A DNA stretch of 64,000 nucleotides from Wenjunlia tyrosinilytica (lineage in GTDB: Bacteria; Actinomycetota; Actinomycetes; Streptomycetales; Streptomycetaceae): the NCBI RefSeq assembly GCF_014646055.1, contig NZ_BMMS01000010.1:139674-203673 (forward strand), in the 5' to 3' direction. The position numbers and the translations under genes were made by a program. This document shows, piece by piece, positions 1-64,000 of this stretch. The notes under the pieces are model-generated. The model had not been told where the DNA came from. It searched no databases and worked only from the letters and a program-made list of their open reading frames with translations. Position 1 is the stretch's first letter; each line of letters opens with the position of its first letter.

Positions 1-679
1 ACTGCTCGCCCGCGGCCAGCGGTGTCAGCCGGGACCACAGCCGCCGGGCGACCGCGGCGGGGGCGGTGCCGTCCGCTTCCGGCTCGGCGCCGAGGACCGG
101 GAGTGCCTCCACCAGCGTGGCGATCAGCCCTCGCGCTCCGGCGACGACCGTCCGCGGGCTCAGGTCGAAGCGGAGCGGATCGGTGGCCGCTGCGGCGACG
201 GCCGCCGCCCGCAGGCGGTCGATGAGCCCGCTGTAGTCCGGGAGGGCATCGACGGCCCCGCGGGCGGCGGCGAGTGCCTCGCGGGGGGCGGTGAACCGCA
301 CATCCGCCCGCATGCGCCCAGTCCACAGCCACTCGGCCACGTCCTCGTAGGCGTGGTTGTCCGCCAGGGCGCAGGCGTCCACGCCCCGGTAGTAGTACCG
401 GTCCTCCTCGATGAGGGTGATGCCGGTGCGGACCGCCGAGGCGGCTCCCACCGCGGGCGCTCCGGCCCCTTCCCCGTCCGCGGGCCTGCCCCGGCGGGAG
501 CGCCGCACCAGCGCGTCGACCTCCGCCTCGTCGAAGGTGCTGCCGCGCCCGCCGGGAGTCCGGCCGCGGTTGAGCATCCCGCGGCTGACATACGCGTACA
601 CGGTCTCCGGTTTGACCCCGAGCCGTTCCGCCGCCTCGCGCGTGGTCAGCCGGCGCCCGCCCGCTCCCTGATCCGCCAT
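1..679 (-). CDS. Citrate synthase family protein with N-terminal MerR-like HTH (partial)
   Basis: Reading leftwards from the ATG at 679, the frame stays open to the window edge, so the C-terminal half is missing. The first ~60 residues look like a MerR/excisionase-type helix-turn-helix (LTTREAAERLGVKPETVYAYV), followed by a linker and citrate synthase-type sequence (GITLIEEDRYYYRGVDACAL...YEDVAEWLWTG). Actinobacteria commonly carry such HTH-citrate synthase proteins next to a second citrate synthase, and the next gene is exactly that, divergently transcribed. Family knowledge suggests condensation of oxaloacetate (or another 2-oxoacid) with an acyl-CoA. Whether the HTH binds DNA and whether the active site is intact cannot be judged here. 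The DNA-binding half could make it an autoregulator of the shared intergenic region. Confidence 0.85.
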   Translation of the reverse strand, partial: MADQGAGGRRLTTREAAERLGVKPETVYAYVSRGMLNRGRTPGGRGSTFDEAEVDALVRRSRRGRPADGEGAGAPAVGAASAVRTGITLIEEDRYYYRGVDACALADNHAYEDVAEWLWTGRMRADVRFTAPREALAAARGAVDALPDYSGLIDRLRAAAVAAAATDPLRFDLSPRTVVAGARGLIATLVEALPVLGAEPEADGTAPAAVARRLWSRLTPLAAGEQ

Positions 680-721
680 GAGCCCATCTCACCCCATCGG
701 CGTGCTCGTCCGCCCGCTCAC

Positions 722-775
722 ATTGATTCAATCAATATTGACAAGAGTCCAGTCAACCATAGAGATTCGAATCAA
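722..775. promoter_or_regulatory. Divergent promoter/operator region with inverted repeats
   Basis: Between the two divergent citrate synthase genes lies an AT-rich island unusual for this DNA. It contains ATTGAT-TCA-ATCAAT (722-736), a -35-like TTGACA (738-743) and a 10-bp palindrome GATTCGAATC (764-773). TTGATTC (723-729) and GAATCAA (769-775) are also inverted copies of each other. This arrangement is typical of an operator overlapping a promoter. The HTH protein encoded to the left is the obvious candidate ligand, but that is inference. No strong -10 is visible. Confidence 0.5.
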
Positions 776-791
776 CGTCAAGGAGGAGACC

Positions 792-1958
792 ATGCCGAGC
801 ACCATCACCCAGCCGGACGACGCGGTGGACGTACCGCACGGCCTCAAGGGCGTCATCGTCACCGAGACCTCGCTCGGGGACGTGCGCGGCCGAGAGGGCT
901 TCTACCACTACCGCCAGTACTCGGCGGTCGAACTGGCGAGCAGCCGCACATTCGAGGATGTCTGGCACCTGATGTTCGACGGGGTCCTGCCCGACGCGGC
1001 GCGGAGGGCGGCGTTCACGGAGCGCACCGCCGCCCTGCGCCGTCTGCCGCCGGACGTCGCCGAGGCACTGCCCGCCATCGCGCGGGCCGGCCGGGCGTCC
1101 GGTCCGCTCGAGGGCCTGCGCACGGCGCTGTCCCTCCTGGGCGCCCGAGCCGGATTCCGGCCGCTGTACGACCTCGACGCCGAGCAGCGGCGCACCGACG
1201 CCCTCAGCGCCTGCGCGGCGGTGCCCACCCTGCTCTGCGCCCTGCACCGGCTGGGCCGCGGACTCGAACCGGTCGCGCCGCGCGACGACCTGCCCCACGC
1301 CGCCAACTACCTGTACATGCTGACCGGCGAGGAGCCGGACCCCGCCAGGGCGCGGGCGGTCGAGCGCTACTTGGTCTCCACCGTTGACCACGGCTTCAAC
1401 GCGTCAACGTTCACCGCCCGGGTGATCGCCTCGACCGGTGCGGACCTCGCCGCCTGCCTGGTCGGCGCGATCGGTGCGCTGTCGGGACCCCTGCACGGGG
1501 GAGCGCCCAGTCGCGCCCTGGACACCCTCGACGCCATCGGCACCCCCGAGCGCATCGACCCGTGGATCCGGGAACGGGTGCTCGCGGGCGAGCGCATCAT
1601 GGGCTTCGGGCATCCCGTCTACCGCACCGAGGACCCCCGTTCACGGATGCTGCGTGAGATCGCCCGGGGTTTCGGCGGTCCGCTGGTGGACCTCGCGGCG
1701 CAGGTGGAGGAGCGGGTGGAGAAGATCCTCGCCGAGCTCAAGCCCGGCCGCGAACTGCACACCAATGTCGAGTTCTACGCCGGTGTGGTGATGGAGCAGT
1801 GCGGGCTGCCCCGCGAGATGTTCACCCCGACGTTCGCCGCCGCCCGCGTCGTCGGGTGGAGCGCCAACATCCTCGAACAGGCCGCCGACAGCAAGATCAT
1901 CCGGCCGTCGGCGCGCTATGTCGGGCCGCCTCCCGCGCAGCCGGTGCCGACGCCGTGA
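792..1958 (+). CDS. Citrate synthase (388 aa)
   Basis: Cytosolic citrate synthase-type enzyme, expected to condense acetyl-CoA (or a related acyl-CoA) with oxaloacetate. The sequence starts GLKGVIVTETSLGDVRGREGFYHYR and carries the family hallmarks around IMGFGHPVYRTEDPRS (histidine and arginine of the active site), LHTNVEFYAGVVMEQCGL (aspartate region replaced in context by NVEFY, as in many two-domain synthases) and RVVGWSANILEQ near the C-terminus. Length fits the ~370-390 residue bacterial type. The ATG at 792 is chosen because AAGGAGGAG lies 5-12 bases upstream; the longer frame to 678 has no such site. It is divergent from a second synthase with an HTH domain, suggesting paralogues under joint control. 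Citrate versus 2-methylcitrate specificity cannot be settled from sequence. Confidence 0.9.
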   Translation: MPSTITQPDDAVDVPHGLKGVIVTETSLGDVRGREGFYHYRQYSAVELASSRTFEDVWHLMFDGVLPDAARRAAFTERTAALRRLPPDVAEALPAIARAGRASGPLEGLRTALSLLGARAGFRPLYDLDAEQRRTDALSACAAVPTLLCALHRLGRGLEPVAPRDDLPHAANYLYMLTGEEPDPARARAVERYLVSTVDHGFNASTFTARVIASTGADLAACLVGAIGALSGPLHGGAPSRALDTLDAIGTPERIDPWIRERVLAGERIMGFGHPVYRTEDPRSRMLREIARGFGGPLVDLAAQVEERVEKILAELKPGRELHTNVEFYAGVVMEQCGLPREMFTPTFAAARVVGWSANILEQAADSKIIRPSARYVGPPPAQPVPTP

Positions 1959-1987
1959 CGCAGGAGCCCCCGGCAAGGGGGCCGGCC

Positions 1988-2001
1988 GGGCCCATGGGCC
2001 C
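1988..2001. terminator. Candidate bidirectional terminator hairpin
   Basis: The perfect 14-bp palindrome GGGCCCATGGGCCC, flanked by further GC-complementary bases, lies between the convergent citrate synthase (+) and AMIN-like (-) genes. There is no T-run, as is common in high-GC actinobacteria. Confidence 0.4.
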
Positions 2002-2076
2002 CGGCTCGCACGGCGCCCCGGCGGGAGGCGGTCCGGCGCCGGACTCCGGTCCGGGAGGCCCGCGTGGGCGGGGACG

Positions 2077-2634
2077 TCACCAGGAATGCGCGACGTCCAC
2101 CACCAGGTGACCCCCCGTCTGGAACACGCGGAACGGCAGCCGGGCCCTGACTCCGAGGCCGACCTGCGTGTCGCCCTCGAAGCTGGAGGCGAACCGCGTG
2201 TCCCGGAAGGTGCGGTAGCCGCTCACGTCGACACCCGGGAGGTGACGCCCGGCCTTCCCGTCGTACGTCGGCTCACCGGTCGCGGGATCGTAGCTGGGCG
2301 CCGCGATCCGCACCTCGATGACGGCGCCGCCGCCCACGGGGATGTAGTCGCCGGAACCGTCCTGGTACAGCCGGTCCACATACCCCACCCGGAAGCCGAT
2401 CGCATCGGCGGAGGTGGCGCCCCGGACGTCGAGCACCATCCGGTCGTAGCAGTCGTGCCTGCCGGTCCTGATGTCCTCCAGCGGTTTGTACCCCGACCCC
2501 GCGCCGGTCTTCGGCAGGCTTCCCCACCCCGTCGGGCAGGGCGCCGTGGCCGCACCGGCCGCGGTGACCGGTCCAGCCGCCAGCCCCAGTACCGCCAGCG
2601 CGAACGCGGTGAGCACGGTGATCCACCGTCGCAT
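2077..2634 (-). CDS. Secreted AMIN-like domain protein (185 aa)
   Basis: The protein has an N-terminal Sec signal peptide (MRRWITVLTAFALAVLGLAA, then GPVTAAGAATA) and a mature part of ~155 residues. That part matches the AMIN-like beta-rich domain found in actinobacterial exported proteins: HDCYDRMVLDVRG, then GYVDRLYQDGSGDYIPVGGGAVIEVRI, ending with FQTGGHLVVDVAHSW. The role is unknown; AMIN-type domains bind envelope glycans in other bacteria, but that has not been shown for this subfamily. Two cysteines (in APCPTGW and RHDCYDR) could pair. The start at 2634 is preferred over the longer frame to 2697 because it begins directly with the basic signal-peptide region and has GGGGGG just upstream. 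It is monocistronic and convergent with the citrate synthase gene. Confidence 0.75.
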   Translation of the reverse strand: MRRWITVLTAFALAVLGLAAGPVTAAGAATAPCPTGWGSLPKTGAGSGYKPLEDIRTGRHDCYDRMVLDVRGATSADAIGFRVGYVDRLYQDGSGDYIPVGGGAVIEVRIAAPSYDPATGEPTYDGKAGRHLPGVDVSGYRTFRDTRFASSFEGDTQVGLGVRARLPFRVFQTGGHLVVDVAHSW

Positions 2635-2831
2635 GGTTACCCCCCAGTTGTCGCCTACAGGTGCTTTGCTGTCCTTGTTCAGACTGGTGAGACCCATGGC
2701 AGGTTGCCTTCGGCGGCGGACCGGCCGCGCGATTGGCCGATTCCTGGTGGGGTGTCATACGGGGCTGGCAGACTGTCAGCAGTGCCAGGGGCGAGCGGCC
2801 TGGCTGAGTGAGGGGACAAGGGGAACAGGAC

Positions 2832-3122
2832 ATGAGCAGCATCCGGACGTTCATCGACACCTGCCTCGACGCAGACGAGCGCGCGGTCCGGCTGTTCGAG
2901 AGCTCGGGGCACACCCTTGTGGTGCCGGACCCCATGAGCCCGCGGCGCGTCCTGCTCCAGGCCGAGGCGCTGCGCGTGGTGATACGCGCGCACGACGAGG
3001 ACCCGTGCTCGGCCTGTCTGAAGGCTCCGGACAGCTGCCCCACCTACCGGGCGGTGGCCTCGATCTGGCGCGACGAGCCCGACTTCGAGGAGCGCTGGCA
3101 GGGCATCTCCACCAGCGCCTGA
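2832..3122 (+). CDS. Small DUF6221-like protein (96 aa)
   Basis: A small soluble protein starting MSSIRTFIDTCLDADERAVR, after a purine-rich AAGGGGAACAGGAC. The layout of an N-terminal acidic helix, a central PRRVLLQAEALRVVIRAH helix and a C-terminal CPTYRAVASIWRDEPDFEERWQ resembles the DUF6221 family common in Streptomyces, whose function is unknown. Three cysteines (DPCSACLKAPDSC) sit together and could bind metal. The assignment is from the remembered layout only, and no catalytic motif is seen. It stands alone between a secreted protein on the opposite strand and the MuiA pair. Confidence 0.6.
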   Translation: MSSIRTFIDTCLDADERAVRLFESSGHTLVVPDPMSPRRVLLQAEALRVVIRAHDEDPCSACLKAPDSCPTYRAVASIWRDEPDFEERWQGISTSA

Positions 3123-3142
3123 GGCGGCGTGCGCACGGGGCG

Positions 3143-3159
3143 GGCCCCGTCCCGGGGCC
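3143..3159. terminator. Candidate terminator hairpin GGCCCCG-TCC-CGGGGCC
   Basis: A 7-bp perfect stem with a 3-nt loop, just after the DUF6221-like stop and before the convergent MuiA stop. GC-rich without a T-run. Confidence 0.35.
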
Positions 3160-3216
3160 GCGGCGCGTGTCGGCGCCGGGCCCGTCCCGTGGTGGCCCGG
3201 CCCGTTCGGGGCGGGG

Positions 3217-4947
3217 CTACAGCCCCGTGACCGCCGCCGTCGCCACGATCTCGTGGACCAGCGCGATCTCGCGTCGTTCACCCGGTGCCAGGTGGAGCTC
3301 GTAGCGCACGATGCCCTCGGCGTCGACGGAGTCCGGCTCGGGGCGGCAGGCGTCCTTCTTGAGCCGGATCTCCACCGCGGAGACCTCGGACACCGGGATG
3401 CGCTCGCGCACGACGACGGGTGTCGTCCCGCCCTCGGTGGGCACGTCGAGCCTGGACACGAACAGCCGTACCGTACGGGTGATCACCGTGCGGCTGTTGA
3501 TGCCCGCCATGCCCGTGGTCTCGCGCTGCTCCTCGACATGGCGCACCACCCGGTAGGTGTCCTCGCTGCCGAAGGCCAGCCTGACCTCCTCGCCGGGACC
3601 GGCGAAGCGAAGCTCCCCGCGTCCCACGAAGCCGCTGCCGCGCACCAGGTCCACCGGCCCGGCCAGCAGGACATGGCCGCACTCATTGGTGACGACCGCC
3701 TCCTGGGCCACCAGCGGTGAGAACTCCGGTGAACTCGTCCGCTCCGCCCGGCACTCGGCGGTGAACGAGGACAGATGGATCCGGTGCGGCCTGCCGTCGC
3801 TCGCCACGCTCACCGGGACGGGAGCCGCCATGACGCGCACCTCGCCGCCGTCCTCGAGGCCGGGCAGCTCCGTGCGCCGGTCCGCCGCCCCGGCGGACTG
3901 CGCGGCGAGCGCCAGGATCTCCTCCTCGCGCAGATCCACCTCGACCGTGCGCCGCTCCTCGGCCGAGCGGTCGCGCAGCACGAGCACGTCCTCGGCCAGC
4001 GGGGGAGGGCTCGCGGCGAGTGTGGGGCGGGCGGTGGACAGCGACAGCCGTACCCGCGGCCAGTCCTCACCCGTGCGCTGCCAGACCACGGCGTCGGTCT
4101 CCACACCCACCGACCGCCCGTCCGGCGCCAGGGTCGCCCGGTAGGCGGGCCGCCACAGGGCGCACGGCACCAGGTGGACCACACGCAGCACGGCACGTCC
4201 GGCCCGCTCGGCCTCCACGACCACCTCGACGACGGCGGTGAGCTCCTCGGGCTCCCCCTCGGTCCGCTCCAGCGCCTGCCGGGCCTCGCGCAGGCGTTCC
4301 CGCGACTCGTACAGGCGGCTGTCGACCTCACGCAGCTCGTCACGGCAGGGCTCGGCGCGGCTCTCGATCCGGTCGAGGCCGGCCCCCCAGCGCTCCGGGT
4401 CGGCCTCGCCCGCGCCGGCGCCCTCGCAGATGTCCCTGATCAGGTCCGCCCCGGCCTGCTCGATCAGGCCCAGCCGGCTCTCCAGGCGCTCCCGCAGCCG
4501 GGACACCTCGGCGATCTCCCTTTCGAGGGCGTGGACCTCGCGCCGGACGGCGGAGGCGTCCGGCCCCGGCCCATCGGCGGGAGCGGGTGTGTACGAGCGC
4601 ACGACCCGGGCGTCGATCACCTTGGCGAACGCGCCCGTGCCGCCCGTGGCGCCCGCCCGGTCCCCGTCGTCCGTCCCGCCCGCGTCCTCGTTCCCGCCCG
4701 TGGCGCCCCCGTCGACGGCGACATCCACGCGCAGGGAGCGGTCCACGGCCAGCGCGGTCACCGGCCCGACGCGCAACCGCTGTACGCCCGCGGCCAGTTG
4801 GACCTCGCCCCGACGCTCGACCTGGGCCCGGTCCTCCAGGCAGGTCACCGCCGTGATCGGCAGCTCGACCGGCTCGTCCGCCGTGCTGCCCCGGTCGTCG
4901 TTCGCCGAGGAGGTGGTGACCGCCTCGGCGGGTGTCGTGTGCGTCAT
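3217..4947 (-). CDS. MuiA family (DUF4139) protein, shorter paralogue (576 aa)
   Basis: This member of the mucoidy-inhibitor A family has an N-terminal DUF4140-like strand region (TAVTCLEDRAQVERRGEVQL, VGPVTALAVDRSLRVDV). A long charged coiled coil follows (~residues 125-235, many E/R/L heptads) and then a C-terminal DUF4139 beta domain with the signature LWRPAYRATL...WQRTGEDWPRVRLSLSTARP. No signal peptide or membrane segment is visible, so it is probably cytosolic. MuiA-type proteins have no known biochemical activity; the name comes from a mucoidy phenotype in another bacterium. It lies 3 bases downstream of a larger paralogue on the same strand, so the two are almost certainly co-expressed and may form a hetero-oligomer (inference). 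Confidence 0.85.
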   Translation of the reverse strand: MTHTTPAEAVTTSSANDDRGSTADEPVELPITAVTCLEDRAQVERRGEVQLAAGVQRLRVGPVTALAVDRSLRVDVAVDGGATGGNEDAGGTDDGDRAGATGGTGAFAKVIDARVVRSYTPAPADGPGPDASAVRREVHALEREIAEVSRLRERLESRLGLIEQAGADLIRDICEGAGAGEADPERWGAGLDRIESRAEPCRDELREVDSRLYESRERLREARQALERTEGEPEELTAVVEVVVEAERAGRAVLRVVHLVPCALWRPAYRATLAPDGRSVGVETDAVVWQRTGEDWPRVRLSLSTARPTLAASPPPLAEDVLVLRDRSAEERRTVEVDLREEEILALAAQSAGAADRRTELPGLEDGGEVRVMAAPVPVSVASDGRPHRIHLSSFTAECRAERTSSPEFSPLVAQEAVVTNECGHVLLAGPVDLVRGSGFVGRGELRFAGPGEEVRLAFGSEDTYRVVRHVEEQRETTGMAGINSRTVITRTVRLFVSRLDVPTEGGTTPVVVRERIPVSEVSAVEIRLKKDACRPEPDSVDAEGIVRYELHLAPGERREIALVHEIVATAAVTGL

Positions 4948-4950
4948 CGT

Positions 4951-7173
4951 TCAGCCCCTCCGGTTCCCGCCGACCACGGCTTTCCCCGCGGGGACACGGA
5001 TCCGGTACCCGCCCGTCAGTGTCGTCGTGCGCCCCGGCGGCAACTGGGCCCTCCAGAGACGGCTGCCGCGCACATACCGGTCGTCGTGCGGCTCCTGCGG
5101 ATCAGACCACGGCGGATTCGCCGAGGTCTCCTCGATCCGGACGTCCTTGTCGTCGCTGACCGGCACCCGCTCGCGGACCTCGACCACCACCGGGTGCGGC
5201 AGCCGGTTGGCGACCTCCACCTCGATCACATGGTCGAGCACCACCGTGCCTCCCCGAAGCCCCGCGGTGGACTCGTGCGTCCGGGTGCGGCGCACCACCT
5301 GCACGCTCTCCACGACTCCGACCCCGACCCGCCGGCACTGCCCCGGAGCCAGCGTCGGCAGCGGCGCGGTGAGCACGAAGTCCCCGTCCACGGTGATGTC
5401 GGCCGGTCCCGCCAGCAGCGCGCGGCCGGAGGCATTGGTCAGGAGCACCGTGCCGTAGACGGACTGGTCGACCGAGGGCACACACACGTACTCCCAGGCC
5501 GTCTCCACGGGTATCTCGCAGACCGGGACGGTGTGCCAGACGCCGTCCGCCTCCACGTCGACCGGGGCCGCCGTGTCGTAGCGGTAGTCGAAGGACCCGG
5601 CGGAGTGCCGCACCTCCACCGCGTGGGCCGGCTTGGCGAGCCGGGACACCGATTGCGCCCGGCCGCGGTACTCGCGGACGACCGGATCGGTTCCGGTGCC
5701 GCGCGGCCGCAGCCTGCCGCGCGAGGTGCCTTCGTCCGGCCCGGCGAGGACCAGCCCGGCGTAGTCGAGGAGTTCGTCGGCGGGTGTCAGGGGCTGCGCG
5801 GGCGCGGGGCCCGGCTGCGGCGCGGGGCCGCCGGGCCGGTTGGGCGCACCCGACGGCGTCCTGGGAAGGCCGCTGCGGCCGAGTGACCTCGCCTGGGGCG
5901 GCAGTGGCGCGGCTCCCGGCGCGGGCGGGGGAGCAGCGGCGGCCACCGCCGCGAACGACGGGGGCGGCGCCGCGCCGTATCCGCGCGACGACTCCGATTC
6001 CATCCAGTCCGCCGCGCCCCCTGCGCCGTCGGGAGCGCCCGCCGCGGCGGGCGCCATGGCGGCGGGCGCCGCGGGGACGGAGGGAGGAGGCATCGCCCCG
6101 GCGGCCGCGGGCCGCACCGGAACCGTCCTCGGCGCCACGGCGCCGTCGTACCCGGAGAACAACTCCTCCAGCCCGGCGGGAGGTTCACGCCAGCCGGGGG
6201 TGGCGGGCTCCTCCTGCCGCCGCCCTATCCGCAGCGACCGAAGCTCCGGCGTCCGCGTGCGGCGCATCAGGTCGGCGGTGGACAGTCCCAGGCGCACCCC
6301 GGTCCAGTCCTCACCCGTGCGCTGGGCCACGCACGCCCGCAGGACGAGCACCCCGCCCGCGGGACGCGCGCCGCCGGAGCTGTCCGCGGTGGCCCCGCGC
6401 TCCAGCCGCAGCTGGTACACGGGCACCCAGGCCGCACCGGGTACCTGGTACTCGAGTTCGAACTCCACCCGGGCCGAGGGCTCCTGTGCCTCCTGCGCCT
6501 CGCCGGCCCCCGCGGGTCCGTCGAAGTCCAGCACGGCCGCGCACTCCTGGGAGGCCCTTGCCGAGTGCTGAGCACTGGAGGCGTCGTCGAGCCGCCGGGC
6601 GAACAGGTCGACGTCGTGGTCGGCCCGGCGCAACTCCTCCTCCAGCGTCCGCAGGCGTTCGTGGAGCAGGTCCAGCCGGTCGCCGACGAAGTCCGCGAGG
6701 GCGAGGATCGCCTCGACGGGCGCCCGGCGCGGGGGGTCACCCCGGCGTGGCCGCGGCGGTACGGCCCGTACCGCCGCCATCAGCTCGATGTCCGCGACCA
6801 GCCGCTGCCGCCGGTCCTCCAGCGCGTCCCTCGTGGCCCGGGACTCCTCCAACTTCCGCTGGAGGGCGGGCAGCCGGTCGGCCGGGCGCAGGGCCGCCGA
6901 GACCTCCAGCCGGACCCCGGTCACCCTCAGCCCCCGCGGGCCCGACAGGACCCGGCCGCGCAAGGAGTGCTCGGACACGGTGAGGGGGAGGCCGCCGACC
7001 CGGACCTGGAAGGCTCCTGGCCCGGGCACGGTGGCCCGCGCACGGCGGGCGCACACCGCTCCGGAGGAGTGCACCACGACCGACTCCAGCACGGAATCTG
7101 CGCGCACCGCGCCGTCCAGCTCGCCGTCCTGCACGCCGTCCGTGCCTTCCCCGCCGACCAACTCCACCGTCAT
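4951..7173 (-). CDS. MuiA family (DUF4139) protein, longer paralogue (740 aa)
   Basis: Upstream partner of the preceding gene with the same architecture: an N-terminal domain (VVHSSGAVCARRARATV...GPRGLRVTGVRLEV), a coiled coil around residues 130-220, then DUF4139 (VPGAAWVPVYQLRL...QRTGEDWTGVRLGLSTADL). It differs by a ~160-residue low-complexity insertion rich in Pro, Ala and Gly (roughly residues 340-500) splitting the DUF4139 region, which makes it longer than usual for the family. The C-terminal block resumes at VREYRGRAQSVSRLAKPAHAVEV and ends with LPPGRTTTLTGGYRIRVPAG. The start at 7173 is chosen over 7230 because GGGGGAGG lies 6-7 bases upstream. Only 3 bases separate its stop from the next gene, implying one transcript. 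Confidence 0.85.
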   Translation of the reverse strand: MTVELVGGEGTDGVQDGELDGAVRADSVLESVVVHSSGAVCARRARATVPGPGAFQVRVGGLPLTVSEHSLRGRVLSGPRGLRVTGVRLEVSAALRPADRLPALQRKLEESRATRDALEDRRQRLVADIELMAAVRAVPPRPRRGDPPRRAPVEAILALADFVGDRLDLLHERLRTLEEELRRADHDVDLFARRLDDASSAQHSARASQECAAVLDFDGPAGAGEAQEAQEPSARVEFELEYQVPGAAWVPVYQLRLERGATADSSGGARPAGGVLVLRACVAQRTGEDWTGVRLGLSTADLMRRTRTPELRSLRIGRRQEEPATPGWREPPAGLEELFSGYDGAVAPRTVPVRPAAAGAMPPPSVPAAPAAMAPAAAGAPDGAGGAADWMESESSRGYGAAPPPSFAAVAAAAPPPAPGAAPLPPQARSLGRSGLPRTPSGAPNRPGGPAPQPGPAPAQPLTPADELLDYAGLVLAGPDEGTSRGRLRPRGTGTDPVVREYRGRAQSVSRLAKPAHAVEVRHSAGSFDYRYDTAAPVDVEADGVWHTVPVCEIPVETAWEYVCVPSVDQSVYGTVLLTNASGRALLAGPADITVDGDFVLTAPLPTLAPGQCRRVGVGVVESVQVVRRTRTHESTAGLRGGTVVLDHVIEVEVANRLPHPVVVEVRERVPVSDDKDVRIEETSANPPWSDPQEPHDDRYVRGSRLWRAQLPPGRTTTLTGGYRIRVPAGKAVVGGNRRG

Positions 7174-7296
7174 CGTGCCTCCCCCGGAACCCGATCGTCG
7201 TACCACCCTAGTGGCCGACCGCCCTCGCACGAGGGCCGGTCGAGGACGGATCGGGCGGCCGGACGAGGGGGCTGGAGCGGGGCGTCGACGCGGGCG

Positions 7297-7665
7297 TCAG
7301 ACGGGCGCGTGGCAGACGGCCTCCACGTTGTTGCCGTCGAGGTCCCGGACGAAGGCGCCGTAGTACGAATCGTGGTACATCGGCCACTCCTTGGGCTCGT
7401 GGAGCACCTCGGCCCCCGACTCCACCGCCGCCGCGTGGAAGGCGGCGACGGCCTCCCGGTCCCGGGCGCTGAAGGCGATGTGCACCTCGCGCGGCTCGCC
7501 CGGGGTGGTCACCGGGCCGAGCCAGAAGTCGGGCTTGGACACGCCGTATCCGATGACGTTTCCGAACTCCATCATGCGGTGCGCGCCGAGCGGGGCGAGG
7601 ACCGCGTCGTAGAAGGCGGCACTGGCCGCGACGTCCTTCACCTGAAGGGAGAGATGATCGATCAT
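7297..7665 (-). CDS. VOC (glyoxalase-like) protein (122 aa)
   Basis: A single vicinal-oxygen-chelate domain pair: MIDHLSLQVKDVAASAAFYDAVLAPLGAHRMM at the front and YHDSYYGAFVRDLDGNNVEAVCHAPV at the end. The first-strand histidine (H3) and the glutamate of NNVEAV occupy positions used as metal ligands in glyoxalase-type enzymes. The substrate cannot be inferred; many such proteins are lyases, dioxygenases or resistance proteins. The start at MIDHLSL fits the family. An ATG 18 bases further upstream is also in frame, and neither has a strong ribosome binding site. Divergent from the glutamate decarboxylase gene. Confidence 0.8.
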   Translation of the reverse strand: MIDHLSLQVKDVAASAAFYDAVLAPLGAHRMMEFGNVIGYGVSKPDFWLGPVTTPGEPREVHIAFSARDREAVAAFHAAAVESGAEVLHEPKEWPMYHDSYYGAFVRDLDGNNVEAVCHAPV

Positions 7666-7685
7666 GGCGTCAGTTTCGCACATGT

Positions 7686-7702
7686 GAGCGAATTTCTCGC
7701 TC
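7686..7702. promoter_or_regulatory. Inverted repeat GAGCGA-ATTTC-TCGCTC
   Basis: A 6-5-6 inverted repeat in the AT-richest part of the divergent intergenic region between the VOC gene (start 7665) and glutamate decarboxylase (start 7836). It could be an operator; no factor is identified. Confidence 0.3.
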
Positions 7703-7835
7703 CCTCGACGGATGTTCGCCGCACGTGTCCGCGCGGTCACCCGGACGGCGCACGGCCCCTCGCGGTGGCCGGGGGCGGCTGTCTTACTGGAGCCGGAGCG
7801 GTCGATCCGACCGGAGCCGAGGAGGAGGATCCGCC

Positions 7836-9212
7836 GTGGCGCTGCACAAGGTGACCGAGGACATCCCGCCCGCGTTCGAGGACGTCTACAGCACGGATGT
7901 GAGCGAGAGCGGGCTGCCCCGCCACCGGATGCCGGACACCCCGAGCGACCCGAGGGCGGTCTGCGCGCTGATCCTGGACGAACTCGCCCTGGACGGGAAC
8001 TCCTCGCAGAACCTGGCGACCTTCTGCACCACCTGGGCCGAGCCCGAGGTGCACAAGCTGATGGACGTCTGCCTCGACAAGAACATGGTCGACAAGGACG
8101 AGTACCCGCAGACCGCCGAGATCGAGTCCCGCTGCGTGCGCATCCTGTCCGACCTGTGGCACTGCCCGAGCGGCCAGGCCACCGGGTGCTCGACCACCGG
8201 CTCCAGCGAGGCCGCCATGCTCGCGGGCCTGGCCCTCAAACGCCTCTGGCGAGCCCGCAGGCAGGCCCTGGGCAAGCCCGCCGACCGCCCCAACCTGGTG
8301 TGCGGGCCGGTGCAGGTGTGCTGGGAGAAGTTCGCCCGCTACTTCGACGTCGAGCTGCGGCAGGTGCCGCTGGAGGCCGACGCCACGGGACTGAGGCCGC
8401 ATCAGCTGCGCGACCACGTCGACGAGAACACCATCGGTGTCGTCGGCATCCTCGGGGTCACCTTCACCTGCGACTACGAGCCCGTCGTGGAACTCGCCGC
8501 CGAACTCGACGCGATCGAGGCCGACACGGGGCTCGACATCCCCCTCCACATCGACGCGGCCAGCGGAGGCTTCATCGCCCCGTTCCTCCAGCCGGACCTG
8601 GTCTGGGACTTCCAGGTCGACCGTGTCGTCTCGATCAATGCCTCCGGGCACAAGTACGGCATGGCGCCCCTGGGCGTCGGGTGGGTGGTGTGGCGCAGCG
8701 CCGACCGGCTACCCGAGGAGCTGGTCTTCCGCGTCGACTACCTCGGCGGCGACATGCCCACGTTCGCCCTCAACTTCTCCCGCCCCGGCGGCGCGATCGT
8801 CGCCCAGTACTACTCGCTCCTGCGCCTGGGCCGGGCGGGCTACGCGAAGGTGTACGGGGCGTGCGCCGCGACAGCGCAGTACCTCGCGGGCGAGATCGCG
8901 GGGATGGGCCCGTTCACCCTCCTCTACGACGGGCACGGGGCCCTGCCCGCCGTCTCCTGGACGCTCACCGAGCCCGACCGCGCTCCGTTCAGCCTCTACG
9001 AGCTCACCGACCGGCTGCGGACGCACGGCTGGCAGGTGCCCGCCTACCCGCTGCCGGGCGGAAGGGCGGACACGGTGGTCCAAAGAGTCCTGGTACGGCA
9101 CGGCATCGGCCGCGACAAGGTCATGCTGCTCGCCCGCGACATCCGCACGTCGGTCTCCCACCTCACCTCGGGCGTACCCGCCGAAGCGGCCCACCCCGGC
9201 TTCCACCACTAG
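7836..9212 (+). CDS. gadB: Glutamate decarboxylase (458 aa)
   Basis: PLP-dependent enzyme converting L-glutamate to GABA and CO2, consuming a proton. The PLP lysine lies in SINASGHKYGM (Lys273); upstream, CSTTGSSEAAMLAGLALKR binds the cofactor phosphate and PLHIDAASGGFIAPF carries the ring-binding aspartate and the family's conserved Ala-Ser. Length matches bacterial GadB proteins (~460). The GTG at 7836 has GAGGAGGAGG 7-16 bases upstream and gives VALHKVTEDIPPAFEDVYS, close to typical Gad N-termini without the acid-induced helix of enteric enzymes. No antiporter (GadC) is adjacent, so it may feed a GABA shunt rather than acid resistance. Its stop is followed directly by a 14-bp tandem repeat. 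Confidence 0.93.
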   Translation: MALHKVTEDIPPAFEDVYSTDVSESGLPRHRMPDTPSDPRAVCALILDELALDGNSSQNLATFCTTWAEPEVHKLMDVCLDKNMVDKDEYPQTAEIESRCVRILSDLWHCPSGQATGCSTTGSSEAAMLAGLALKRLWRARRQALGKPADRPNLVCGPVQVCWEKFARYFDVELRQVPLEADATGLRPHQLRDHVDENTIGVVGILGVTFTCDYEPVVELAAELDAIEADTGLDIPLHIDAASGGFIAPFLQPDLVWDFQVDRVVSINASGHKYGMAPLGVGWVVWRSADRLPEELVFRVDYLGGDMPTFALNFSRPGGAIVAQYYSLLRLGRAGYAKVYGACAATAQYLAGEIAGMGPFTLLYDGHGALPAVSWTLTEPDRAPFSLYELTDRLRTHGWQVPAYPLPGGRADTVVQRVLVRHGIGRDKVMLLARDIRTSVSHLTSGVPAEAAHPGFHH

Positions 9213-9282
9213 GAAGCCGTGCAGACGAAGCCGTGCAGACGAAGCCGTGCAGACGAAGCCGTGCAGACGAAGCCGCGCAGAC
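9213..9282. repeat. 14-bp tandem repeat, 5 copies
   Basis: The unit GAAGCCGTGCAGAC is repeated head to tail five times (last copy with one T-to-C change), starting at the base after the glutamate decarboxylase stop codon. It is not coding. This is a minisatellite whose copy number may vary between strains. Confidence 0.95.
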
Positions 9283-9408
9283 CACTGTCCCCGGGACGCC
9301 GCCGCAGCGCTCCCGGGGACGGTGTACCACCGGTGGCGGAGAAGGGATTCCTGGAACTCGCGTCCGGTCCGCCGCGCCGAAGGGAGCCCCCGGACCGGGT
9401 CCGGAGGG

Positions 9409-9440
9409 CTCCGCCCCGGCAGTGCGGTGCCGGGGCGGAG
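9409..9440. terminator. Strong bidirectional terminator hairpin
   Basis: A perfect 13-bp stem (CTCCGCCCCGGCA / TGCCGGGGCGGAG) with a 6-nt loop GTGCGG, between the convergent glutamate decarboxylase (+) and OsmC (-) genes. It would fold identically in both transcripts. Confidence 0.75.
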
Positions 9441-9495
9441 GCCGGTGGCGGGAAGGATGTGACCCGCCGGGCACCCGGTGCGCCTGCCGGCCGGC

Positions 9496-9921
9496 TCAGG
9501 CCAGCTTGGCGGAGAGGGTGATCTCCACGGCCGCGAGCGCCTTGGACACCGGGCAGCCGGCCTTGGCGTTCTCGGCGTGCTTGAGGAACTCGGCCTCGTC
9601 GATGCCGGGCACCTCGCCCACCGTCGTGAGGTCGATGCGGGTGATGGCGAAACCGCCCTCGACCGGGCCGAACTGCACGGCGGCGTCCGTCTTCACCGAG
9701 GTCGGCGGGTGCCCCGCCGACGCCAGCATGTTGGACAGGGCCATCGAGAAGCACCCGGCGTGGGCCGCCGCTATGAGCTCCTCGGGGTTGGTGCCGTCAC
9801 CCGATTCGAAACGGGAGTTGAACGAGTACGGGCCGTCGTAGGAGCCGGAGCCCAGGCTCACCGTGCCGGAGCCGTCCTTGAGGCCGCCCTGCCACTGAGC
9901 TGAAGAGGTGCGAGTCGTCAT
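9496..9921 (-). CDS. osmC: OsmC family peroxiredoxin (141 aa)
   Basis: Cytosolic organic-hydroperoxide reductase of the OsmC/Ohr family. Both redox cysteines are visible: Cys57 in AAHAGCFSMAL and Cys123 in KAGCPVSKAL. The spacing and the NPEELIAAAHAGCFSMALS motif fit the OsmC rather than the OhrA branch. The N-terminus MTTRTSSAQWQGGLKDGSGTVSLGSG is standard; the frame continues upstream but without family similarity. It is expected to act as a dimer detoxifying peroxides formed during stress. It lies 74 bases downstream of the ArsC-like gene on the same strand, so co-transcription is possible. Confidence 0.92.
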   Translation of the reverse strand: MTTRTSSAQWQGGLKDGSGTVSLGSGSYDGPYSFNSRFESGDGTNPEELIAAAHAGCFSMALSNMLASAGHPPTSVKTDAAVQFGPVEGGFAITRIDLTTVGEVPGIDEAEFLKHAENAKAGCPVSKALAAVEITLSAKLA

Positions 9922-9995
9922 GGGCCCCAAGTTAGCCTCCACGGCTGCGAGTCGCACACGCCATAGAGCCGTTTGTCCGGTCCTTCCAGTGGTTC

Positions 9996-10358
9996 TCAGG
10001 GGCGACGCAGCACCGACCGGACCGCGTCCTCGGAACGGCCCACGACCGCGGTCCCGTCGTCGGCGGTGATGATGGGGCGCTGGATCAGCGACGGGTGGGA
10101 GGCCAGGGCCTGGATCCACCGCTTCCTGGCCGGCTCGTCCCTCGGCCAGTCCCCGAGTCCGAGCTCGGCGGCGGCGGGTTCACCGGTGCGGGCGATGTCC
10201 CACGGCTCGAGGCCGAGGCGGGCCAGTACCTCCTCGAGCTCCCGCTCGGTCGGGGGCTCCTCCAGGTACTTGCGCACGGTGTAGTCGGCCCCGGCGGCGT
10301 CGAGCAGGGACACCGCCGAGCGGCACTTGGAACAGGCGGGGTTGATCCAGATCTCCAT
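9996..10358 (-). CDS. ArsC/Spx-type thioredoxin-fold protein (120 aa)
   Basis: A small arsenate reductase-like protein: MEIWINPACSKCRSAVSLLDAAGADYTVRKYLEEPP holds the Cys9-x-x-Cys12 redox pair at the start of the first helix, and SLIQRPIITADDGTAVVGR is the ArsC-type cis-Pro and product-loop region. Length is right for the grx-linked ArsC/YffB group. Genuine arsenate reductase activity is uncertain: no ars operon genes (arsR, arsB) are near, and many members act in general thiol redox. It is divergent from the zinc-ribbon gene and upstream of osmC. Confidence 0.82.
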   Translation of the reverse strand: MEIWINPACSKCRSAVSLLDAAGADYTVRKYLEEPPTERELEEVLARLGLEPWDIARTGEPAAAELGLGDWPRDEPARKRWIQALASHPSLIQRPIITADDGTAVVGRSEDAVRSVLRRP

Positions 10359-10448
10359 GCCCTCGACTCTCCCACTCCGGCGTCCCGTGAGGCAGGGGCG
10401 GGGGTGCCCCCTGTGGCCCGGGGGGGCCGCCGGGGGGACCATGGACAG

Positions 10449-10619
10449 GTGAGCGAGGACCGGGAGAGCGCGGCGAACGAAGATCCGATGGAGGACGAGC
10501 CGGGCGGCGGTGAGGCCGTGTGCTGGCTCGGCCGTGTCTGCGACGAGTGCGGCGCCCTCGCCGACGATCGTCCTCCGACCTCGTGCCCCCGGTGCGGAGC
10601 GTCAATTACCACCAACTGA
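10449..10619 (+). CDS. Small zinc-ribbon protein (56 aa)
   Basis: A 56-residue acidic protein with two cysteine pairs: CDECGALADDRPPTSCPRCG forms a classic CxxC...CxxC ribbon, preceded by VCWLGRV. The N-terminal ~25 residues are acidic and probably disordered. The start is taken as GTG 10449; an internal ATG at 10491 would shorten it to the ribbon. No function is known. Such minimal ribbons often mediate protein-protein or nucleic acid contacts. The in-frame sequence upstream of 10449 belongs to the opposite strand gene. Confidence 0.6.
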   Translation: MSEDRESAANEDPMEDEPGGGEAVCWLGRVCDECGALADDRPPTSCPRCGASITTN

Positions 10620-10708
10620 AAAGCTGCTAAAAGCCTCCGTACTGATCCATTCGGGTGTTGGAGGGTTCAGCAGGGTTGCCTGCGGGCAATACAGGCGTTG
10701 GTTCGGGC

Positions 10709-11434
10709 ATGGACTCCCGTCAGTTGTGGGAAAAGCACGCGGTTCTGGCGGAAGCATTCTGCTTCAGCGACGATCAAGTCAGCGCTGCCCAGGGCACGTT
10801 GGACGAGGCACAGGCACAGCGGTCCCGGCTGCTCGCCGCCTTCGCCGTCACCGTGGGCAGCGACGGCGCCGTGGCCGACCTGCTCGGCCTGAATGAGCGG
10901 GAGGTGCGGGTGGCCCGGCGCACGGTGGGCCGCGAGAACGCGAAACGGGTCGCAGGGGACCTGCTCACCGCTCCGCCCGCACCGCCTGCCGCGCAGGAAA
11001 CCGTCGAGGTCGAACCGGAGGCCGACACGCTGCACAGCGTGAATGTCCCGCCCCCGGTCCACGCCGCGCCGATGCCCCCTCCGCCGCCACCGCACGCGGT
11101 GCCGCCGGTCCAGGCCGTCCCGGGCTATGAACCGCTCGGCTACGAGCCGCTGTGGACCGCGGCCATGGATGCCCTCCTCATCCGCGGGTGGCAGACCGGC
11201 CTCGACCTCCAGGTGCTGGCCGCCGAGCTGGGGATCGACCTCGCGAGCCTGATCGCGCGGGCCCAGCAGCTGTCCTACGAGGGACGGCTGATGGCCGCGG
11301 CGGCGCCCGAGGACCGGCCCCGCTCCGGACGGCACCGGCGCAACCGCCACGAGGACCAGTCGCTGGGCGAGAATGTCGCCTACCTCCCGCACCAGCAGAG
11401 CTGGCCGCACACGGCGCAGGGCTACGTCTCCTGA
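10709..11434 (+). CDS. Uncharacterised protein with helix-turn-helix-like ends and Pro-rich linker (241 aa)
   Basis: I do not recognise a named family. Residues 1-90 are helical, with GSDGAVADLLGLNEREVRVARRTVGR resembling a sigma-region-4 or HTH segment. Residues ~95-150 are a disordered Pro/Ala/Val linker with a run of seven prolines. Residues ~150-205 (LWTAAMDALLIRGWQTGLDLQVLAAELGIDLASLIARAQQL) look like a second HTH-type helical domain; the tail is basic (RPRSGRHRRNRHED). A DNA-binding or nucleoid role is plausible but inferred. The ATG at 10709 has only a weak ribosome binding site. The FUSC gene follows after ~75 bases on the same strand. Confidence 0.65.
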   Translation: MDSRQLWEKHAVLAEAFCFSDDQVSAAQGTLDEAQAQRSRLLAAFAVTVGSDGAVADLLGLNEREVRVARRTVGRENAKRVAGDLLTAPPAPPAAQETVEVEPEADTLHSVNVPPPVHAAPMPPPPPPHAVPPVQAVPGYEPLGYEPLWTAAMDALLIRGWQTGLDLQVLAAELGIDLASLIARAQQLSYEGRLMAAAAPEDRPRSGRHRRNRHEDQSLGENVAYLPHQQSWPHTAQGYVS

Positions 11435-11508
11435 ACCGGGGACCGCCCGCGCCGGGCGGGCGCATCCGCTGAGGTGTTCAACACCTGCCACCGGGGGATA
11501 CGTGCAGC

Positions 11509-12759
11509 GTGTCCGCCGTACCCGAAGCCGTCACCAGTCTCGTCAGACGGCGCAAGGACCCCATCGTCGTGCAGACGGTGCGCTCCTGCGTGGGAGCCGT
11601 CCTGGCGTACGTCGCCGCCCTGGGGCTGACGGACAACCCGGCACCGCTGACCGCGCCCCTGACCGCGCTGCTCGTCATCCAGGTCAGCCTGTACGCGACC
11701 TGGACCACGAGTATGCGGCGTGTCGTCAGCGTCGTCGTGGGTGTGCTGATCGCGTCGGGGTTCAGCGCCGTCGTCGGGCTGAGCTGGTGGAGCCTCGGGC
11801 TGGTGATCATCGCCTCCCTGGTCGTCGGCCACATGGTGCGGGTGGACGAGTTCGTTCCCGAGGTCGCGATCAGCGCCATGCTCGTGCTCGGCGTCAGCCA
11901 TGTGGCGGCGACCGCGTGGAGCAGGGTCGCCGAGACGCTGATCGGCGCCGCGACAGGTGTGCTGTTCAACGCGCTGTTCGCCCCACCGGTCATGGTGCAG
12001 CCCGCGGGCGAGGCCATCGCCGACCTCGCCGGAAGGATGCGCAGACTGCTGGAGCGGATCGGCAGGGAGCTGCGCGGGGGAGCCACCCCGGAGCACGCCG
12101 TGGCCTGGTTGCAAGAGGCCCGCCGCCTCGACCAGGAGATCGTCCGCGTCGACGCCGCGCTCGATCTGGCCCAGGAGAGCATGCGCTTCAACCCCCGCGT
12201 CCGCCGCGGCCTGCTGGCCAGGCTCGTCCTGCGCAGCGGTCTCGACACCCTCGAGATCTGCGCCGTGGTGCTGCGCACGCTCAGCCGCTCCCTGACCGAT
12301 CTGTCGTTCGAGCGCGGCGGCGAGCCGGTGTACCCGAAGGAGGTGTCGGAGGCCCTGTTCGAACTGTTCGCCCACGTCGCCGACGCGGTGGACAACTTCG
12401 GCCGGCTGATCACCGCCCAGGTCACCGCCAACGCCGAGCGGGCGGAGGCCGCGCTCGGGCAGGCACTTGCCATGGGACGGGCGGACCGCCGCCGGATCGC
12501 CCGGCTCCTCCAGCGCGAGTCGCGGCGGCAGCCGGAGCGGTGGCAGCTCCACGGCGCACTGCTGGCGAACGTGGACCGGCTGCTGAACGAGCTGGACGTC
12601 GAGAAGCGCTCGCAGTGGCTGGCGCAGGAGCTGGACCGCCACACCAGGACGCCCCCGGCCAGGAGGACCGCCCTTCAGCGCATGCGCCGCAAGGCGGCCG
12701 TCGCCCACAAGCGGGCCCGTCGCCAACTGCGCTCACCCCGGAACCGCAAGCGCTCCTGA
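11509..12759 (+). CDS. FUSC/aromatic acid exporter-type membrane protein (416 aa)
   Basis: Integral membrane protein of the FUSC superfamily. The first ~160 residues hold about five to six hydrophobic segments (SCVGAVLAYVAALGL, PLTALLVIQVSLYATW, RVVSVVVGVLIASGFSAVV, LGLVIIASLVVGHMV, AISAMLVLGVSHVAATAW, ETLIGAATGVLFNALFAPP). A ~250-residue cytosolic helical domain rich in Arg and Glu follows and ends in a basic tail. Relatives (AaeB, YccS, plant aluminium-activated transporters) export anionic aromatic compounds; the substrate here is unknown. The half-length transmembrane set suggests it works as an oligomer. GTG 11509 is the furthest-upstream sensible start (VSAVPEAVTSLVRRRKDP). The stop codon overlaps a tandem duplication. 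Confidence 0.8.
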   Translation: MSAVPEAVTSLVRRRKDPIVVQTVRSCVGAVLAYVAALGLTDNPAPLTAPLTALLVIQVSLYATWTTSMRRVVSVVVGVLIASGFSAVVGLSWWSLGLVIIASLVVGHMVRVDEFVPEVAISAMLVLGVSHVAATAWSRVAETLIGAATGVLFNALFAPPVMVQPAGEAIADLAGRMRRLLERIGRELRGGATPEHAVAWLQEARRLDQEIVRVDAALDLAQESMRFNPRVRRGLLARLVLRSGLDTLEICAVVLRTLSRSLTDLSFERGGEPVYPKEVSEALFELFAHVADAVDNFGRLITAQVTANAERAEAALGQALAMGRADRRRIARLLQRESRRQPERWQLHGALLANVDRLLNELDVEKRSQWLAQELDRHTRTPPARRTALQRMRRKAAVAHKRARRQLRSPRNRKRS

Positions 12760-12836
12760 CCACGTGCCGCCCGACCGCTGACCACGTGCCGCCCGACCGC
12801 CGACGGCCGGCCCCCGACCGCCGGCCCCCGACCTGC
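12758..12836. repeat. Two short tandem duplications after the FUSC stop
   Basis: A 22-bp unit beginning GACCACGTGCCGCCCGACCG is present twice (12758-12779 and 12780-12801, last base T/C), overlapping the stop codon. Further on, GGCCCCCGACC occurs twice with a 14-bp period (from 12809 and 12823). Non-coding. Confidence 0.85.
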
Positions 12837-12895
12837 CTGCCCGCCCGTCCCCGCCTTCTGACGGCAGGTGGCTTCGAGGCGGCTGCCGCCACCCG

Positions 12896-14170
12896 CTACG
12901 GCCCGCCGAGCTCCGACAGGGCGATACGGCGGAAGACGATGGAGTCGTGGTAGGTGGTCGGCCCGGTCTCGTACAGCAGCCCCACGGTGGAGCGGTCGAG
13001 CCGGACGAGGTCGGAGTACCCGGCACGCTCCGGTGACACCTCCAGTCCCGCGCGCCACGTCGCCCCGGCGTCGTCGCTGACCCGAACGGTCATCCTCGCC
13101 CGCTTGGTGGGGTGGGCCGGAGCGGAGAACAGCAGGGCCTGCCGTCCGAAGGGGGCGTGGCCGACATAGAGGGTGCTCGCCTCGACCACGGGGCCGACCA
13201 GATCGGGCCGGGGCCGGTAGGGGCCCAGCATCCTGGTGCCGCCGCCGAACAGATAGGTGTCGGCGCGGGAGACCCGGGTGGAGCCGTACTCGTTGCGGGT
13301 GTTGGCGTAGACCAGCCCTCCGGGCAGCTCGGCGAAGGTGGTCTCGTTCAGATGCAGTTCCTCGCCGGGAGGCTGCTCGAGGTATCCGACGGCCCAGGTC
13401 CTGCCCCCGTCGTCGCTGTAGAGGGAGTGCGCGCCATGGCGCTCGCGCATCCCGTTCCCGTCCGGATCCGGCTCCAGCCACGAGTGGTTGGCCGGGGCCA
13501 GCAGACGGCCCCGGTGCCGGCCGTGGCCGAGCGCGATGGCGTGGCCGGGACCGGTGGCGTACCAGAGCCACCGCGCGTCCTTGACCGACGCCGTCAGGTC
13601 ACGGGGCCTGGACCAGCTCGCCCCCGCGTCCTCGCTGGTCTGCACGTAGACCCGCCGGGCATACGGCGGAGCGACCCCCCGCCGCACCTGCACCGGGGTG
13701 TACCGGCCGATGGTGCGGCACGTCAGCAGGACCGTTGTGCGCGTTCCGGGGATGACGACGGGCGTCGGATTGCCCGCGGTGTCCTCGCCGGCGTCCGTGA
13801 CCACCCGCAACGGACCCCATGTGCAGCCTCCGTCGGTGGAGCGGCGTTCGACGACGTCGATGTCGCCGTCGTCCACCGCCGAGAACCGCCGTCCCTCGGC
13901 GAAGGCGAGCAACTGCGCCGGGCGGCCGTGGCTCACCCGGACGACGGCGGGGATGCGGAAGGTGTGGTATCCGCCGGTTCCGGACACGAACGGCACCGAG
14001 GACACACAGGCGCGTCCTGCGGGTGCCGAGGCGCCCTCGGCGAAGGCGGTGGAGGCGGCGCAAGGGGCCGCGGCCAGGCACAGGGCGAGGACGACGGCGG
14101 CCGACGAACGCCCGGGCGCCGAGGCGGCCATGGGCTGGGTCGGCACGGGGGAGTGATCGCGGACTGCCAT
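12896..14170 (-). CDS. Secreted exo-alpha-sialidase (424 aa)
   Basis: Glycoside hydrolase family 33-type sialidase releasing terminal sialic acids. A signal peptide (SSAAVVLALCLAAAPCAASTAFA) precedes a six-bladed propeller. The FRIP motif (TFRIPAVV) supplies the arginine triad's first member, four Asp-boxes are visible (STDGGCTW, SEDAGASW, SDDGGRTW, SDDAGATW), and VGLLYETG carries the nucleophilic tyrosine region. Length is usual for a catalytic domain with no carbohydrate-binding module. The cysteine in the signal region (APCAAS) is not a good lipobox, so it is probably secreted freely. It would let the organism feed on sialylated glycans, though no sialic acid transport or catabolic genes are nearby. 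Confidence 0.9.
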   Translation of the reverse strand: MAVRDHSPVPTQPMAASAPGRSSAAVVLALCLAAAPCAASTAFAEGASAPAGRACVSSVPFVSGTGGYHTFRIPAVVRVSHGRPAQLLAFAEGRRFSAVDDGDIDVVERRSTDGGCTWGPLRVVTDAGEDTAGNPTPVVIPGTRTTVLLTCRTIGRYTPVQVRRGVAPPYARRVYVQTSEDAGASWSRPRDLTASVKDARWLWYATGPGHAIALGHGRHRGRLLAPANHSWLEPDPDGNGMRERHGAHSLYSDDGGRTWAVGYLEQPPGEELHLNETTFAELPGGLVYANTRNEYGSTRVSRADTYLFGGGTRMLGPYRPRPDLVGPVVEASTLYVGHAPFGRQALLFSAPAHPTKRARMTVRVSDDAGATWRAGLEVSPERAGYSDLVRLDRSTVGLLYETGPTTYHDSIVFRRIALSELGGP

Positions 14171-14249
14171 TCGATCAGTGTGTGCGCGCGACGCGATCTT
14201 CCCGCGACGGCGCGGCCGTCGGCGGCGACGCTCACCCGTATCGCCGTCG

Positions 14250-15131
14250 TCAGCCCTTCGGCCGGGTGACCTCCGAGCCCTCCAACCGCGTCGGCAGGCT
14301 CCCGGAGCCGATGGCCGCCGCCAGTTCCTCGGCCTTGTCCCGGGTGAACCCGCCGGATATCTGCACCTTGCCTCCGGGAATCCGGCTCATCACCGACGGC
14401 GCGGACATCACCACGCCGTCCAGGACGATCGCCAGCCGGTTGCCCCCGGTCGGCTGCTCGGCCGCCAGCTTCTGCGTGAGGTCGCCGAATCGCTTGGCGC
14501 CCTTGGCGGAGAAGGTGACGTTGATCTGCCAGCCGCCGCTGTCAGGGCTGATGGAGGCCGAGGCGTCGCGCACCTCGCTGCCCCGGACGGCCACCGGCCC
14601 GAGCGCGAACTTCTCCTGCCCGTCCTGGGCACACGCGAGAAGCGGTCCCGACGGCTCAGGGGGCGCTTTCGCCGGGGCGGCCGGACAGGTGAGGGCGTCG
14701 AGCTGCCGCCGGACCTCGGCCGGGGGGCTGCTCGCCCCGGACCCGGATGCCGGGACCACTGCCGTCACGGGTCTGAAGTCCAGGGCGCCCTCGCGCCCGA
14801 GGCCGGAGAGCCGGTCGGCCTCGTCGCCGCGGGCGGTCACGGTGATGTGCCCGTCCTCGACGGAAACCCCTGCCCCGCTCAGATGCATGAGCTCGGTCCT
14901 GCGTCGCATCCGGTCGGCGGTCCGCTTCAGCTGATCCGCGCTCAGCGCGTCGACGGGGGTGAAGGTGATCGAGGCGGAGTCCGTACCGGGCAGGCCGTCG
15001 GGCGCGGGTCCACCGCTGCGGCGCGACGAGTTCTTGTCCGAGCCGTCCGAGCCGTCGGAGCACCCGGTCAGGACGGCGGCCGCCAGAACGGTGACGGCGG
15101 CGGCGCTCATGAGCGAACGAGTTGTCAGCAT
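14250..15131 (-). CDS. SecD-like (SecDF P1 head domain) lipoprotein (293 aa)
   Basis: The signal peptide ends in a lipobox (VLAAAVLTGC), giving a membrane-anchored lipoprotein. The mature part has two regions resembling the periplasmic P1 domain of SecD: SITFTPVDALSADQLKRTADRMRRRTELM (base) and the head KFALGPVAVRGSEVRDASASI...INVTFSAKGAKRFGDLTQKL...RLAIVLDGVVMSAPSVMSRIPGGKVQISGGFTRDKAEELAAAI. SecD's transmembrane part is missing, so it is not the translocase itself. The role is unknown, perhaps an extracytoplasmic folding or export aid. The start MLTTRSLMSAAAV at 15131 gives a proper basic n-region. Divergent from the X-Pro peptidase gene. Confidence 0.82.
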   Translation of the reverse strand: MLTTRSLMSAAAVTVLAAAVLTGCSDGSDGSDKNSSRRSGGPAPDGLPGTDSASITFTPVDALSADQLKRTADRMRRRTELMHLSGAGVSVEDGHITVTARGDEADRLSGLGREGALDFRPVTAVVPASGSGASSPPAEVRRQLDALTCPAAPAKAPPEPSGPLLACAQDGQEKFALGPVAVRGSEVRDASASISPDSGGWQINVTFSAKGAKRFGDLTQKLAAEQPTGGNRLAIVLDGVVMSAPSVMSRIPGGKVQISGGFTRDKAEELAAAIGSGSLPTRLEGSEVTRPKG

Positions 15132-15197
15132 CCCCGCAAGTGTCGGGCGTTGGCCCGGTGTGTTCAATCGGATCGGCCAAATGTCATACGAACTAGT

Positions 15198-15216
15198 GGG
15201 CGTCGAACGCCCTTTT
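15198..15216 (+). promoter_or_regulatory. Hairpin GGGCGT-CGA-ACGCCC followed by TTTT
   Basis: A 6-3-6 inverted repeat with a T-run lies a few bases before the proposed start of the X-Pro peptidase gene, in the divergent intergenic region. It could be an operator or a small 5'-leader hairpin; if transcribed it would sit over the ribosome binding region of the ATG at 15220. Confidence 0.35.
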
Positions 15217-15219
15217 GGT

Positions 15220-17259
15220 ATGGGCGTGTGGAACGCTAGAGTCCGCCCGGTGACGCTTCCTCCTCGAAACGCGCATGCGCGGCCGACAAGCGCCATGGCG
15301 GCCGCCTTCATCGCGCTCATAGCCCTGCTGGTCGCGCCGACCACCGCACTGGCGGCCCCCGGCGGGGCCGGCGCGGGCGCCGGAGCCGACGGCACCGTCC
15401 ACGGCGGCCTGAGCCGCCCCGACTACTCCTACGCCAACGCGATCCGTGAGTCCGTCTGGGTCGACACCGGGTTCGACGCGGACTCGGACGGCCGCACGGA
15501 CCGGGTCGCCGCCGACATCATCCGGCCGCGTGAGCCCGCCAGGGCCGGACGCAAGATCCCCGTGATCATGGACGCCAGCCCGTACTTCGCGTGCTGCGGA
15601 CGGGGCAACGAGAGCCAGCGCAAGACGTACGACGCCCAGGGCCGTCCGGTCCAGTTCCCGCTGTTCTACGACAACTACTTCGTGCCCCGCGGGTACGCGG
15701 TGGTCCTGGTCGACCTCGCGGGCACCAACCGCTCCGACGGCTGTGCGGACGTCGGCGGCCGCTACGACGTGGGCTCCGCCAAGGCCGTCGTGGACTGGCT
15801 GAACGGCCGGGCCACCGGCTACAGCGAACGCGGTGGAGGCAAGAAGGTCAAGGCCGGCTGGACCAACGGCAAGGTCGGCATGATCGGCAAGTCCTGGGAC
15901 GGAACGATCGCCAACGCAGTCGCCTCGACCGGAGTCCGGGGGCTGAAGACCATCGTCCCCATCTCGGCGATCAGCTCCTGGTACGACTACTACTTCCAGC
16001 AGGGCGCCGCTCTCTACGACGGCGGCCCGCAGTGGCTTTCGGACTACGTGGAGAGCGCCGACGCCAAGCGGAAGTGCGCGGCGGTGCAGCAGCAGATCGT
16101 CGACGGAAGCCCGCGCAACGGCGACTGGACCTCCTTCTGGCAGGAGCGCGACTACACCGCCCACGCCGACAAGGTGCGCGCCAGTGTCCTCCTCGTCCAC
16201 GGCAAGCAGGACCTGAACGTGCGCACCAAGCACTTCGGGCAGTGGTGGGACCGTCTGGCCGCGAACCATGTCGAGCGCGGGATCCGGCTCTCGCAGACCG
16301 GGCACGTCGATCCGTTCGACTTCCGCCGCGGCACCTGGGTGGACACCCTGCACCGGTGGTTCGACCACTATCTGCTCGGAGTGCGCAACGGTGTCGAGCG
16401 CGAGCCCATGGGGAGCATCGAGCGCACCCCCGACCACTGGGCGGACAGCGCCGAGTGGCCCGCGGCGGCCACCAGGACCACGACCGTCCGTCCGCGCCCG
16501 GGAGCCGTACCGGGTCTGGGCACCCTCGGCCTCGCGCCGGCCGGGCCCGGCAGCACCGAGTCGTTCACCGACGACCCGAAGATCGGCGAGGACGGCTGGT
16601 CGGCGAACGTCGACAGGCCGACCCCGGCGAAGGCGGCGTTCACCACCGGGGTGCTGAAGAAGGATCTGCGCCTGAACGGCTCCGGCTCGGTCACCCTCAC
16701 CGCGGCCTCCTCCACCACCAGCGCGCATCTGTCCGCGGTGCTGGTGGACCTCGGACCGGCGCGGATCCGCGACTTCGCCGCGGCGGGCGAGGGCATCAAG
16801 ACGCTGACCACCAAGTCCTGCTGGGGCAGGAGCACCAAGGGTGACAGCGCGTGCTACAAGGACACGGCCGCCGACACGGCGAAGGTGGGATACACCGTCT
16901 TCAGCCGGGGCTGGGCCGACCTCGGCCACTACGGCTCGGGCAAGCACGGCGTGCGGCTGACTCCGGGCAAGGCGTACCGGATCACGGTGCGGCTGGCCGC
17001 GACGGACCACGTCGTCCCCGCCGGGCACCGCCTCGCCCTGATCGTCGCCGGTACCGACGCGGGGCTGCTCGAGCCCGCCGACACCAAGCCCACGGTGACC
17101 GTCTACCTGGCCCGCTCGTTCGCGCGCCTGCCGCTGGTGGGCGGTTCCAGGAACGTACCGCCGTCCGCGACTTCGCCGGCCGCCACGGGCAGACCACTGC
17201 ACGGCCTGCCCGGCCCGGTTCTGAAACACCCCCTGCCGGGGAGCGCGTTCCTCGGCTGA
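15220..17259 (+). CDS. Secreted Xaa-Pro dipeptidyl-peptidase, CocE/NonD family (679 aa)
   Basis: Serine peptidase of family S15, releasing N-terminal Xaa-Pro dipeptides. A signal peptide covers roughly the first 45 residues (AMAAAFIALIALLVAPTTALA). The alpha/beta-hydrolase domain carries the nucleophile in GMIGKSWDGTIAN (Ser225), acid-region sequence VLLVHGKQDLNVRTKHF, and the histidine in LSQTGHVDPFDFR. The C-terminal jelly-roll (SFTDDPKIGEDGWSANV...HRLALIVAGTDAG) is typical of PepX/CocE proteins. Start choice is uncertain: ATG 15220, GTG 15250 and ATG 15295 are all in frame, none with a clear ribosome binding site; the last would leave the shortest signal peptide. A short-tandem-repeat tract follows the gene. 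Confidence 0.9.
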   Translation: MGVWNARVRPVTLPPRNAHARPTSAMAAAFIALIALLVAPTTALAAPGGAGAGAGADGTVHGGLSRPDYSYANAIRESVWVDTGFDADSDGRTDRVAADIIRPREPARAGRKIPVIMDASPYFACCGRGNESQRKTYDAQGRPVQFPLFYDNYFVPRGYAVVLVDLAGTNRSDGCADVGGRYDVGSAKAVVDWLNGRATGYSERGGGKKVKAGWTNGKVGMIGKSWDGTIANAVASTGVRGLKTIVPISAISSWYDYYFQQGAALYDGGPQWLSDYVESADAKRKCAAVQQQIVDGSPRNGDWTSFWQERDYTAHADKVRASVLLVHGKQDLNVRTKHFGQWWDRLAANHVERGIRLSQTGHVDPFDFRRGTWVDTLHRWFDHYLLGVRNGVEREPMGSIERTPDHWADSAEWPAAATRTTTVRPRPGAVPGLGTLGLAPAGPGSTESFTDDPKIGEDGWSANVDRPTPAKAAFTTGVLKKDLRLNGSGSVTLTAASSTTSAHLSAVLVDLGPARIRDFAAAGEGIKTLTTKSCWGRSTKGDSACYKDTAADTAKVGYTVFSRGWADLGHYGSGKHGVRLTPGKAYRITVRLAATDHVVPAGHRLALIVAGTDAGLLEPADTKPTVTVYLARSFARLPLVGGSRNVPPSATSPAATGRPLHGLPGPVLKHPLPGSAFLG

Positions 17260-17357
17260 CCCACGGGTCCGCGACCCCTTGAGCGCCGCCCCGCGCAGTC
17301 CCCGGTGGGGCGGCGCTGCCGTGCCCCGCCGAGCGCGTCCCGGCCCGGCCGCACAAG

Positions 17358-17427
17358 CCTCCCCGACACGGCCTCCCCGACACGGCCTCCCCGACACGGC
17401 CTCCCCGACACGGCCTCCCCGACGCCG
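17358..17427. repeat. 14-bp tandem repeat, 5 copies
   Basis: CCTCCCCGACACGG is repeated four times exactly, followed by a fifth copy CCTCCCCGACGCCG and more degenerate copies up to about 17475. Non-coding, about 100 bases after the X-Pro peptidase stop. The sequence is unrelated to the 14-mer at 9213. Confidence 0.93.
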
Positions 17428-17591
17428 CTCCCCGACGCCGCCCTCCCCTGCACCGCCTCCCCGACACCGCCGCGGATGGCGCAATCGGGGCCGCCGCGGG
17501 TGCGGCGAAAGGAGAGTTGGCGCATCGGCTGTCCGCATGGGGCGGGTCGGGGGACGCGAGCCGGAGGCGACGCTCGGGAGGGGCTGCGGTC

Positions 17592-18299
17592 GTGGCGGTG
17601 ACGCGGGGGCTGCCCCTCACGGCGGTCCTGGTGGGACTGACCGTCACCACGGGGATGGTCGAGGCGGTCAGCTACCTGGCGCTGGGGCATGTCTTCACCG
17701 CGATGATGACGGGCAATCTGCTCCTCCTGTCGTTCGCCTGCGCCGGAGGCGGCGGTCTGTCCGTCGCGGCCTCGTCGGTGTCGTTCGGGGCCTTCGTCGC
17801 CGGTGCCGGGGCCGGGGCCCGGCTGGAGGCGGCTCTCGGCGCCCGGCGGCACAGGTGGTTCGTGATCGCCCTGGTCGTCGAGGCGGTGATCCTCGCGGCG
17901 GCAGGACTGACCGCCTGGCGTATCGAGCCGGTCCAGGAACAGATGTCCGGGCGGTACTACGGCGTGGTCGCCCTCGTCGCCGCGGCCATGGGGATCCGCA
18001 GCGTCACCATGCTGCGTGCCGACATCCCCGACCTGGCCACCACGGTCGCCACCCGCCTGCTGACGGCGCTGGTCAATGGCGTCTTCCTCGGAGCGGGGCA
18101 CGGCCCCGACCGCCCGGCCGCCGAACGGCGGGAGGCGCACCGCGGAGCCACCGTGGCCGCGATGTTCGCGGGAGGGCTGCTGGGGGCGTGGCTGCTGCAC
18201 CTCCACTGGCGGCCGTACGCGCTCCTTCTCCTGGTGGGCGCCGTGGTCCTCGTCATCGCCGGGGCGTACGCGTTCTCTCCCCGCCATCGGCGGCTCTAG
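17592..18299 (+). CDS. YoaK family (DUF1275) membrane protein (235 aa)
   Basis: Integral membrane protein with about six hydrophobic segments. The N-terminus LTAVLVGLTVTTGMVEAVSYLALGHVFTAMMTGNLLLLSFA contains the family's signature, helix one with a Glu in a small-residue context followed by FTAMMTGN. It ends YALLLLVGAVVLVIAGAYAF. YoaK/DUF1275 proteins are widespread and functionally uncharacterised; a transporter role is often assumed. GTG 17592 is chosen because GGGAGGGG lies about eight bases before it; the frame upstream has no membrane-protein character. Confidence 0.82.
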   Translation: MAVTRGLPLTAVLVGLTVTTGMVEAVSYLALGHVFTAMMTGNLLLLSFACAGGGGLSVAASSVSFGAFVAGAGAGARLEAALGARRHRWFVIALVVEAVILAAAGLTAWRIEPVQEQMSGRYYGVVALVAAAMGIRSVTMLRADIPDLATTVATRLLTALVNGVFLGAGHGPDRPAAERREAHRGATVAAMFAGGLLGAWLLHLHWRPYALLLLVGAVVLVIAGAYAFSPRHRRL

Positions 18300-18580
18300 G
18301 CCCGACCCGGGAGGGGGCGGCCGGGCTCCGGTGCCGCCCATGCTCGTACAGGGCCTGCCCGGCAAGGGCTCCCGCGAAGACTGCACGACGCCGTGGACCG
18401 GCTGACCCGCCAGGAGGACCGGCTGGAGCGCCCGGCCGGCAGCCGGCTCCCCGAGCCCGACGCCCGGCTGCTCGGCGGGGATCCGAATGGGGGCATCCCG
18501 TCCCCGCGGGGCGGACGTCCGCACGCCGGCGGGTAGGCGTCGTACCGGCGCGTCAGCCACGGTATGCGAAGGAGCCGGTC

Positions 18581-19357
18581 ATGCTCACCACCAGCTACGT
18601 CCCGGGCGCACCCGGCTGGATCGACCTGGGCAGCCCCGACACCGGGGCCGCCGCCGACTTCTACGGAAGCCTGTTCGGCTGGGAGCTGGAGTCGGCGGGT
18701 CCCCAGGCGGGCGGGTACGGCATGTTCCGCCTCGGCGGCAGAACGGTCGCCGCGCTGGGTCCGCTCACCGAGGACGGAGCCGCTTCCGCCTGGACGGTGT
18801 ATTTCCACACCCCCGACGCCGACGCGACGACAAGAACCGTGGAACAGGCGGGCGGCGCCGTGCGCTTCGGGCCGTTCGACGTGTTCACCGCCGGGCGCAT
18901 GGCGGGGCTCACCGATCCCGACGACGCCCGGTTCGCCGTCTGGCAGCCCGGCGACATCCGTGGGCTCGGACTCGTCACCGCCCCCGGGAGCCTGTGCTGG
19001 ACCGAGCTGTACACCCCGGATCCGGCGCTCGCCCGCCGCTTCTACCACTCGGTGTTCGGGTGGGAGGCGACGGACACGCCCTTCGCCGGGGCCACGTACA
19101 CCGTGCTGAGCACCGCGGGGCGGGGCCGGGAGGGGTCGTTCGGAGGCATGGTGCCCCTGGGGCGCGCACCGGGGGCGACTGCGCAGTGGCTGCCGTACTT
19201 CGAGGTGGAGGACTGCGACCGGGTCACGGCCGACGCGCGGAGCCTGGGCGGGCGGGTGACCATGCCGACGGTGGACGCCGAGGACGTGGGCCGCTTCGCG
19301 CACCTCGCCGACCCGTTCGGCGCCGCCTTCGCCGTGATCACCAGCGCCGGGACATGA
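18581..19357 (+). CDS. Two-domain VOC family protein (258 aa)
   Basis: Two glyoxalase/bleomycin-resistance folds in tandem. Domain one begins WIDLGSPDTGAAADFYGSLFGWEL and domain two CWTELYTPDPALARRFYHSVFGWEA; each ends in the VOC closing strand (DARFAVWQPG; AHLADPFGAAFAVITSAGT). The first-strand positions that normally carry a metal-binding His are Asp (WIDLG) and Glu (WTELY), so metal use is uncertain. This type is abundant in Streptomyces and often annotated as a hydroxylase or resistance protein without evidence. AAGGAGCCGGTC precedes the ATG. Confidence 0.85.
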   Translation: MLTTSYVPGAPGWIDLGSPDTGAAADFYGSLFGWELESAGPQAGGYGMFRLGGRTVAALGPLTEDGAASAWTVYFHTPDADATTRTVEQAGGAVRFGPFDVFTAGRMAGLTDPDDARFAVWQPGDIRGLGLVTAPGSLCWTELYTPDPALARRFYHSVFGWEATDTPFAGATYTVLSTAGRGREGSFGGMVPLGRAPGATAQWLPYFEVEDCDRVTADARSLGGRVTMPTVDAEDVGRFAHLADPFGAAFAVITSAGT

Positions 19358-19388
19358 CACCAGGGTGTTCTCGGGATCGGTGGGGCAA

Positions 19389-19407
19389 CCGGCCGGCGCA
19401 CGGCCGG
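19389..19407. terminator. Candidate bidirectional terminator (CCGGCCG-GCGCA-CGGCCGG)
   Basis: A 7-bp perfect stem with a 5-nt loop between the convergent VOC (+) and type ISP (-) genes. No T-run. Confidence 0.4.
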
Positions 19408-19444
19408 GGGCTCTGGGCGCGGCCGGGGAGACCGGCCCGAGCAC

Positions 19445-20764
19445 CTAGAACAGCGGGAACTGGCCCTCGGGGCCCTCTTCCTGATGGGAGAGCACCGAGG
19501 CCGGCCGGCCGCTCCACGCCGGGGCGGGGAGCACCCCGGCGGCCCGGAGTTCCCCGGTGGTGACCAGAGGCCCGGACAGCGCCGAGGCGGTGAGCGCCGC
19601 CTGCGCCGGGCGCAGTTCGCACAGCAGGGAGAGCACGGAGGCGAGCTCGATCAGCTCGGTGGTCCATGTCTGCGGCCAGGCGGTCATGCGTATCGCCTCC
19701 AGCGAGCCCGCTTCGACGCTCTCCTGATTCGGTGAGCGCCGCGCGAACCACTCCCGCAGCACCGGCACCCCGCCCGCTCGGTACTCCCACACCGCGCCGG
19801 GCACGGGGGCGATCCGCCCGTCGCCGAGCAGAAGCGCCTCGCCGTCCGGATCGTGGTCGAGGCCGCCGGGCAGCGGCCTGGCCGGAACCGACCGGCGCAC
19901 GAAGAGGCGCCGTCCGCCGGGCATCCGGGGGCCGCGCGGCGGACGGCCCTGCTCCGGATCGGCGCAGCGGGCGCCGAAGGTGTGCAGCCACAGCACCTGG
20001 CGGCCCAGGGCCGTGCCCTTGGACCAGGTGGCCACCGAGGCGGTGAGGGGGACGGGCACCCGCTCCCCGTTCCGCGCGGCGGCCGGATGCGCCGTGACGG
20101 CCGCGATCCAGGCGAGCACGTCGAGCCCGGTGACCGGGACGCCGAGCCGGTCGGCCAGATGTCCGGTGAGGCCGGGGGCCAGATTGGGCTCCCGGCCGCC
20201 GGGGAGGCGGTGGGCGGGGAAGACCGGGCTGTTCTGCCTGCGTCCGTCGCCGTCGGGGATCTCGGCGCAGAAGGTGACGGCGGGTCCGGGAGCCTCGGGG
20301 GTGTGCGGCTGGACCACGGCGAAGACCTGGGCGTCGTCGGCCACGCGCCACAGCTGGGGGCGTGCCTGGTCGAGCAGCCGGTGGTCGGGCAGGAGCCAGA
20401 GGCGGTCGAACGCTCCGTGGCGGATCCGGACCGGGGCCGGGAACGGACCCGCCTCGCGGGACAGACGCCCGGTGGGGGTCCGCTGTCCGGGCAGTTGGGT
20501 GACGGTGGAGTGCGGTGTACGGGCACGGGTCGGCCGGAAGAGGGCGCTGCGCTGCCCGGCGTTCGCGGCGGCGAGGCGCTCCCAGCGCGCTTCGAGGATC
20601 TCGGTCGAGGGTGCGCGGACCCACTCGCGCCCGGTGTGCAGGGCGGGGGAGGACCACGGCATGAGCTCGGGCAGCGCGGGCGCGTCCTCGAACCGGGTGG
20701 CAGCCGTGCCGTCCGCCTCGGCGCCCACCGGTGGTGCCGTCGAGCGTCCGGACCGGATCGCCAC
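19445..20764 (-). CDS. Type ISP restriction/modification-family C-terminal domain protein (439 aa)
   Basis: The sequence matches what I know of the C-terminal specificity region of type ISP restriction-modification proteins: FDRLWLLPDHRLLDQARPQLWRVADDAQVFAVVQ, then VTFCAEIPDGDG, LPGGREPNLAPGLTGHLADRLG, VLWLHTFGARCAD, MPGGRRLFVRR, ALLLGDGRIAPVPGAVWEYRAGG and a closing AWPQTWTTELIEL. Full type ISP enzymes are ~1,600 residues with nuclease, helicase and methyltransferase parts; none is here or next door, so this is a stand-alone domain. Such orphans are frequent in Streptomyces, and whether they still act on DNA is unknown. GTG 20764 is preferred for the GGGCGAGG upstream; a longer frame to 20821 exists. 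Confidence 0.75.
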   Translation of the reverse strand: MAIRSGRSTAPPVGAEADGTAATRFEDAPALPELMPWSSPALHTGREWVRAPSTEILEARWERLAAANAGQRSALFRPTRARTPHSTVTQLPGQRTPTGRLSREAGPFPAPVRIRHGAFDRLWLLPDHRLLDQARPQLWRVADDAQVFAVVQPHTPEAPGPAVTFCAEIPDGDGRRQNSPVFPAHRLPGGREPNLAPGLTGHLADRLGVPVTGLDVLAWIAAVTAHPAAARNGERVPVPLTASVATWSKGTALGRQVLWLHTFGARCADPEQGRPPRGPRMPGGRRLFVRRSVPARPLPGGLDHDPDGEALLLGDGRIAPVPGAVWEYRAGGVPVLREWFARRSPNQESVEAGSLEAIRMTAWPQTWTTELIELASVLSLLCELRPAQAALTASALSGPLVTTGELRAAGVLPAPAWSGRPASVLSHQEEGPEGQFPLF

Positions 20765-20852
20765 CGTGCCTCGCCCTTCGTTCGGCCGCTGGTGCGGGCA
20801 CCACCCCTGGGAGCCGCGCACGCATAGTACCGAGGGCGGTCCGGGAGGCGCG

Positions 20853-20887
20853 CCTGCGCCTGCCCCGGATCGCGGGGCAGGCGCAGG
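20853..20887 (-). terminator. Strong terminator hairpin after the S53 peptidase
   Basis: A perfect 15-bp stem (CCTGCGCCTGCCCCG / CGGGGCAGGCGCAGG) with loop GATCG, starting 13 bases beyond the peptidase stop codon in its direction of transcription. Confidence 0.75.
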
Positions 20888-20900
20888 AGGAGGGCGACGC

Positions 20901-22862
20901 TCAGTGGTGGTGCTGGTACGACTTGAGGTAGCCCGCGGCGGGCGAGCCCACTCCGGTCACGTCGTCGTAGCCGGGGACGGCCTTCAGCGAGCTGTCCTTG
21001 CCGAGCGTGCGCAGCGAGGTGATCACTCCTTCGGAGCCGTCGACCCCGTTGGCGTAGTCCCTGCGGGCCACGGCGAGCGTGCGGCCGGCGCCCAGCGGGT
21101 GGTCGGTCACGTCGTGGTAGGCCGCGGTGCCGTAGCGGTCGTAGACGGCCGGGTTGGCGAACCCGATCGGGACACCGTGCTGGCCCTGCTGGGCGAGCGC
21201 CTGGACACCGGCGATCACCGGGGCGGCCAGGGACGTTCCGCCGATGCGGTACTGGCTGTAGCGCTGCGAGCCGTCGGGGAAGGTCTGGGTCTGCCCGACG
21301 AGGAAGCCGGTGTTGGGGTCGGCGACCGCCGCGATGTCGGGCACCACGCGCTGCGGGCTGCCGGTCGCGGCCCGGGCCAGCGCGTCGGGCACGACGCCGC
21401 GCTGGTAGAACGGCTGGGCGTAGAACTTGCTGGTGCCGCCGCCCGCTCCCGAGGTGAAAGCGCCCGGCAGGCCCTGCCAGCTGGAGCCGTCCTCGGCCAG
21501 GAGCGCCTTGTTGGTGCCCCAGCCCGTCTCGAAGCGGTACGTGCCGTGCCTGCCCACGGCCAGGGACGTACCGCCGACAGCCGTCACCCACGGCGAGTTG
21601 GCGGGGACGTCCACCTGCTTGGTGCCGGTGTGGGCGACCTCGTCACCGTTGTCTCCGGAGGAGAAGTAGAAGCCGATGCCCTCGACCGCTCCCTGCTGGA
21701 AGATCTGGTCGTAGGCGGCGGCGATCTCCGGGGTCTGGACGGACTCGATGTCGCCCCAGGAGTTCGAGACGATGTCCGCGAGCCGGTTGTCGACGACCTT
21801 CGACAGGGTGTCGAGGAAGTCGTTGTCGAAGCAGGAGGCGGAACCCGCGTAGACGATGTCCGCGTCCGGCGCGACCGCGTGCACGGCCTCGACGTCCAGT
21901 GTCTCCTCGCCGTACCACCCGTCCGCGCCGCAGGCCTCGGTGCTGTTGTAGTCGGCGGGAAGCACCTGGGTGAGCTGGCCCTTGCGGTACGGCTTGTCGC
22001 CGTTGCGCGCGACGTAACGCGCCGCGTCACCGGCGATGGTCGGCGAGGCGTAGGCGTCCGTGATCGCCACCGTCACATGCTTGCCGGTGAGCGAACTGCC
22101 GTGGGCGTACGAGGCGCGCAACTGCTTTCCGGTGTAGCCCTTGACCGCCCACGGCTGGCTCGCGCCATAGGCCTTCGGCAGGGTCCTGTCGGTGTTGGAG
22201 CCGTAGTAGGTCGAGAACGGCGGGGAGTTGCGGAAGACCGGGCCGGGGGGCGGGAGTGCCTCGTGCTGCTCGACCCGGTGCGGGGCGTTGTCCAGGCCGG
22301 TGATGGCGAGGACTGCGCCGCTGACGGCCCGCGGCACGGATGCGGCCGCGGAGGGGGCCCGGTAGAGCTTGCCGTTCATGGAGTACTCGTGCAGTTCCAC
22401 CGCGAAGGCCTTCTCCACGGCGGCGGCGGTGCCGGTGGCCGTGATGTAGTGCTCGCTCGCTTCGGAGGTCTTCAGGCCCGCCGACGCGAGCCACTGGCGG
22501 ATCCGCGCCCGCTGGTGCCCGGTCGCCCCGTACCGGGCCTTGAACTGGCGAGGCGTCAGGTAGTGCCGGTAGGAGGCGGAGCGCGGGTCGGAGACCGCCT
22601 TCGCGTACGCCTCGAGGCCGTGCTGGTCCCGGCCGGCCAGGTACACCCGTACGGTCACCTTCGCCGAGTCTGCGGCGCTGCCCCGGTCCGCCCGCTCGGT
22701 CGCCCACGCGGGCTTGGTCCCCTTCAGCGCGGTGCGCGCCGCGTCGGACCCGCGGTCCGCGCCCTGCGCCGGGCCCGCGGTCAGCAGCGCACCGGCGACC
22801 AGGGACAGCGCCGCCGCGGTGGCCGCGAGGCTGCCCCGGCGTCTGGATATGGCATGGCTCAT
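20901..22862 (-). CDS. Secreted S53 family serine-carboxyl peptidase (sedolisin/kumamolisin type, 653 aa)
   Basis: Acid-acting endopeptidase made as a preproprotein. A signal peptide (LAATAAALSLVAGALLTAGPAQGA) is followed by the pro-kumamolisin domain (~residues 60-200: RVYLAGRDQHGLEAYAKAV...YRHYLTPRQFKARYG). The catalytic domain shows the Glu-Asp pair in WYGEETLDVEAVHAVAP, the oxyanion Asp in YFSSGDNGDEV and the serine in GGTSLAAPVIAG. The C-terminal Ca2+ site is suggested by YDDVTGVGSPAAGYL. Length is normal for an actinobacterial secreted sedolisin. It would supply amino acids from environmental protein. It has its own hairpin terminator. Confidence 0.93.
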   Translation of the reverse strand: MSHAISRRRGSLAATAAALSLVAGALLTAGPAQGADRGSDAARTALKGTKPAWATERADRGSAADSAKVTVRVYLAGRDQHGLEAYAKAVSDPRSASYRHYLTPRQFKARYGATGHQRARIRQWLASAGLKTSEASEHYITATGTAAAVEKAFAVELHEYSMNGKLYRAPSAAASVPRAVSGAVLAITGLDNAPHRVEQHEALPPPGPVFRNSPPFSTYYGSNTDRTLPKAYGASQPWAVKGYTGKQLRASYAHGSSLTGKHVTVAITDAYASPTIAGDAARYVARNGDKPYRKGQLTQVLPADYNSTEACGADGWYGEETLDVEAVHAVAPDADIVYAGSASCFDNDFLDTLSKVVDNRLADIVSNSWGDIESVQTPEIAAAYDQIFQQGAVEGIGFYFSSGDNGDEVAHTGTKQVDVPANSPWVTAVGGTSLAVGRHGTYRFETGWGTNKALLAEDGSSWQGLPGAFTSGAGGGTSKFYAQPFYQRGVVPDALARAATGSPQRVVPDIAAVADPNTGFLVGQTQTFPDGSQRYSQYRIGGTSLAAPVIAGVQALAQQGQHGVPIGFANPAVYDRYGTAAYHDVTDHPLGAGRTLAVARRDYANGVDGSEGVITSLRTLGKDSSLKAVPGYDDVTGVGSPAAGYLKSYQHHH

Positions 22863-23028
22863 GTGACGCCCTTCGTCGTGATCGACGTGATCGGCACCGT
22901 CCCGAGATGTGGACGGTGCCGGGCGTCACTCTGCCCACAGGAGCCTCATGGGAGGGAAAGGATCCCCCCAAGAGGACATCAAATAACGTAGGAGTACGAC
23001 CCCCTGAGACAGCATCAATCAGGATCGG

Positions 23029-23056
23029 ATCACCTGGACGGAATCACCTGGACGAA
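23029..23056. repeat. 14-bp tandem duplication across a stop codon
   Basis: ATCACCTGGACGGA is followed directly by ATCACCTGGACGAA (period 14). The second copy contains the stop codon of the reverse-strand XRE-like gene. Same period as the tandem repeats at 9213, 12809 and 17358, but unrelated sequence. Confidence 0.85.
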
Positions 23057-24435
23057 TCGGGCAGTTCCCGGGCCGACTCCGGCAGGCCCGCGAGCCGCAG
23101 CGCGGCCGTGACCTGCAGACGGCGGTCGCGCGCGGCCGCGTCCACCGCCACCAGCACATCCCGCAGGCAGTGCGCCGCGTCCAGGTGCCGCAACTGCGCC
23201 ACCAGCTCGGCCACCGCCTCCGGAGTGCGCGTGCGCACCACCGAGCCGAGCAGCACCTGCGACTGCTCGTGCCAGCCCGCCTCGACCAGCGCCATGGCCA
23301 TCGCGGCCACGTCGCCGTGGGGCTGTAATGAGGCTTGGCCGAGCAGTTCGCGCCAGTCGGCCTCCATGCCCGCCTTCACCAGCCACACGCTGTAGGCCGC
23401 CACCTCCTGGGGCGAGCGCGACGACAGCTCCCACAGCAAGGTGGCCACATCCGCGCGCTGACCGGTCGCCCCAAGGGCCGCGCACAGGGCGGGAAAGTAC
23501 TCGGGCGACCAGGACATCGCCTCCCACAGACGCGACTGCGCCTCCTGCGCCTTTCCCTCCTCGCGCAGCCGGGCGATGTTTTCGGCCAGCTCACGGGCCT
23601 CGGTGTAGCCGGCGTAGTCGGTGCGCTCCTGGGACCTGGCGGGAGCGTTCGCGCCCGACTTGCCCGCCGAGGCGGATTTGTGGGCGCCTCGGCGTCTGCC
23701 GTTGCTGTGCGCCCCGGCGAAGCGCGCTCCGGTCGGCTGCTGTTCGGCGGCGGCGAGCCGCCGGGCCTGCGCGTCGGCCCCCGGGTCGGACCACGCCTGC
23801 GGACCGGCCTCGGAGAAGGCTCCGGCGAAACGGGCCCCGGTGGGCCGTGCCGCCGGGGCACTGCGCTCGACCCGCTCGGCCGCGGCCACGCGTTTCTCCA
23901 ACTCCTCGCAGCGTGCCCGCGCCCGGGTGTGCAGCGCTCGCGCGCGGGAGAGCTCGTCGTGCGTCCTGATCAGCTGCCCCCGGTACTCGGCGTGGCCCAT
24001 CGATCCGGCCTGCACGGACGCGCGCGAGGTCTGCGCCACCTCCAGCAGCGCCCGTTCCCGCTCCGCGAGCCGGTCCCGCTCGTCGACCATCTCGGCGAGT
24101 TCCTCGTGCAGTTCGCGCACCCTGCCCGGACGGCTGTCGATCACCTGGACCGCGCTCGCGTGCAGCTCCCGGGCCTGGCGCTCGCCGTCGGGCCCGAGCC
24201 GCAGACCCCGGTGCTCCGCGAGGTCGTGAATGAGCGTCACCACGACATCCAGTGGCGGTAGCTGGGAGCCTTCGAGATAGCGGTCCATCGCACGCCGGTC
24301 GTGCAGGGCCCAGGCGCTGTACCGCTCGGGTGACGTGCCCAGGGAGGCCATCAGGGTGCGCAGGAACCGCACCAGCTCGCGCACCTCCCGGGGGAGGTCG
24401 TCGGCAAGCGGTCGCAGTACCCCGTTCAGCTCCAT
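23044..24435 (-). CDS. XRE-like HTH protein with coiled coil and helical-repeat C-terminus (463 aa)
   Basis: The N-terminal 80 residues look like a divergent XRE helix-turn-helix (ELVRFLRTLMASLGTSPERYSAWALHDRRAMDRYLEGSQLPP). A Glu/Arg-rich coiled coil follows (~residues 90-195), then a basic disordered linker with two copies of PTGARFAGA (RPTGARFAGAFSEAG and QPTGARFAGAHSNG). The C-terminus is helical, TPR/HEAT-like (ENIARLREEGKAQEAQSRLWEAMSWSPEYFPALCAAL...). Streptomyces relatives are often labelled UL36-like with no function. It may sense or scaffold rather than act as a simple repressor (inference). It has its own upstream region, divergent from a small membrane protein. Confidence 0.7.
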   Translation of the reverse strand: MELNGVLRPLADDLPREVRELVRFLRTLMASLGTSPERYSAWALHDRRAMDRYLEGSQLPPLDVVVTLIHDLAEHRGLRLGPDGERQARELHASAVQVIDSRPGRVRELHEELAEMVDERDRLAERERALLEVAQTSRASVQAGSMGHAEYRGQLIRTHDELSRARALHTRARARCEELEKRVAAAERVERSAPAARPTGARFAGAFSEAGPQAWSDPGADAQARRLAAAEQQPTGARFAGAHSNGRRRGAHKSASAGKSGANAPARSQERTDYAGYTEARELAENIARLREEGKAQEAQSRLWEAMSWSPEYFPALCAALGATGQRADVATLLWELSSRSPQEVAAYSVWLVKAGMEADWRELLGQASLQPHGDVAAMAMALVEAGWHEQSQVLLGSVVRTRTPEAVAELVAQLRHLDAAHCLRDVLVAVDAAARDRRLQVTAALRLAGLPESARELPDSSR

Positions 24436-24577
24436 GCCCTCAGATCATGCTCAGCCGACGCATCGTGCGCGACACCCTCTGTGTTACAGCTGGAAGTCGG
24501 CGAGTTTTCATCTCTCGCCCCCTGGCATCCTTTCGGCATGAGGATCACGGAGAGCACGGCACACGGGAATGCGCCCC

Positions 24578-25222
24578 ATGAGTGACGAGGGCGGCGGCCG
24601 GCTCACCTCGGCGGCCTCGTGGGCGGAGCGGCTCCCCGGCTTCCTGCGGCCCCCTGTCCTGCTCGCCCAGCGCATGCGCGGGAGCGACCCCGTGGTGCCG
24701 CCGTGGCTGGCGCTGTTCTTCGCCGCCGCCGCGCTGCTGCTGATCCCCTGGACGGTCTGGCTCTTCCTGTCACTGCCGGAGCGGCCCAGGGCGGCCCACT
24801 GGCAGATCGCCTGGGGCGGCTTCGACACGATGCTGATCATCACCTTCGTCGGCGCCGCCTACCGGATACTGCGGCGCTCGCCGAAGGGAGCACTCGTCAC
24901 CTCCGTGGCCGGGACGCTCCTCGTGGTGGACGCGTGGTTCGACGTGCTCACGGCGGACAGCACCGACGACGTGGTGATCGCGCTCGTCATGGCTGGGCTG
25001 GTGGAACTCCCCGTTGCCGCGATCTGCTTCCGCACGGCCTTCTCGATCATCAACGTCCTCGAGCAGGCCCGTCCCTACCTGCTCCACGCGGGGTTCACGC
25101 TGCATCACGGAAGACTGGAGCCGCCCGCCACGTGGCCCGATCCCCAGTCCCCGCCCGCGCCGCCCGATACTTCAGCGCCGCCCGATCCTCGGCCGCCGCC
25201 CGCGTACCGGGCCGAGGGGTGA
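24578..25222 (+). CDS. Uncharacterised four-helix membrane protein (214 aa)
   Basis: Four hydrophobic segments are clear: PPWLALFFAAAALLLIPWTVWLFL, IAWGGFDTMLIITFVGAAY, GALVTSVAGTLLVVDAWFDVL and DVVIALVMAGLVELPVAAICF. The last ~45 residues are Pro-rich and disordered. The motif TLLVVDAWFDVLTA within helix three is conserved in actinobacterial homologues I recall only as hypothetical proteins. Two in-frame ATGs (24569 and 24578) are possible; the second has GGGA at better spacing. It is convergent with the PspAB gene and divergent from the XRE-like gene. Confidence 0.72.
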   Translation: MSDEGGGRLTSAASWAERLPGFLRPPVLLAQRMRGSDPVVPPWLALFFAAAALLLIPWTVWLFLSLPERPRAAHWQIAWGGFDTMLIITFVGAAYRILRRSPKGALVTSVAGTLLVVDAWFDVLTADSTDDVVIALVMAGLVELPVAAICFRTAFSIINVLEQARPYLLHAGFTLHHGRLEPPATWPDPQSPPAPPDTSAPPDPRPPPAYRAEG

Positions 25223-25255
25223 CCCCGTGGCCGGCGAAGCGCCCGCCCGGATCGG

Positions 25256-25834
25256 CTAGAGACCGGGGGCGCCCCAGACGGGGAACCACCGCGACAGGTC
25301 GGGCTCGATCCGCAGGTCGTCCGCCACGAGGGCCTTGACCTGGAGTTCGAGCGCGTTGTCCCGCTTGCGCCCCGGAAGCGGCGCGAACGGGTAGAAGGTG
25401 CCTCGCTTGTAGAGGTAGACCAGCGCCAGCGGCCGTTCCTCGGCGTCCTTGAACGCCACCAGGGAGCACAGCAGCCGGGGGCCGAATCCATGGTCCTGGA
25501 GGGCGGAGTTCACCGCGTGCAGGTCGTTGACGAGGGCGGGAAGGCCGTCCGGCTCCTGCCGGGCCAGCAGCCAGGTGTAACCGTAGGAGTCACGGCTGAG
25601 CTCCACCGGCACACCGCCATGCCCGGTGTCCGCGTCGAGCAGTTCCCGCACCTCCTGCTGGACCTCGTTGAAGGCGCCCCCCTCGCTGGCCGCGAAGCAC
25701 ACCGAGCCCAGCCCGGTCGGGGTGAGACCGGCCGCGGCCGAGAGGGTGATCGCGGCCGACGGCAGCCCGAAGAGCCGGTCGAGGTCGGGCTCGGCCGGCT
25801 TGCTGCGGCCCAGCAGGACGTCAAGGAGGCCCAC
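25256..25834 (-). CDS. pspAB: PspA-associated protein PspAB (192 aa)
   Basis: Matches the actinobacterial PspAB family: GLLDVLLGRSKPAEPDLDRLFGLPSAAITLSAAAGLTPTGLGSVCFAASEGGAF at the start, SYGYTWLLARQEPDGLPALVNDLHAVNSALQDHGFGPRLLCSLVAF in the middle, and VYLYKRGTFYPFAPLPGRKRDNALELQVKALVADDLRIEPDLSRWFPVWGAPGL at the end. It is a cytosolic protein tied to envelope stress through gene neighbourhood with PspA and HtpX; the biochemical role is unknown. GTG 25834 is chosen for the GAGGAGC upstream. It lies 26 bases after htpX on the same strand, consistent with one operon, but no pspA or pspAA is present here. Confidence 0.87.
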   Translation of the reverse strand: MGLLDVLLGRSKPAEPDLDRLFGLPSAAITLSAAAGLTPTGLGSVCFAASEGGAFNEVQQEVRELLDADTGHGGVPVELSRDSYGYTWLLARQEPDGLPALVNDLHAVNSALQDHGFGPRLLCSLVAFKDAEERPLALVYLYKRGTFYPFAPLPGRKRDNALELQVKALVADDLRIEPDLSRWFPVWGAPGL

Positions 25835-25860
25835 GGGTACCAGCTCCTCACGGGATCGGG

Positions 25861-26763
25861 TCAGCGGCCGAGCTCGGCGGAGATGCGGCCGAGCCGTTCC
25901 AGGCGCCTTTCGAGGGTGGGGTGGGTGGAGAGCAGGTTGTACAGGCTCTCGCGGGAGGAGATCGCCGGAGCGAAGAAGAAGGCGTTGAACGGCTCCACCC
26001 GGCGCAGGTCCTCGGTCGGGATCCTGGCCATCTGCCCGGTCACCTTGGTCAGGGCCGACGCCAGGGCCGAAGGCCGTCCGGTCAGGAGCGCCGCCGCCCG
26101 GTCCGCGGACAGCTCCCGGTAGCGGGAGAGCAGCCTGGTCAGCAGGAAGCTGATGACATAGACCACGGCGCTGACCAGGGGGACGATGATCATCAGGATG
26201 GCCGTGTTGGAGTCCCTGCCGCCCGCCCGGCGCAGGCCGCCCCACAGGCCGACCCGGGTGACCACCCCGGCGACCACGCCCAGGAACGAGGCAATGGTGA
26301 TCACCGCCACGTCCCGGTGCGCCACGTGCGAGAGCTCATGGGCGAGCACGCCCTCGAGCTCCTCGGGCTCGAGTCTGCGCATCAGACCGGTGGTGGCGCA
26401 CAGGACCGCCCTGTTCGGACTGCGTCCGGTGGCGAAGGCATTGGGGACATCGGTGTCGGCGAGGGCGACCCGGGGCTTGGGCATGTCGGCCAGGGCGCAC
26501 AGGCGGTCGACCGCGCCGTGCAGCCGAGGTGCCTGCTCCGGGGTGACCTCGCGGGCACCCATGCCGAACGATGCGATCCTGTCGCTGAACCAGAACTGCA
26601 CGATGAACACTCCGGCGGCGATGATCAGGATCAGCGGCCAGGAACCGCGCAGCAGGACCACCAGGACGCCGGCGAAGACGACGTACAGCAGTCCGATGAG
26701 AAACATCGTCACCAGCATCCGGGTCGTCAGACCCCGGTCCGGGGCGAAACGCGAGTGCGCCAT
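25861..26763 (-). CDS. htpX: Zinc metalloprotease HtpX (M48, 300 aa)
   Basis: Membrane-bound M48 protease for quality control of membrane proteins. Two N-terminal transmembrane segments (MLVTMFLIGLLYVVFAGVLVVLL and LILIIAAGVFIVQFWF) precede the catalytic HELSH (His142-Glu143...His146). The third zinc ligand is expected in ELSADRAAALLTGRPSALASAL, after two more membrane segments. Processed substrates are presumably misfolded membrane proteins during stress. AGGAGGGG before the ATG makes a strong start. Coupled to pspAB, the usual actinobacterial arrangement for an envelope stress unit. Confidence 0.93.
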   Translation of the reverse strand: MAHSRFAPDRGLTTRMLVTMFLIGLLYVVFAGVLVVLLRGSWPLILIIAAGVFIVQFWFSDRIASFGMGAREVTPEQAPRLHGAVDRLCALADMPKPRVALADTDVPNAFATGRSPNRAVLCATTGLMRRLEPEELEGVLAHELSHVAHRDVAVITIASFLGVVAGVVTRVGLWGGLRRAGGRDSNTAILMIIVPLVSAVVYVISFLLTRLLSRYRELSADRAAALLTGRPSALASALTKVTGQMARIPTEDLRRVEPFNAFFFAPAISSRESLYNLLSTHPTLERRLERLGRISAELGR

Positions 26764-27088
26764 GACCCCTCCTGCACTTCGAGGGCACGGGCCGCGCCGT
26801 GCGGCCCGTTGATGCCGCGCTGTCGATTGTCCCTCCCGGACGCCCGAACGGCGACAGCCGGCGGCCCCCGCGCCGGCCGCGCGGCCGCGCGTCACTCTCG
26901 GTGACCGTGTGGAACCCCTGTCCGGGTGCTCCACCGCACCCGCCCGGCGGCGGGCGGGAGGGGCATCGGGCGTACGGCCCCTCCCGCCGGATCGCCCCTC
27001 CCCGTGCCGCGGCCCCTCGCTCCGGGGCGACGGACCGCCGTCCGCACCCGGGCGAGGGGCCGCGGGCCCTGCGCTCAGGGGGTGGAGA
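26764..27088. other. Non-coding gap between htpX and a lipoprotein gene
   Basis: 325 bases of GC-rich, low-complexity sequence. It should hold the htpX-pspAB promoter and the end of the lipoprotein transcript. Open frames crossing it have no family features, and I see no convincing hairpin, repeat or RNA gene. Confidence 0.6.
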
Positions 27089-27802
27089 TCAGGGGGTGAA
27101 GACCTCCTCGAGGCTGTCGATCGCCCCGTGGTCGCCGAGGTGGTACTTGAAGACCAGACCCGAGTTCGGGTGGGCCTCCAGCCAGTCCAGCAGTTCCTGA
27201 ACGCCGATCCGCTGGTTCTTCGTGCTCTCGACGATGGGATTGGTGGCCGTGACATAGGCGGCCTGGTCGAGGGGGAGGTACGTCTCCTTGCCGACCGTCT
27301 CGAAGGGCGCGCCGTCGGTGTCGCCGTAGGGGCAGCCCCAGTTGCCGTGCTTGATGATGAGGCTGAGGGACCCGCCCTCCGGGGTGTAGCGGTAGACCGC
27401 GATCTCGTCCGGCGAGATGGGCATCTTGTGGTCGCAGCCCGCACCGGGCTCCGGAGCCTTCGACGCGGCCGGCTTCACAGTCGGCGACGTCCCCTTGGCG
27501 CCGCCGGAACCGCCACTGGTCCCCGTTCCCGTCGACGCGGAGGCGCCGCCCTTGGCGGGCGTGGGCGAGGCCTTCCCCCCGGAGGCCCCGCCCTTCCCGC
27601 TGTCCTTGCCTCCACCCTTGGCCGGGCTCGAGGCGGAGGGGGCCTTGGCCCCGGACGCCCCGTCCTTGCCCGAGGACTCGTCACTGTTGCACCCGGTCAG
27701 CGCCAGCAGTGCGCACATTGAGGCGACCGCCAGGGCCGCGCCGGCCCTCGTGCGCCGGGCGCCCGGTCTGCGACGGGTCATTCTCGCAAGCGTGTCCATC
27801 AT
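27089..27802 (-). CDS. Uncharacterised lipoprotein (237 aa)
   Basis: The signal peptide ends in a lipobox (CALLALTGC), so the protein is probably anchored outside the membrane. About 95 residues of Gly/Ser/Lys/Ala-rich linker follow, then a compact domain: GAGCDHKMPISPDEIAVYRYTPEGGSLSLIIKHGNWGCPYGD...GKETYLPLDQAAYVTATNPIVES...LVFKYHLGDHGAIDSLEEVFTP. Two cysteines in the domain may pair. I do not recognise a named family. Start at 27802 (MMDTLARMTRRR) or the adjacent Met, with GGGGGG upstream. Confidence 0.75.
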   Translation of the reverse strand: MMDTLARMTRRRPGARRTRAGAALAVASMCALLALTGCNSDESSGKDGASGAKAPSASSPAKGGGKDSGKGGASGGKASPTPAKGGASASTGTGTSGGSGGAKGTSPTVKPAASKAPEPGAGCDHKMPISPDEIAVYRYTPEGGSLSLIIKHGNWGCPYGDTDGAPFETVGKETYLPLDQAAYVTATNPIVESTKNQRIGVQELLDWLEAHPNSGLVFKYHLGDHGAIDSLEEVFTP

Positions 27803-28140
27803 GTCGTCCCCCCTGGTCGCACGGCTCCTGTGGCCGCTTCGGTCGAAAGTCAGCGAAGTCTACGAGTCCGCGCAGGGCCGCCGATCCGCTGGTACGGAGG
27901 AATGACGCAGGGGCAGGCTAAACGGTTCTGCGCGCCCGCGATCTCGTCCCGCGTCCCACGCTCGATCTCATTTCCCGCCCCATGGCCGACCGCCGCTCGC
28001 GGCCGACTCGGGTGGCCCGATTCTTGCGGGTATTGGCGCCCGGGCCGCTTCTTGATGATCCACCCCTGCCGCAACCTGGTGTGGCGCCGAGCAGTTGGGC
28101 CGCGTGTACCGACGTTCCGTACCACCGCAGGGAGAGCACC
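27803..28140. other. Divergent intergenic region
   Basis: 338 bases between the divergent lipoprotein and NADP oxidoreductase genes, so it must hold promoters for both. No clear -35/-10 pair or inverted repeat stands out. A short frame from the ATG at 27903, with GGAGG before it, encodes Arg/Pro-rich sequence without family character; I do not call it. Confidence 0.5.
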
Positions 28141-29118
28141 ATGGCAGAGCGCGCAGCGGCATCCGGCCGGCCTCGGATGCGGGCGGTCACCCAGGAGGAG
28201 GCAGGCGGCCCGCAGGTGCTGCGCATGGCCGAACTCGACCGCCCGGTACCGGCGCCGACGGAGATCCTGGTGCGGGTCCATGCCGCGAGCATCAACCCCA
28301 CGGACTGGAAGACTCGTCAGCGAGGTGCCTTCGCGACCGGAGAGGCTCCCCCGTTCGTCCTCGGGTTCGACGTCTCCGGCGCGGTCGAGGCCGTCGGTCC
28401 GGGAGTGACCCTCTTCAGTCCGGGCGACGAGGTCTTCGGCATGCCGCGCTTTCCCCACCCGGCGGGCGCCTACGCCGAGTACGTGGCGGCGCCGGCACGT
28501 CATTTCGCCACCAAGCCCGCGAACGCCGACCATCTCCACAGCGCCGCCCTGCCGCTGGCCGGGCTCACGGCCTGGCAGGCGCTCGCGGACACCGCCGATG
28601 TGCGCGCGGGGGACCGGGTCCTCATCCACGCGGCGGCGGGCGGCGTCGGCCATCTGGCGGTGCAGATCGCCAAGGCCCGCGGCGCGTACGTCATCGGTAC
28701 CGCCCGCGCGGCCAAGCACCCGTTCCTGCGCGACCTCGGCGCCGATGAACTCGTCGACTACACCGAGCAGGACTTCGCCGAGGTGGTGCGGGACGCGGAC
28801 GTCGTCCTCGACACCATCGGCGGCGACTATGTGACCCGTTCCTTCAGGACCCTGCGCCGCGGCGGGAGGCTGGTCTCGATCATCCCGCCGGGTGACACCT
28901 TCCCCGTGGAGGAGGCACACGAGGCGGGTGTCGAGGCCGCCTTCATGCTGGTCGAGCCCGACCGGGCGGGACTTCGGGCGCTCGCCCGGCTGGTGGAGAC
29001 CGGTCAGCTGAGGGTCAACGTGGACACCGTCCTCCCCCTGGAGGAGGCGGCCAAGGCCCATGAACTGGGCGAGACCGGACGCACGACGGGCAAGATCGTG
29101 CTCTCCGTGGCCCCCTGA
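28141..29118 (+). CDS. NADP-dependent oxidoreductase, quinone-oxidoreductase/MDR type (325 aa)
   Basis: Medium-chain dehydrogenase/reductase without zinc. Features include the GroES-like N-terminal domain (ILVRVHAASINPTDWKTRQRG), the dinucleotide fold (RVLIHAAAGGVGHLAVQIAKARGAYVIGTA with AAGGVG glycine motif), then DVVLDTIGGDYVTRSFRTLRRGGRLVSI and the tail EEAAKAHELGETGRTTGKIVL. No cysteine/histidine zinc ligands are visible at the usual places. It likely reduces quinones or activated alkenes with NADPH. The first ~15 residues (MAERAAASGRPRMR) precede the canonical start AVTQEE; CAGGGAGAGCACC precedes the ATG. Monocistronic. Confidence 0.9.
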   Translation: MAERAAASGRPRMRAVTQEEAGGPQVLRMAELDRPVPAPTEILVRVHAASINPTDWKTRQRGAFATGEAPPFVLGFDVSGAVEAVGPGVTLFSPGDEVFGMPRFPHPAGAYAEYVAAPARHFATKPANADHLHSAALPLAGLTAWQALADTADVRAGDRVLIHAAAGGVGHLAVQIAKARGAYVIGTARAAKHPFLRDLGADELVDYTEQDFAEVVRDADVVLDTIGGDYVTRSFRTLRRGGRLVSIIPPGDTFPVEEAHEAGVEAAFMLVEPDRAGLRALARLVETGQLRVNVDTVLPLEEAAKAHELGETGRTTGKIVLSVAP

Positions 29119-29227
29119 CCCCCGGCGGGCGACCGCGCTCCCGGCGTGACCGCCGTGCGCCGTTCACCGAACGGGTACGGATGAGTACAGTGCGCTGTGC
29201 GAAACCGCCCACCGCGGAGGAGAGTTG

Positions 29228-29695
29228 ATGAGGGTCCGTTGCGCCATGGCCGCCGCCGTCACGGTGGCGGCGCTGTCCGCCGCCGGTCCGGCCGACGCCG
29301 CTGAACAGCGGATCGCGCCGGGCCGACTGGGTTTCACCTTCTTCCAGTTCGACGCCCTCGGCGCGGACGACAGCACCAATGCCTCCATCAACGGTGAGTA
29401 CCTCCGGCTGACGAACACCACCGACCTCCCCAGGCAGCTCAGCGGCTGGACCATTCCCGACCCCACCTCCGCGGGGCAGGACTTCGCCTTCCCCTCCTTC
29501 GTCCTCGCCCCCGGCAGGTCGGTGACGATCCATTCGGGCAGGGGCACCGGCACCTCCACCGACCTGTACTGGGGCCGGGGGCGGCACGTCTGGGACAACG
29601 AGAGCGGGTTCGCCTTCCTCTGGGACCAGGACTCCAGGACCAGGGACGTGTGCGACTACGACAGCGATTTCGACCCGGGCTGGGCGGGCTGCTGA
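29228..29695 (+). CDS. Secreted lamin-tail-domain protein (155 aa)
   Basis: A short signal peptide (CAMAAAVTVAALSAAGPADA) is followed by one lamin tail domain: INGEYLRLTNTTDLPRQLSGWTIPD, then FAFPSFVLAPGRSVTIHSGRGTGTSTDLYWGRGRHVWDNESGFAFLWDQDS. LTD domains in bacteria occur in secreted nucleases and surface proteins as binding modules; here the domain is alone. GGAGGAGAGTTG precedes the ATG. No operon partner is evident. Confidence 0.87.
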   Translation: MRVRCAMAAAVTVAALSAAGPADAAEQRIAPGRLGFTFFQFDALGADDSTNASINGEYLRLTNTTDLPRQLSGWTIPDPTSAGQDFAFPSFVLAPGRSVTIHSGRGTGTSTDLYWGRGRHVWDNESGFAFLWDQDSRTRDVCDYDSDFDPGWAGC

Positions 29696-29834
29696 TCATG
29701 GCGAGGGGCGTGCCGGAAGCGCTCCCGCGCCGCTGATAGCGTTCAGCGGCGCGGTGGGGCCCAGGTCGGCCGCCCGCTCGCCATGGCCGTGTACAGGGGA
29801 CGCCGTGGCCGTTCTCGTTGGACTGGAGAAGAGT

Positions 29835-31670
29835 GTGAGCCGCAGAACAACTGCCGCCGCCGTACTGCTGGCGACGGCGGCGGCCCTGACGGCCTGCTCC
29901 CACGAGGCGCCCGCCGACGGCGGCGCCCCCGCCGGCGCGACCCCGCCGTCCAAGCACGCCGTCGCCATCGGCCGCGGGGGAGCGGTCTCCAGCGTCAACC
30001 CCTACGCCTCCAAGGTCGGGCTGGACATCCTGCGGCACGGCGGCAACGCGGTGGACGCGGCCGTCGGCACGGCCGCCGCCCTCGGAGTGGTCGAGCCGTA
30101 CTCCGCCGGTATCGGCGGAGGCGGCTATCTGGTGCGCTACGACGCCCGCACCCACCGCGTGGACACCGTCGACGGCCGGGAGACCGCTCCCTCGCGGATG
30201 AGGGCCGACTCGTTCACCGACCCGGGCACCGGGGAACCGATGGACCCCTCCGAAGCGATGGACTCCGGCCTGTCGGTGGGTGTGCCCGGCACGGTGAAGA
30301 CCTGGCAGGAGGCGCTGAAGCGCTGGGGCACGCTGTCGTTCGCCAAGGCCGTCGAGCCGTCTGCGGCGCTGGCCGACAAGGGCTTCGTCGTGAACGAGGA
30401 GTTCCGCGCCCAGACCGAGATGAACGAGAAGCGCTTCCGCGCCGTCGACCCGACCCGGGAACTCTTCCTGCCCGGAGGGCGGCTGCCCGCCGTGGGCTCG
30501 ACGTTCCGCAATCCCGACCTGGCCCGCACCTACCGGCTGCTCGCCCAGCAGGGCCCGGACACCCTCTACACCGGGCGGCTCGCCCGCGACATCGTCCACA
30601 CGGTCCAGCACCCGCCGGCCGCCGAGGGCCATGAGGGCACCGTCACCCCGGGCCTGATGAGGCTGGGCGACCTCGACTCCTACACCGCCCCCACCCGGCG
30701 TCCGGTCCATTCCACGTACCACGGCCTCGACCTCTACGGCATGGGGCCCTCCACCTCCGGCGGCATCGCCGTGGGGGAGGCGCTGAACATCCTCAAGAGG
30801 TTCTCCGTGTCGAACGGCGACAAGGCGCAGGCCCTGCACCACTACCTCGAGGCCTCGCGGATCGCTTTCGCCGACCGCAACCGCTGGGTCGGCGACCCGA
30901 GCACCGTGCACGTCCCCAGTGACAAGATGCTCTCCCGGTTCTTCGCCAAGGACCGCGCCTGCCTCATCAACCCCCACCGCGCGCTCAACAGCCCGCTGGC
31001 GCCGGGCGACCCCAACCACTCGGATCACGCCTGCTCGGCCGGCAAGGGTGCGAGGCAGCCCCACGAGGGGACCTCCACCACGCACCTGGTGACCAGCGAC
31101 AGGTGGGGCAATGTCGTCTCCTACACCCTCACCATCGAGCAGACCGGCGGTTCGGCCATCACGGTGCCGGACCGCGGTTTCCTGCTCAACAACGAGCTGA
31201 CGGACTTCGACTTCGTCCCCGTCTCGCCCGGTACCTACGACCCCAATCTGCCCGGTCCCGGCAAGCGCCCGCGCAGCAGTATGTCCCCGACGATCATCCT
31301 GAAGAACGGCAAGCCCTGTCTGACCGTGGGTTCGCCCGGCGGGGCCACCATCATCACCACCGTCCTCCAGACGCTCGTCAACCGCCTCGACCTCGGCATG
31401 AGCCTGCCTCAGGCGATCGCCGCCCCACGGGCCTCGCAGCGCAACGCGGCGCAGACCGAGGCGGAGCCCGACTTCCTTGCCCTGCCGGAGCGCAAGGCGC
31501 TCGAGCGGCTCGGGCACAGCTTCGTTCCCGCCCCCAGGACGTTCACCCCGCGCCCGGAGATCGGCGCGGCCACGGGGATCGAGTTCCGGCCCGACGGGAC
31601 CGTCCTCGCCGCCGCCGAACCCGTGCGCCGCGGGGGCGGATCGGCCATGGTGGTCGACCCCGTCCATTGA
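29835..31670 (+). CDS. ggt: Gamma-glutamyltransferase, lipoprotein-anchored (611 aa)
   Basis: Extracellular enzyme hydrolysing or transferring the gamma-glutamyl group of glutathione and related compounds. The lipobox AAALTAC suggests a lipoprotein rather than a free periplasmic form. The large-subunit part begins with AVSSVNPYASKVGLDILRHGGNAVDAAVGTAAALGVVEPYSAGIGGGGY, all family hallmarks. Autocleavage is expected before Thr415 in GTSTTHLVTSD, creating the small subunit, which carries RSSMSPTIILKNGKPCLTVGSPGGATIITTVLQ. GTG 29835 is chosen with GGAG eight bases upstream. It sits just ahead of the sulfur-scavenging operon, possibly coincidental or part of thiol recycling. Confidence 0.92.
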   Translation: MSRRTTAAAVLLATAAALTACSHEAPADGGAPAGATPPSKHAVAIGRGGAVSSVNPYASKVGLDILRHGGNAVDAAVGTAAALGVVEPYSAGIGGGGYLVRYDARTHRVDTVDGRETAPSRMRADSFTDPGTGEPMDPSEAMDSGLSVGVPGTVKTWQEALKRWGTLSFAKAVEPSAALADKGFVVNEEFRAQTEMNEKRFRAVDPTRELFLPGGRLPAVGSTFRNPDLARTYRLLAQQGPDTLYTGRLARDIVHTVQHPPAAEGHEGTVTPGLMRLGDLDSYTAPTRRPVHSTYHGLDLYGMGPSTSGGIAVGEALNILKRFSVSNGDKAQALHHYLEASRIAFADRNRWVGDPSTVHVPSDKMLSRFFAKDRACLINPHRALNSPLAPGDPNHSDHACSAGKGARQPHEGTSTTHLVTSDRWGNVVSYTLTIEQTGGSAITVPDRGFLLNNELTDFDFVPVSPGTYDPNLPGPGKRPRSSMSPTIILKNGKPCLTVGSPGGATIITTVLQTLVNRLDLGMSLPQAIAAPRASQRNAAQTEAEPDFLALPERKALERLGHSFVPAPRTFTPRPEIGAATGIEFRPDGTVLAAAEPVRRGGGSAMVVDPVH

Positions 31671-31784
31671 GCCGCAACAGGGCCGCAACGCTTCGGAATT
31701 AATTTCAAACGGTGAGCAATCCACGATGCGAGACGGGGCGAGAAATCGTTGACGCGGCCGAGAACCGCTGACATTCTCCAACAT

Positions 31785-31868
31785 GTGAGTCAAGCCAAGA
31801 GCCTCGTAGCGCGCCTGCACGTCGATCTTCGACGGCACGCGAGCGCCCTCTGTGCCGGCGGTCGCTGA
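31785..31868 (+). CDS. Putative cysteine-sensing leader peptide (27 aa)
   Basis: A GTG-started frame encodes a 27-residue peptide whose core is LVARLHVDLRRHASALC, ending in AGGR and a stop. Very short Streptomyces peptides with an LHVDL...SA-C core are known as leader peptides in front of sulfur-assimilation genes, and the next genes are a sulfonate-type transporter and FMN reductase/monooxygenase. The single Cys near the end would let translation report cysteinyl-tRNA supply. An ATG two bases earlier (31783) meets TGA at once, so the GTG is needed. No strong Shine-Dalgarno is visible; it may be translated from a (near-)leaderless transcript. Identification rests on motif recall and context. 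Confidence 0.72.
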   Translation: MSQAKSLVARLHVDLRRHASALCAGGR

Positions 31869-32199
31869 ACCGCGTCCGGCTGACTCGCCCTTTCCTGCCT
31901 CCCCGGCCGAGTGGAGGCCGCAAGGCTCCGTCACGCCCCTGAGGTGCGGCAACGCGGTCATCTCCCGTGCCGCCCGCAAAGCCGCGGGCGGTCCCCGCGC
32001 GAGATCCCACCTCTGAAAACCATCCCCCACATCACCTCTCACATCACCACCGCTCCCGTCCCGTTCACCACCGGCGGGATCAGTGGATTTACGCATCCCG
32101 TGTCACGCGCGTATTCCCGCGCGCGCCGTGCGCGTATTTCGCCATGCCTTTTTCCGTGAATTCACGGCCGAACCCGAACTCTGAAACCTGGAGGAGCTC
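31869..32199 (+). promoter_or_regulatory. Structured 5' leader of the sulfur-scavenging operon
   Basis: About 330 non-coding bases between the leader peptide and the FMN reductase gene. An 8-bp perfect stem CCGCCCGC-AAAGCC-GCGGGCGG lies at 31970-31991. Around 32100-32135 alternating GC tracts (ACGCGC...GCGCGT) can pair and are followed at about 32150 by TTTTT, resembling an attenuator before the ribosome binding site at ~32190. With the leader peptide this fits translation-coupled attenuation by cysteine supply, though no antiterminator pairing has been demonstrated. Confidence 0.45.
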
Positions 32200-32754
32200 T
32201 TGTCCTCGATCATTGCCATTTCCGGGAGCCCTTCCGCGCAGTCGCGCACCGCCGTCGCGGTGGGCAAGGCGCTCGAGCGCCTGTCGTCGATCGGCTTCGA
32301 CGTGCGGCACATCGCCGTTCGCGACCTGCCCGCCGAGGACCTGCTGGCGGGCCGGACCGACAGCCCCGCCCTCAGTGACGCCATCGGGGCAGTGGCCGCC
32401 GCCGACGGCGTCATCGTGGCCACCCCGGTGTACAAGGCCGCCTACACGGGCCTGCTGAAGTCCTTCCTCGACCTGCTGCCGCAGTCGGGCCTCGCGGGCA
32501 AGGCGGTGCTCCCCCTGGTGACCGGGGGGACCAACGCCCATGTACTCGCCATCGACTACGCCCTGCGGCCGGTGCTCACCTCGCTGGGCGCCCGCCATGT
32601 CGTCGCGGGCTGCTTCCTCCTCGACCAGCTCATCGACCGGCAGGCCGACGGCACCGCGACGCTGCGGCCCGAGGCCGAACTCAGGCTCTTCGACGTCGTC
32701 GGCCAGTTGACCGAGGCGCTGCCCGTCGGCTCCACGCTCGCCGCCTCCCGCTGA
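32200..32754 (+). CDS. ssuE: NADPH-dependent FMN reductase, SsuE type (184 aa)
   Basis: Flavodoxin-fold reductase supplying FMNH2 to a two-component monooxygenase. The N-terminal phosphate loop IIAISGSPSAQSRTAVAVG, the flavin-binding VIVATPVYKAAYTGLLKSFLDLLPQSGLAGKAVLPLVTGGTNAHVLAIDYALRPVLTSLGA and the length match SsuE/MsuE proteins. The start is TTG 32200 with a strong GGAGGAGC nine bases before it. It is the first structural gene of the operon behind the leader region, and the FMN-dependent monooxygenase four genes on is its evident partner. Confidence 0.9.
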   Translation: MSSIIAISGSPSAQSRTAVAVGKALERLSSIGFDVRHIAVRDLPAEDLLAGRTDSPALSDAIGAVAAADGVIVATPVYKAAYTGLLKSFLDLLPQSGLAGKAVLPLVTGGTNAHVLAIDYALRPVLTSLGARHVVAGCFLLDQLIDRQADGTATLRPEAELRLFDVVGQLTEALPVGSTLAASR

Positions 32755-32820
32755 CCGTCGCGCACGCGGCGTTCGTCCCGCTTCCGCTCCCCGTACAGAC
32801 ACCACAGAAGGACCGTGTCC

Positions 32821-33912
32821 ATGCACACCACATCCCGCCGCCAGTTCCTCGTCATCGCCGGCCTCGCGACCGCTGCCGTCAGCTGCGGCACGGCGTCCGC
32901 CGAGCGTTCCGCCGGGGGCAAGGGCGAGACCAAGAAACTCCGATACCAGGGCTCGGTGGGTGCGGTGACCCTGCCCGAACTGGCCCAGGACCTGGGCTAC
33001 CTGGGCGATGTGAAGCTGGATTGGGTCGGCAACACCATCAGCGGCCCCCAGGACATCCAGTCCGCGGCGACCGGCCAGACGGACTTCGGAGGCGCGTTCA
33101 ACGGAGCGGTGGTCAAGCTGGCGGCCGCCGGATCCCCCATCAAGGCCGTGATCGGCTACTACGGCGCCGACAAGGACGCGTACAGCGGCTTCTACGTCCT
33201 CCAGGACAGCTCCGTCCACGGACCGCGCGACCTGATCGGCAAGAAGGTCGGCATGAACACCCTCGGGGCGCACAGCGAGGCCATGCTCGACATCTACCTC
33301 CAGCGGCACGGAGTGTCCGGCAAGGAGATCGCGAAGGTCGAGCCTTTGGTGGTGCCGCCGGTCAACACCGAGCAGTCGCTTCGCAAGAAGCAGATCCAGG
33401 TCGCCGTGCTCGGCGGCATCCTGCGCGACAAGGCCCTCGCGTCCGGCGGCATCCGCCGCCTGTTCACCGACTACGAACTGCTCGGCGCCTTCACCGCCGG
33501 GACCTATGTGATGACCGAGAAGTTCATCGAGCGCAACCCGACGACGGTGAAGACATTCGTCACCGGCGTGGCCAAGGCCATCGAGTGGTCCCGCAGGACC
33601 CCGCGCGAGGAGGTCGTGGCCCGCATGACCGACATCGTGAACAAGCGCGGGCGCAACGAGGACGCCAAGGCGCTCCAGTTCTGGAAGTCGTTCGGCGTGG
33701 CCGACACCGGGGGCCGGATCAGCGACAAGGAGTTCTCGCTCTGGATCGACTGGCTGGAGAAGCGGGGCGAGATCAAGAAGGGCCAGGTGAAGCTCTCGGA
33801 GATCTACACCAACGAGTTCAACGGCCTGGCCTCCGGCGGCGGTTCCTCCTCCGCCCCGTCCGCCTCCGCAGCCTCCTCCTCTCCCTCGTCCGCCTCGTCC
33901 GGGAACGGGTGA
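32821..33912 (+). CDS. ssuA: Aliphatic sulfonate-type ABC transporter substrate-binding lipoprotein (363 aa)
   Basis: Extracytoplasmic binding protein of the SsuA/nitrate-sulfonate family. The signal SRRQFLVIAGLATAAVSC combines a twin-arginine-like start with a lipobox. The mature part has KLRYQGSVGAVTLPELAQDLGYL, GNTISGPQDIQSAATGQTDFGGAFNGAVVKLAAAGSPIKAVIGYYGAD and DLIGKKVGMNTLGAHSEAMLDIYLQRHGV, typical of the NMT1/SsuA fold. The last ~30 residues are a Ser/Ala/Pro tail. Start ATG 32821; GTG 32815 is an alternative, both near AGAAGGACC. Its stop overlaps a GTG of the ATPase frame. Confidence 0.9.
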   Translation: MHTTSRRQFLVIAGLATAAVSCGTASAERSAGGKGETKKLRYQGSVGAVTLPELAQDLGYLGDVKLDWVGNTISGPQDIQSAATGQTDFGGAFNGAVVKLAAAGSPIKAVIGYYGADKDAYSGFYVLQDSSVHGPRDLIGKKVGMNTLGAHSEAMLDIYLQRHGVSGKEIAKVEPLVVPPVNTEQSLRKKQIQVAVLGGILRDKALASGGIRRLFTDYELLGAFTAGTYVMTEKFIERNPTTVKTFVTGVAKAIEWSRRTPREEVVARMTDIVNKRGRNEDAKALQFWKSFGVADTGGRISDKEFSLWIDWLEKRGEIKKGQVKLSEIYTNEFNGLASGGGSSSAPSASAASSSPSSASSGNG

Positions 33913-33917
33913 CCGCC

Positions 33918-34826
33918 ATGACCGCGAGCATCAGTTTCCGCGACGTCACCAAGACGTTCCCCGTCCGCGAGAAGGCGGGCTCCGGACGGCGTACGGAGTT
34001 CACCGCCGTCCAGGGCGTCGACCTGGAGGTCGCCGCGGGCGAGTTCACCGTCCTCGTCGGGCCCAGCGGCTGCGGCAAGTCCACCCTGCTCGACCTGCTC
34101 GGAGGGCTCACCCAGCCCTCCGGCGGGCAGATCCTCGTGGACGGCGAACCGGTGACCGGCCCCGGACTGGACCGCGGCATCGTCTTCCAGCAGTACGCCC
34201 TGCTGCCCTGGCGCACGGCGCAGGGCAATGTCGAGTTCGGCCTGGAGGCGACCGGGGTCCCCCGGCGCCGGCGTGCCGAGCGGGCCCGGCACTACCTCGA
34301 CCTCGTGGGCCTCGCCGGCTTCGAGGACCGTCACCCCCATGAGCTCTCCGGAGGGATGAAGCAGCGGGTGGCGATCGCCCGCAGCCTCGCCTACGACCCG
34401 GACGTCCTGCTCATGGACGAGCCGTTCGCCGCTCTGGACGCCCAGACCAGGGAGTCCCTGCAGGACGAACTGCTGGGGATCTGGGAGCGCACCGGCAAGA
34501 CCATCGTGTTCATCACCCACGGCATCGAGGAGGCGGTCTACCTCGGACAACGGGTGGCGGTGCTGACGTCCCGGCCGGGCCGGGTCAAGCAGGTGGTGCC
34601 GATCGACCTGGGGCGGCGCACCGATGTCGCCGACCTGCGGTCCAGCCCGGAGTTCGCGCACTACCGGCACCGGATCTGGGACCTGCTGCACGACGAGGTC
34701 GCCCGCGCACAGGAGCTGGAGAGGGCCCAACGGCTCGAGGCAGCCGATCCGGTGGGCAGGGCCCAGCGGATCGAGAAGGCCCTTCAGCACGACGAAGCCC
34801 TCGAGAAAGGGACGGTTCGCGCATGA
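33918..34826 (+). CDS. ssuB: ABC transporter ATPase, SsuB/TauB type (302 aa)
   Basis: Cytosolic ATPase driving sulfonate-type uptake. Walker A GPSGCGKST, Q-loop VFQQYALLPWRT, signature LSGGMKQR, Walker B VLLMDEP, and switch histidine in FITHGIEEAV are all intact. The C-terminal ~50 residues are a charged helical extension (DEVARAQELERAQRLEAADPVGRAQRIEK) longer than in enteric SsuB. ATG 33918 is used; GTG 33909 overlaps the previous stop as GTGA and is an alternative that would couple translation. The stop overlaps the permease start (ATGA). Confidence 0.92.
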   Translation: MTASISFRDVTKTFPVREKAGSGRRTEFTAVQGVDLEVAAGEFTVLVGPSGCGKSTLLDLLGGLTQPSGGQILVDGEPVTGPGLDRGIVFQQYALLPWRTAQGNVEFGLEATGVPRRRRAERARHYLDLVGLAGFEDRHPHELSGGMKQRVAIARSLAYDPDVLLMDEPFAALDAQTRESLQDELLGIWERTGKTIVFITHGIEEAVYLGQRVAVLTSRPGRVKQVVPIDLGRRTDVADLRSSPEFAHYRHRIWDLLHDEVARAQELERAQRLEAADPVGRAQRIEKALQHDEALEKGTVRA

Positions 34827-35764
34827 GCACCGACATCGGCACCTCGGTCACCGGCACCGGGGCCCCCGCCCCGGCTGCCCCGCGTGACCACGAGCCCGCG
34901 GTCCCCCGGACCGCGGTGGCCACCGCCACGGCCCCCGTCCGGGAGGCCACCGGGCGCCCGCGAGCGCTGCGGATCGCCGCCGACTGGGGCCGGCGGACAC
35001 CCGGCCTGCTGCTCGGGGCCCTGACCAAGACGGCCGCGGTCGCCGTCGTGGCGCTCCTGTGGGAGGTCGCCCCGAGGCTCGGGTGGGTCGACCGGACGTT
35101 CCTGCCTCCGCTCTCCCAGGTCGTCAAGGCCTGGCTGGACCTGCTCTCCAGCGGCCAGCTCGCCACGCATGTCGAGGCCAGCCTGGTCCGCTCCCTCAGC
35201 GGCTTCGGGCTCGCGGTGGCCATCGCCGTGCCGCTCGGCCTGCTCATCGGCTGGTACCGCCCGGTCGCGGACCTGCTCAATCCGCTGCTGGAGGTCTTCC
35301 GCAACACCGCGGCGCTCGCCCTGCTGCCGGTGTTCGTCCTGATCCTCGGCATAGGGGAGACATCCAAGATCTCCATCGTCCTGTACGCCTGCGCCTGGCC
35401 CATCCTGCTCAACACGGTCAGCGCGGTCCGCACGGTCGACCCCACCCTGGTCAGGCTCGCCAGGTCGATGGACCTGTCCGCGCCGAGGGTGTTCCAGAAG
35501 GTCATCCTGCCCGCCGCCGTGCCGACCGTCTTCACCGGCATCCGGCTGGCCGGCGCCGTGTCGATCCTCGTCCTGGTCGCCGCCGAGATGGTCGGCGCGA
35601 AGGCCGGGCTCGGCTACCTCATCAACGCCTCGCAGTTCAACTTCGCCATCCCGCAGATGTACGCCGGGATCATCACCGTCTCCGCCATCGGCGTGGTCTT
35701 CAACCAGCTCCTGGTCTCCCTGGAGCGCCGCTTCACCCGCTGGCGCGCTCCCCGGGGCGACTGA
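34823..35764 (+). CDS. ssuC: ABC transporter permease, SsuC/TauC type (313 aa)
   Basis: Integral membrane permease of the binding-protein-dependent family. After a ~60-residue Ala/Pro-rich N-terminus come about six membrane segments (TKTAAVAVVALLWEVAP, SGFGLAVAIAVPLGLLIGWY, AALALLPVFVLILGIGE, ISIVLYACAWPILLNTVSAV, RLAGAVSILVLVAAEMVGA, QMYAGIITVSAIGVVFNQLLV). The EAA loop is recognisable in LVRLARSMDLSAPRVFQKVILPAAVPTVFTGIRLAG. Translationally coupled to the ATPase by a 4-base overlap. Confidence 0.93.
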   Translation: MSTDIGTSVTGTGAPAPAAPRDHEPAVPRTAVATATAPVREATGRPRALRIAADWGRRTPGLLLGALTKTAAVAVVALLWEVAPRLGWVDRTFLPPLSQVVKAWLDLLSSGQLATHVEASLVRSLSGFGLAVAIAVPLGLLIGWYRPVADLLNPLLEVFRNTAALALLPVFVLILGIGETSKISIVLYACAWPILLNTVSAVRTVDPTLVRLARSMDLSAPRVFQKVILPAAVPTVFTGIRLAGAVSILVLVAAEMVGAKAGLGYLINASQFNFAIPQMYAGIITVSAIGVVFNQLLVSLERRFTRWRAPRGD

Positions 35765-35844
35765 CGCGCGCACCCAGGGATCACCACGGCGCCGAGCACC
35801 ACGACCACCGAGACCGCAGAGAAGCAAAAAGGAAAGAGGACAAC

Positions 35845-37173
35845 GTGACCACCGACCGCCGGTTCCATCTGAACGCGTTCCTGATGAACGCGGGTCACCA
35901 CGACGCCGCGTGGCGCCATCCGCGCACCAGCCCCGAGCGCGCCACCGATCTGCGGTACTTCCAGGAGCTGGCGCGGACCGCCGAGCGCGGCAAGCTCGAC
36001 TCGGTGTTCCTCGCGGACGGCCTCGCTCTGTGGGGCAACGCACGCCACAACGTGCTCGGCGGCTTCGAGCCGCTGACCCTGCTCTCCGCCCTGGCCGCGG
36101 TGACCGAGCACGTCGGGCTGATCGCCACCGTCTCCACCACGTTCAACGAGCCCTTCCACACCGCCCGCAAATTCGCCTCCCTCGACCACCTCAGCGGTGG
36201 GCGCGCCGGCTGGAACATCGTCACCTCCGGCAGCGTGGACGAGGCCCGCAACTTCGGGCAGGACGAGCACCTGGAGCACCGCCTGCGGTACGACAGGGCA
36301 CGTGAGTTCGTCGACGTCGCCACCAAGCTGTGGGACAGCTGGGAGGACGAGGCCCCGGTGATCGACCGGGAGCGCGGGGTCTACGCCGACACCGACAAGG
36401 TGCGCGCGATCGATCACGAGGGCGAGTACTTCCGGGTGCGCGGCCCGCTCAACGTCCAGCGATCCCCGCAGGGCTACCCGCTCCTCGTCCAGGCCGGCTC
36501 GTCCGAGGACGGCAAGGAGTTCGCGGCGCAGCACGCCGAGGCGGTCTTCACGGCACAGCAGACCCTCGCCGACGGGCAGACCTTCTACAAGGACCTCAAG
36601 TCGCGGCTGGCCGGCCACGGCCGCGCGCCGCAGGAGTTGAAGATCCTCCCCGGCATCTGCCCGGTCATCGGCTCGACCGAGGCCGAAGCGCGGGCGCTGG
36701 AGGAGGAGCTGACCGCCCTTCAGGTCCCCGAGTACGGGCTGCACCAGCTGTCGAAGATGCTCGATGTGGATCTGAGCGGCCTCCCGCTGGACGGGACCCT
36801 CCCGGATCTGCCCGAGGAGCGGGACATCAACGGCAACAAGAGCCGCTTCACCCTGGTCGCCGAGATGGCCCGCCGGGACGGGCTGAACCTGCGGCAGCTG
36901 ATCGCCCGGCTCGGCGGCGGCCGGGGCCACCGGGTCTTCGCCGGAACGCCCGAGCAGATCGCCGACCAGTTGGAGGAGTGGTTCACCGAGGGCGCCGCCG
37001 ACGGCTTCAACATCATGCCGCCGCATCTGCCGGGCGGGCTCGAGGACTTCGTCGACCATGTCGTCCCGATCCTCCAGAGGCGTGGGCTGTTCCGTACCGA
37101 GTACACCGGGCGCACGCTGCGCGACCACTACGGCCTGCCCCGCCCCGCCAACCGGCTGGCCGTCCACGCCTGA
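35845..37173 (+). CDS. FMN-dependent monooxygenase, NtaA/SnaA/DszA-type LLM protein (442 aa)
   Basis: Class C flavin monooxygenase of the luciferase-like superfamily using FMNH2 supplied by the reductase at the operon's start. Recognisable features: FHLNAFLMNAGHHDAAWRHP, LDSVFLADGLAL, LSALAAVTEHVGLIATVSTTFNEPFHTARKFASLDHLSGGRAGWNIVTS, then EYFRVRGPLNVQRSPQGYPLLVQAGSSEDGKEFAAQHAEAVF. Length and these motifs match the NtaA/DszA/SnaA branch, not SsuD (~380 residues), so the sulfur substrate may be a sulfone, dimethylsulfide-like or other C-S compound rather than simple alkanesulfonates. GTG 35845 with GGAAAGAGG upstream. Confidence 0.9.
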   Translation: MTTDRRFHLNAFLMNAGHHDAAWRHPRTSPERATDLRYFQELARTAERGKLDSVFLADGLALWGNARHNVLGGFEPLTLLSALAAVTEHVGLIATVSTTFNEPFHTARKFASLDHLSGGRAGWNIVTSGSVDEARNFGQDEHLEHRLRYDRAREFVDVATKLWDSWEDEAPVIDRERGVYADTDKVRAIDHEGEYFRVRGPLNVQRSPQGYPLLVQAGSSEDGKEFAAQHAEAVFTAQQTLADGQTFYKDLKSRLAGHGRAPQELKILPGICPVIGSTEAEARALEEELTALQVPEYGLHQLSKMLDVDLSGLPLDGTLPDLPEERDINGNKSRFTLVAEMARRDGLNLRQLIARLGGGRGHRVFAGTPEQIADQLEEWFTEGAADGFNIMPPHLPGGLEDFVDHVVPILQRRGLFRTEYTGRTLRDHYGLPRPANRLAVHA

Positions 37174-37519
37174 CCGACGCCTGGCGCAGGCCCGGCGGCC
37201 ACCTGGGCCGCGCTCGAGGCGGCGCGGGCCGGTGCGGCCGTCGTCCGGCCGGCGGCCGCACACCGGGAGCCTCCCGGGCCATCCATCGGTCCACCGGCCC
37301 GGTGCTCGGACCTGCCCCGGATCGTCCGCGGCCGTCATTTCCGGAACGCTCCCTCCCGGCTCGTTCCCGGCTCCTGCGGCGCTTCCCGGCCTCCTCGAAC
37401 CCGTCCGGTGGGGCGGCGGCCCCGGTACCGTCATGGGTGGATCCCCGTGGCATGCTTGGTCGTCCACAGCTCTGCCGGACGGGGAATGGCGGGCGTCTGG
37501 GGAGAGCCGGGGGGACAGG
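37174..37519. other. Non-coding gap before the ATP-grasp pair
   Basis: 346 bases of GC-rich sequence after the monooxygenase. It should contain the operon terminator and a promoter for the ATP-grasp genes. I see no convincing hairpin or promoter. In-frame sequence upstream of 37520 (from an ATG at 37433) is not family-like. Confidence 0.5.
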
Positions 37520-38374
37520 TTGAGACTGTGCTTTCTCGTTGAGGAGCACTACCGCGACGACGGCATGCCGTTGGACGTGGTGGGACGCCTCAGGTCCTGG
37601 GGGCACTCGGTGGACGTGCTGCTGCCCGGCAGCTCGCTCATCGCCATGCCGGAGCTCATCCGGGCCGGGACGCACGACGCCTGGGTCCTCAAGACCGTCT
37701 CCGGCGGCCCGGGCCTGAGCATGCTGGAGTCCGCCGCCGCGGTGGGCCTTCCCACGATCAACGACGCCCGCTCCATCCGGCCCGTCCGGGACAAGGCGGT
37801 CGCCGCGACGGTGGCCCGCAGCCGGGGCATACCCGTCCCTCCCACGTACTTCGCCGCCACACCCGCGCTGCTGGCCCGGGTCCCCGACGAGCACTACCCG
37901 CTGGTGGTCAAGCCCTGCGACGGAAGCTCGGGACGGTCGGTGCACCTCGTCAGCTCGCCCGGACAACTGGCCGACACCGGCGCCCTGCTGCGGGGCGAGG
38001 GGTACCTGCTCGCCCAGCCCTACATCCCCAACTCGGGCGCGGATCTGAAGGTCTACAGCATCACCGGTGAGCTGCACGCCACCGTCCGCCGCTCGCCCCT
38101 GCACCCCGGCCGACCGGTCCTGGAACGCGAGGTTCCGCTGACGACGGAGTTGGCGCGGCTGACGGCGAAGGTCGGCGAGGTCTTCGGGCTCGACCTGTTC
38201 GGCGTGGACATCGTCGAGGGCCCGGAGGGCCCGATGGTCGTGGACATCAATGACTTCCCCAGCTTCCGGCAGGTGCCCGACGCCGTCGACCGGGTGGCCC
38301 GTGCGGTGCTCCGCCTGGCGGGGTCGGCCGGCGACCGCGCCCCGATGGACCCCGAGCGCACGCTCGTCGGCTGA
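37520..38374 (+). CDS. RimK-like ATP-grasp protein A (284 aa)
   Basis: ATP-grasp ligase fold: the N-terminal domain LRLCFLVEEHYRDDGMPLDVVGRLRSWGHSVDVLLPG; the central region DKAVAATVARSRGIPVPPTYF, HYPLVVKPCDGSSGRSVHLV (ATP-binding lysine strand and glycine-rich loop); YLLAQPYIPNSGADLKVYSI; and the Mg-binding acidic motif FGVDIVEGPEGPMVVDINDFPSF. Such enzymes form amide bonds through acyl-phosphates. Carboxylate and amine substrates are unknown. The start is TTG 37520 behind GGGGGGACAGG. The next gene is a second ATP-grasp 13 bases on, so they probably act together. Confidence 0.82.
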   Translation: MRLCFLVEEHYRDDGMPLDVVGRLRSWGHSVDVLLPGSSLIAMPELIRAGTHDAWVLKTVSGGPGLSMLESAAAVGLPTINDARSIRPVRDKAVAATVARSRGIPVPPTYFAATPALLARVPDEHYPLVVKPCDGSSGRSVHLVSSPGQLADTGALLRGEGYLLAQPYIPNSGADLKVYSITGELHATVRRSPLHPGRPVLEREVPLTTELARLTAKVGEVFGLDLFGVDIVEGPEGPMVVDINDFPSFRQVPDAVDRVARAVLRLAGSAGDRAPMDPERTLVG

Positions 38375-38387
38375 CGGGACCGCACCG

Positions 38388-39212
38388 TTGCGGATATGCC
38401 TGCTCACCTCGCGTCCCGACCACCCTCTGCTGGAGGGGGCCCGCAGGGCGCTGGCCCCCCGTCACCAGGTGGTGGCGGCCGACCCCGACGCATCCCACGG
38501 CTCCCCCGCCGCGCCCGCGCCCGACCCGCCGTCCGCCGATGTGTACCTGCTCAAGACCCGGACCCCGCGGGCCCTGGCCCTCGCCCACCGGCTGGAGCGC
38601 CGCGGCGCCCGGGTGCTGAACTCGGCCTCGGCGACCGAGCTGTGCCAGGACCGGGCCCGTATGGCCGAGGTGGCCGGGAAGGCGGGACTGCCGTTCCCGC
38701 GCACCCGTGCCTATGACTGCCCGTCGAGGATCGCCGGGGACATCGGTGAGCTGGGCTTCCCGCTGATGGTCAAGAGCCGCAGGAGCGCGCGGCTCGACGT
38801 GGTCGCCCGGATCGACGACCGCGAGGGCCTGTCGGCGCTGGCGCGGAGCCGGCCGGGGCACCCGGTCGTCGTGCAGAGGTTCGTGGAGAACGACGGCTGG
38901 GACCGCAAGCTGTGGGTGGTGGACACCCAGGTCTACGCCGGGCTGCGCCCCACCCCGCTCGCGGACCCTCTCCCGGTGGGGGACAAGTCCCTCACCGAGC
39001 CGCTCGATCCCGCCGACGTGCCCGAGGCGTGGACCGCGCTCGCCCTGCGCGCCGGGCGGGCGTTCGGCCTCCAGGTCTACGGCGTCGACCTGATCGAGCG
39101 CGACGGCGCCCCGGTGATCGTGGACGTCAATGCCTTCCCGGGGATGCGCGGCATGGACGGCGCCCCCGAGGCCCTCGCCGCCCTTGCGGTCTCGGCGGGC
39201 TCCGGCCGATAG
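38388..39212 (+). CDS. RimK-like ATP-grasp protein B (274 aa)
   Basis: Second ATP-grasp enzyme of the pair: LRICLLTSRPDHPLLEGARRALAPRHQVV, DVYLLKTRTPRALALAHRLERRGARVLNSASATELCQDRARMAEVAGKAGLPFPRTRAY, FPLMVKSRRSARLDVVARI (ATP lysine strand), VVVQRFVENDGWDRKLWVVD and LQVYGVDLIERDGAPVIVDVNAFPGMRGM (metal-binding Asp/Asn). It differs from protein A in lacking the glycine-rich GSSGRS loop, having RRSARL instead, so nucleotide handling may differ. Again a TTG start (38388), in line with LRLCFL/LRICLL similarity of the two N-termini. No peptide precursor or carrier protein gene is adjacent. Confidence 0.78.
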   Translation: MRICLLTSRPDHPLLEGARRALAPRHQVVAADPDASHGSPAAPAPDPPSADVYLLKTRTPRALALAHRLERRGARVLNSASATELCQDRARMAEVAGKAGLPFPRTRAYDCPSRIAGDIGELGFPLMVKSRRSARLDVVARIDDREGLSALARSRPGHPVVVQRFVENDGWDRKLWVVDTQVYAGLRPTPLADPLPVGDKSLTEPLDPADVPEAWTALALRAGRAFGLQVYGVDLIERDGAPVIVDVNAFPGMRGMDGAPEALAALAVSAGSGR

Positions 39213-39396
39213 TCGCCCTCGTGCCCGAGGACCAGGTCACCGCGCTCATCGAACGCTTCATCGCCGACATCCGCCCCGTCGTCCCGCTGATCTGCGAAGG
39301 GCACGGCTGGCACGGGACTTTGTCCGCATCGGGATCGACCGGACGCCGGCGATGTGAACCGCGGCAGCTGTACTGCCGCTGGTGTGCCCGGCTGGA

Positions 39397-40977
39397 TCAG
39401 CCGGAGTCGGATCCCGAGCCGGACTCCGGCGGCGGGGAGGGCGTCGTGTGCCTGGGGCGGATCCCGCGGCGTTCCAGGGGCTTGGTGGCCGGACCGTGCA
39501 GCACCGCGCCGTCGACGCCGAACCGGGAGCCGTGGCAGGGGCAGTCCCAGGTGCGCTCGGCGTCGTTGTACGCGACCACGCATCTGAGGTGGGTGCAGAT
39601 CGCGGAGACCGCGTGCAGGTCGCCGTTCTCGTCGCGGTGGACGGCGCACCGATCCCCGCTCAGGCGCACCACGGCTCCGCCGCCGGGCGGGATGTCGTCC
39701 ACCGACTCGATGTGGGCGGGGTGCAGCCGGTCGCCGACGAAGTGCCGGGCGACGGCGGCACCGGCCTTGAGGAGTTCGGCCGTCTCCACGGTGGGGTTGA
39801 TCCGCCGAGGGTCGTACACCGAGGCCCACGGCGGCCGGTCGCCGCGCACAAGTTCCCGCAGCAGCCTTCCGGCGAGGACCCCGCTGCTCATGCCCCAGCC
39901 GTTGAACCCGGTGGCGACATAGACGTGTTCGGCGCGGGGGTGGAAGTGGCCGATGTAGGGCAGCCGGTCGGTGCTGATGTTGTCCTGGGCCGCCCAGCGG
40001 TGGGTGATCTCGTCGACGCCGAATCGTTCCTTCGTCCAGGCGGCCAGCCGCTCGAAGCGCTCGGCCACCTCCTCGGTGCCGGGCCGGAAGGTCTCGCCGG
40101 TCACGATGAGCAGCCGCCGCCCCTCACCGTAGGGGGCCGTGCGCACCGAACGGGTCGCCTCGTCCGGGGTGATGTACATGCCCCGCGGATCCCGGTCGGC
40201 CGGAATCGGCGCGGCCACCACCAGCTCACGGCGCGGGATGAGCCGGGAGAACAGCATGGCGCGGTCGAAGACGGGGTAGTGCGTGGCGACGACGACGGTA
40301 CCCGCGGTGATCTCGACGCCGTCGTCGGTGGTGAGCCGGCAGGGCGCTGCCTCGTGCAGGCCGACCACCCTGGTCCGCTCGAAGATGCGCCCGCCCCGCC
40401 GGAGAAGGTCCTCGGCGAGCGCGAGCAGGTAGCGGCGGGGATGGAACTGGGCCTGCCCCTCCACCCGGACGGCCGCCGCGACCGGGAACGGCAGGTGGGT
40501 GTCGGTGGTGAAGGACGCGGCCAGGCCGGCGTCCTTCGCGGCCTCCGCCTCGTCCCGGAACTCCTCCACCCGATCGGCGGAGCCGGTGTAGGTGTAGGCG
40601 GGAGCGCGCTCGAACTGGCAGTCGATGCCGAGGCTCTGCGAGACGGCCTCGACGTGCTCCACCGCATCCTGCTGCGAACGCGCGTACAGGGCCGCCGCGT
40701 CGGCGCCGAACGACTTGCGGACATGACCGTAGATGAGGGTGTGCTGCGCGCAGAGCTTGGCCGTCGTATGGCCGGTCACCCCGGCGGCGATCCGGTCGGC
40801 CTCCAGCACCACCACGGAACGTCCGTCCCTGGCCATCTCCCAGGCCGTGCACAGCCCGGCGATCCCGCCGCCCACGACGGCCACGTCGGCGCCGACGGCC
40901 TCGGTGGCGCGCGGATGGTCGGTGGGCGCCGTGGACTCCATCCAGTACGAACCGGCCCTGCCCGGAAGTGCGCTCAC
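39397..40977 (-). CDS. FAD-dependent oxidoreductase fused to a Rieske [2Fe-2S] domain (526 aa)
   Basis: DAO-type flavoprotein: the Rossmann start DVAVVGGGIAGLCTAWEMARDGRSVVVLEAD, then GVTGHTTAKLCAQHTLIY, VVVATHYPVFD and EHVYVATGFNGWGMSSGVLAGRLL. The C-terminal ~110 residues are a Rieske domain with CTHLRCVVAYNDAERTWDCPCHGSRFGVDG, in which both CxH and CxxH ligand pairs are present. This fusion is known in actinobacteria and cyanobacteria and presumably passes electrons from a substrate amine or other donor; the substrate is unknown. GTG 40977 is chosen (VSALPGRAGSYWMES); ATG 40941 is an alternative. Divergent from a broken FAD oxidoreductase gene. Confidence 0.88.
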   Translation of the reverse strand: MSALPGRAGSYWMESTAPTDHPRATEAVGADVAVVGGGIAGLCTAWEMARDGRSVVVLEADRIAAGVTGHTTAKLCAQHTLIYGHVRKSFGADAAALYARSQQDAVEHVEAVSQSLGIDCQFERAPAYTYTGSADRVEEFRDEAEAAKDAGLAASFTTDTHLPFPVAAAVRVEGQAQFHPRRYLLALAEDLLRRGGRIFERTRVVGLHEAAPCRLTTDDGVEITAGTVVVATHYPVFDRAMLFSRLIPRRELVVAAPIPADRDPRGMYITPDEATRSVRTAPYGEGRRLLIVTGETFRPGTEEVAERFERLAAWTKERFGVDEITHRWAAQDNISTDRLPYIGHFHPRAEHVYVATGFNGWGMSSGVLAGRLLRELVRGDRPPWASVYDPRRINPTVETAELLKAGAAVARHFVGDRLHPAHIESVDDIPPGGGAVVRLSGDRCAVHRDENGDLHAVSAICTHLRCVVAYNDAERTWDCPCHGSRFGVDGAVLHGPATKPLERRGIRPRHTTPSPPPESGSGSDSG

Positions 40978-41247
40978 TCCGCCACCTTCTTCGTCCCGGC
41001 GCCGGAGGCCGACCGCGTCACGGTCGCCCTCCTGCCCCTCGTATGCCTCGTGGGTATGCCTTCGTGGGTATGCCTTCGTGCTCCTGGCGTGTCCACCAGT
41101 ACCCCCCGACCGGTGCGGCATACCCGCCGGTGGCCCGATTCCCCGTTTTCCGCCCCCCGCGCCGGGTACCCAGCGCCCGGCGACCCGCCGTCGTGAGGCC
41201 GCTGAGCGGGCCGGGAGCGGCAGAGCGGGCCGGGAGTGGAGGAGGCG

Positions 41248-42934
41248 ATGGACGCCGACGCGGACGCGATCGTGGTGGGCGCGGGCCCCAACGGCCTGGT
41301 GGCGGCGAACATCCTCAGCGACGCCGGGTGGCGGGTCCTGGTCCTGGAGGCCCAGCCCGTGCCTGGCGGCGGCGTACGCAGTGACCGCGGAGTCCATCCG
41401 GACTTCGAGAGCGACCTGTGCAGCTCGTTCTATCCGCTGGCCGTCGCCTCGCCCGCCATCAGGGCGCTGCGACTCGAGCAGTGGGGCCTGACGTGGAGCC
41501 ACGCGCCCACCGTCCTCGCCCACCCTCTGCCCGACGGCCGCTGCCCCGTCCTCGACCGGGACCTGGAGCGCACGGCGATGAGCCTGGACGCGTTCGCACC
41601 GGGCGACGGGCTGGCGTACGTGCGTCTGACCGGGCTCTGGGACCGGATCGGCGACGACCTCCTGCGCGCCCTGTTCACCCCGTTCCCCCCGGTGCGGGCG
41701 GGACTGGCGCTGGCCGCCGGGATGCGCGCCGCGGGGGGCCTGAGGCTGCTGCGGATGATGACGCTGCCGGTGCGGCGCCTGGGTGAGGAGGAGTTCGCCG
41801 GAGCCGGTGCGCCCGTGCTCCTGGCGGGCTGCGCCATGCACGCCGATTTCAGTCCCGAGTCCGCGGGCAGCGCCGCCTTCGGCTGGCTGATGGCGATGCT
41901 CGGCCAGAGGTTCGGCTGGCCGGTGCCGGCCGGTGGCGCGAGCGCGCTCACCACCGCCCTGGTGCGCCGCCCTGGAGGCCGGGGGCGGGAGCGTGCACTG
42001 CTCGACCCCCGCGCGGTCGGTGACCGTGAGGGACGGCCGCGCGGTCGCGGTGGTGACCGAGGACGGGGAGCCGGTACGGGCAGGGCGGGCGGTCCTGGCC
42101 GACGTACCCGCGCCCGCGCTGTACGGCGGGCTGGTCTCCTTCGACGACCTGCCACCGCGCACGCGCGACGACATCCGCCGCTTCCACTGGGACTACGCCA
42201 CCTTCAAGGTGGACTGGGCGCTGTCCGGCCCGATCCCCTGGACCGCGCCGGCGGCCGCCGGCGCGGGCACCGTGCATCTGGCCGAGGGAGTGGACCACTT
42301 GACGCGCTGCAACGCGCAACTGACCACCGGCCGGGTTCCCGACCGGCCGTTCGCGCTGCTGGGACAGATGACCACCGCGGACCGGCTGCGCTCGCCCGAG
42401 GGCACCGAGTCCGCGTGGGCGTACACCCATCTTCCGCAGCACATAAGGGGTGACGCCGGGGACGCCGGAATCCGGGGGAGATGGGGGCCGGGGGAGTGCG
42501 AGGCGATGGCGGAGCGGGTGGAGGCCGAGATCGAGCGGCTGGCCCCGGGGTTCCGCGACCGTATCGCCGCACGCCGTGTGCTGGCCCCCGCGGACCTCCA
42601 GCGGCACAACGCGAGCCTCCTCAACGGTGCCGTCAACGGCGGCACGGCCGCCGTGCACCAGCAGCTGGTCTTCCGGCCGGTACCGGGCTCCGGCCGCCCC
42701 GAGACACCGGTCACCGGCCTCTACCTGGCCTCCTCGTCCGCCCACCCGGGCGGCGGAGTGCACGGCGCCTGCGGGGCGAACGCCGCCCGCGCCGCGCTGC
42801 GCGGGCAGCGGGCGGTGACCCGCAAGGTCCTGGGCCCGGGGCTGGCGCGGGTGCAGCGGTCACTCGCCGGGGGACGCGGAGGGAGCGGGGGAGGCGGGGG
42901 AGGCGGAGAAAGCGGATCCGAGCGCCGGGAGTGA
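41248..42934 (+). pseudogene. Phytoene-desaturase-like FAD oxidoreductase, frameshifted
   Basis: The N-terminal part, from ATG 41248 behind GGAGGAGG, reads DAIVVGAGPNGLVAANILSDAGWRVLVLEAQ and stays family-like to GGASALTTALVRR. There one extra C in the run 41970-41972 shifts the frame. Family-like sequence resumes at once in another frame (LEAGGGSVHCSTPARSVTVRDGRAVAVVTEDGEPV) and runs to 42934, including the C-terminal FAD motif TGLYLASSSAHPGGGVHGACGANAARAAL. Removing one C restores a 561-residue protein, the normal length. It may be a recent loss, a sequencing error or a slippage site. The downstream SRPBCC gene is the usual neighbour. Confidence 0.85.
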
Positions 42935-42994
42935 TCCACCCGGCGGCGGGTACCCGGACCGGCACCGACGGCAGCCGAGGATCAGGTGAGACAC

Positions 42995-43462
42995 ATGGCC
43001 GCACGACATGTCCTGGTGAACAGGCCCCCGCAGGCGGTGTGGGCGGTGCTCAGCGACGGCGAGAGGTACAAGGAATGGGTCGTGGGCACCAAGCAGTCGT
43101 GGGAGGTGGAGGGGCACTGGCCCTCGGAGGGCTCCTCGATCGGCTGGACCGTGGACGCGGGGATCACAACGCTGCGGGGCAGCACCGTGGTGCGCATCTG
43201 CGAGCCGGGGCGCAGGCTCGAACTGGAGGCCCTGGCGGGGCAGCTCGGTTCCGCGCGCATTTCCTTCCAGATCATGCCGTGGGGCGGGGGCGCCCTGGTG
43301 ATCGTGGACGAACACCCCCTCAGCGGCCCGGGCGCCGCCCTGCACAACCTGGTCCTGGACGCCCTGCTGCAACTGCGGCACCGGCGCATGCTGGACCGGC
43401 TCGCCGAGGTCGTGGAGTCCTCCACTCCCGCCCCGAGGGAGAGGGAGGCGGCAGCCGCGTGA
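42995..43462 (+). CDS. SRPBCC (START-like) family protein (155 aa)
   Basis: Polyketide-cyclase/START-like ligand-binding fold: RHVLVNRPPQAVWAVLSDGERYKEWVVGTKQSWEVEGHWPSEGSSIGWTV, RRLELEALAGQLGSARISFQIMPWGGGALVIVDEHPLSGPGA and a C-terminal helix DALLQLRHRRMLDRLAEVVES that would pack over the cavity. It probably binds a hydrophobic molecule, perhaps a lipid or pigment handled by the adjacent oxidoreductase. ATG 42995 or GTG 42986 are possible starts. Convergent with the srs-like operon. Confidence 0.83.
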   Translation: MAARHVLVNRPPQAVWAVLSDGERYKEWVVGTKQSWEVEGHWPSEGSSIGWTVDAGITTLRGSTVVRICEPGRRLELEALAGQLGSARISFQIMPWGGGALVIVDEHPLSGPGAALHNLVLDALLQLRHRRMLDRLAEVVESSTPAPREREAAAA

Positions 43463-43647
43463 GCGGGCATCCACGATCCTGACGGGTCGTGCGACCCGCG
43501 TACGAGGTCCCTGTGCGGTGCCGGAGCCCCCGCTCCCAGCAGGCCGGGCACCGAGCTGCTGGACCCGCCCACCGGGGTGGTGGCGTCCTGTGTCCTCCTC
43601 GTGGGAAGAAGGCACGGCGGCCGCCCGAGCGGGGCCACCCGCCCCGT

Positions 43648-44661
43648 TCACTGGAGGGCGTGCACGGCGGCGTTGAAGAGCGGGGGGATCCGGGAGGCCG
43701 CCGGGACCACCAGGCGGGAGGCTGCCGGGTGGGCGCTCAGGCGGACGAGTCCTTCCGTCAGCAGGCGGTGGCGCCGCGAAAGCCCGCGCCAGCGTTGCTC
43801 GTAGTCCTGGGGGCGGCCCCGCGCCAGGCATCGCACCGCCGCCTGCGCCGAGGCCAGCGCCAGAGCCACGCCCTCGCCGGTCATCGCGTCCACGTATCCC
43901 GCCGCGTCGCCCACCAGGAGGACCCTGCCCGCCACGCGGGTGCGCACGCGGCGCCGCAGCGGGCCGGCGCCTCGGACGCCGCCCACCGGGGGACCGGCGA
44001 GGAGGGCGGCCAGCCGGGGAAAGCGGGCCAGATGCTCGTCGTACCCGCACCGGTCCGTGCTCAGCACGGCCACACCCACCAGGTCCTCGGCGACCGGCGT
44101 CACATACGCCTCACCACCTCGCGACCAGTGCACCTCGACGAAATCGCTCCACGGCCGCACCCGGTAGTGCCGCCGCAGCCCGTAGCGGCGTGGACGGCGG
44201 TCGGCCACGTCGAGCCCCAGCGACCTGCGCACCGGGGAGTGCAGACCGTCCGCCGCGATGAGCCACCGTGCCCGCAGCCCCGCGGCCCGGACCGTGTCCG
44301 AGCTCTGCTCGACGGCCTCGATCCTCCCGCGCACGACCCGCACCCCCAGCTCGGCGGCCCGCCGGTACAGCGCGGAGTGCAGCACCGTGCGCCGCACGCC
44401 CAGACCCGTCGCGCCCCGGAAGGCCGCCGTCGCCCGGCGCGGGCCCTGGACGTAGGCGATGCCGCGCAGCGGGTACCCGTCCACGTCCACGCCCAGGAAG
44501 CGCAGATGACGTGCCCCGCTCGGCATGATCCCCTCACCGCACGCCTTGTCCACCGGGGCCGTGCGCGGCTCGACCACCACGGCCTCCATCCCCGCCAGCG
44601 CGGCGTGGACGGCCGCGGCCAGCCCGCCCGGACCCCCGCCCGCCACCAGTACGTCGATCAC
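43648..44661 (-). CDS. srsC: FAD-dependent hydroxylase/reductase, SrsC-like (337 aa)
   Basis: Flavoprotein of the geranylgeranyl reductase/PHBH-like group: VIDVLVAGGGPGGLAAAVHAALAGMEAVVVEP (FAD GxGxxG type), DKACGEGIMPSGARHL, WLIAADGLHSPVRRSLGL (DG motif), GRVLLVGDAAGYVDAMTGEGVALALASAQ (GD motif). It follows the type III PKS and methyltransferase genes, the order of the S. griseus srsABC operon, where SrsC hydroxylates the alkylresorcinol ring. By analogy it would oxidise a phenolic lipid; a double-bond reductase activity is the alternative. GTG 44661 overlaps the methyltransferase stop (GTGA), so they are translationally coupled. Confidence 0.8.
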   Translation of the reverse strand: MIDVLVAGGGPGGLAAAVHAALAGMEAVVVEPRTAPVDKACGEGIMPSGARHLRFLGVDVDGYPLRGIAYVQGPRRATAAFRGATGLGVRRTVLHSALYRRAAELGVRVVRGRIEAVEQSSDTVRAAGLRARWLIAADGLHSPVRRSLGLDVADRRPRRYGLRRHYRVRPWSDFVEVHWSRGGEAYVTPVAEDLVGVAVLSTDRCGYDEHLARFPRLAALLAGPPVGGVRGAGPLRRRVRTRVAGRVLLVGDAAGYVDAMTGEGVALALASAQAAVRCLARGRPQDYEQRWRGLSRRHRLLTEGLVRLSAHPAASRLVVPAASRIPPLFNAAVHALQ

Positions 44662-45194
44662 CCGGACGCTCCCGCCGCCACCGGCTCGCCCGCCGAGCCG
44701 AGAGCCGTGTTCTCGCAGGCGATCCGTACCCCCAGCAGCACCCCGTTCAGCGCCGTGAACACCAGCGCGGTGATCCAGGCGCCGTGGACCAGCGGCAGGG
44801 CGATCCCCTCGGCCACCACCGCCACATAGTTGGGGTGGGACAGCCACCGGTACGGCCCCCGGTCCACCAACGGCAGTCCAGGAACGACGATCACCCGGGT
44901 GTTCCAGCGCGGCCCCAGCGTGCTGACGCACCACCACCGCAGCGCCTGGGCCGCCGCCAGCACTACGACCATGGGCACGCCCAGCGCGGCCACGAAGGGG
45001 CGCCCGCCGAGCCCCACCTCCGCCGCGCACCCGGCGAGCAACCCCGTGTGCAGGGCGACCATCACCGGATAGTGGCCCCTGCCCGACTCCACGGCACCAC
45101 GCGCCAGGCTCCACTCGGCGTTTCGGCGCGCGACCGCCAGCTCCGCGACCCGCTCGGCCGCCACGGCCATCACCACCAGCGTGTACCAGCTCAT
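44658..45194 (-). CDS. srsB: Isoprenylcysteine carboxyl methyltransferase-family O-methyltransferase, SrsB-like (178 aa)
   Basis: Membrane methyltransferase of the ICMT/PEMT type with about four hydrophobic helices (YTLVVMAVAAERVAELAVA, VMVALHTGLLAGCAAEV, FVAALGVPMVVVLAAAQAL, GIALPLVHGAWITALVFTALNGVLLGVRI). The SAM-binding signature is VPGLPLVDRGPYRWLSHPNYVAVVAEGIALPL. In the S. griseus srs operon the same family methylates the alkylresorcinol hydroxyl. The gene lies 16 bases after the PKS gene and overlaps the flavoprotein gene by four. Confidence 0.85.
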   Translation of the reverse strand: MSWYTLVVMAVAAERVAELAVARRNAEWSLARGAVESGRGHYPVMVALHTGLLAGCAAEVGLGGRPFVAALGVPMVVVLAAAQALRWWCVSTLGPRWNTRVIVVPGLPLVDRGPYRWLSHPNYVAVVAEGIALPLVHGAWITALVFTALNGVLLGVRIACENTALGSAGEPVAAGASG

Positions 45195-45210
45195 CGGCTC
45201 CCCGCTCCCC

Positions 45211-46272
45211 CTACCACCGCAGCAGGACCAGTTCCGAGCAGAAGCCCGGCCCCAGCGCGAGCATCAGACCCGGACTGCCCGCAGGAAGCCGCCGCCGCTC
45301 GAGGGTGTCGCGCAGCACATGCAGCACCGAGGACGAGGAGAGGTTGCCGACGCGTCCCAGCGAGTCCCAGGTGATCTCCAGCGCGCCCTCGGGCAGGCCG
45401 AGCGATTCCGCCACGGCCTCCAGGACCCTCGGCCCGCCCGGATGGCAGATCCAGGCGGCCACGTCCTTGGGCTTGAGCCCGTGGTCGTCCAGGAATTCCA
45501 TGACGTCGTCCGCGAGATGGGTGCGCACCACGTCCGGAACGGTGGAGTCCAGGACGACCCGGAAACCGCTGCCGGTGACGTCCCACCCCATGACCCGCTC
45601 GCTGTCGGGGTAGAGCCTGCTGCGGGTGGCCACCACGGTGGGCCCCGTGACCGCGGGCAGATGCCGCCCGGGGCCGCAGGCCACCACGGCGGCGGCTCCG
45701 TCGCCGAAGAGCGCCGTGGCCACCAGGTTGGCCCGCGAGGCGTCGTCGTGCTGGAAGGTCAGCGAGCACAGCTCCACCGACAGCAGCACCGCCACATGCC
45801 GGGGCCAGCCGCGCAGATAGTCGTGGAGCCGGGCGATCCCGGCCGCCCCCGCCACGCAGCCGAGGCCGAAGACCGGCAGGCGTTTGACGTCGGGGCGCAG
45901 GCCCAGCCGCCCGACGAGCCGGGCGTCCACGGACGGCGCCGCGACCCCGGTCACGGTGGTGAACAGCAGCAGGTCCACATCCCTGGGCGACAGGCCCGCC
46001 GCCCTCAGCGCCCCGCTGACCGCCCGGGCCCCGAGGTCGACGGCGGTGGAGATGAACCGGTCGTTGGCGGCGCCGAAGTCGGTCAGCTCGGCGTACTCGT
46101 CCAGCGGCAGTGCCATATGGCGGGTCCGCACCCCGGCGCTGCGGTGCAGACGGTCCAGGAGGCGGCGGTCTTCACCTGCGGGCAGGCAGGTGCGGGCCAC
46201 CATGTCGGTGATCTCGCGCTGCTCGTGCCGGTGCGGTGCCAAAGTCGCGTGGACTGCGGCGATGCGGGTCAT
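45211..46272 (-). CDS. srsA: Type III polyketide synthase, SrsA-like alkylresorcinol/pyrone synthase (353 aa)
   Basis: Chalcone-synthase-fold homodimeric enzyme. The catalytic triad is complete: Cys139 in [12 protein letters not shown], His277 in WICHPGG, Asn310 in [44 protein letters not shown] is characteristic of the bacterial alkylresorcinol/alkylpyrone group. It would extend a fatty acyl starter with malonyl units and cyclise it to a phenolic lipid. ATG 46272 ([13 protein letters not shown]) is the natural start; the longer frame is not family-like. It heads an apparent srsA-srsB-srsC operon and is divergent from a UbiA prenyltransferase. Confidence 0.9.
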
Positions 46273-46432
46273 GGGATTCCCACGTCGGAGGGCGTCGGAC
46301 GCTTTCCAATGTGTCCACCGCGCGTCCCGGCCATGCTCGATGTCCCCCGTCCGGCGCTGCCGACGCCGTCCTCTCCCCGGCTCCCGGCGTGGCCGCGGGG
46401 CGGCGGCGCGGGCCGCGTCTACCATCGCCGGC

Positions 46433-47302
46433 GTGGGCGCCCCGAACCGAACACCCCCCGGTAGCGCGGCCACACCGCCGTACCGGCGGACGGTGGGCCT
46501 GCTGAGGGCCTGCCACCCTGGCCCCAGCGCCGCGGTGACCCTGCTCGCGACCGGACTGGCCCGGAGTGCGGGTCAGGACACCGGGGGCTGTCTGCGCGTG
46601 GCCGCCTGTGTGCTCGCGGGACAGCTCTCGGTGGGCTGGTGCAACGACGCCGTGGACGCGCGGCGTGACACCGCCGCCGGGCGCCCCGGGAAGCCCGTGG
46701 CGTCAGGAGCCGTGGACGCCGCCACCGTCCTGGCCGCCGCGCTCGCCGCGCTGGCCCTCACCGTGCCGCTGTCCTTCCTGTGCGGCCTGCTCGCCGGGGC
46801 CGTCCACCTGGTCGCCGTCGGCGCGGCATGGGGGTACAACCTGCGCCTCAAGGCCACGGCGCTGTCCTGGCTCCCGTACGCGGTGGGCTTCGGCGGCCTG
46901 GCCGGCTTTGTCGCGCTGGGCCTGCCCGGCAACCCCCGGCCGACCTGGTGGGTCGTCGTCGCGGCGGCGCTGCTGGGTGTCGGGGCGCATCTGGCCGATG
47001 TGCTCCCGGACATCGGGATGGACCTGGCGAACGGGGTACGGGGCTGGCCCCAGCGTCTGGGCGCGGCCAGGGTGCGGCGCCTGCTGCCGCTCCCGCTGGT
47101 CGCCGCCTCCGCCGTCCTCGTCCTCGCCCCTCCCGGGCCGCCGGGCACCGTGGGCCTCATCGCGCTCGCGGCGGCGGCGGTGACCGCGTGCGCGGGCGCC
47201 GCCCTGAGCGGTGAGCGGCCGAGGGCCCCGTTCCCCGCGGCGGTCGCGGTGGCGGCGATCGACGTGGCGCTGCTGCTCTCCAGCGGCGCCACGATCGTGT
47301 GA
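46433..47302 (+). CDS. UbiA family prenyltransferase (289 aa)
   Basis: Integral membrane enzyme transferring a prenyl group to an aromatic or other acceptor. The two Mg2+-diphosphate motifs are intact: NDAVDARRD (from residue 71) and DVLPDIGMD. Around eight hydrophobic segments alternate with them, ending [24 protein letters not shown] 46433 ([10 protein letters not shown]) is the start that fits the family. It sits head-to-head with the srs-like operon across 160 bases; whether the acceptor is the phenolic lipid made there is a guess, and no prenyl diphosphate synthase is near. Confidence 0.88.
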
Positions 47303-47326
47303 GCCCGTCGTCCGCGCCCTCCTACG

Positions 47327-47420
47327 GGCAGGGCAGGGCCGCCCCATGGGCAGGGCAGGATCGGGCGGGGCAGGGGCCGGTGGGGCAGGGCAGGGTCCGG
47401 CGGGGCCAGGGCAGGGCCGC
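47327..47420. repeat. GGGCAGG-rich low-complexity tract
   Basis: Irregular repeats of GGGCAGG and GGGGCAGGG (at least seven) fill the gap between the UbiA stop and the small membrane protein. Non-coding and strongly strand-biased (G on the top strand). Confidence 0.8.
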
Positions 47421-47431
47421 GCTCGTACCGC

Positions 47432-47602
47432 TCAGCGGGCCGTCCGCCCGCTGCGCCGGTGCGCGAGATGGAGTCCCGCCCAGATCAGATCGCCCACGAG
47501 TACGAGTACACCGATGACCAGCAGATAGGTCAGGCCCTCGGCGGCGGCGCCGATCAGCCCCAGGACCATGGCGACGATGATCAGGAACAGGAACAGGCTC
47601 AT
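47432..47602 (-). CDS. Small hydrophobic membrane protein (56 aa)
   Basis: Two membrane segments fill most of the protein: MSLFLFLIIVAMVLGLIGAA, then a short acidic turn (AEG), then LTYLLVIGVLVLVGDLIWAGL, ending in a basic tail HRRSGRTAR. Streptomyces genomes hold many such short hydrophobic, stress-associated proteins next to PRC-barrel genes; function unknown. GGGGGTG lies upstream of the ATG. It follows the PRC-barrel gene by 15 bases, so they are probably co-transcribed. Confidence 0.75.
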   Translation of the reverse strand: MSLFLFLIIVAMVLGLIGAAAEGLTYLLVIGVLVLVGDLIWAGLHLAHRRSGRTAR

Positions 47603-47617
47603 GGCACCCCCTTCCGC

Positions 47618-47974
47618 TCAGCGGCGGGCGAGTCGGCGCTCGCCGCCCGCGCCCGCCCGGTAGGTCAGGCCGTAGTGCTCGAAGACGCCCGCCTCGTCCT
47701 GCGCGAGGAGCTCGCCGTCGACGTCGATCGAGGGAGCGTCCTTGACCTGCTTTTTGTCGAAGGGGACCGTCAGGTGCCCCGGGCTCACCGTGGCACCGTG
47801 CAGGGGGACGAAGACCAGCCGCTGGCGGGTCAGCATTCCCGTCTTGACCGTCGCGAAGGACGGCTGATCGGTCCCGGTGTCGACATAGATCGCCTCGAGG
47901 TCGCCGATCTTGCCGCCGTCGGACCCCACGACCGCGTAGCCGCGCCACTGACGGATGTCCTGGGCCTCGAACAT
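47618..47974 (-). CDS. PRC-barrel domain protein (118 aa)
   Basis: A single PRC-barrel: [79 protein letters not shown], then a short helix ([16 protein letters not shown]). Members are small stress-linked proteins in actinobacteria, thought to bind RNA or protein partners in some lineages. AGGAGGGCTCC precedes the ATG. Head gene of a two-gene unit with the small membrane protein; divergent from the large hybrid kinase. Confidence 0.87.
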
Positions 47975-48404
47975 GGAGCCCTCCTGTCCTCGCACACCAC
48001 CGCTGACACCTCTTGTAGGCATCGCTACCCCGTACCGCGCGGTGTACATCAAGCTTGCGCCGCCCGAGAAGGGCGGAACAGCCGCGGCTGATCCGATTGC
48101 GGCCGTCCGGGCCATCTCCTCCCGGAGTGCCCCGGCATCCGGCGCAGCCGCCGCCCCGCGTCCGGCCGGCCAGGGGTGGTGGAGGAGCCGCGGTCGGTGG
48201 TGGAGCGGCCACAGGGTGGCTCGAAGGCGGCTTCCCGCGCCCCGGTGCGCCGTCTTTCCTCGCTTCACGGTGGCCGAGGGGGAGACGGCTCGTGGAATCA
48301 TGGACCCAGGCCCGCTTGGGAGAACAGGCGGTCCGCAAGACCGGTCCGTCGTGCTTCGCCGACGGGTGGAATGGTTGTACGCGGGCAAGCTTGTGAGGGC
48401 GGGC
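47975..48404. other. Divergent region upstream of the hybrid histidine kinase
   Basis: 430 bases without a convincing gene. It must hold promoters for the PRC-barrel unit and the kinase. The kinase frame is open through most of it but the sequence is not family-like. No clear inverted repeat or canonical promoter was found. Confidence 0.5.
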
Positions 48405-52988
<4,584 letters not shown>

Positions 52989-53075
52989 CCGGCCGGATGC
53001 GGGGCAGGGGCGCGGTCGAGGACACCGAGGAGCGACACCGTTGAGTCCGTCACCCGTGGCAGTGGGAGCCCGGCC

Positions 53076-55496
53076 ATGACCGGGCCGCGCCCCCTGCCGC
53101 CGGACCCCGGTCCCGGCCACCTCGCCGAGACCGTCGAACGGCTTCGGGCGCAGCTCGACGCGGCGCGCGCCGCCGCGCGGGCCCGTGGTGTCGTGGAACT
53201 GGCCAAGGGCATCCTGGTGGAGCGCCTCAAATGCGGCCCCGCCGAGGCCGCCCGGCATCTCGCCCAGCTCGCCGACAGCGCCAGGACACCGGTCGCGGAG
53301 CTGGCCGCGGACATCGTCGACGAGGCGGCAGGCGACGCACTGAGCCGCGCCGACGACGGGGAGGGGGCCGCCGACGACGGCGTGCTGCCCCCGCTGCGCC
53401 TGCGGATCGCGGAATCGGGTGTGTCCGACGCGCCGGACACACAGGTGGCCGCCGAGTCCTTGCTGGATAACGCCCTGAGACCGCTGGGAGCGACAGCGCT
53501 CGCCGTCTGGTCCGCGGCCGGCGACGGCTCCCTGGCGCTGCGCGGCCACGCGGGCTTCACCGCCGCGGAGGCGGCAGGCTGGCGCCACGTCCCTCCGGGG
53601 GTGGGGAGCCTGGCCCAACGAGCCCTCACGGGCAGCACCCCGATGCTGGTGGCGGACAGTCCCGCCGAGACCGGGCCTGCCGAGACCGGGCCTGCCGAGA
53701 CCGGGCCCGCAGGGGACGGGCCCGCGGGGGACGGCCTCATGAGCGACCCCGCCGACGCCGCGGCCGCCTCCATCGGACGCGGGGAGGCGCCCGGGGGACG
53801 GGTGGTCCTGCCGGCTCGAGTGGCGGGGCGGTTGCTCGGGGCTGTCGAGGTCTGCTGGCCGGGGCCGCTGCCCCCGCTCACACCCGCGGTCGGGCGGCAG
53901 CTCCAGGCGCTCGCCGATCTGTGCGCGCACACCCTCCGGGCCCCGCTCAGCGCGGAGGGAGGCGACCCGGCGCAGTTCGCCGAGCACGACCGCAGGGCGC
54001 CCCTGGTCGACCTCGCCGACGCGCTCCTCGATCCCGCCGTCCTGCTCCAGCCCCTCGTCGACGACCACGGCCGCGTCCGCGACTTCGCCGTCGTCCATCT
54101 CAACCAGCACGTCACCGACCTCGCCGGGCGCCCCCGCGCCGACCTCACCGGACGCTCACTGCTCGAGGCCCACCCCGGTGCCGCCGCCGAGGGCGGGCTG
54201 TTCGAGCAGGCCCTCCATGTGCACGCCACCGGCGAGCCCTTCAGCACCGAGGACATCGTTCTCGCGGACACCCCCGGCCCCGCGCCGCTGAGGGCCGCGG
54301 TGGGGATCGGCCGGTACGGCGAATGCCTGCTGGTCACCTGGCGGGTCCAGGACGAGGCCGCCCGGCTGTCCAGTCTGCTCCAGCACGCCCAGCGCCTCGG
54401 CCGCATCGGAGGCTTCGAGGAGAATCCCGTCACGGGCGAGGTCTCCTGGAGCAGTCAGCTCTTCGCCCTCCACGGCCTTTCCTCCACGGCTGCTCCCGTG
54501 CCGCTGAGGGAGCTGCGCTCCCGTGCCCACCCCGACGACGGCGTCGCCATCGGCCGGTTCCTGCGCACCCTCCTGCACCACCACCGGGCGTCCTCCGTCG
54601 CCTTCCGGCTCCAGCGCCCCGACACCGTGGTGCGCCACATGCGCGTGCTCGCCGAACCCGTCCTCGACGAGGCCGGCTGCCTCGTCGCCGTACGGGGCGC
54701 CTACCAGGACATCTCCTCGCAGCACTGGACGGAGGTGGCGCTGGCAGCCACCCGCGACCGGCTCGCCGACAGCGAGGAGCACGCCGCCGACCGCAAGCGC
54801 CTCACCCTCCAGCTCCAGGAGGCGATCATGCCTCCTGCCCCGGCCCAGGTCGATGCCTCCGGCCTCCAGATCGCGGTGCGCTACCGCCCCGCCGAGAACG
54901 ACAGCCTCGTCGGCGGAGACTGGTACGACGCGGTCGTGCTGCCCTCCAAACAGGTCCTGCTCGCCGTGGGCGACGTGGCGGGCCACGGCATCGAGGCGGC
55001 CACCGGCATGGTCGCGCTGCGCAACGCCCTGCGGGGGCTCGCCACCACCGGATCCGGGCCCGGCCAGCTCCTGGGCTGGCTCAACACCGTCACCCACCAC
55101 CTCACCGAGCAGGTGACCGCCACCGCCGTCGTGGGCGTCTACGACCCCCAGACCCGGACCCTGCGCTGGGCCCGCGCCGGGCACCTTCCCCCCGTCCTCA
55201 TCCGGGACGGCGCCGCCGAAGCCCTCCCGCTGCCGAAGGGCATCCTGCTGGGCGCCCAGTCCGAGGCCGACTACGAGGAGAGGGTCCTCGAGATGCGGTC
55301 CGGCGACACCTTGCTGATGTACACCGACGGGCTCATCGAGCGCAGGGACCGCTTCCTCCAGCAGTCCCTTGACCAACTGGTGCGAGCGGCGTCCGAGTCC
55401 CGTCCCGGACTCGAGGAGCGTCTCGACCACCTGCTCACCCACAGCAGCTCCGACACCGACGACGACACCTGCCTGGTCGGCGTCCACCTCCGCTGA
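53076..55496 (+). CDS. ANTAR-GAF-PAS-SpoIIE type PP2C phosphatase (806 aa)
   Basis: Cytosolic serine/threonine phosphatase of the RsbU/SpoIIE class, expected to dephosphorylate an anti-anti-sigma factor. An N-terminal ANTAR-like helical region (VVELAKGILVERLKCGPAEAARHLAQLA) is followed by a GAF-like segment (ESLLDNALRPLGATALAVWSAAGDG...), a Pro/Gly insertion built of three AETGP repeats, one or two PAS regions (LLDPAVLLQPLVDDHGRVRDFAVVHLN; LGRIGGFEENPVTGEVSWSSQLFALHGL) and the phosphatase domain with metal-binding Asp in LVGGDWYDAVVL, AVGDVAGHGIEAA, LLMYTDGLIERRD and DTDDDTCLVGV. ATG 53076 with GGGAG upstream. It lies 87 bases after the hybrid kinase and may share its signal path. No anti-sigma kinase gene is adjacent. 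Confidence 0.9.
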   Translation: MTGPRPLPPDPGPGHLAETVERLRAQLDAARAAARARGVVELAKGILVERLKCGPAEAARHLAQLADSARTPVAELAADIVDEAAGDALSRADDGEGAADDGVLPPLRLRIAESGVSDAPDTQVAAESLLDNALRPLGATALAVWSAAGDGSLALRGHAGFTAAEAAGWRHVPPGVGSLAQRALTGSTPMLVADSPAETGPAETGPAETGPAGDGPAGDGLMSDPADAAAASIGRGEAPGGRVVLPARVAGRLLGAVEVCWPGPLPPLTPAVGRQLQALADLCAHTLRAPLSAEGGDPAQFAEHDRRAPLVDLADALLDPAVLLQPLVDDHGRVRDFAVVHLNQHVTDLAGRPRADLTGRSLLEAHPGAAAEGGLFEQALHVHATGEPFSTEDIVLADTPGPAPLRAAVGIGRYGECLLVTWRVQDEAARLSSLLQHAQRLGRIGGFEENPVTGEVSWSSQLFALHGLSSTAAPVPLRELRSRAHPDDGVAIGRFLRTLLHHHRASSVAFRLQRPDTVVRHMRVLAEPVLDEAGCLVAVRGAYQDISSQHWTEVALAATRDRLADSEEHAADRKRLTLQLQEAIMPPAPAQVDASGLQIAVRYRPAENDSLVGGDWYDAVVLPSKQVLLAVGDVAGHGIEAATGMVALRNALRGLATTGSGPGQLLGWLNTVTHHLTEQVTATAVVGVYDPQTRTLRWARAGHLPPVLIRDGAAEALPLPKGILLGAQSEADYEERVLEMRSGDTLLMYTDGLIERRDRFLQQSLDQLVRAASESRPGLEERLDHLLTHSSSDTDDDTCLVGVHLR
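53664..53708 (+). repeat. 15-bp in-frame repeat, 3 copies
   Basis: GCCGAGACCGGGCCT three times (third copy ends GCCC), encoding AETGP repeats in a linker of the SpoIIE-type phosphatase; two degenerate AGDGP copies follow. Confidence 0.9.
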
Positions 55497-55775
55497 GCCG
55501 GGCCCCTCACCCCGGCGCAGGATCCGCCTCTGACTCCTGCCCCTTGCCCGCTTGCCCCCCTGACCCCGGGCCCCCTGACCCCGGGGCACCCTGACTCCGA
55601 GGCCCGCTGACCCCGGTGCCCCGGTCCCGGCGCACGGGCCCCGAACCCGTACCCGCCCCGGCACCCTTCCCCGATGAGTCCATAGGGCCGTCCAGCACTT
55701 ACTCGGCTCGGGAGGCGTCGGCTATCCAGGGAGTACACACGCGTCACTCCTTATTCATTTCGGAGGAGGACCTCC

Positions 55776-56855
55776 ATGGGCGAGACAACCGCCACCTCCG
55801 CAGATGTCGACACGATCGACGCCACCGAGGAATCCCCGATCCATATCCTGTGGATCAACGCCGGGCTGAGCTGCGACGGGGACTCCGTCGCGCTGACGGC
55901 GGCAACGCAGCCGACCATCGAGGAGATCGCGCTCGGCGCGCTGCCCGGCCTGCCCAAAGTGGCCGTCCACTGGCCCCTCATCGACTATGAGTGCGGTCCC
56001 GTGCAGGGGGCGGACAACTTCGTGGAGTGGTTCTTCAAGGCCGACCGCGGCGAGTTGGAACCCTTCGTCCTGGTGATCGAGGGCTCCATCCCCAACGAGG
56101 CCATCAAGAGGGAGGGTTACTGGTGCGGATTCGGGGACGACCCCGAGACCGGCCAGCCCATCACCACGAGCGAGTGGATCGACCGCCTGGCCTCCAAGGC
56201 GCTCGCCGTCGTCGCCATCGGCACCTGCGCCACCTACGGCGGCATCCACGCCATGCAGGGCAACCCCACGGGCGCCATGGGCGTACCCGACTACCTGGGC
56301 TGGGACTGGAAGTCCAAGGCCGGAATCCCCATCGTCTGCATCCCCGGCTGCCCGGTCCACCCGGACAACGCCTCCGAGACGCTCACCTACCTGCTGTACC
56401 AGGCCGCCGGATCGGCGCCGATGATCCCGCTGGACGAGGAACTGCGCCCCACCTGGCTGTTCGGTGCGACGGTCCACGAGGGCTGCGACCGCGCCGGCTA
56501 CTACGAGCAGGGCCAGTTCGCCACCGAGTACGGCTCACCCCAGTGCCTGGTCAAACTCGGCTGCTGGGGTCCCGTGGTCAAGTGCAATGTGCCCAAGCGC
56601 GGTTGGATCAACGGCGTGGGCGGCTGCCCCAACGTGGGCGGCATCTGCATCGCGTGCACCATGCCGGGCTTCCCCGACAAGTTCATGCCGTTCATGGACG
56701 AGCCGCCGGGCGCCCGCATCTCCAGCACGGCGAGCGGCGCCTACGGAACGGTGATCCGCAAGCTGCGTGACATCACCGCGAGGACGGTCGACAAGGAACC
56801 CAAGTGGCGGCACAGGGGCGACAAGATCCTGACGGGCTACCGGCCGCCGTGGTGA
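55776..56855 (+). CDS. hhyS: [NiFe]-hydrogenase small subunit, group 1h (359 aa)
   Basis: Electron-transfer subunit of an actinobacterial high-affinity H2-oxidising hydrogenase. There is no Tat signal peptide, as is usual for group 1h. The N-terminal cluster motif reads GLSCDGDSVAL: Cys33 is present but the second position of the usual C-x-x-C is Asp36, matching the 3Cys-1Asp proximal cluster known for this group. Further ligands lie in AIGTCATYGG, CIPGCPVHPD, HEGCDRAGYY, CLVKLGCWGP, CNVPKRGW and GGCPNVGGICIACTMPGFPDKFMPF. GGAGGAGGACCTCC precedes the ATG. First gene of an eight-gene cluster, 73 bases before the large subunit gene. Confidence 0.95.
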   Translation: MGETTATSADVDTIDATEESPIHILWINAGLSCDGDSVALTAATQPTIEEIALGALPGLPKVAVHWPLIDYECGPVQGADNFVEWFFKADRGELEPFVLVIEGSIPNEAIKREGYWCGFGDDPETGQPITTSEWIDRLASKALAVVAIGTCATYGGIHAMQGNPTGAMGVPDYLGWDWKSKAGIPIVCIPGCPVHPDNASETLTYLLYQAAGSAPMIPLDEELRPTWLFGATVHEGCDRAGYYEQGQFATEYGSPQCLVKLGCWGPVVKCNVPKRGWINGVGGCPNVGGICIACTMPGFPDKFMPFMDEPPGARISSTASGAYGTVIRKLRDITARTVDKEPKWRHRGDKILTGYRPPW

Positions 56856-56928
56856 CCACGCGTGGCGGCAGCCGCGTCACCGCGAGCGGCGGACCGGAAT
56901 CCGAAGGCTGAGGAAGGGTGCGCGAACG

Positions 56929-58713
56929 ATGACGCCGAAGACGAAGAAAGCGGATGACGGCAGCGGGCTCCTGGAGATGTCCTGGGACCCGATCACCCGG
57001 ATCGTGGGAAGCCTGGGTATCCACACCAAGGTCGACTTCAAGCAGAAGCGGGTCGCGGAGTGCTACAGCACCTCGTCCGTCTTCCGGGGGTACAGCGTTT
57101 TCATGAAGGGGAAGGATCCCCGCGACGCACACTTCATCACCAGCCGCATCTGCGGCATCTGCGGCGACAACCATGCCACCTGCTCCGTCTATACGCAGAA
57201 CATGGCGTACGGGGTGGCGCCGCCGCACATCGGTGAGTGGATCATCAACCTCGGCGAGGCCGCCGAGTACATGTTCGACCACAACATCTTCCAGGAGAAC
57301 CTGGTCGGGGTCGACTACTGCGAGAAGATGGTCAAGGAGACCAACCCGGGCGTGCTGGACCAGGCCGAGCGCACCCCAGCCCCCCACGCGGCCGAGCACG
57401 GCTACCGCACCATCGCCGACATCATGCGCTCCCTGAACCCGCTCGAGGGCGAGTTCTACCGCGAGGCGCTCCAGGTGTCCCGGATGACCCGGGAGATGTT
57501 CTGCCTGATGGAGGGGCGCCATGTGCACCCCTCGACGCTCTACCCGGGCGGTGTCGGCACGGTCGCCACCGTGCAGCTGTTCACCGACTACCTGACCCGG
57601 CTCATGCGCTACGTGGAGTTCATGAAGCGCGTGGTGCCGCTCCACGACGACCTGTTCGACTTCTTCTACGAGGCCATACCGGGCTACGAGGAGGTCGGGC
57701 GGCGGCGTGTCCTGCTCAACTGCTGGGGCGCCCTCAACGACCCGGAGTACTGCGACTTCACCTACCGCCGCATGAGCGAGTGGGGCAAGCGCATGTTCGT
57801 CACCCCGGGCATCATCGTGGACGGCGAGCTCATCACCAACGACCTGGTCGACATCAACCTCGGCATCCGCATCCTGCTCGGCAGCTCGTACTACGAGGAC
57901 TGGGCGGGCCAGGAGAAGTTCGTGGAGCGGGACCCGCTGGGCAACCCCGTGGACGAGCGCCACCCGTGGAACCAGCACACCATCCCGGCGCCGCAGAAGC
58001 GCGACTTCGACGGCAACTACAGCTGGGTGATGTCCCCGCGCTGGTTCAACGGCTCCGAGCACCTCGCCCTCGACACCGGCGGCGGACCCATCGCCCGCCT
58101 GTGGTCCACGGCGCTGTCCGGTCTGGTCGACATCGGCTACGTCCAGTCCACCGGCCACAGTGTGAAGATCAACCTGCCCAGGACGATGACCAAGCCGGAG
58201 ACCACGTTCGAGTGGAAGATCCCGCGCTGGAGCAACGCGCTGGAGCGCAACCGCGCCAGGACCTACTTCCAGGCGTACACCGCCGCGGCGGCGCTGCACT
58301 TCGTGGAGAAGGCCATGGACGAGGTCAGGTCGGGCCACACCCAGACCTGGGAGCACTTCGAGGTCCCCGACGAGTCCATCGGCTGCGGCTTCACCGAGGC
58401 CGTGCGCGGGGTCCTCTCGCACCACATGGTGATCCGCGACGGCAAGATCGCGAACTACCACCCGTACCCGCCGACTCCGTGGAACGCCAGCGTGCGCGAC
58501 TCCTACGGCACCCCCGGCCCCTACGAGGACGCGGTGCAGAACACCCCCATCTTCGAAGAGAACGACGTGGAGAACTTCAAGGGCATCGACATCATGCGCG
58601 CGGTGCGCAGCTTCGATCCCTGCCTGCCGTGCGGTGTGCACATGTACCTGGGCGACGGCAGGACGCTCGAGCAGATCCACACCCCCACCGGCCTGAGCGG
58701 GCTGGGTGGCTGA
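56929..58713 (+). CDS. hhyL: [NiFe]-hydrogenase large subunit, group 1h (594 aa)
   Basis: Catalytic subunit holding the NiFe(CN)2CO centre. The N-terminal ligand pair is Cys75/Cys78 in SRICGICGDNHATC and the C-terminal pair Cys565/Cys568 in FDPCLPCGVH. After His571 there is a 23-residue tail (MYLGDGRTLEQIHT...), the expected target of the maturation endopeptidase encoded downstream. The DPITRIVGSLGIH N-terminus and length fit group 1h. Together with HhyS it should oxidise trace, even atmospheric, H2 in air to support persistence. No hyp (NiFe assembly) genes are in the window, so they must lie elsewhere. Confidence 0.96.
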   Translation: MTPKTKKADDGSGLLEMSWDPITRIVGSLGIHTKVDFKQKRVAECYSTSSVFRGYSVFMKGKDPRDAHFITSRICGICGDNHATCSVYTQNMAYGVAPPHIGEWIINLGEAAEYMFDHNIFQENLVGVDYCEKMVKETNPGVLDQAERTPAPHAAEHGYRTIADIMRSLNPLEGEFYREALQVSRMTREMFCLMEGRHVHPSTLYPGGVGTVATVQLFTDYLTRLMRYVEFMKRVVPLHDDLFDFFYEAIPGYEEVGRRRVLLNCWGALNDPEYCDFTYRRMSEWGKRMFVTPGIIVDGELITNDLVDINLGIRILLGSSYYEDWAGQEKFVERDPLGNPVDERHPWNQHTIPAPQKRDFDGNYSWVMSPRWFNGSEHLALDTGGGPIARLWSTALSGLVDIGYVQSTGHSVKINLPRTMTKPETTFEWKIPRWSNALERNRARTYFQAYTAAAALHFVEKAMDEVRSGHTQTWEHFEVPDESIGCGFTEAVRGVLSHHMVIRDGKIANYHPYPPTPWNASVRDSYGTPGPYEDAVQNTPIFEENDVENFKGIDIMRAVRSFDPCLPCGVHMYLGDGRTLEQIHTPTGLSGLGG

Positions 58714-58769
58714 ACGGATCCGACAGGTCCACGGCCATGCGTCCCGGCAGGGAGCAGGAAGGCGGTGCC

Positions 58770-59702
58770 ATGGGATCGGCAGCGAAGGAACAGCAGCAGG
58801 CGGGGGAGCGGATATCGGCACTCCTCGACGAGCTGGACCGGACCGCGGGACCCGCGGTCCGGGACACCGCCGACGAACTCGTGCGCCAGATCGTCGAGTT
58901 CTACGGAGCGGGCCTGGCCCGGATCGTGGAGCTGATGGAGGCGCGCGAGGACGGCGCCGCCGCCCTCGAGGCGCTCACCCACGACGAGCTCGTGGCCGGG
59001 CTCCTGGTCCTGCACGACCTGCATCCCGACGACACCATGACCCGCGTCCAGAAAGCCCTGGACGAGGTCCGGCCCTACCTCGGCTCGCACGCCGGCGACG
59101 TCGAGGTGGTCGGCCTCGATCCCGGGACCGGTGTCCTGACGCTGCGCCTGAGCGGCAGCTGCGACGGATGCCCGTCCTCCACGCAGACCGTCCGCTGGAC
59201 CATCGAGGGGGCGGTGGCCCGGGCCGCCCCCGAGGTGGCCGCGGTCGAGGTGGAGGGCGTCACCGACGCCCCCGGAAATCCCGAACTGCTGCAGATCATG
59301 TCCGGCCCGCCGGGCACGGCATCGGCGTCGTCGGCCACCGCGCCGCCGGCCTCCCCGCCCTCGGCGGGCGAGGGCGAAGCGCGGTGGCACACCCTGACCG
59401 GGCCGCTGCCGTCGGCCGACGGCGAGACGGCGGTCCACCGGGTGGAGGGGCTGTCCCTGCTGGTGGTCCGCCTCCCCGGGAATCTGTACGCCTACCGCGA
59501 CCACTGCCCGGCCTGCGGGCACCCCGTCCACGACGGGACGCTCGACGGCTCCGAACTGGTCTGCCCCGGCTGCTCGCAGCGGTACGACGTACGCCGGGCC
59601 GGGCGGGGAAGCGCCGGTCATCTGGAGCCGGTGCCCCTGCTGGAGCAGGACGGCACGGTGCGGGTGGCGCTGCCCGCGGTGCTTCAGGAGGCCACGACAT
59701 GA
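58770..59702 (+). CDS. NifU-like Fe-S scaffold fused to a Cys4 ribbon/Rieske-like domain (310 aa)
   Basis: Residues ~1-90 are helical. Residues ~88-175 are a NifU C-terminal-type domain (TRVQKALDEVRPYLGSHAGDVEVVGLDPGTGVLTLRLSGSCDGCPSS) with the cluster cysteines Cys131 and Cys134. After a disordered linker, residues ~205-310 form a Rieske-like ferredoxin fold (WHTLTGPLPSADGETAVHRVEGLSLLVVRLPGNLYAYRDHCPACGHPVHDGTLDGSELVCPGCSQRYDV). The ligand set is Cys246-x-x-Cys249...Cys265-x-x-Cys268, not Cys-His/Cys-His, so it would bind zinc, iron or a four-cysteine cluster. It probably assembles clusters for, or shuttles electrons from, the hydrogenase. ATG 58770 with AAGG upstream; ATG 58737 is an alternative. 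Confidence 0.88.
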   Translation: MGSAAKEQQQAGERISALLDELDRTAGPAVRDTADELVRQIVEFYGAGLARIVELMEAREDGAAALEALTHDELVAGLLVLHDLHPDDTMTRVQKALDEVRPYLGSHAGDVEVVGLDPGTGVLTLRLSGSCDGCPSSTQTVRWTIEGAVARAAPEVAAVEVEGVTDAPGNPELLQIMSGPPGTASASSATAPPASPPSAGEGEARWHTLTGPLPSADGETAVHRVEGLSLLVVRLPGNLYAYRDHCPACGHPVHDGTLDGSELVCPGCSQRYDVRRAGRGSAGHLEPVPLLEQDGTVRVALPAVLQEATT

Positions 59703-60484
59703 CGGCTCGCCGGATCCAGGCCGGGCCGGAGCGGGCCGTCCGTCCGGACCGGGCCCGTCCACGTCCTGGCCGGGCTCCGGAGGTCCGGGCTTCCGAGGTC
59801 CGGGGTGCCCAGGACCGGGGTGGCCGGGGTGGTGAGGCGGGGCCGCCGACCGGGCCGGCCGCCCTGCGCCGCTTCACCCGGCGCCCCGCGGGTCCCGCCG
59901 AGGAGCGGTGCGACCTGTGCGGCGAGACGCTGCCGCCGGAGCACCGCCACCTCGTCGACACCCGGCAGCGCGCCCTCAAATGCTCGTGCGTCCCCTGCCA
60001 CATGCTGTTCACCCGGCCGGGAGCGGGGTCGGGCCGCTTCCGCGCCGTACCCGACCGCTATCTGCGGGACCCGGATTTCACCCTCGACGACGCCGACTGG
60101 AACCGTCTGCAGATCCCCGTGGCGCTCGTCTTCTTCTTCCGCAACTCCGACCTCGGGCGCCTCGTCGCCTTCTACCCCAGCCCCGCCGGAGCCACCGAGA
60201 GCGAGCTCGACCCGCAGACCTGGGACGACGTCATCGGGGGCAGCCGCCTCGCGCAGACCCTGGAGCCCGATGTCGAGGCGCTGCTCGTGCACCGGGAGAA
60301 GGGCGAGCACGGGGAGTGCTTCCTCGTCCCCATCGACACCTGCTACGAGCTGGTCGGCAGGATGCGCCTGCACTGGCAGGGCTTCGACGGAGGGGCCGAG
60401 GCACGCGCCGACCTCGCCGAGTTCTTCCAGCGAGTCCGCGAGCACGCCCGTCCCTGCGCCGACGCCGAGGGGAGCACGCCGTGA
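59699..60484 (+). CDS. DUF5947 family hydrogenase-associated protein (261 aa)
   Basis: A conserved partner of group 1h hydrogenase clusters, function unknown. The first ~55 residues are Arg/Pro-rich, disordered and built on repeated CCGGG-type DNA. The domain then carries two cysteine pairs (ERCDLCGETLPPEHRHLVD and LKCSCVPCHMLFTRPGAG), suggesting a zinc or Fe-S site, followed by DADWNRLQIPVALVFFFRNSDLGRLVAFYPSPAGATESELDPQTWDDVI and CFLVPIDTCYELVGRMRLHWQGFDGG. Start ATG 59699 overlaps the previous stop (ATGA); its own stop overlaps the next start (GTGA), so translation is coupled on both sides. Confidence 0.87.
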   Translation: MTARRIQAGPERAVRPDRARPRPGRAPEVRASEVRGAQDRGGRGGEAGPPTGPAALRRFTRRPAGPAEERCDLCGETLPPEHRHLVDTRQRALKCSCVPCHMLFTRPGAGSGRFRAVPDRYLRDPDFTLDDADWNRLQIPVALVFFFRNSDLGRLVAFYPSPAGATESELDPQTWDDVIGGSRLAQTLEPDVEALLVHREKGEHGECFLVPIDTCYELVGRMRLHWQGFDGGAEARADLAEFFQRVREHARPCADAEGSTP

Positions 60485-61272
60485 CCGACCTCGACTTCAC
60501 CTGCACGGACGTACGCCCCGAGGACTACGCGGCCGGGCCCACGCTGCTGTTCCGGCTGCGGATCGACGCGGCGGGCGGGGAGAGGGTGCACGCGCTCGCG
60601 CTGCGCTGCCAGATCCGCATCGAACCCGCGCGCCGCAAGTACGACGCGGGAGAGGCGGCGCTGCTGGGCGACCTGTTCGGCGAGCCGGAACGCTGGGGCA
60701 CCACCCTCAAGCCCCTCCAGTTCGCTCATGCCTCGATCACCGTCCCCGGCTTCACCGGGTCGACGGAGACCGACCTGCCGGTGCCCTGCACCTATGACAC
60801 GGAGGTCGCCTCCGCGAAGTACTTCCGGGCGCTGGCCGGCGGTGAGGTCCCGCTGCTCCTGCTCTTCTCCGGCACCGTCTTCACCGGGGAGCGGGGCTTT
60901 CGGGCCGAGCCGGTGCCCTGGCACAAGGAGGCCACCGTCCGTATGCCGGTGCGGGTGTGGCAGCAGATGATCGACCAGTACTTCCCCAACACCGGCTGGC
61001 TTCTGCTGCGCAGGGACAGCCTGGACGCGCTCCAGCGCTACCGCTCGCAGCGGGCGCTGCCGTCCTGGGAGCACGTCGTGGACGAACTCCTGCGTACGGC
61101 CGAGGCTCGGCAGGCGCAGGCGCAGGCGGGGACACCGACGGGGACACAGGCGGGGACACAGAAGACACCGAGGGCACAGGAGACACAGGCAGGGACACAG
61201 GCGGGGACACCGAACGCCCCGCAGAGTGGGACGGGGACTCGTGCGGCCCCGCAGAGGGGGTGGGCCCGATGA
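60481..61272 (+). CDS. DUF6084 family hydrogenase-associated protein (263 aa)
   Basis: Second conserved accessory protein of unknown function: DLDFTCTDVRPEDYAAGPTLLFRLRIDAAGGERVHALALRCQIRIEPARRKYDAGEAALLGDLFGEPERWGTTLKPLQFAHASITVPGFTGSTETDLPVPCTYDTEVASAKYFRALAGGEVPLLLLFSGTVF, apparently a beta-rich domain. The conserved part ends near FPNTGWLLLRRDSLDALQRYRSQRALPSWEHVVDELLRTAE (~residue 210). The last ~50 residues are a Gln/Thr/Gly/Ala tail from a GGGACACAGGCG-type DNA repeat. GTG 60481 overlaps the DUF5947 stop; its stop overlaps the next ATG. Confidence 0.87.
   Translation: MTDLDFTCTDVRPEDYAAGPTLLFRLRIDAAGGERVHALALRCQIRIEPARRKYDAGEAALLGDLFGEPERWGTTLKPLQFAHASITVPGFTGSTETDLPVPCTYDTEVASAKYFRALAGGEVPLLLLFSGTVFTGERGFRAEPVPWHKEATVRMPVRVWQQMIDQYFPNTGWLLLRRDSLDALQRYRSQRALPSWEHVVDELLRTAEARQAQAQAGTPTGTQAGTQKTPRAQETQAGTQAGTPNAPQSGTGTRAAPQRGWAR
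61120..61220 (+). repeat. GGGACACAGGCG-type repeat tract in the DUF6084 gene
   Basis: At least five imperfect copies of a ~12-bp unit (GGGACACAGGCG and variants), encoding the AGTQ/AGTP-type tail of the DUF6084 protein. In frame throughout. Confidence 0.8.
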
Positions 61273-62780
61273 CCGGCGATTCCACCACCCGGGTCCGCGA
61301 CGGCTTCGCCGAGGCCCGCAAGGCCGCCGACGCCGTGCTCTTCGAGGGCTATGTGCTCTACCCCTACCGTGCCTCGGCGGCGAAGAACCGGATGCGCTGG
61401 CAGTTCGGGGTGCTCGTTCCCCAGTCATGGGAGGACGCCGGAGGCGAGCACGCCCACCAGCGCACCGAGTGCCTCCTGGAGCCGCGCGGGGCCGAACGGC
61501 TCGTCGTGGAGCTGCGCTTCCTCCATGTGCGGCGCCGCACCGTGGAGCGCCCCTTCGCCGACGGCGGCGGCTTCGAGGAGGTGCCGGAGCTGGAACTGCC
61601 CGACCGGGTCCTGGTGCCCTGGGACGAGGGCAGCGAGGAGCGGATCGAACTGGCCGTGCCGCTGGAGGAGCTGTCCGGCGACGGCCACACCGCCCGCTTC
61701 ACCCGGCCGTGGTCGCGCGAGTACGAGGCCGTGGAGGGCGCCGACGGCCGCACCGCCGCCCGCCTGCGGCGTGAGGCGCAGCGGCTGGAGGGCGAGATCC
61801 GGCTGCGGATGGAGCCGGTGCCCGGCCCGTACGGCGCAATGCGCCTGACCGCGACGGTGCGCAACACCTCTCCCTGGGCGCCTCCCGCCTCGCGGGCGGG
61901 ACGGGAGGACGCGCTGCCGTACAGCCTGGTCGGCGCCCATCTCCTGCTCGGACTGCCCGGCGGGCGCTTCGTGTCGATGACGGACCCTCCGGAATGGGCA
62001 CGCCCGGCCGCGGAGGCCTGCCGCAACGAGCACACCTGGCCGGTGCTGGCCACACCCGACGGCGACGACGTCCTGCTGTCCTCGCCGATCATCCTGGAGG
62101 ACCGCCCGCAGGTGGCCGCCGAGAGCGCGGGAACCCTCTACGACGCCACCGAGATCGACGAGATCCTCTCCCTGCGCACCGCGGCCCTGACCGAGGGCGA
62201 GAAGCGCGAGGCGCGCGGCACGGACCAGCGGGCCGCCGAGGTGATCGACCTCGTGGACACCCTCCCCTCCGATGTGATGGAGCGGCTGCACGGGGCCATT
62301 CGGGGGCTTCGGGAGGTCACGCGGGACGAGGACGAGTCCCCGGCGGACGGGACGGAGTCGGACAGGAGCGGGCCGGACAGGAGCGGGCCGGACAGGAGCG
62401 GGCCGGACGGGAAGGAGCCGGACGGGACGGAGCCCCCGGCGGTGCCCTCGCTGCCCACGGGTCCGGGCATGCCCTGGTGGGACCCCGGCAACGATCCGGA
62501 GGTCGACCCCGACAGGGACACCGTGAGTGTGTCCGGCTGCGCCCTGGGAGCGGGCAGCCGGGTGGCGCTGCGGCCGGGACAGCGCCGCACCGACGCGCAG
62601 GACATCTTCCTGCACGGGCGGACGGCGACGGTCGAGGCGGTCCTGCACGACGTCGACGGTGAGGTGCACTTCGCGGTGGTCGTCGACGGCGACCCGGGCG
62701 CGGACGTGCGCCGCGAGCAGGGACGCTTCCTCTACTTCCGCCCCGACGAGGTGGAGCCGCTGACCGAGGAGGACGTATGA
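61269..62780 (+). CDS. Uncharacterised hydrogenase-cluster protein (503 aa)
   Basis: I recognise no named domain. The N-terminal ~250 residues (DAVLFEGYVLYPYRASAAKNRMRWQFGVLVPQSW; ECLLEPRGAERLVVELRFLHVRRRTVER; TARFTRPWSREYEAVEG) look like a mixed alpha/beta domain. The middle (NTWPVLATPDGDDVLLSSPIILEDRPQVAAESAGTLYDATEIDEILSLRTAALTEGEKREAR) is conserved-looking, followed by a DRSGP repeat linker and a C-terminal beta domain (VALRPGQRRTDAQDIFLHGRTATVEAVLHDVDGEVHFAVVVDGDPGADVRREQGRFLYFRPDEVEPL). Because it sits between DUF6084 and the maturation protease with 4-base overlaps on both sides, a role in hydrogenase assembly or membrane linkage is likely (inference). Confidence 0.82.
   Translation: MTGDSTTRVRDGFAEARKAADAVLFEGYVLYPYRASAAKNRMRWQFGVLVPQSWEDAGGEHAHQRTECLLEPRGAERLVVELRFLHVRRRTVERPFADGGGFEEVPELELPDRVLVPWDEGSEERIELAVPLEELSGDGHTARFTRPWSREYEAVEGADGRTAARLRREAQRLEGEIRLRMEPVPGPYGAMRLTATVRNTSPWAPPASRAGREDALPYSLVGAHLLLGLPGGRFVSMTDPPEWARPAAEACRNEHTWPVLATPDGDDVLLSSPIILEDRPQVAAESAGTLYDATEIDEILSLRTAALTEGEKREARGTDQRAAEVIDLVDTLPSDVMERLHGAIRGLREVTRDEDESPADGTESDRSGPDRSGPDRSGPDGKEPDGTEPPAVPSLPTGPGMPWWDPGNDPEVDPDRDTVSVSGCALGAGSRVALRPGQRRTDAQDIFLHGRTATVEAVLHDVDGEVHFAVVVDGDPGADVRREQGRFLYFRPDEVEPLTEEDV
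62361..62420 (+). repeat. 15-bp in-frame repeat in the 503-aa protein gene
   Basis: GACAGGAGCGGGCCG three times exactly (62361-62405) plus a diverged fourth copy, encoding DRSGP units in an inter-domain linker. Confidence 0.9.
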
Positions 62781-63541
62781 GCACCGCCTCCGCACCCCGG
62801 GTCCCCTCGGCCGACCGCACCCTGGTGGCCGGAGTGGGCAATATCTTCCTGGGCGACGACGGCTTCGGCGTCGAGACCGTACGGCGGCTGGCCGGACATC
62901 CCCTGCCCGAGGACGTGGACGTCATGGACGTCGGCATCCGCGGTGTCCACCTCGCCTACCGGCTGCTCGAGGGCTACCGCAGGCTCGTCCTGGTGGACAC
63001 CGCCTCCCGGGGAGCGCGGCCGGGGACCGTGCACCTCGTCGAGGCCCCCGCCACCGCGGCGAAGGCCCCGGGACCCCCGATGGACGGGCACTCGATGGAC
63101 CCCGCCGCCGTGCTCGCCCTGGTGCACGAACTGCGCGAGGGCGCGGGCGGAACGGTGCCCGAGCAGGTGCTGGTGGTGGGCTGCGAGCCGATGGACCTCG
63201 ACGAGGGGATCGGCCTGAGCCAACCGGTGGCGCAGGCCGTCGACCGGGCCGTGGACCTGGTCCTGGAGATCGTGCGCGGACCCGGCCCCGCCGTGGTCGG
63301 GCGGCCGGACGCGGCCCTCACAGGCGACGCCGCCAACCGCCCCACCGACGACCGCTTCACCGACGACCGCTTCACCGACAACCGCTTCACCGACGACCGA
63401 GCGAGCGAAGGAGACGGGCATGGATCGGATGTGGATGGCCGCCACCGCGGCGGTGGCGCTGGGAGCGACGCTGCTGCTGACGAAGGCCGTGCTGCCGGAC
63501 GTGCAGCGCTACCTGCGGATCCGCCGGATGTGAACCGATGA
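62777..63541 (+). CDS. [NiFe]-hydrogenase maturation protease, HyaD/HupD family (254 aa)
   Basis: Endopeptidase that removes the C-terminal tail of the large subunit after nickel insertion. Family motifs: TLVAGVGNIFLGDDGFGVETV (N-terminal Glu ligand region), DVDVMDVGIRGVHLAYRLLEGYRRLVLVDTAS (Asp), MDGHSMDPAAVL (His) and VLVVGCEPMDLDEGIGLSQPV. The core ends by ~residue 178 (DLVLEIV). The remaining ~75 residues are repetitive (TDDRF units) and overlap, in another frame, a whole small gene at 63420-63533, so they may be non-essential. ATG 62777 overlaps the preceding stop (ATGA). Confidence 0.92.
   Translation: MSTASAPRVPSADRTLVAGVGNIFLGDDGFGVETVRRLAGHPLPEDVDVMDVGIRGVHLAYRLLEGYRRLVLVDTASRGARPGTVHLVEAPATAAKAPGPPMDGHSMDPAAVLALVHELREGAGGTVPEQVLVVGCEPMDLDEGIGLSQPVAQAVDRAVDLVLEIVRGPGPAVVGRPDAALTGDAANRPTDDRFTDDRFTDNRFTDDRASEGDGHGSDVDGRHRGGGAGSDAAADEGRAAGRAALPADPPDVNR
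63344..63403 (+). repeat. 15-bp tandem repeat, 4 copies, in the protease tail
   Basis: ACCGACGACCGCTTC at 63344, 63359, 63374 (one change) and 63389 (last three bases changed), encoding TDDRF units; it lies just upstream of the ribosome binding site of the nested DUF6893 gene. Confidence 0.93.
63420..63533 (+). CDS. DUF6893-like small membrane protein (37 aa), nested out of frame
   Basis: A 37-residue protein, MDRMWMAATAAVALGATLLL followed by TKAVLPDVQRYLRIRRM, with one N-terminal membrane helix and a basic C-terminal tail. The ATG has an excellent ribosome binding site (GAAGGAGACGGGC). Similar tiny proteins (DUF6893) follow group 1h hydrogenase protease genes in Streptomyces, as I recall. 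It lies wholly inside the maturation protease frame (different reading frame), ending 8 bases before that stop. A membrane-anchoring or electron-transfer-linking role is speculative. Confidence 0.8.
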   Translation: MDRMWMAATAAVALGATLLLTKAVLPDVQRYLRIRRM

Positions 63542-63549
63542 GGGCTCGC

Positions 63550-63954
63550 CTACGGCCAGGTCCTCCGGCGCTCGGGACGCTCGGGGCGATCCGCCCCGGG
63601 CCGTCGGACGACGTCCGCGCACTCGAGCTGCGCGTAGCGTTCGAGGAAGACATGGAGCGTGCTGTGCAGTTCGCCCAGGCGCATGAACCACAGGGCCAGC
63701 TCCATGGCGCCCTTCGGCGTGATCTCGTACTCGCGCCGCGCGGGACCGGTCGCGGACGCCCTCCAGGAGGAGGCCACGACCCCGTCGTGCTCCATACCGC
63801 GGAGCAACCGGTACACATGCGCCGACTCAGTCATCGGCCAGCCGAAGGCCTCCATCCGCTGGACGAGTTCGTATCCGTGGTCCGGCCGCTCGGCGACCAG
63901 GAGCAGAAGCACCGGGACGGCGAGAGCGCGCCGTTCGACACCGTGAACGGTCAT
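63550..63954 (-). CDS. PadR family transcriptional regulator (134 aa)
   Basis: Winged-helix repressor: ALAVPVLLLLVAERPDHGYELVQRMEAFGWPMTESAHVYRLLRGMEHDGVVASSWRASATGPARREYEITPKGAMELALWFMRLGELHSTLHVFLERY. The HGYEL motif, the wing (PARREYEITPKG) and a C-terminal dimerisation helix are all recognisable. GGAG nine bases ahead supports ATG 63954; ATG 63969 and GTG 63984 are also in frame. It is convergent with the hydrogenase cluster, leaving 8 bases between them, so a role in its control is possible but not indicated by any operator seen here. Confidence 0.88.
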   Translation of the reverse strand: MTVHGVERRALAVPVLLLLVAERPDHGYELVQRMEAFGWPMTESAHVYRLLRGMEHDGVVASSWRASATGPARREYEITPKGAMELALWFMRLGELHSTLHVFLERYAQLECADVVRRPGADRPERPERRRTWP

Positions 63955-64000
63955 GGCATGGCTCTCCATAAGGCTGTCGCCCACCGTGGGGAGGCGATCT

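Follow-up and report, generated by a model that had tools for sequence, protein, structure and literature searches.

H2-scavenging soil bacteria are described as the primary sink of the hydrogen cycle (PMC6883350; this and the other papers given by PMC number are cited from excerpts). The excerpts of PMC6883350 and PMC7174314 leave open how group 1h [NiFe]-hydrogenases stay attached to the membrane and by what route their electrons reach the respiratory chain. For Hyd-1h of M. fumariolicum SolV, membrane association possibly occurs via a currently unknown partner, which was invoked because the subunits are devoid of helices (PMC7174314). According to PMC4377017 and PMC7174314 the C. necator enzyme is cytoplasmic, and PMC7174314 gives its affinity as low. 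The cluster, AH, was reported to comprise genes for two subunits, four ORFs without known function (PHG066-069), hupD and hyp genes (PMC4377017). The Hhy genes of M. smegmatis include hhyE (MSMEG_2718) and MSMEG_2717. Huc, a high-affinity, menaquinone-linked enzyme of group 2a, owes its membrane link to a separate operon-encoded protein, HucM (PMC10017518).

The window, i.e. the whole stretch of 64,000 nucleotides analysed here, encodes a group 1h [NiFe]-hydrogenase of the actinobacterial type (Hhy); its structural operon is complete and is accompanied by a dedicated, conserved accessory block, all on the forward strand. The block represented by PHG066-069 was already known; the new part is a micro-gene of the DUF6893 family.

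Composition and conservation of the Hhy locus

The small-subunit gene hhyS (55776-56855; 359 aa) was recognized by Pfam families PF01058 and PF14720 and by its position, which is that of the C. necator small-subunit gene. The product of hhyL (56929-58713; 594 aa) is 78.5% identical to the AH large subunit encoded on C. necator pHG1, the next plasmid matches among those listed being at about 26%, and the sole PDB sequence matched at E≤1e-60 is HofG (5aa5). Both nickel motifs of [NiFe]-hydrogenase large subunits, L1 (RxCGxC..H) and L2 (DPCxxC..H), are present as RICGICGDNH and DPCLPCGVH. By identity to known 1h enzymes rather than by a tree, the large subunit is classed as group 1h. No hydropathy segment of at least 1.6 was found in any of 80 HhyS proteins, and the string RR.[FLVI] occurs within the first 45 residues in six of them, with starts as picked. 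HhyS of the window has neither a transmembrane segment, as judged by hydropathy, nor a Tat signal, as judged by reading its N-terminus by eye. A gene for a cytochrome b anchor was found neither among the products of 55776-63541 nor among seven of the ten ORFs listed for the roughly 9.4 kb that follow the window. The earlier note had also recorded an absence of hyp genes, but this is an edge artefact because the window ends there: genes for HypB-like, HypF, HypD and AIRS-type (HypE-like) proteins follow on the same contig from about window coordinate 64470, some 0.5 kb past the end.

Downstream of hhyL lie hhyE (58770-59702; 310 aa), the genes of a DUF5947 protein (59699-60484; 261 aa; PF19372, 252.5 bits, cut-off 25), a DUF6084 protein (60481-61272; 263 aa; PF19562, 321.4 bits, cut-off 25) and P503 (61269-62780; 503 aa), and that of a HycI/HyaD-type hydrogenase maturation protease (62777-63541; ORF of 254 aa; PF01750; TIGR00072, 120.5 bits over residues 16-165). 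P503 matches no Pfam or NCBIfam family; in some other genomes its N-terminal part and its C-terminal part of about 100 residues are separate ORFs. DUF6084 is predicted to form a β-sandwich with helices and a repetitive C-terminal tail (AF2 model, mean pLDDT 85, and fold comparison). As the earlier note had stated, all boundaries in the chain from 59699 to 62780 are 4-base overlaps (ATGA at 59699, 61269 and 62777, GTGA at 60481). They recur between DUF5947 and DUF6084 in 77, between DUF6084 and P503 in 79 and between P503 and the protease in 69 of 81 loci including the window, counts that are biased because the start picker favoured a 4-base overlap where one was available. That such coupling implies stoichiometric products does not follow because dedicated assembly factors can overlap likewise.

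In a scan of the best 80 of 589 related loci, all seven genes were present in 76. The arrangement is beyond chance because its order recurs in 75 of these; in the exception (L054) a wrong frame of 601 aa had been picked for HhyE. The order is identical in C. necator pHG1, Methylocystis parvus and M. intracellulare. AH of C. necator H16 (hofK hofG, PHG064-PHG070) thus shares the succession small subunit, large subunit, NifU-like protein, DUF5947, DUF6084, unknown protein and protease, followed by hyp genes. Among 296 Actinomycetota genomes, DUF5947 was found in 26, DUF6084 in 27 and P503 in 28; every DUF5947 genome has P503 and 24 of the 26 have DUF6084. This co-occurrence bears out the view that the accessory genes and Hhy belong together as one dedicated set, and in the neighbourhoods examined they are grouped, not scattered. 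A second fixed order is without DUF6084; some clusters were truncated where a contig ended, and a few loci were broken. Four regions with HhyL relatives of 40-42% identity, presumed to be group 2a, contained no DUF5947, DUF6084, P503 or DUF6893.

HhyE and DUF5947 as candidate electron carriers

HhyE consists of a NifU-like domain (PF01106) and a C-terminal four-cysteine Rieske-like domain (PF00355), both above cut-off, and in the window it keeps the NifU-like motif GSCDGC and a C-terminal CPAC...CPGC. The earlier description of the accessory functions as unknown has to be amended for this protein: deletion of hhyE in M. smegmatis lowers H2 oxidation and, combined with deletion of hucE, abolishes it (PMC6883350). 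This phenotype, the conserved Fe-S-type motifs and the association with the structural genes (PMC6883350) speak for HhyE as electron outlet, the reading that Islam et al. (2019; excerpts) favour, though with reservations; NifU-type and four-cysteine clusters would then carry electrons from HhyS to menaquinone. Co-localization of HhyE with HhyS/HhyL in native gels is reported (work cited in PMC6883350); no comparable report on DUF6893 was found in the literature excerpts. Both motifs are kept in many copies from other actinobacterial genomes examined, and HhyE of the M. intracellulare plasmid (L085) has the NifU and four-cysteine parts. However, most Streptomycetaceae loci lack the motifs, as does C. 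necator. The C-terminal CxxC..CxxC is present in only four of 83 HhyE proteins (window, L011, L020 and L085) and the NifU G.C..C motif is absent in 79; 78 of the 83 stem from loci L003-L082, where two have the paired CxxC. Many Streptomycetaceae proteins have a shortened CxC in place of CxxC, and the C. necator NifU-like protein (192 residues as annotated), unlike HhyE of the window, has neither NifU cysteine nor a four-cysteine domain. Since an obligatory carrier should keep its ligands and these are often lost, HhyE is weakened as a general electron outlet, and we consider this role unlikely.

A second candidate is DUF5947 with its CxxC-HxH-CxCxxC ligand set. Five cysteines and two histidines show no variation in an alignment of 22 members (Actinomycetota, C. 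necator, Methylocystis) or among all 50 proteins of a second alignment (window and L003-L082); they probably form a metal site. Schafer et al. (2013; cited after the excerpts of PMC6883350) suggested an electron role for PHG067, and the invariance, together with the presence of DUF5947 in the gene orders seen except in one genome, would suit an electron acceptor or carrier. In that genome (G042), hhyE and DUF6084 are present with about 360 bases between them and no DUF5947 there. Moreover, the AF2 model (mean pLDDT 84) had no Foldseek match with E<0.001, no redox family was found by sequence, and the cysteine region is best matched, albeit weakly, by zinc-finger domains (ArfGAP of centaurin, ribosomal L24e; Z 3.3, 42-43 residues). 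A zinc-bearing assembly factor fits at least equally well, and we regard an electron-carrying DUF5947 as possible but rather improbable.

The DUF6893 micro-gene

DUF6893 (63420-63533; 37 aa; tail ...LPDVQRYLRIRRM) had been counted within the 59699-62780 chain, but it sits further downstream, nested out of frame in the protease 3' end. PF21833 scores 35.3 bits on residues 1-36 (cut-off 24.6), the sole match of this family in the genome. Being wholly nested in the protease ORF of the window, it might be a chance frame in a GC-rich 3' end. Against this, the Pfam score exceeds the cut-off and GC by codon position over 63419-63541 is coding-like in the DUF6893 frame (0.70/0.49/0.95), whereas that of the protease frame (0.90/0.68/0.49) is unlike coding sequence. 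Over the last 13 codons at 79 loci, pN/pS is 0.43 as compared with 1.2 and 1.8 in two shifted frames, which indicates selection at the protein level. Furthermore, in all but one of the 76 complete loci the end of DUF6893 lies 83-245 nt beyond the protease stop codon, and a homologue exists in another phylum (C. necator). A chance frame is thus very improbable.

DUF6893 is linked to the Hhy cluster. With a motif composed after inspecting the same loci, an ORF ending between -100 and +400 nt of the protease stop was found in every one of the 76 complete loci, and no further match turned up on both strands of their 1.59 Mb. With the Pfam model above cut-off, DUF6893 was found in 40 and DUF5947 in 48 of 251 Actinomycetes genomes, and both in 38 (Fisher p 3e-33); 36 of 41 DUF6893 places lie on the same strand, 353-3056 nt downstream of DUF5947. 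Like the window, the C. necator cluster contains a DUF6893 ORF (38.9 bits), which was the best of 533 locus ORFs (E 5.8e-5) in a search with a model built without it; it is missing from the gene table used, which is incomplete. When gene order shifts, DUF6893 stays in the cluster, either after DUF5947, between P503 and the protease (as on the M. intracellulare plasmid, which has the same genes but differs from the window in this respect) or after the protease. It also persists next to the protease in a decayed Hhy locus (L176).

Exceptions exist. Seven of the 28 P503 genomes among the 296 have no DUF6893 above cut-off (G100, G103, G124, G128, G171, G182, G264); G128 and G171 have a divergent micro-ORF only, and the cluster of G182 is broken. 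Ten of the 48 DUF5947 genomes among the 251, these three included, lack a Pfam match above cut-off. In the follow-up, which covered eight of the ten (the other two being G433 and G469), a local profile found DUF6893 in G356, G369, G477 and G511, while G423 showed neither DUF6893 nor an hhyS match in the stretch examined. Two deep-branching clusters (L167, L169; HhyL 63-64%) are complete through the protease and have no DUF6893. Micro-ORFs of the Methylocystis and S. cattleyicolor types fit in place and pattern and do not match PF21833 (L084, L086 and L158 scanned); with profiles built for this analysis they gave non-significant E values of about 0.05-0.3 or were not among the matches listed. 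A few extra DUF6893 copies are not found at the protease but next to a hypC-like gene or a histidine kinase, or on contigs without hydrogenase genes in the part examined.

A possible membrane tether

Based on hydropathy, DUF6893 is the only clearly transmembrane product of the cluster: a mean of 1.6 over 19 residues is reached in 96 of 110 peptides, but in at most seven of 80 for any other product. Across the family, length is about 32-39 residues and the tail, RY..I..M, is near-invariant, with RY within the last nine residues in 110 of 110 peptides and a terminal methionine in 109. Net charge is higher C-terminally than N-terminally in 92 of 110.

At about even probability, our best reading is an Hhy operon with its dedicated block in which DUF6893 tethers Hhy to the membrane. 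HhyS and HhyL would have no membrane helix and would work at the cytoplasmic face. DUF6893 would cross the membrane a single time; its basic C-terminal tail, PD[ILV][RK]RYL[RK][IM]R.M-COOH, would lie in the cytoplasm, where it may dock onto the Hhy complex or one of its accessory proteins and so tether Hhy both to the membrane and to the pool of menaquinone. DUF5947, P503, DUF6084 and HhyE would then be dedicated assembly or adaptor proteins, and electrons may also pass via DUF5947, or via HhyE where its cysteines are retained. The suggestion that an accessory protein provides membrane attachment thus gains a concrete candidate; the tether itself we infer. By comparison, HucM is a protein of 188 residues that forms a tetrameric, peripherally membrane-associated stalk (PMC10017518); DUF6893, with its single hydrophobic helix, differs from it in length and hydropathy. 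The C. necator enzyme, described as cytoplasmic and of low affinity, speaks against a tether, since its cluster contains DUF6893; any tether in that organism would need to be weak, unexpressed or lost during preparation.

Alternatively, DUF6893 could serve maturation, as a regulator or as a recruiter that brings, e.g., P503 or the protease to the membrane, or it could act on a respiratory complex. It usually lies directly beside the protease gene, it is retained there in a decayed Hhy locus with hhyS fragments (L176) and in a stretch without other Hhy genes (L144), and extra copies occur near a hypC-like gene. Yet it does not simply track the protease because in one cluster type it follows DUF5947, and we give this explanation less than an even chance by some distance. 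Returning to the tether, we further propose, with slightly less than even confidence, that DUF6893 is an overlooked, near-universal subunit of group 1h enzymes of Actinomycetota and of the AH type in proteobacteria, whose RY..I..M-COOH tail clips the cytosolic enzyme to the membrane at its quinone exit.

A named gene of 37 residues, also present in the C. necator cluster, makes the membrane question testable. Preparations of recombinant Hhy or AH that contain only the two structural gene products may be missing a native component. If true, the DUF6893 clip would explain how enzymes with neither helix nor cytochrome bind to the membrane, and why affinity is lost upon their detachment from it.

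Organization and distribution of the accessory block

Translation and family scans assign seven genes on the forward strand (+) to the cluster: hhyS (55776–56855) and hhyL (56929–58713) for the hydrogenase subunits, hhyE (58770–59702), the DUF5947 gene (59699–60484), the DUF6084 gene (60481–61272), the gene of a 503-residue protein without Pfam or NCBIfam family (P503; 61269–62780), and that of a hydrogenase maturation protease (62777–63541). The 4-base ATGA/GTGA overlaps described in an earlier note are present at all four boundaries from 59699 to 62777. Since gene overlap does not show stoichiometry, the idea that all accessory genes encode stoichiometric subunits was dropped. Genes for HypB-like, HypF, HypD and AIRS-type (HypE-like) proteins start just past the window, approximately 0.5 to 6.5 kb beyond its end, and the lack of hyp genes stated in the same note is therefore an edge effect. 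Within the 8.49-Mb assembly (172 contigs; the window is contig C10, 139674–203673) PF00374 (nickel-dependent hydrogenase) matches only this HhyL, in two rows of one frame.

Consensus scans of 55300–64000 revealed neither a sigma-70-type promoter nor a terminator-like site, and the window contains no tRNA gene. A PadR-type regulator gene (63550–63897, −) located between the DUF6893 and hyp genes possibly regulates the cluster. Upstream of hhyS and on the same strand are genes for a hybrid histidine kinase, which combines GAF and receiver domains with repeated HAMP domains (47955–52988, +), and for an ANTAR-PAS-SpoIIE protein (53076–55496, +). Elsewhere in the window, both an FAD-dependent oxidoreductase and a Rieske domain are encoded in one frame (39397–42174, −). 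Tandem repeats with units of 9–30 nt give low-complexity tails or linkers in three adjoining genes, i.e., in the DUF6084 tail (61123–61260), the P503 linker (62344–62427) and the protease tail (63336–63399).

The comparison of gene order proposed in the earlier note was based on the best 80 of 589 loci from an HhyL scan of genome contigs; 78 of the 80 carry titles of Streptomycetaceae genera. An ORF picker found all seven genes in 76 of the 80 loci, and in the order of the window in 75 of these. The single deviating locus (L054) reflects a mis-picked HhyE frame (601 aa), which was omitted from the HhyE alignment; P503 of L049 was trimmed to 145 aa by the picker. Three of the four loci without one or more genes (L010, L013, L025, L076) are on short contigs. 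The same order is found in Cupriavidus necator pHG1, Methylocystis parvus and M. intracellulare. There is a second order, which lacks DUF6084 (P503-(protease)-hhyS-hhyL-hhyE-DUF5947); it occurs in S. cattleyicolor, in two genomes of the window's own family (G128, G171), in several genomes of family f85 and in one of family f84.

Genome searches covered the phylum (296 Actinomycetota) and the class (251 Actinomycetes) of the window. Among the 296 genomes, DUF5947 is present in 26, DUF6084 in 27 and P503 in 28, and among the matches listed at least 30 genomes have an HhyL match with ≥60% identity. DUF5947 shares 26 genomes with P503, 24 with DUF6084 and at least 25 with such an HhyL. Among the matches listed, HhyL of at least 60% identity without DUF5947 was found in G107, G130, G184 and G227, where the HhyL matches are fragmentary, and in G042. 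In the latter (L149, 7897–8255) hhyE and the DUF6084 gene are separated by a gap of about 360 bases that holds no N and no DUF5947; the contig stops inside DUF6084, and the absence is a candidate loss or an assembly error. Profile searches of 72,556 plasmids yielded 10 records with DUF6084 and 12 with P503, all of which fall among 12 records with HhyL of 72–88% identity. Four fetched regions with HhyL relatives of 40–42% identity (presumably group 2a) contain no DUF5947, DUF6084, P503 or DUF6893. Given this absence and the co-occurrence in plasmids and genomes, the block looks specific to group 1h. The block is already known: the available text of PMC4377017 describes PHG066–069 of C. necator, and that of PMC12319191 four coding sequences of unknown function adjoining hhyL in alphaproteobacterial methanotrophs. 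Conserved hypothetical proteins of the Thermomicrobium roseum operon, named hhaABC in the available text of PMC6776052, may or may not correspond to those of the block.

Putative metal ligands and predicted folds of the accessory proteins

DUF5947 has a set of putative metal ligands (C71, C74, H82, H84, C95, C97, C100) kept in all 22 aligned members, and a second alignment shows the same seven cysteines and histidines in 50 of 50. For HhyE, paired C-terminal CxxC motifs are present in only 4 of 83 proteins and the NifU G.C..C motif is missing in 79 of 83. Both the four-cysteine C-terminal domain and the NifU CxxC are absent from most HhyE of the window and loci L003–L086. Many Streptomycetaceae HhyE have CxC in place of CxxC, and C. 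necator HhyE is devoid of either cysteine. HhyE copies in other fetched actinobacterial genomes are mostly longer and keep the CxxC. Truncated HhyE was already noted by Islam et al. (PMC6883350, available text). The additional loss of the NifU CxxC weakens the case for HhyE as a general electron outlet.

Sequence profiles of P503, DUF6084 and DUF5947 gave nothing below E 0.2 in the PDB, and a Pfam scan of seven P503 members yielded only two weak families in one member each (best E 0.064). The AF2 model of DUF6084 (mean pLDDT 85) is a beta-sandwich with helices. Foldseek returned 40 matches at E ≤ 0.001; the 50 entries listed have TM 0.18–0.30 by query length and are mostly unrelated beta-sandwich proteins. 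The best VIA-align entry (1xo8; Z 9.0, 128 residues, rmsd 3.3) stands alongside four unrelated ones (Z 8.0–8.2), and we therefore claim for DUF6084 only that the modeled fold is a sandwich. For DUF5947 (mean pLDDT 84), residues 67–119 of the model weakly match zinc fingers; the best scores among the matches listed are E 0.095 (Foldseek) and Z 3.3 (VIA-align). In seven genomes of family f18, profile rows show P503 as two pieces, an N-terminal one of about 335 residues and a C-terminal one of about 100, and in the six fetched (L164, L166, L151–L154) these are adjoining ORFs, which makes P503 of the window a two-part protein.

Linkage of the DUF6893 micro-gene to Hhy

The DUF6893 ORF (63420–63533; 37 codons plus stop) lies wholly within the protease ORF, in a different reading frame. 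Its first 36 residues score 35.3 bits with PF21833 (cut-off 24.6), and it is the only match over cut-off in the genome. GC content by codon position is coding-like in the DUF6893 frame (0.70/0.49/0.95) but not in the protease frame of these bases (0.90/0.68/0.49; protease body, 0.83/0.49/0.93); hence, the protease probably ends functionally before DUF6893. Protease lengths, as picked, vary widely among other loci. Across 79 loci, the last 13 codons of DUF6893 have a pN/pS of 0.43 compared with 1.2 and 1.8 in the shifted frames of those bases; over the last 24 codons the value is weaker (0.70). A chance ORF was dropped as an explanation on the Pfam score, this selection at the protein level, codon-position GC and the place of DUF6893 in other loci.

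An ORF with the DUF6893 motif ends between −100 and +400 nt from the protease stop in all 76 complete loci, and 83–245 nt past it in 75. The motif was derived from these same loci; the control is that no further such ORF exists on either strand of their 1.59 Mb. With the Pfam model, DUF6893 exceeds the cut-off in at least 25 of the 296 Actinomycetota and at least 40 of the 251 Actinomycetes genomes, counts that are lower bounds as no more than 25 or 30 candidates per genome were scored. Local profiles added four copies (L185–L188). In the 296-genome set, 21 of the 25 DUF6893 genomes have P503 and 21 of the 28 P503 genomes have DUF6893; in the 251-genome set, 38 of 40 have DUF5947. At 36 of 41 places DUF6893 lies on the same strand as DUF5947, 353–3056 nt downstream. 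The other five comprise a cluster spread over two contigs, both seen (G401), an extra copy in G366, a protease-DUF6893 pair at a contig start with DUF5947 on another contig (G339), a decayed Hhy locus (G150), and a doubtful match of 23 residues within a 795-residue frame (G214). G150 and G214 are also among the four of the 296 genomes with DUF6893 over cut-off and without P503, along with G195 (protease and DUF6893 only) and G269, where the match comprises 15 residues at a contig edge and the fetched contig gave no profile match.

Conversely, DUF6893 is under cut-off in 10 of 48 genomes with DUF5947, eight of which were inspected (G433 and G469 were left out). Local profiles recovered a copy in four of the ten (G356, G369, G477, G511). 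G128 and G171 possess a divergent micro-ORF instead; in G182, P503 is broken and neither protease nor DUF6893 follows it in the fetched stretch; that of G423 contains no DUF6893 and no hhyS match. DUF6893 is also absent from two deep-branching loci that are complete through the protease (L167, L169). Taken together, linkage of DUF6893 to Hhy is shown.

The place of DUF6893 varies with cluster type. It follows the protease in most, lies between P503 and the protease in M. intracellulare, G008, G038, G096 and G086, and occupies both places in G140; in the type without DUF6084 it is 353–524 nt past DUF5947. On C. necator pHG1, a 33-residue DUF6893 ORF missing from the gene table used is located between the protease gene and hypF (L083, 17642–17740 without the stop codon; 38.9 bits with Pfam). 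It ranks first of the 533 ORFs of that locus (E 5.8e-5) with a model built without the C. necator peptide; its score with a later model that includes the peptide is circular and was disregarded. Micro-ORFs directly after the protease in Methylocystis (tail FRDIVRYIKITMM) and at the expected place in S. cattleyicolor-type loci (PGLIREIRIWRM) do not match the DUF6893 profile significantly.

A decayed Hhy locus (L176, 9287–10400) contains two hhyS fragments followed by DUF6893 and the protease, and its 19-kb region gave no hhyL, hhyE, DUF5947, DUF6084 or P503 match. Profile searches also detected four additional DUF6893-like copies that are not next to the protease (L165, 3045–3140, −; L196, 2155–2250, +; L192, 5823–5924, +; L195, 2472–2561, +). 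Two of them lie near a HypC-like gene and have the tail ..QRY.QLRDM, one is next to a histidine kinase and receiver pair, and one sits in a 4.3-kb contig without Hhy-cluster matches.

Membrane character and putative role of DUF6893

A hydropathy of 1.6 over 19 residues is reached by 96 of 110 DUF6893 peptides, as opposed to none of 80 HhyS and HhyL each, 2 of 80 HhyE, 3 of 80 DUF5947, 1 of 80 DUF6084, 7 of 80 P503 and 2 of 80 protease sequences. Among the products of the structural cluster, DUF6893 alone is thus clearly transmembrane. All 110 peptides have RY within the last nine residues, and 109 end with methionine. With its basic tail, DUF6893 would have a cytoplasmic C-terminus according to the positive-inside rule.

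Although a membrane helix is lacking in the Hhy subunits, the available text of PMC7174314 reports the enzyme at the membrane in Methylacidiphilum fumariolicum SolV, M. smegmatis and P. methylaliphatogenes; it also states that affinity is lower for the enzyme isolated from SolV and calls its membrane partner unknown. As the simplest proposal, we infer that the DUF6893 helix would sit in the membrane and the conserved basic tail with its fixed C-terminal methionine would dock on the Hhy complex, so that DUF6893 would link Hhy to the membrane. Such a tether would resemble the role of HucM in Huc, where this separate operon-encoded protein provides the membrane link (PMC10017518, available text). 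The available texts of PMC7174314 and PMC4377017 place the C. necator enzyme in the cytoplasm, which speaks against a strong tether in that organism. According to the available part of PMC7174314, the hypothetical genes homologous to these are missing in SolV, whose operon encodes two different hypothetical membrane proteins; therefore, the membrane solution may differ between branches.

In the parts of the open-licence literature covered, DUF6084 is the only one of DUF5947, DUF6084 and DUF6893 to be named, in a paper on antibiotic biosynthesis. Titles and abstract starts among the matches listed there name no small membrane protein of Hhy, and the terms NiFe, hydrogenase and microprotein together retrieved nothing.
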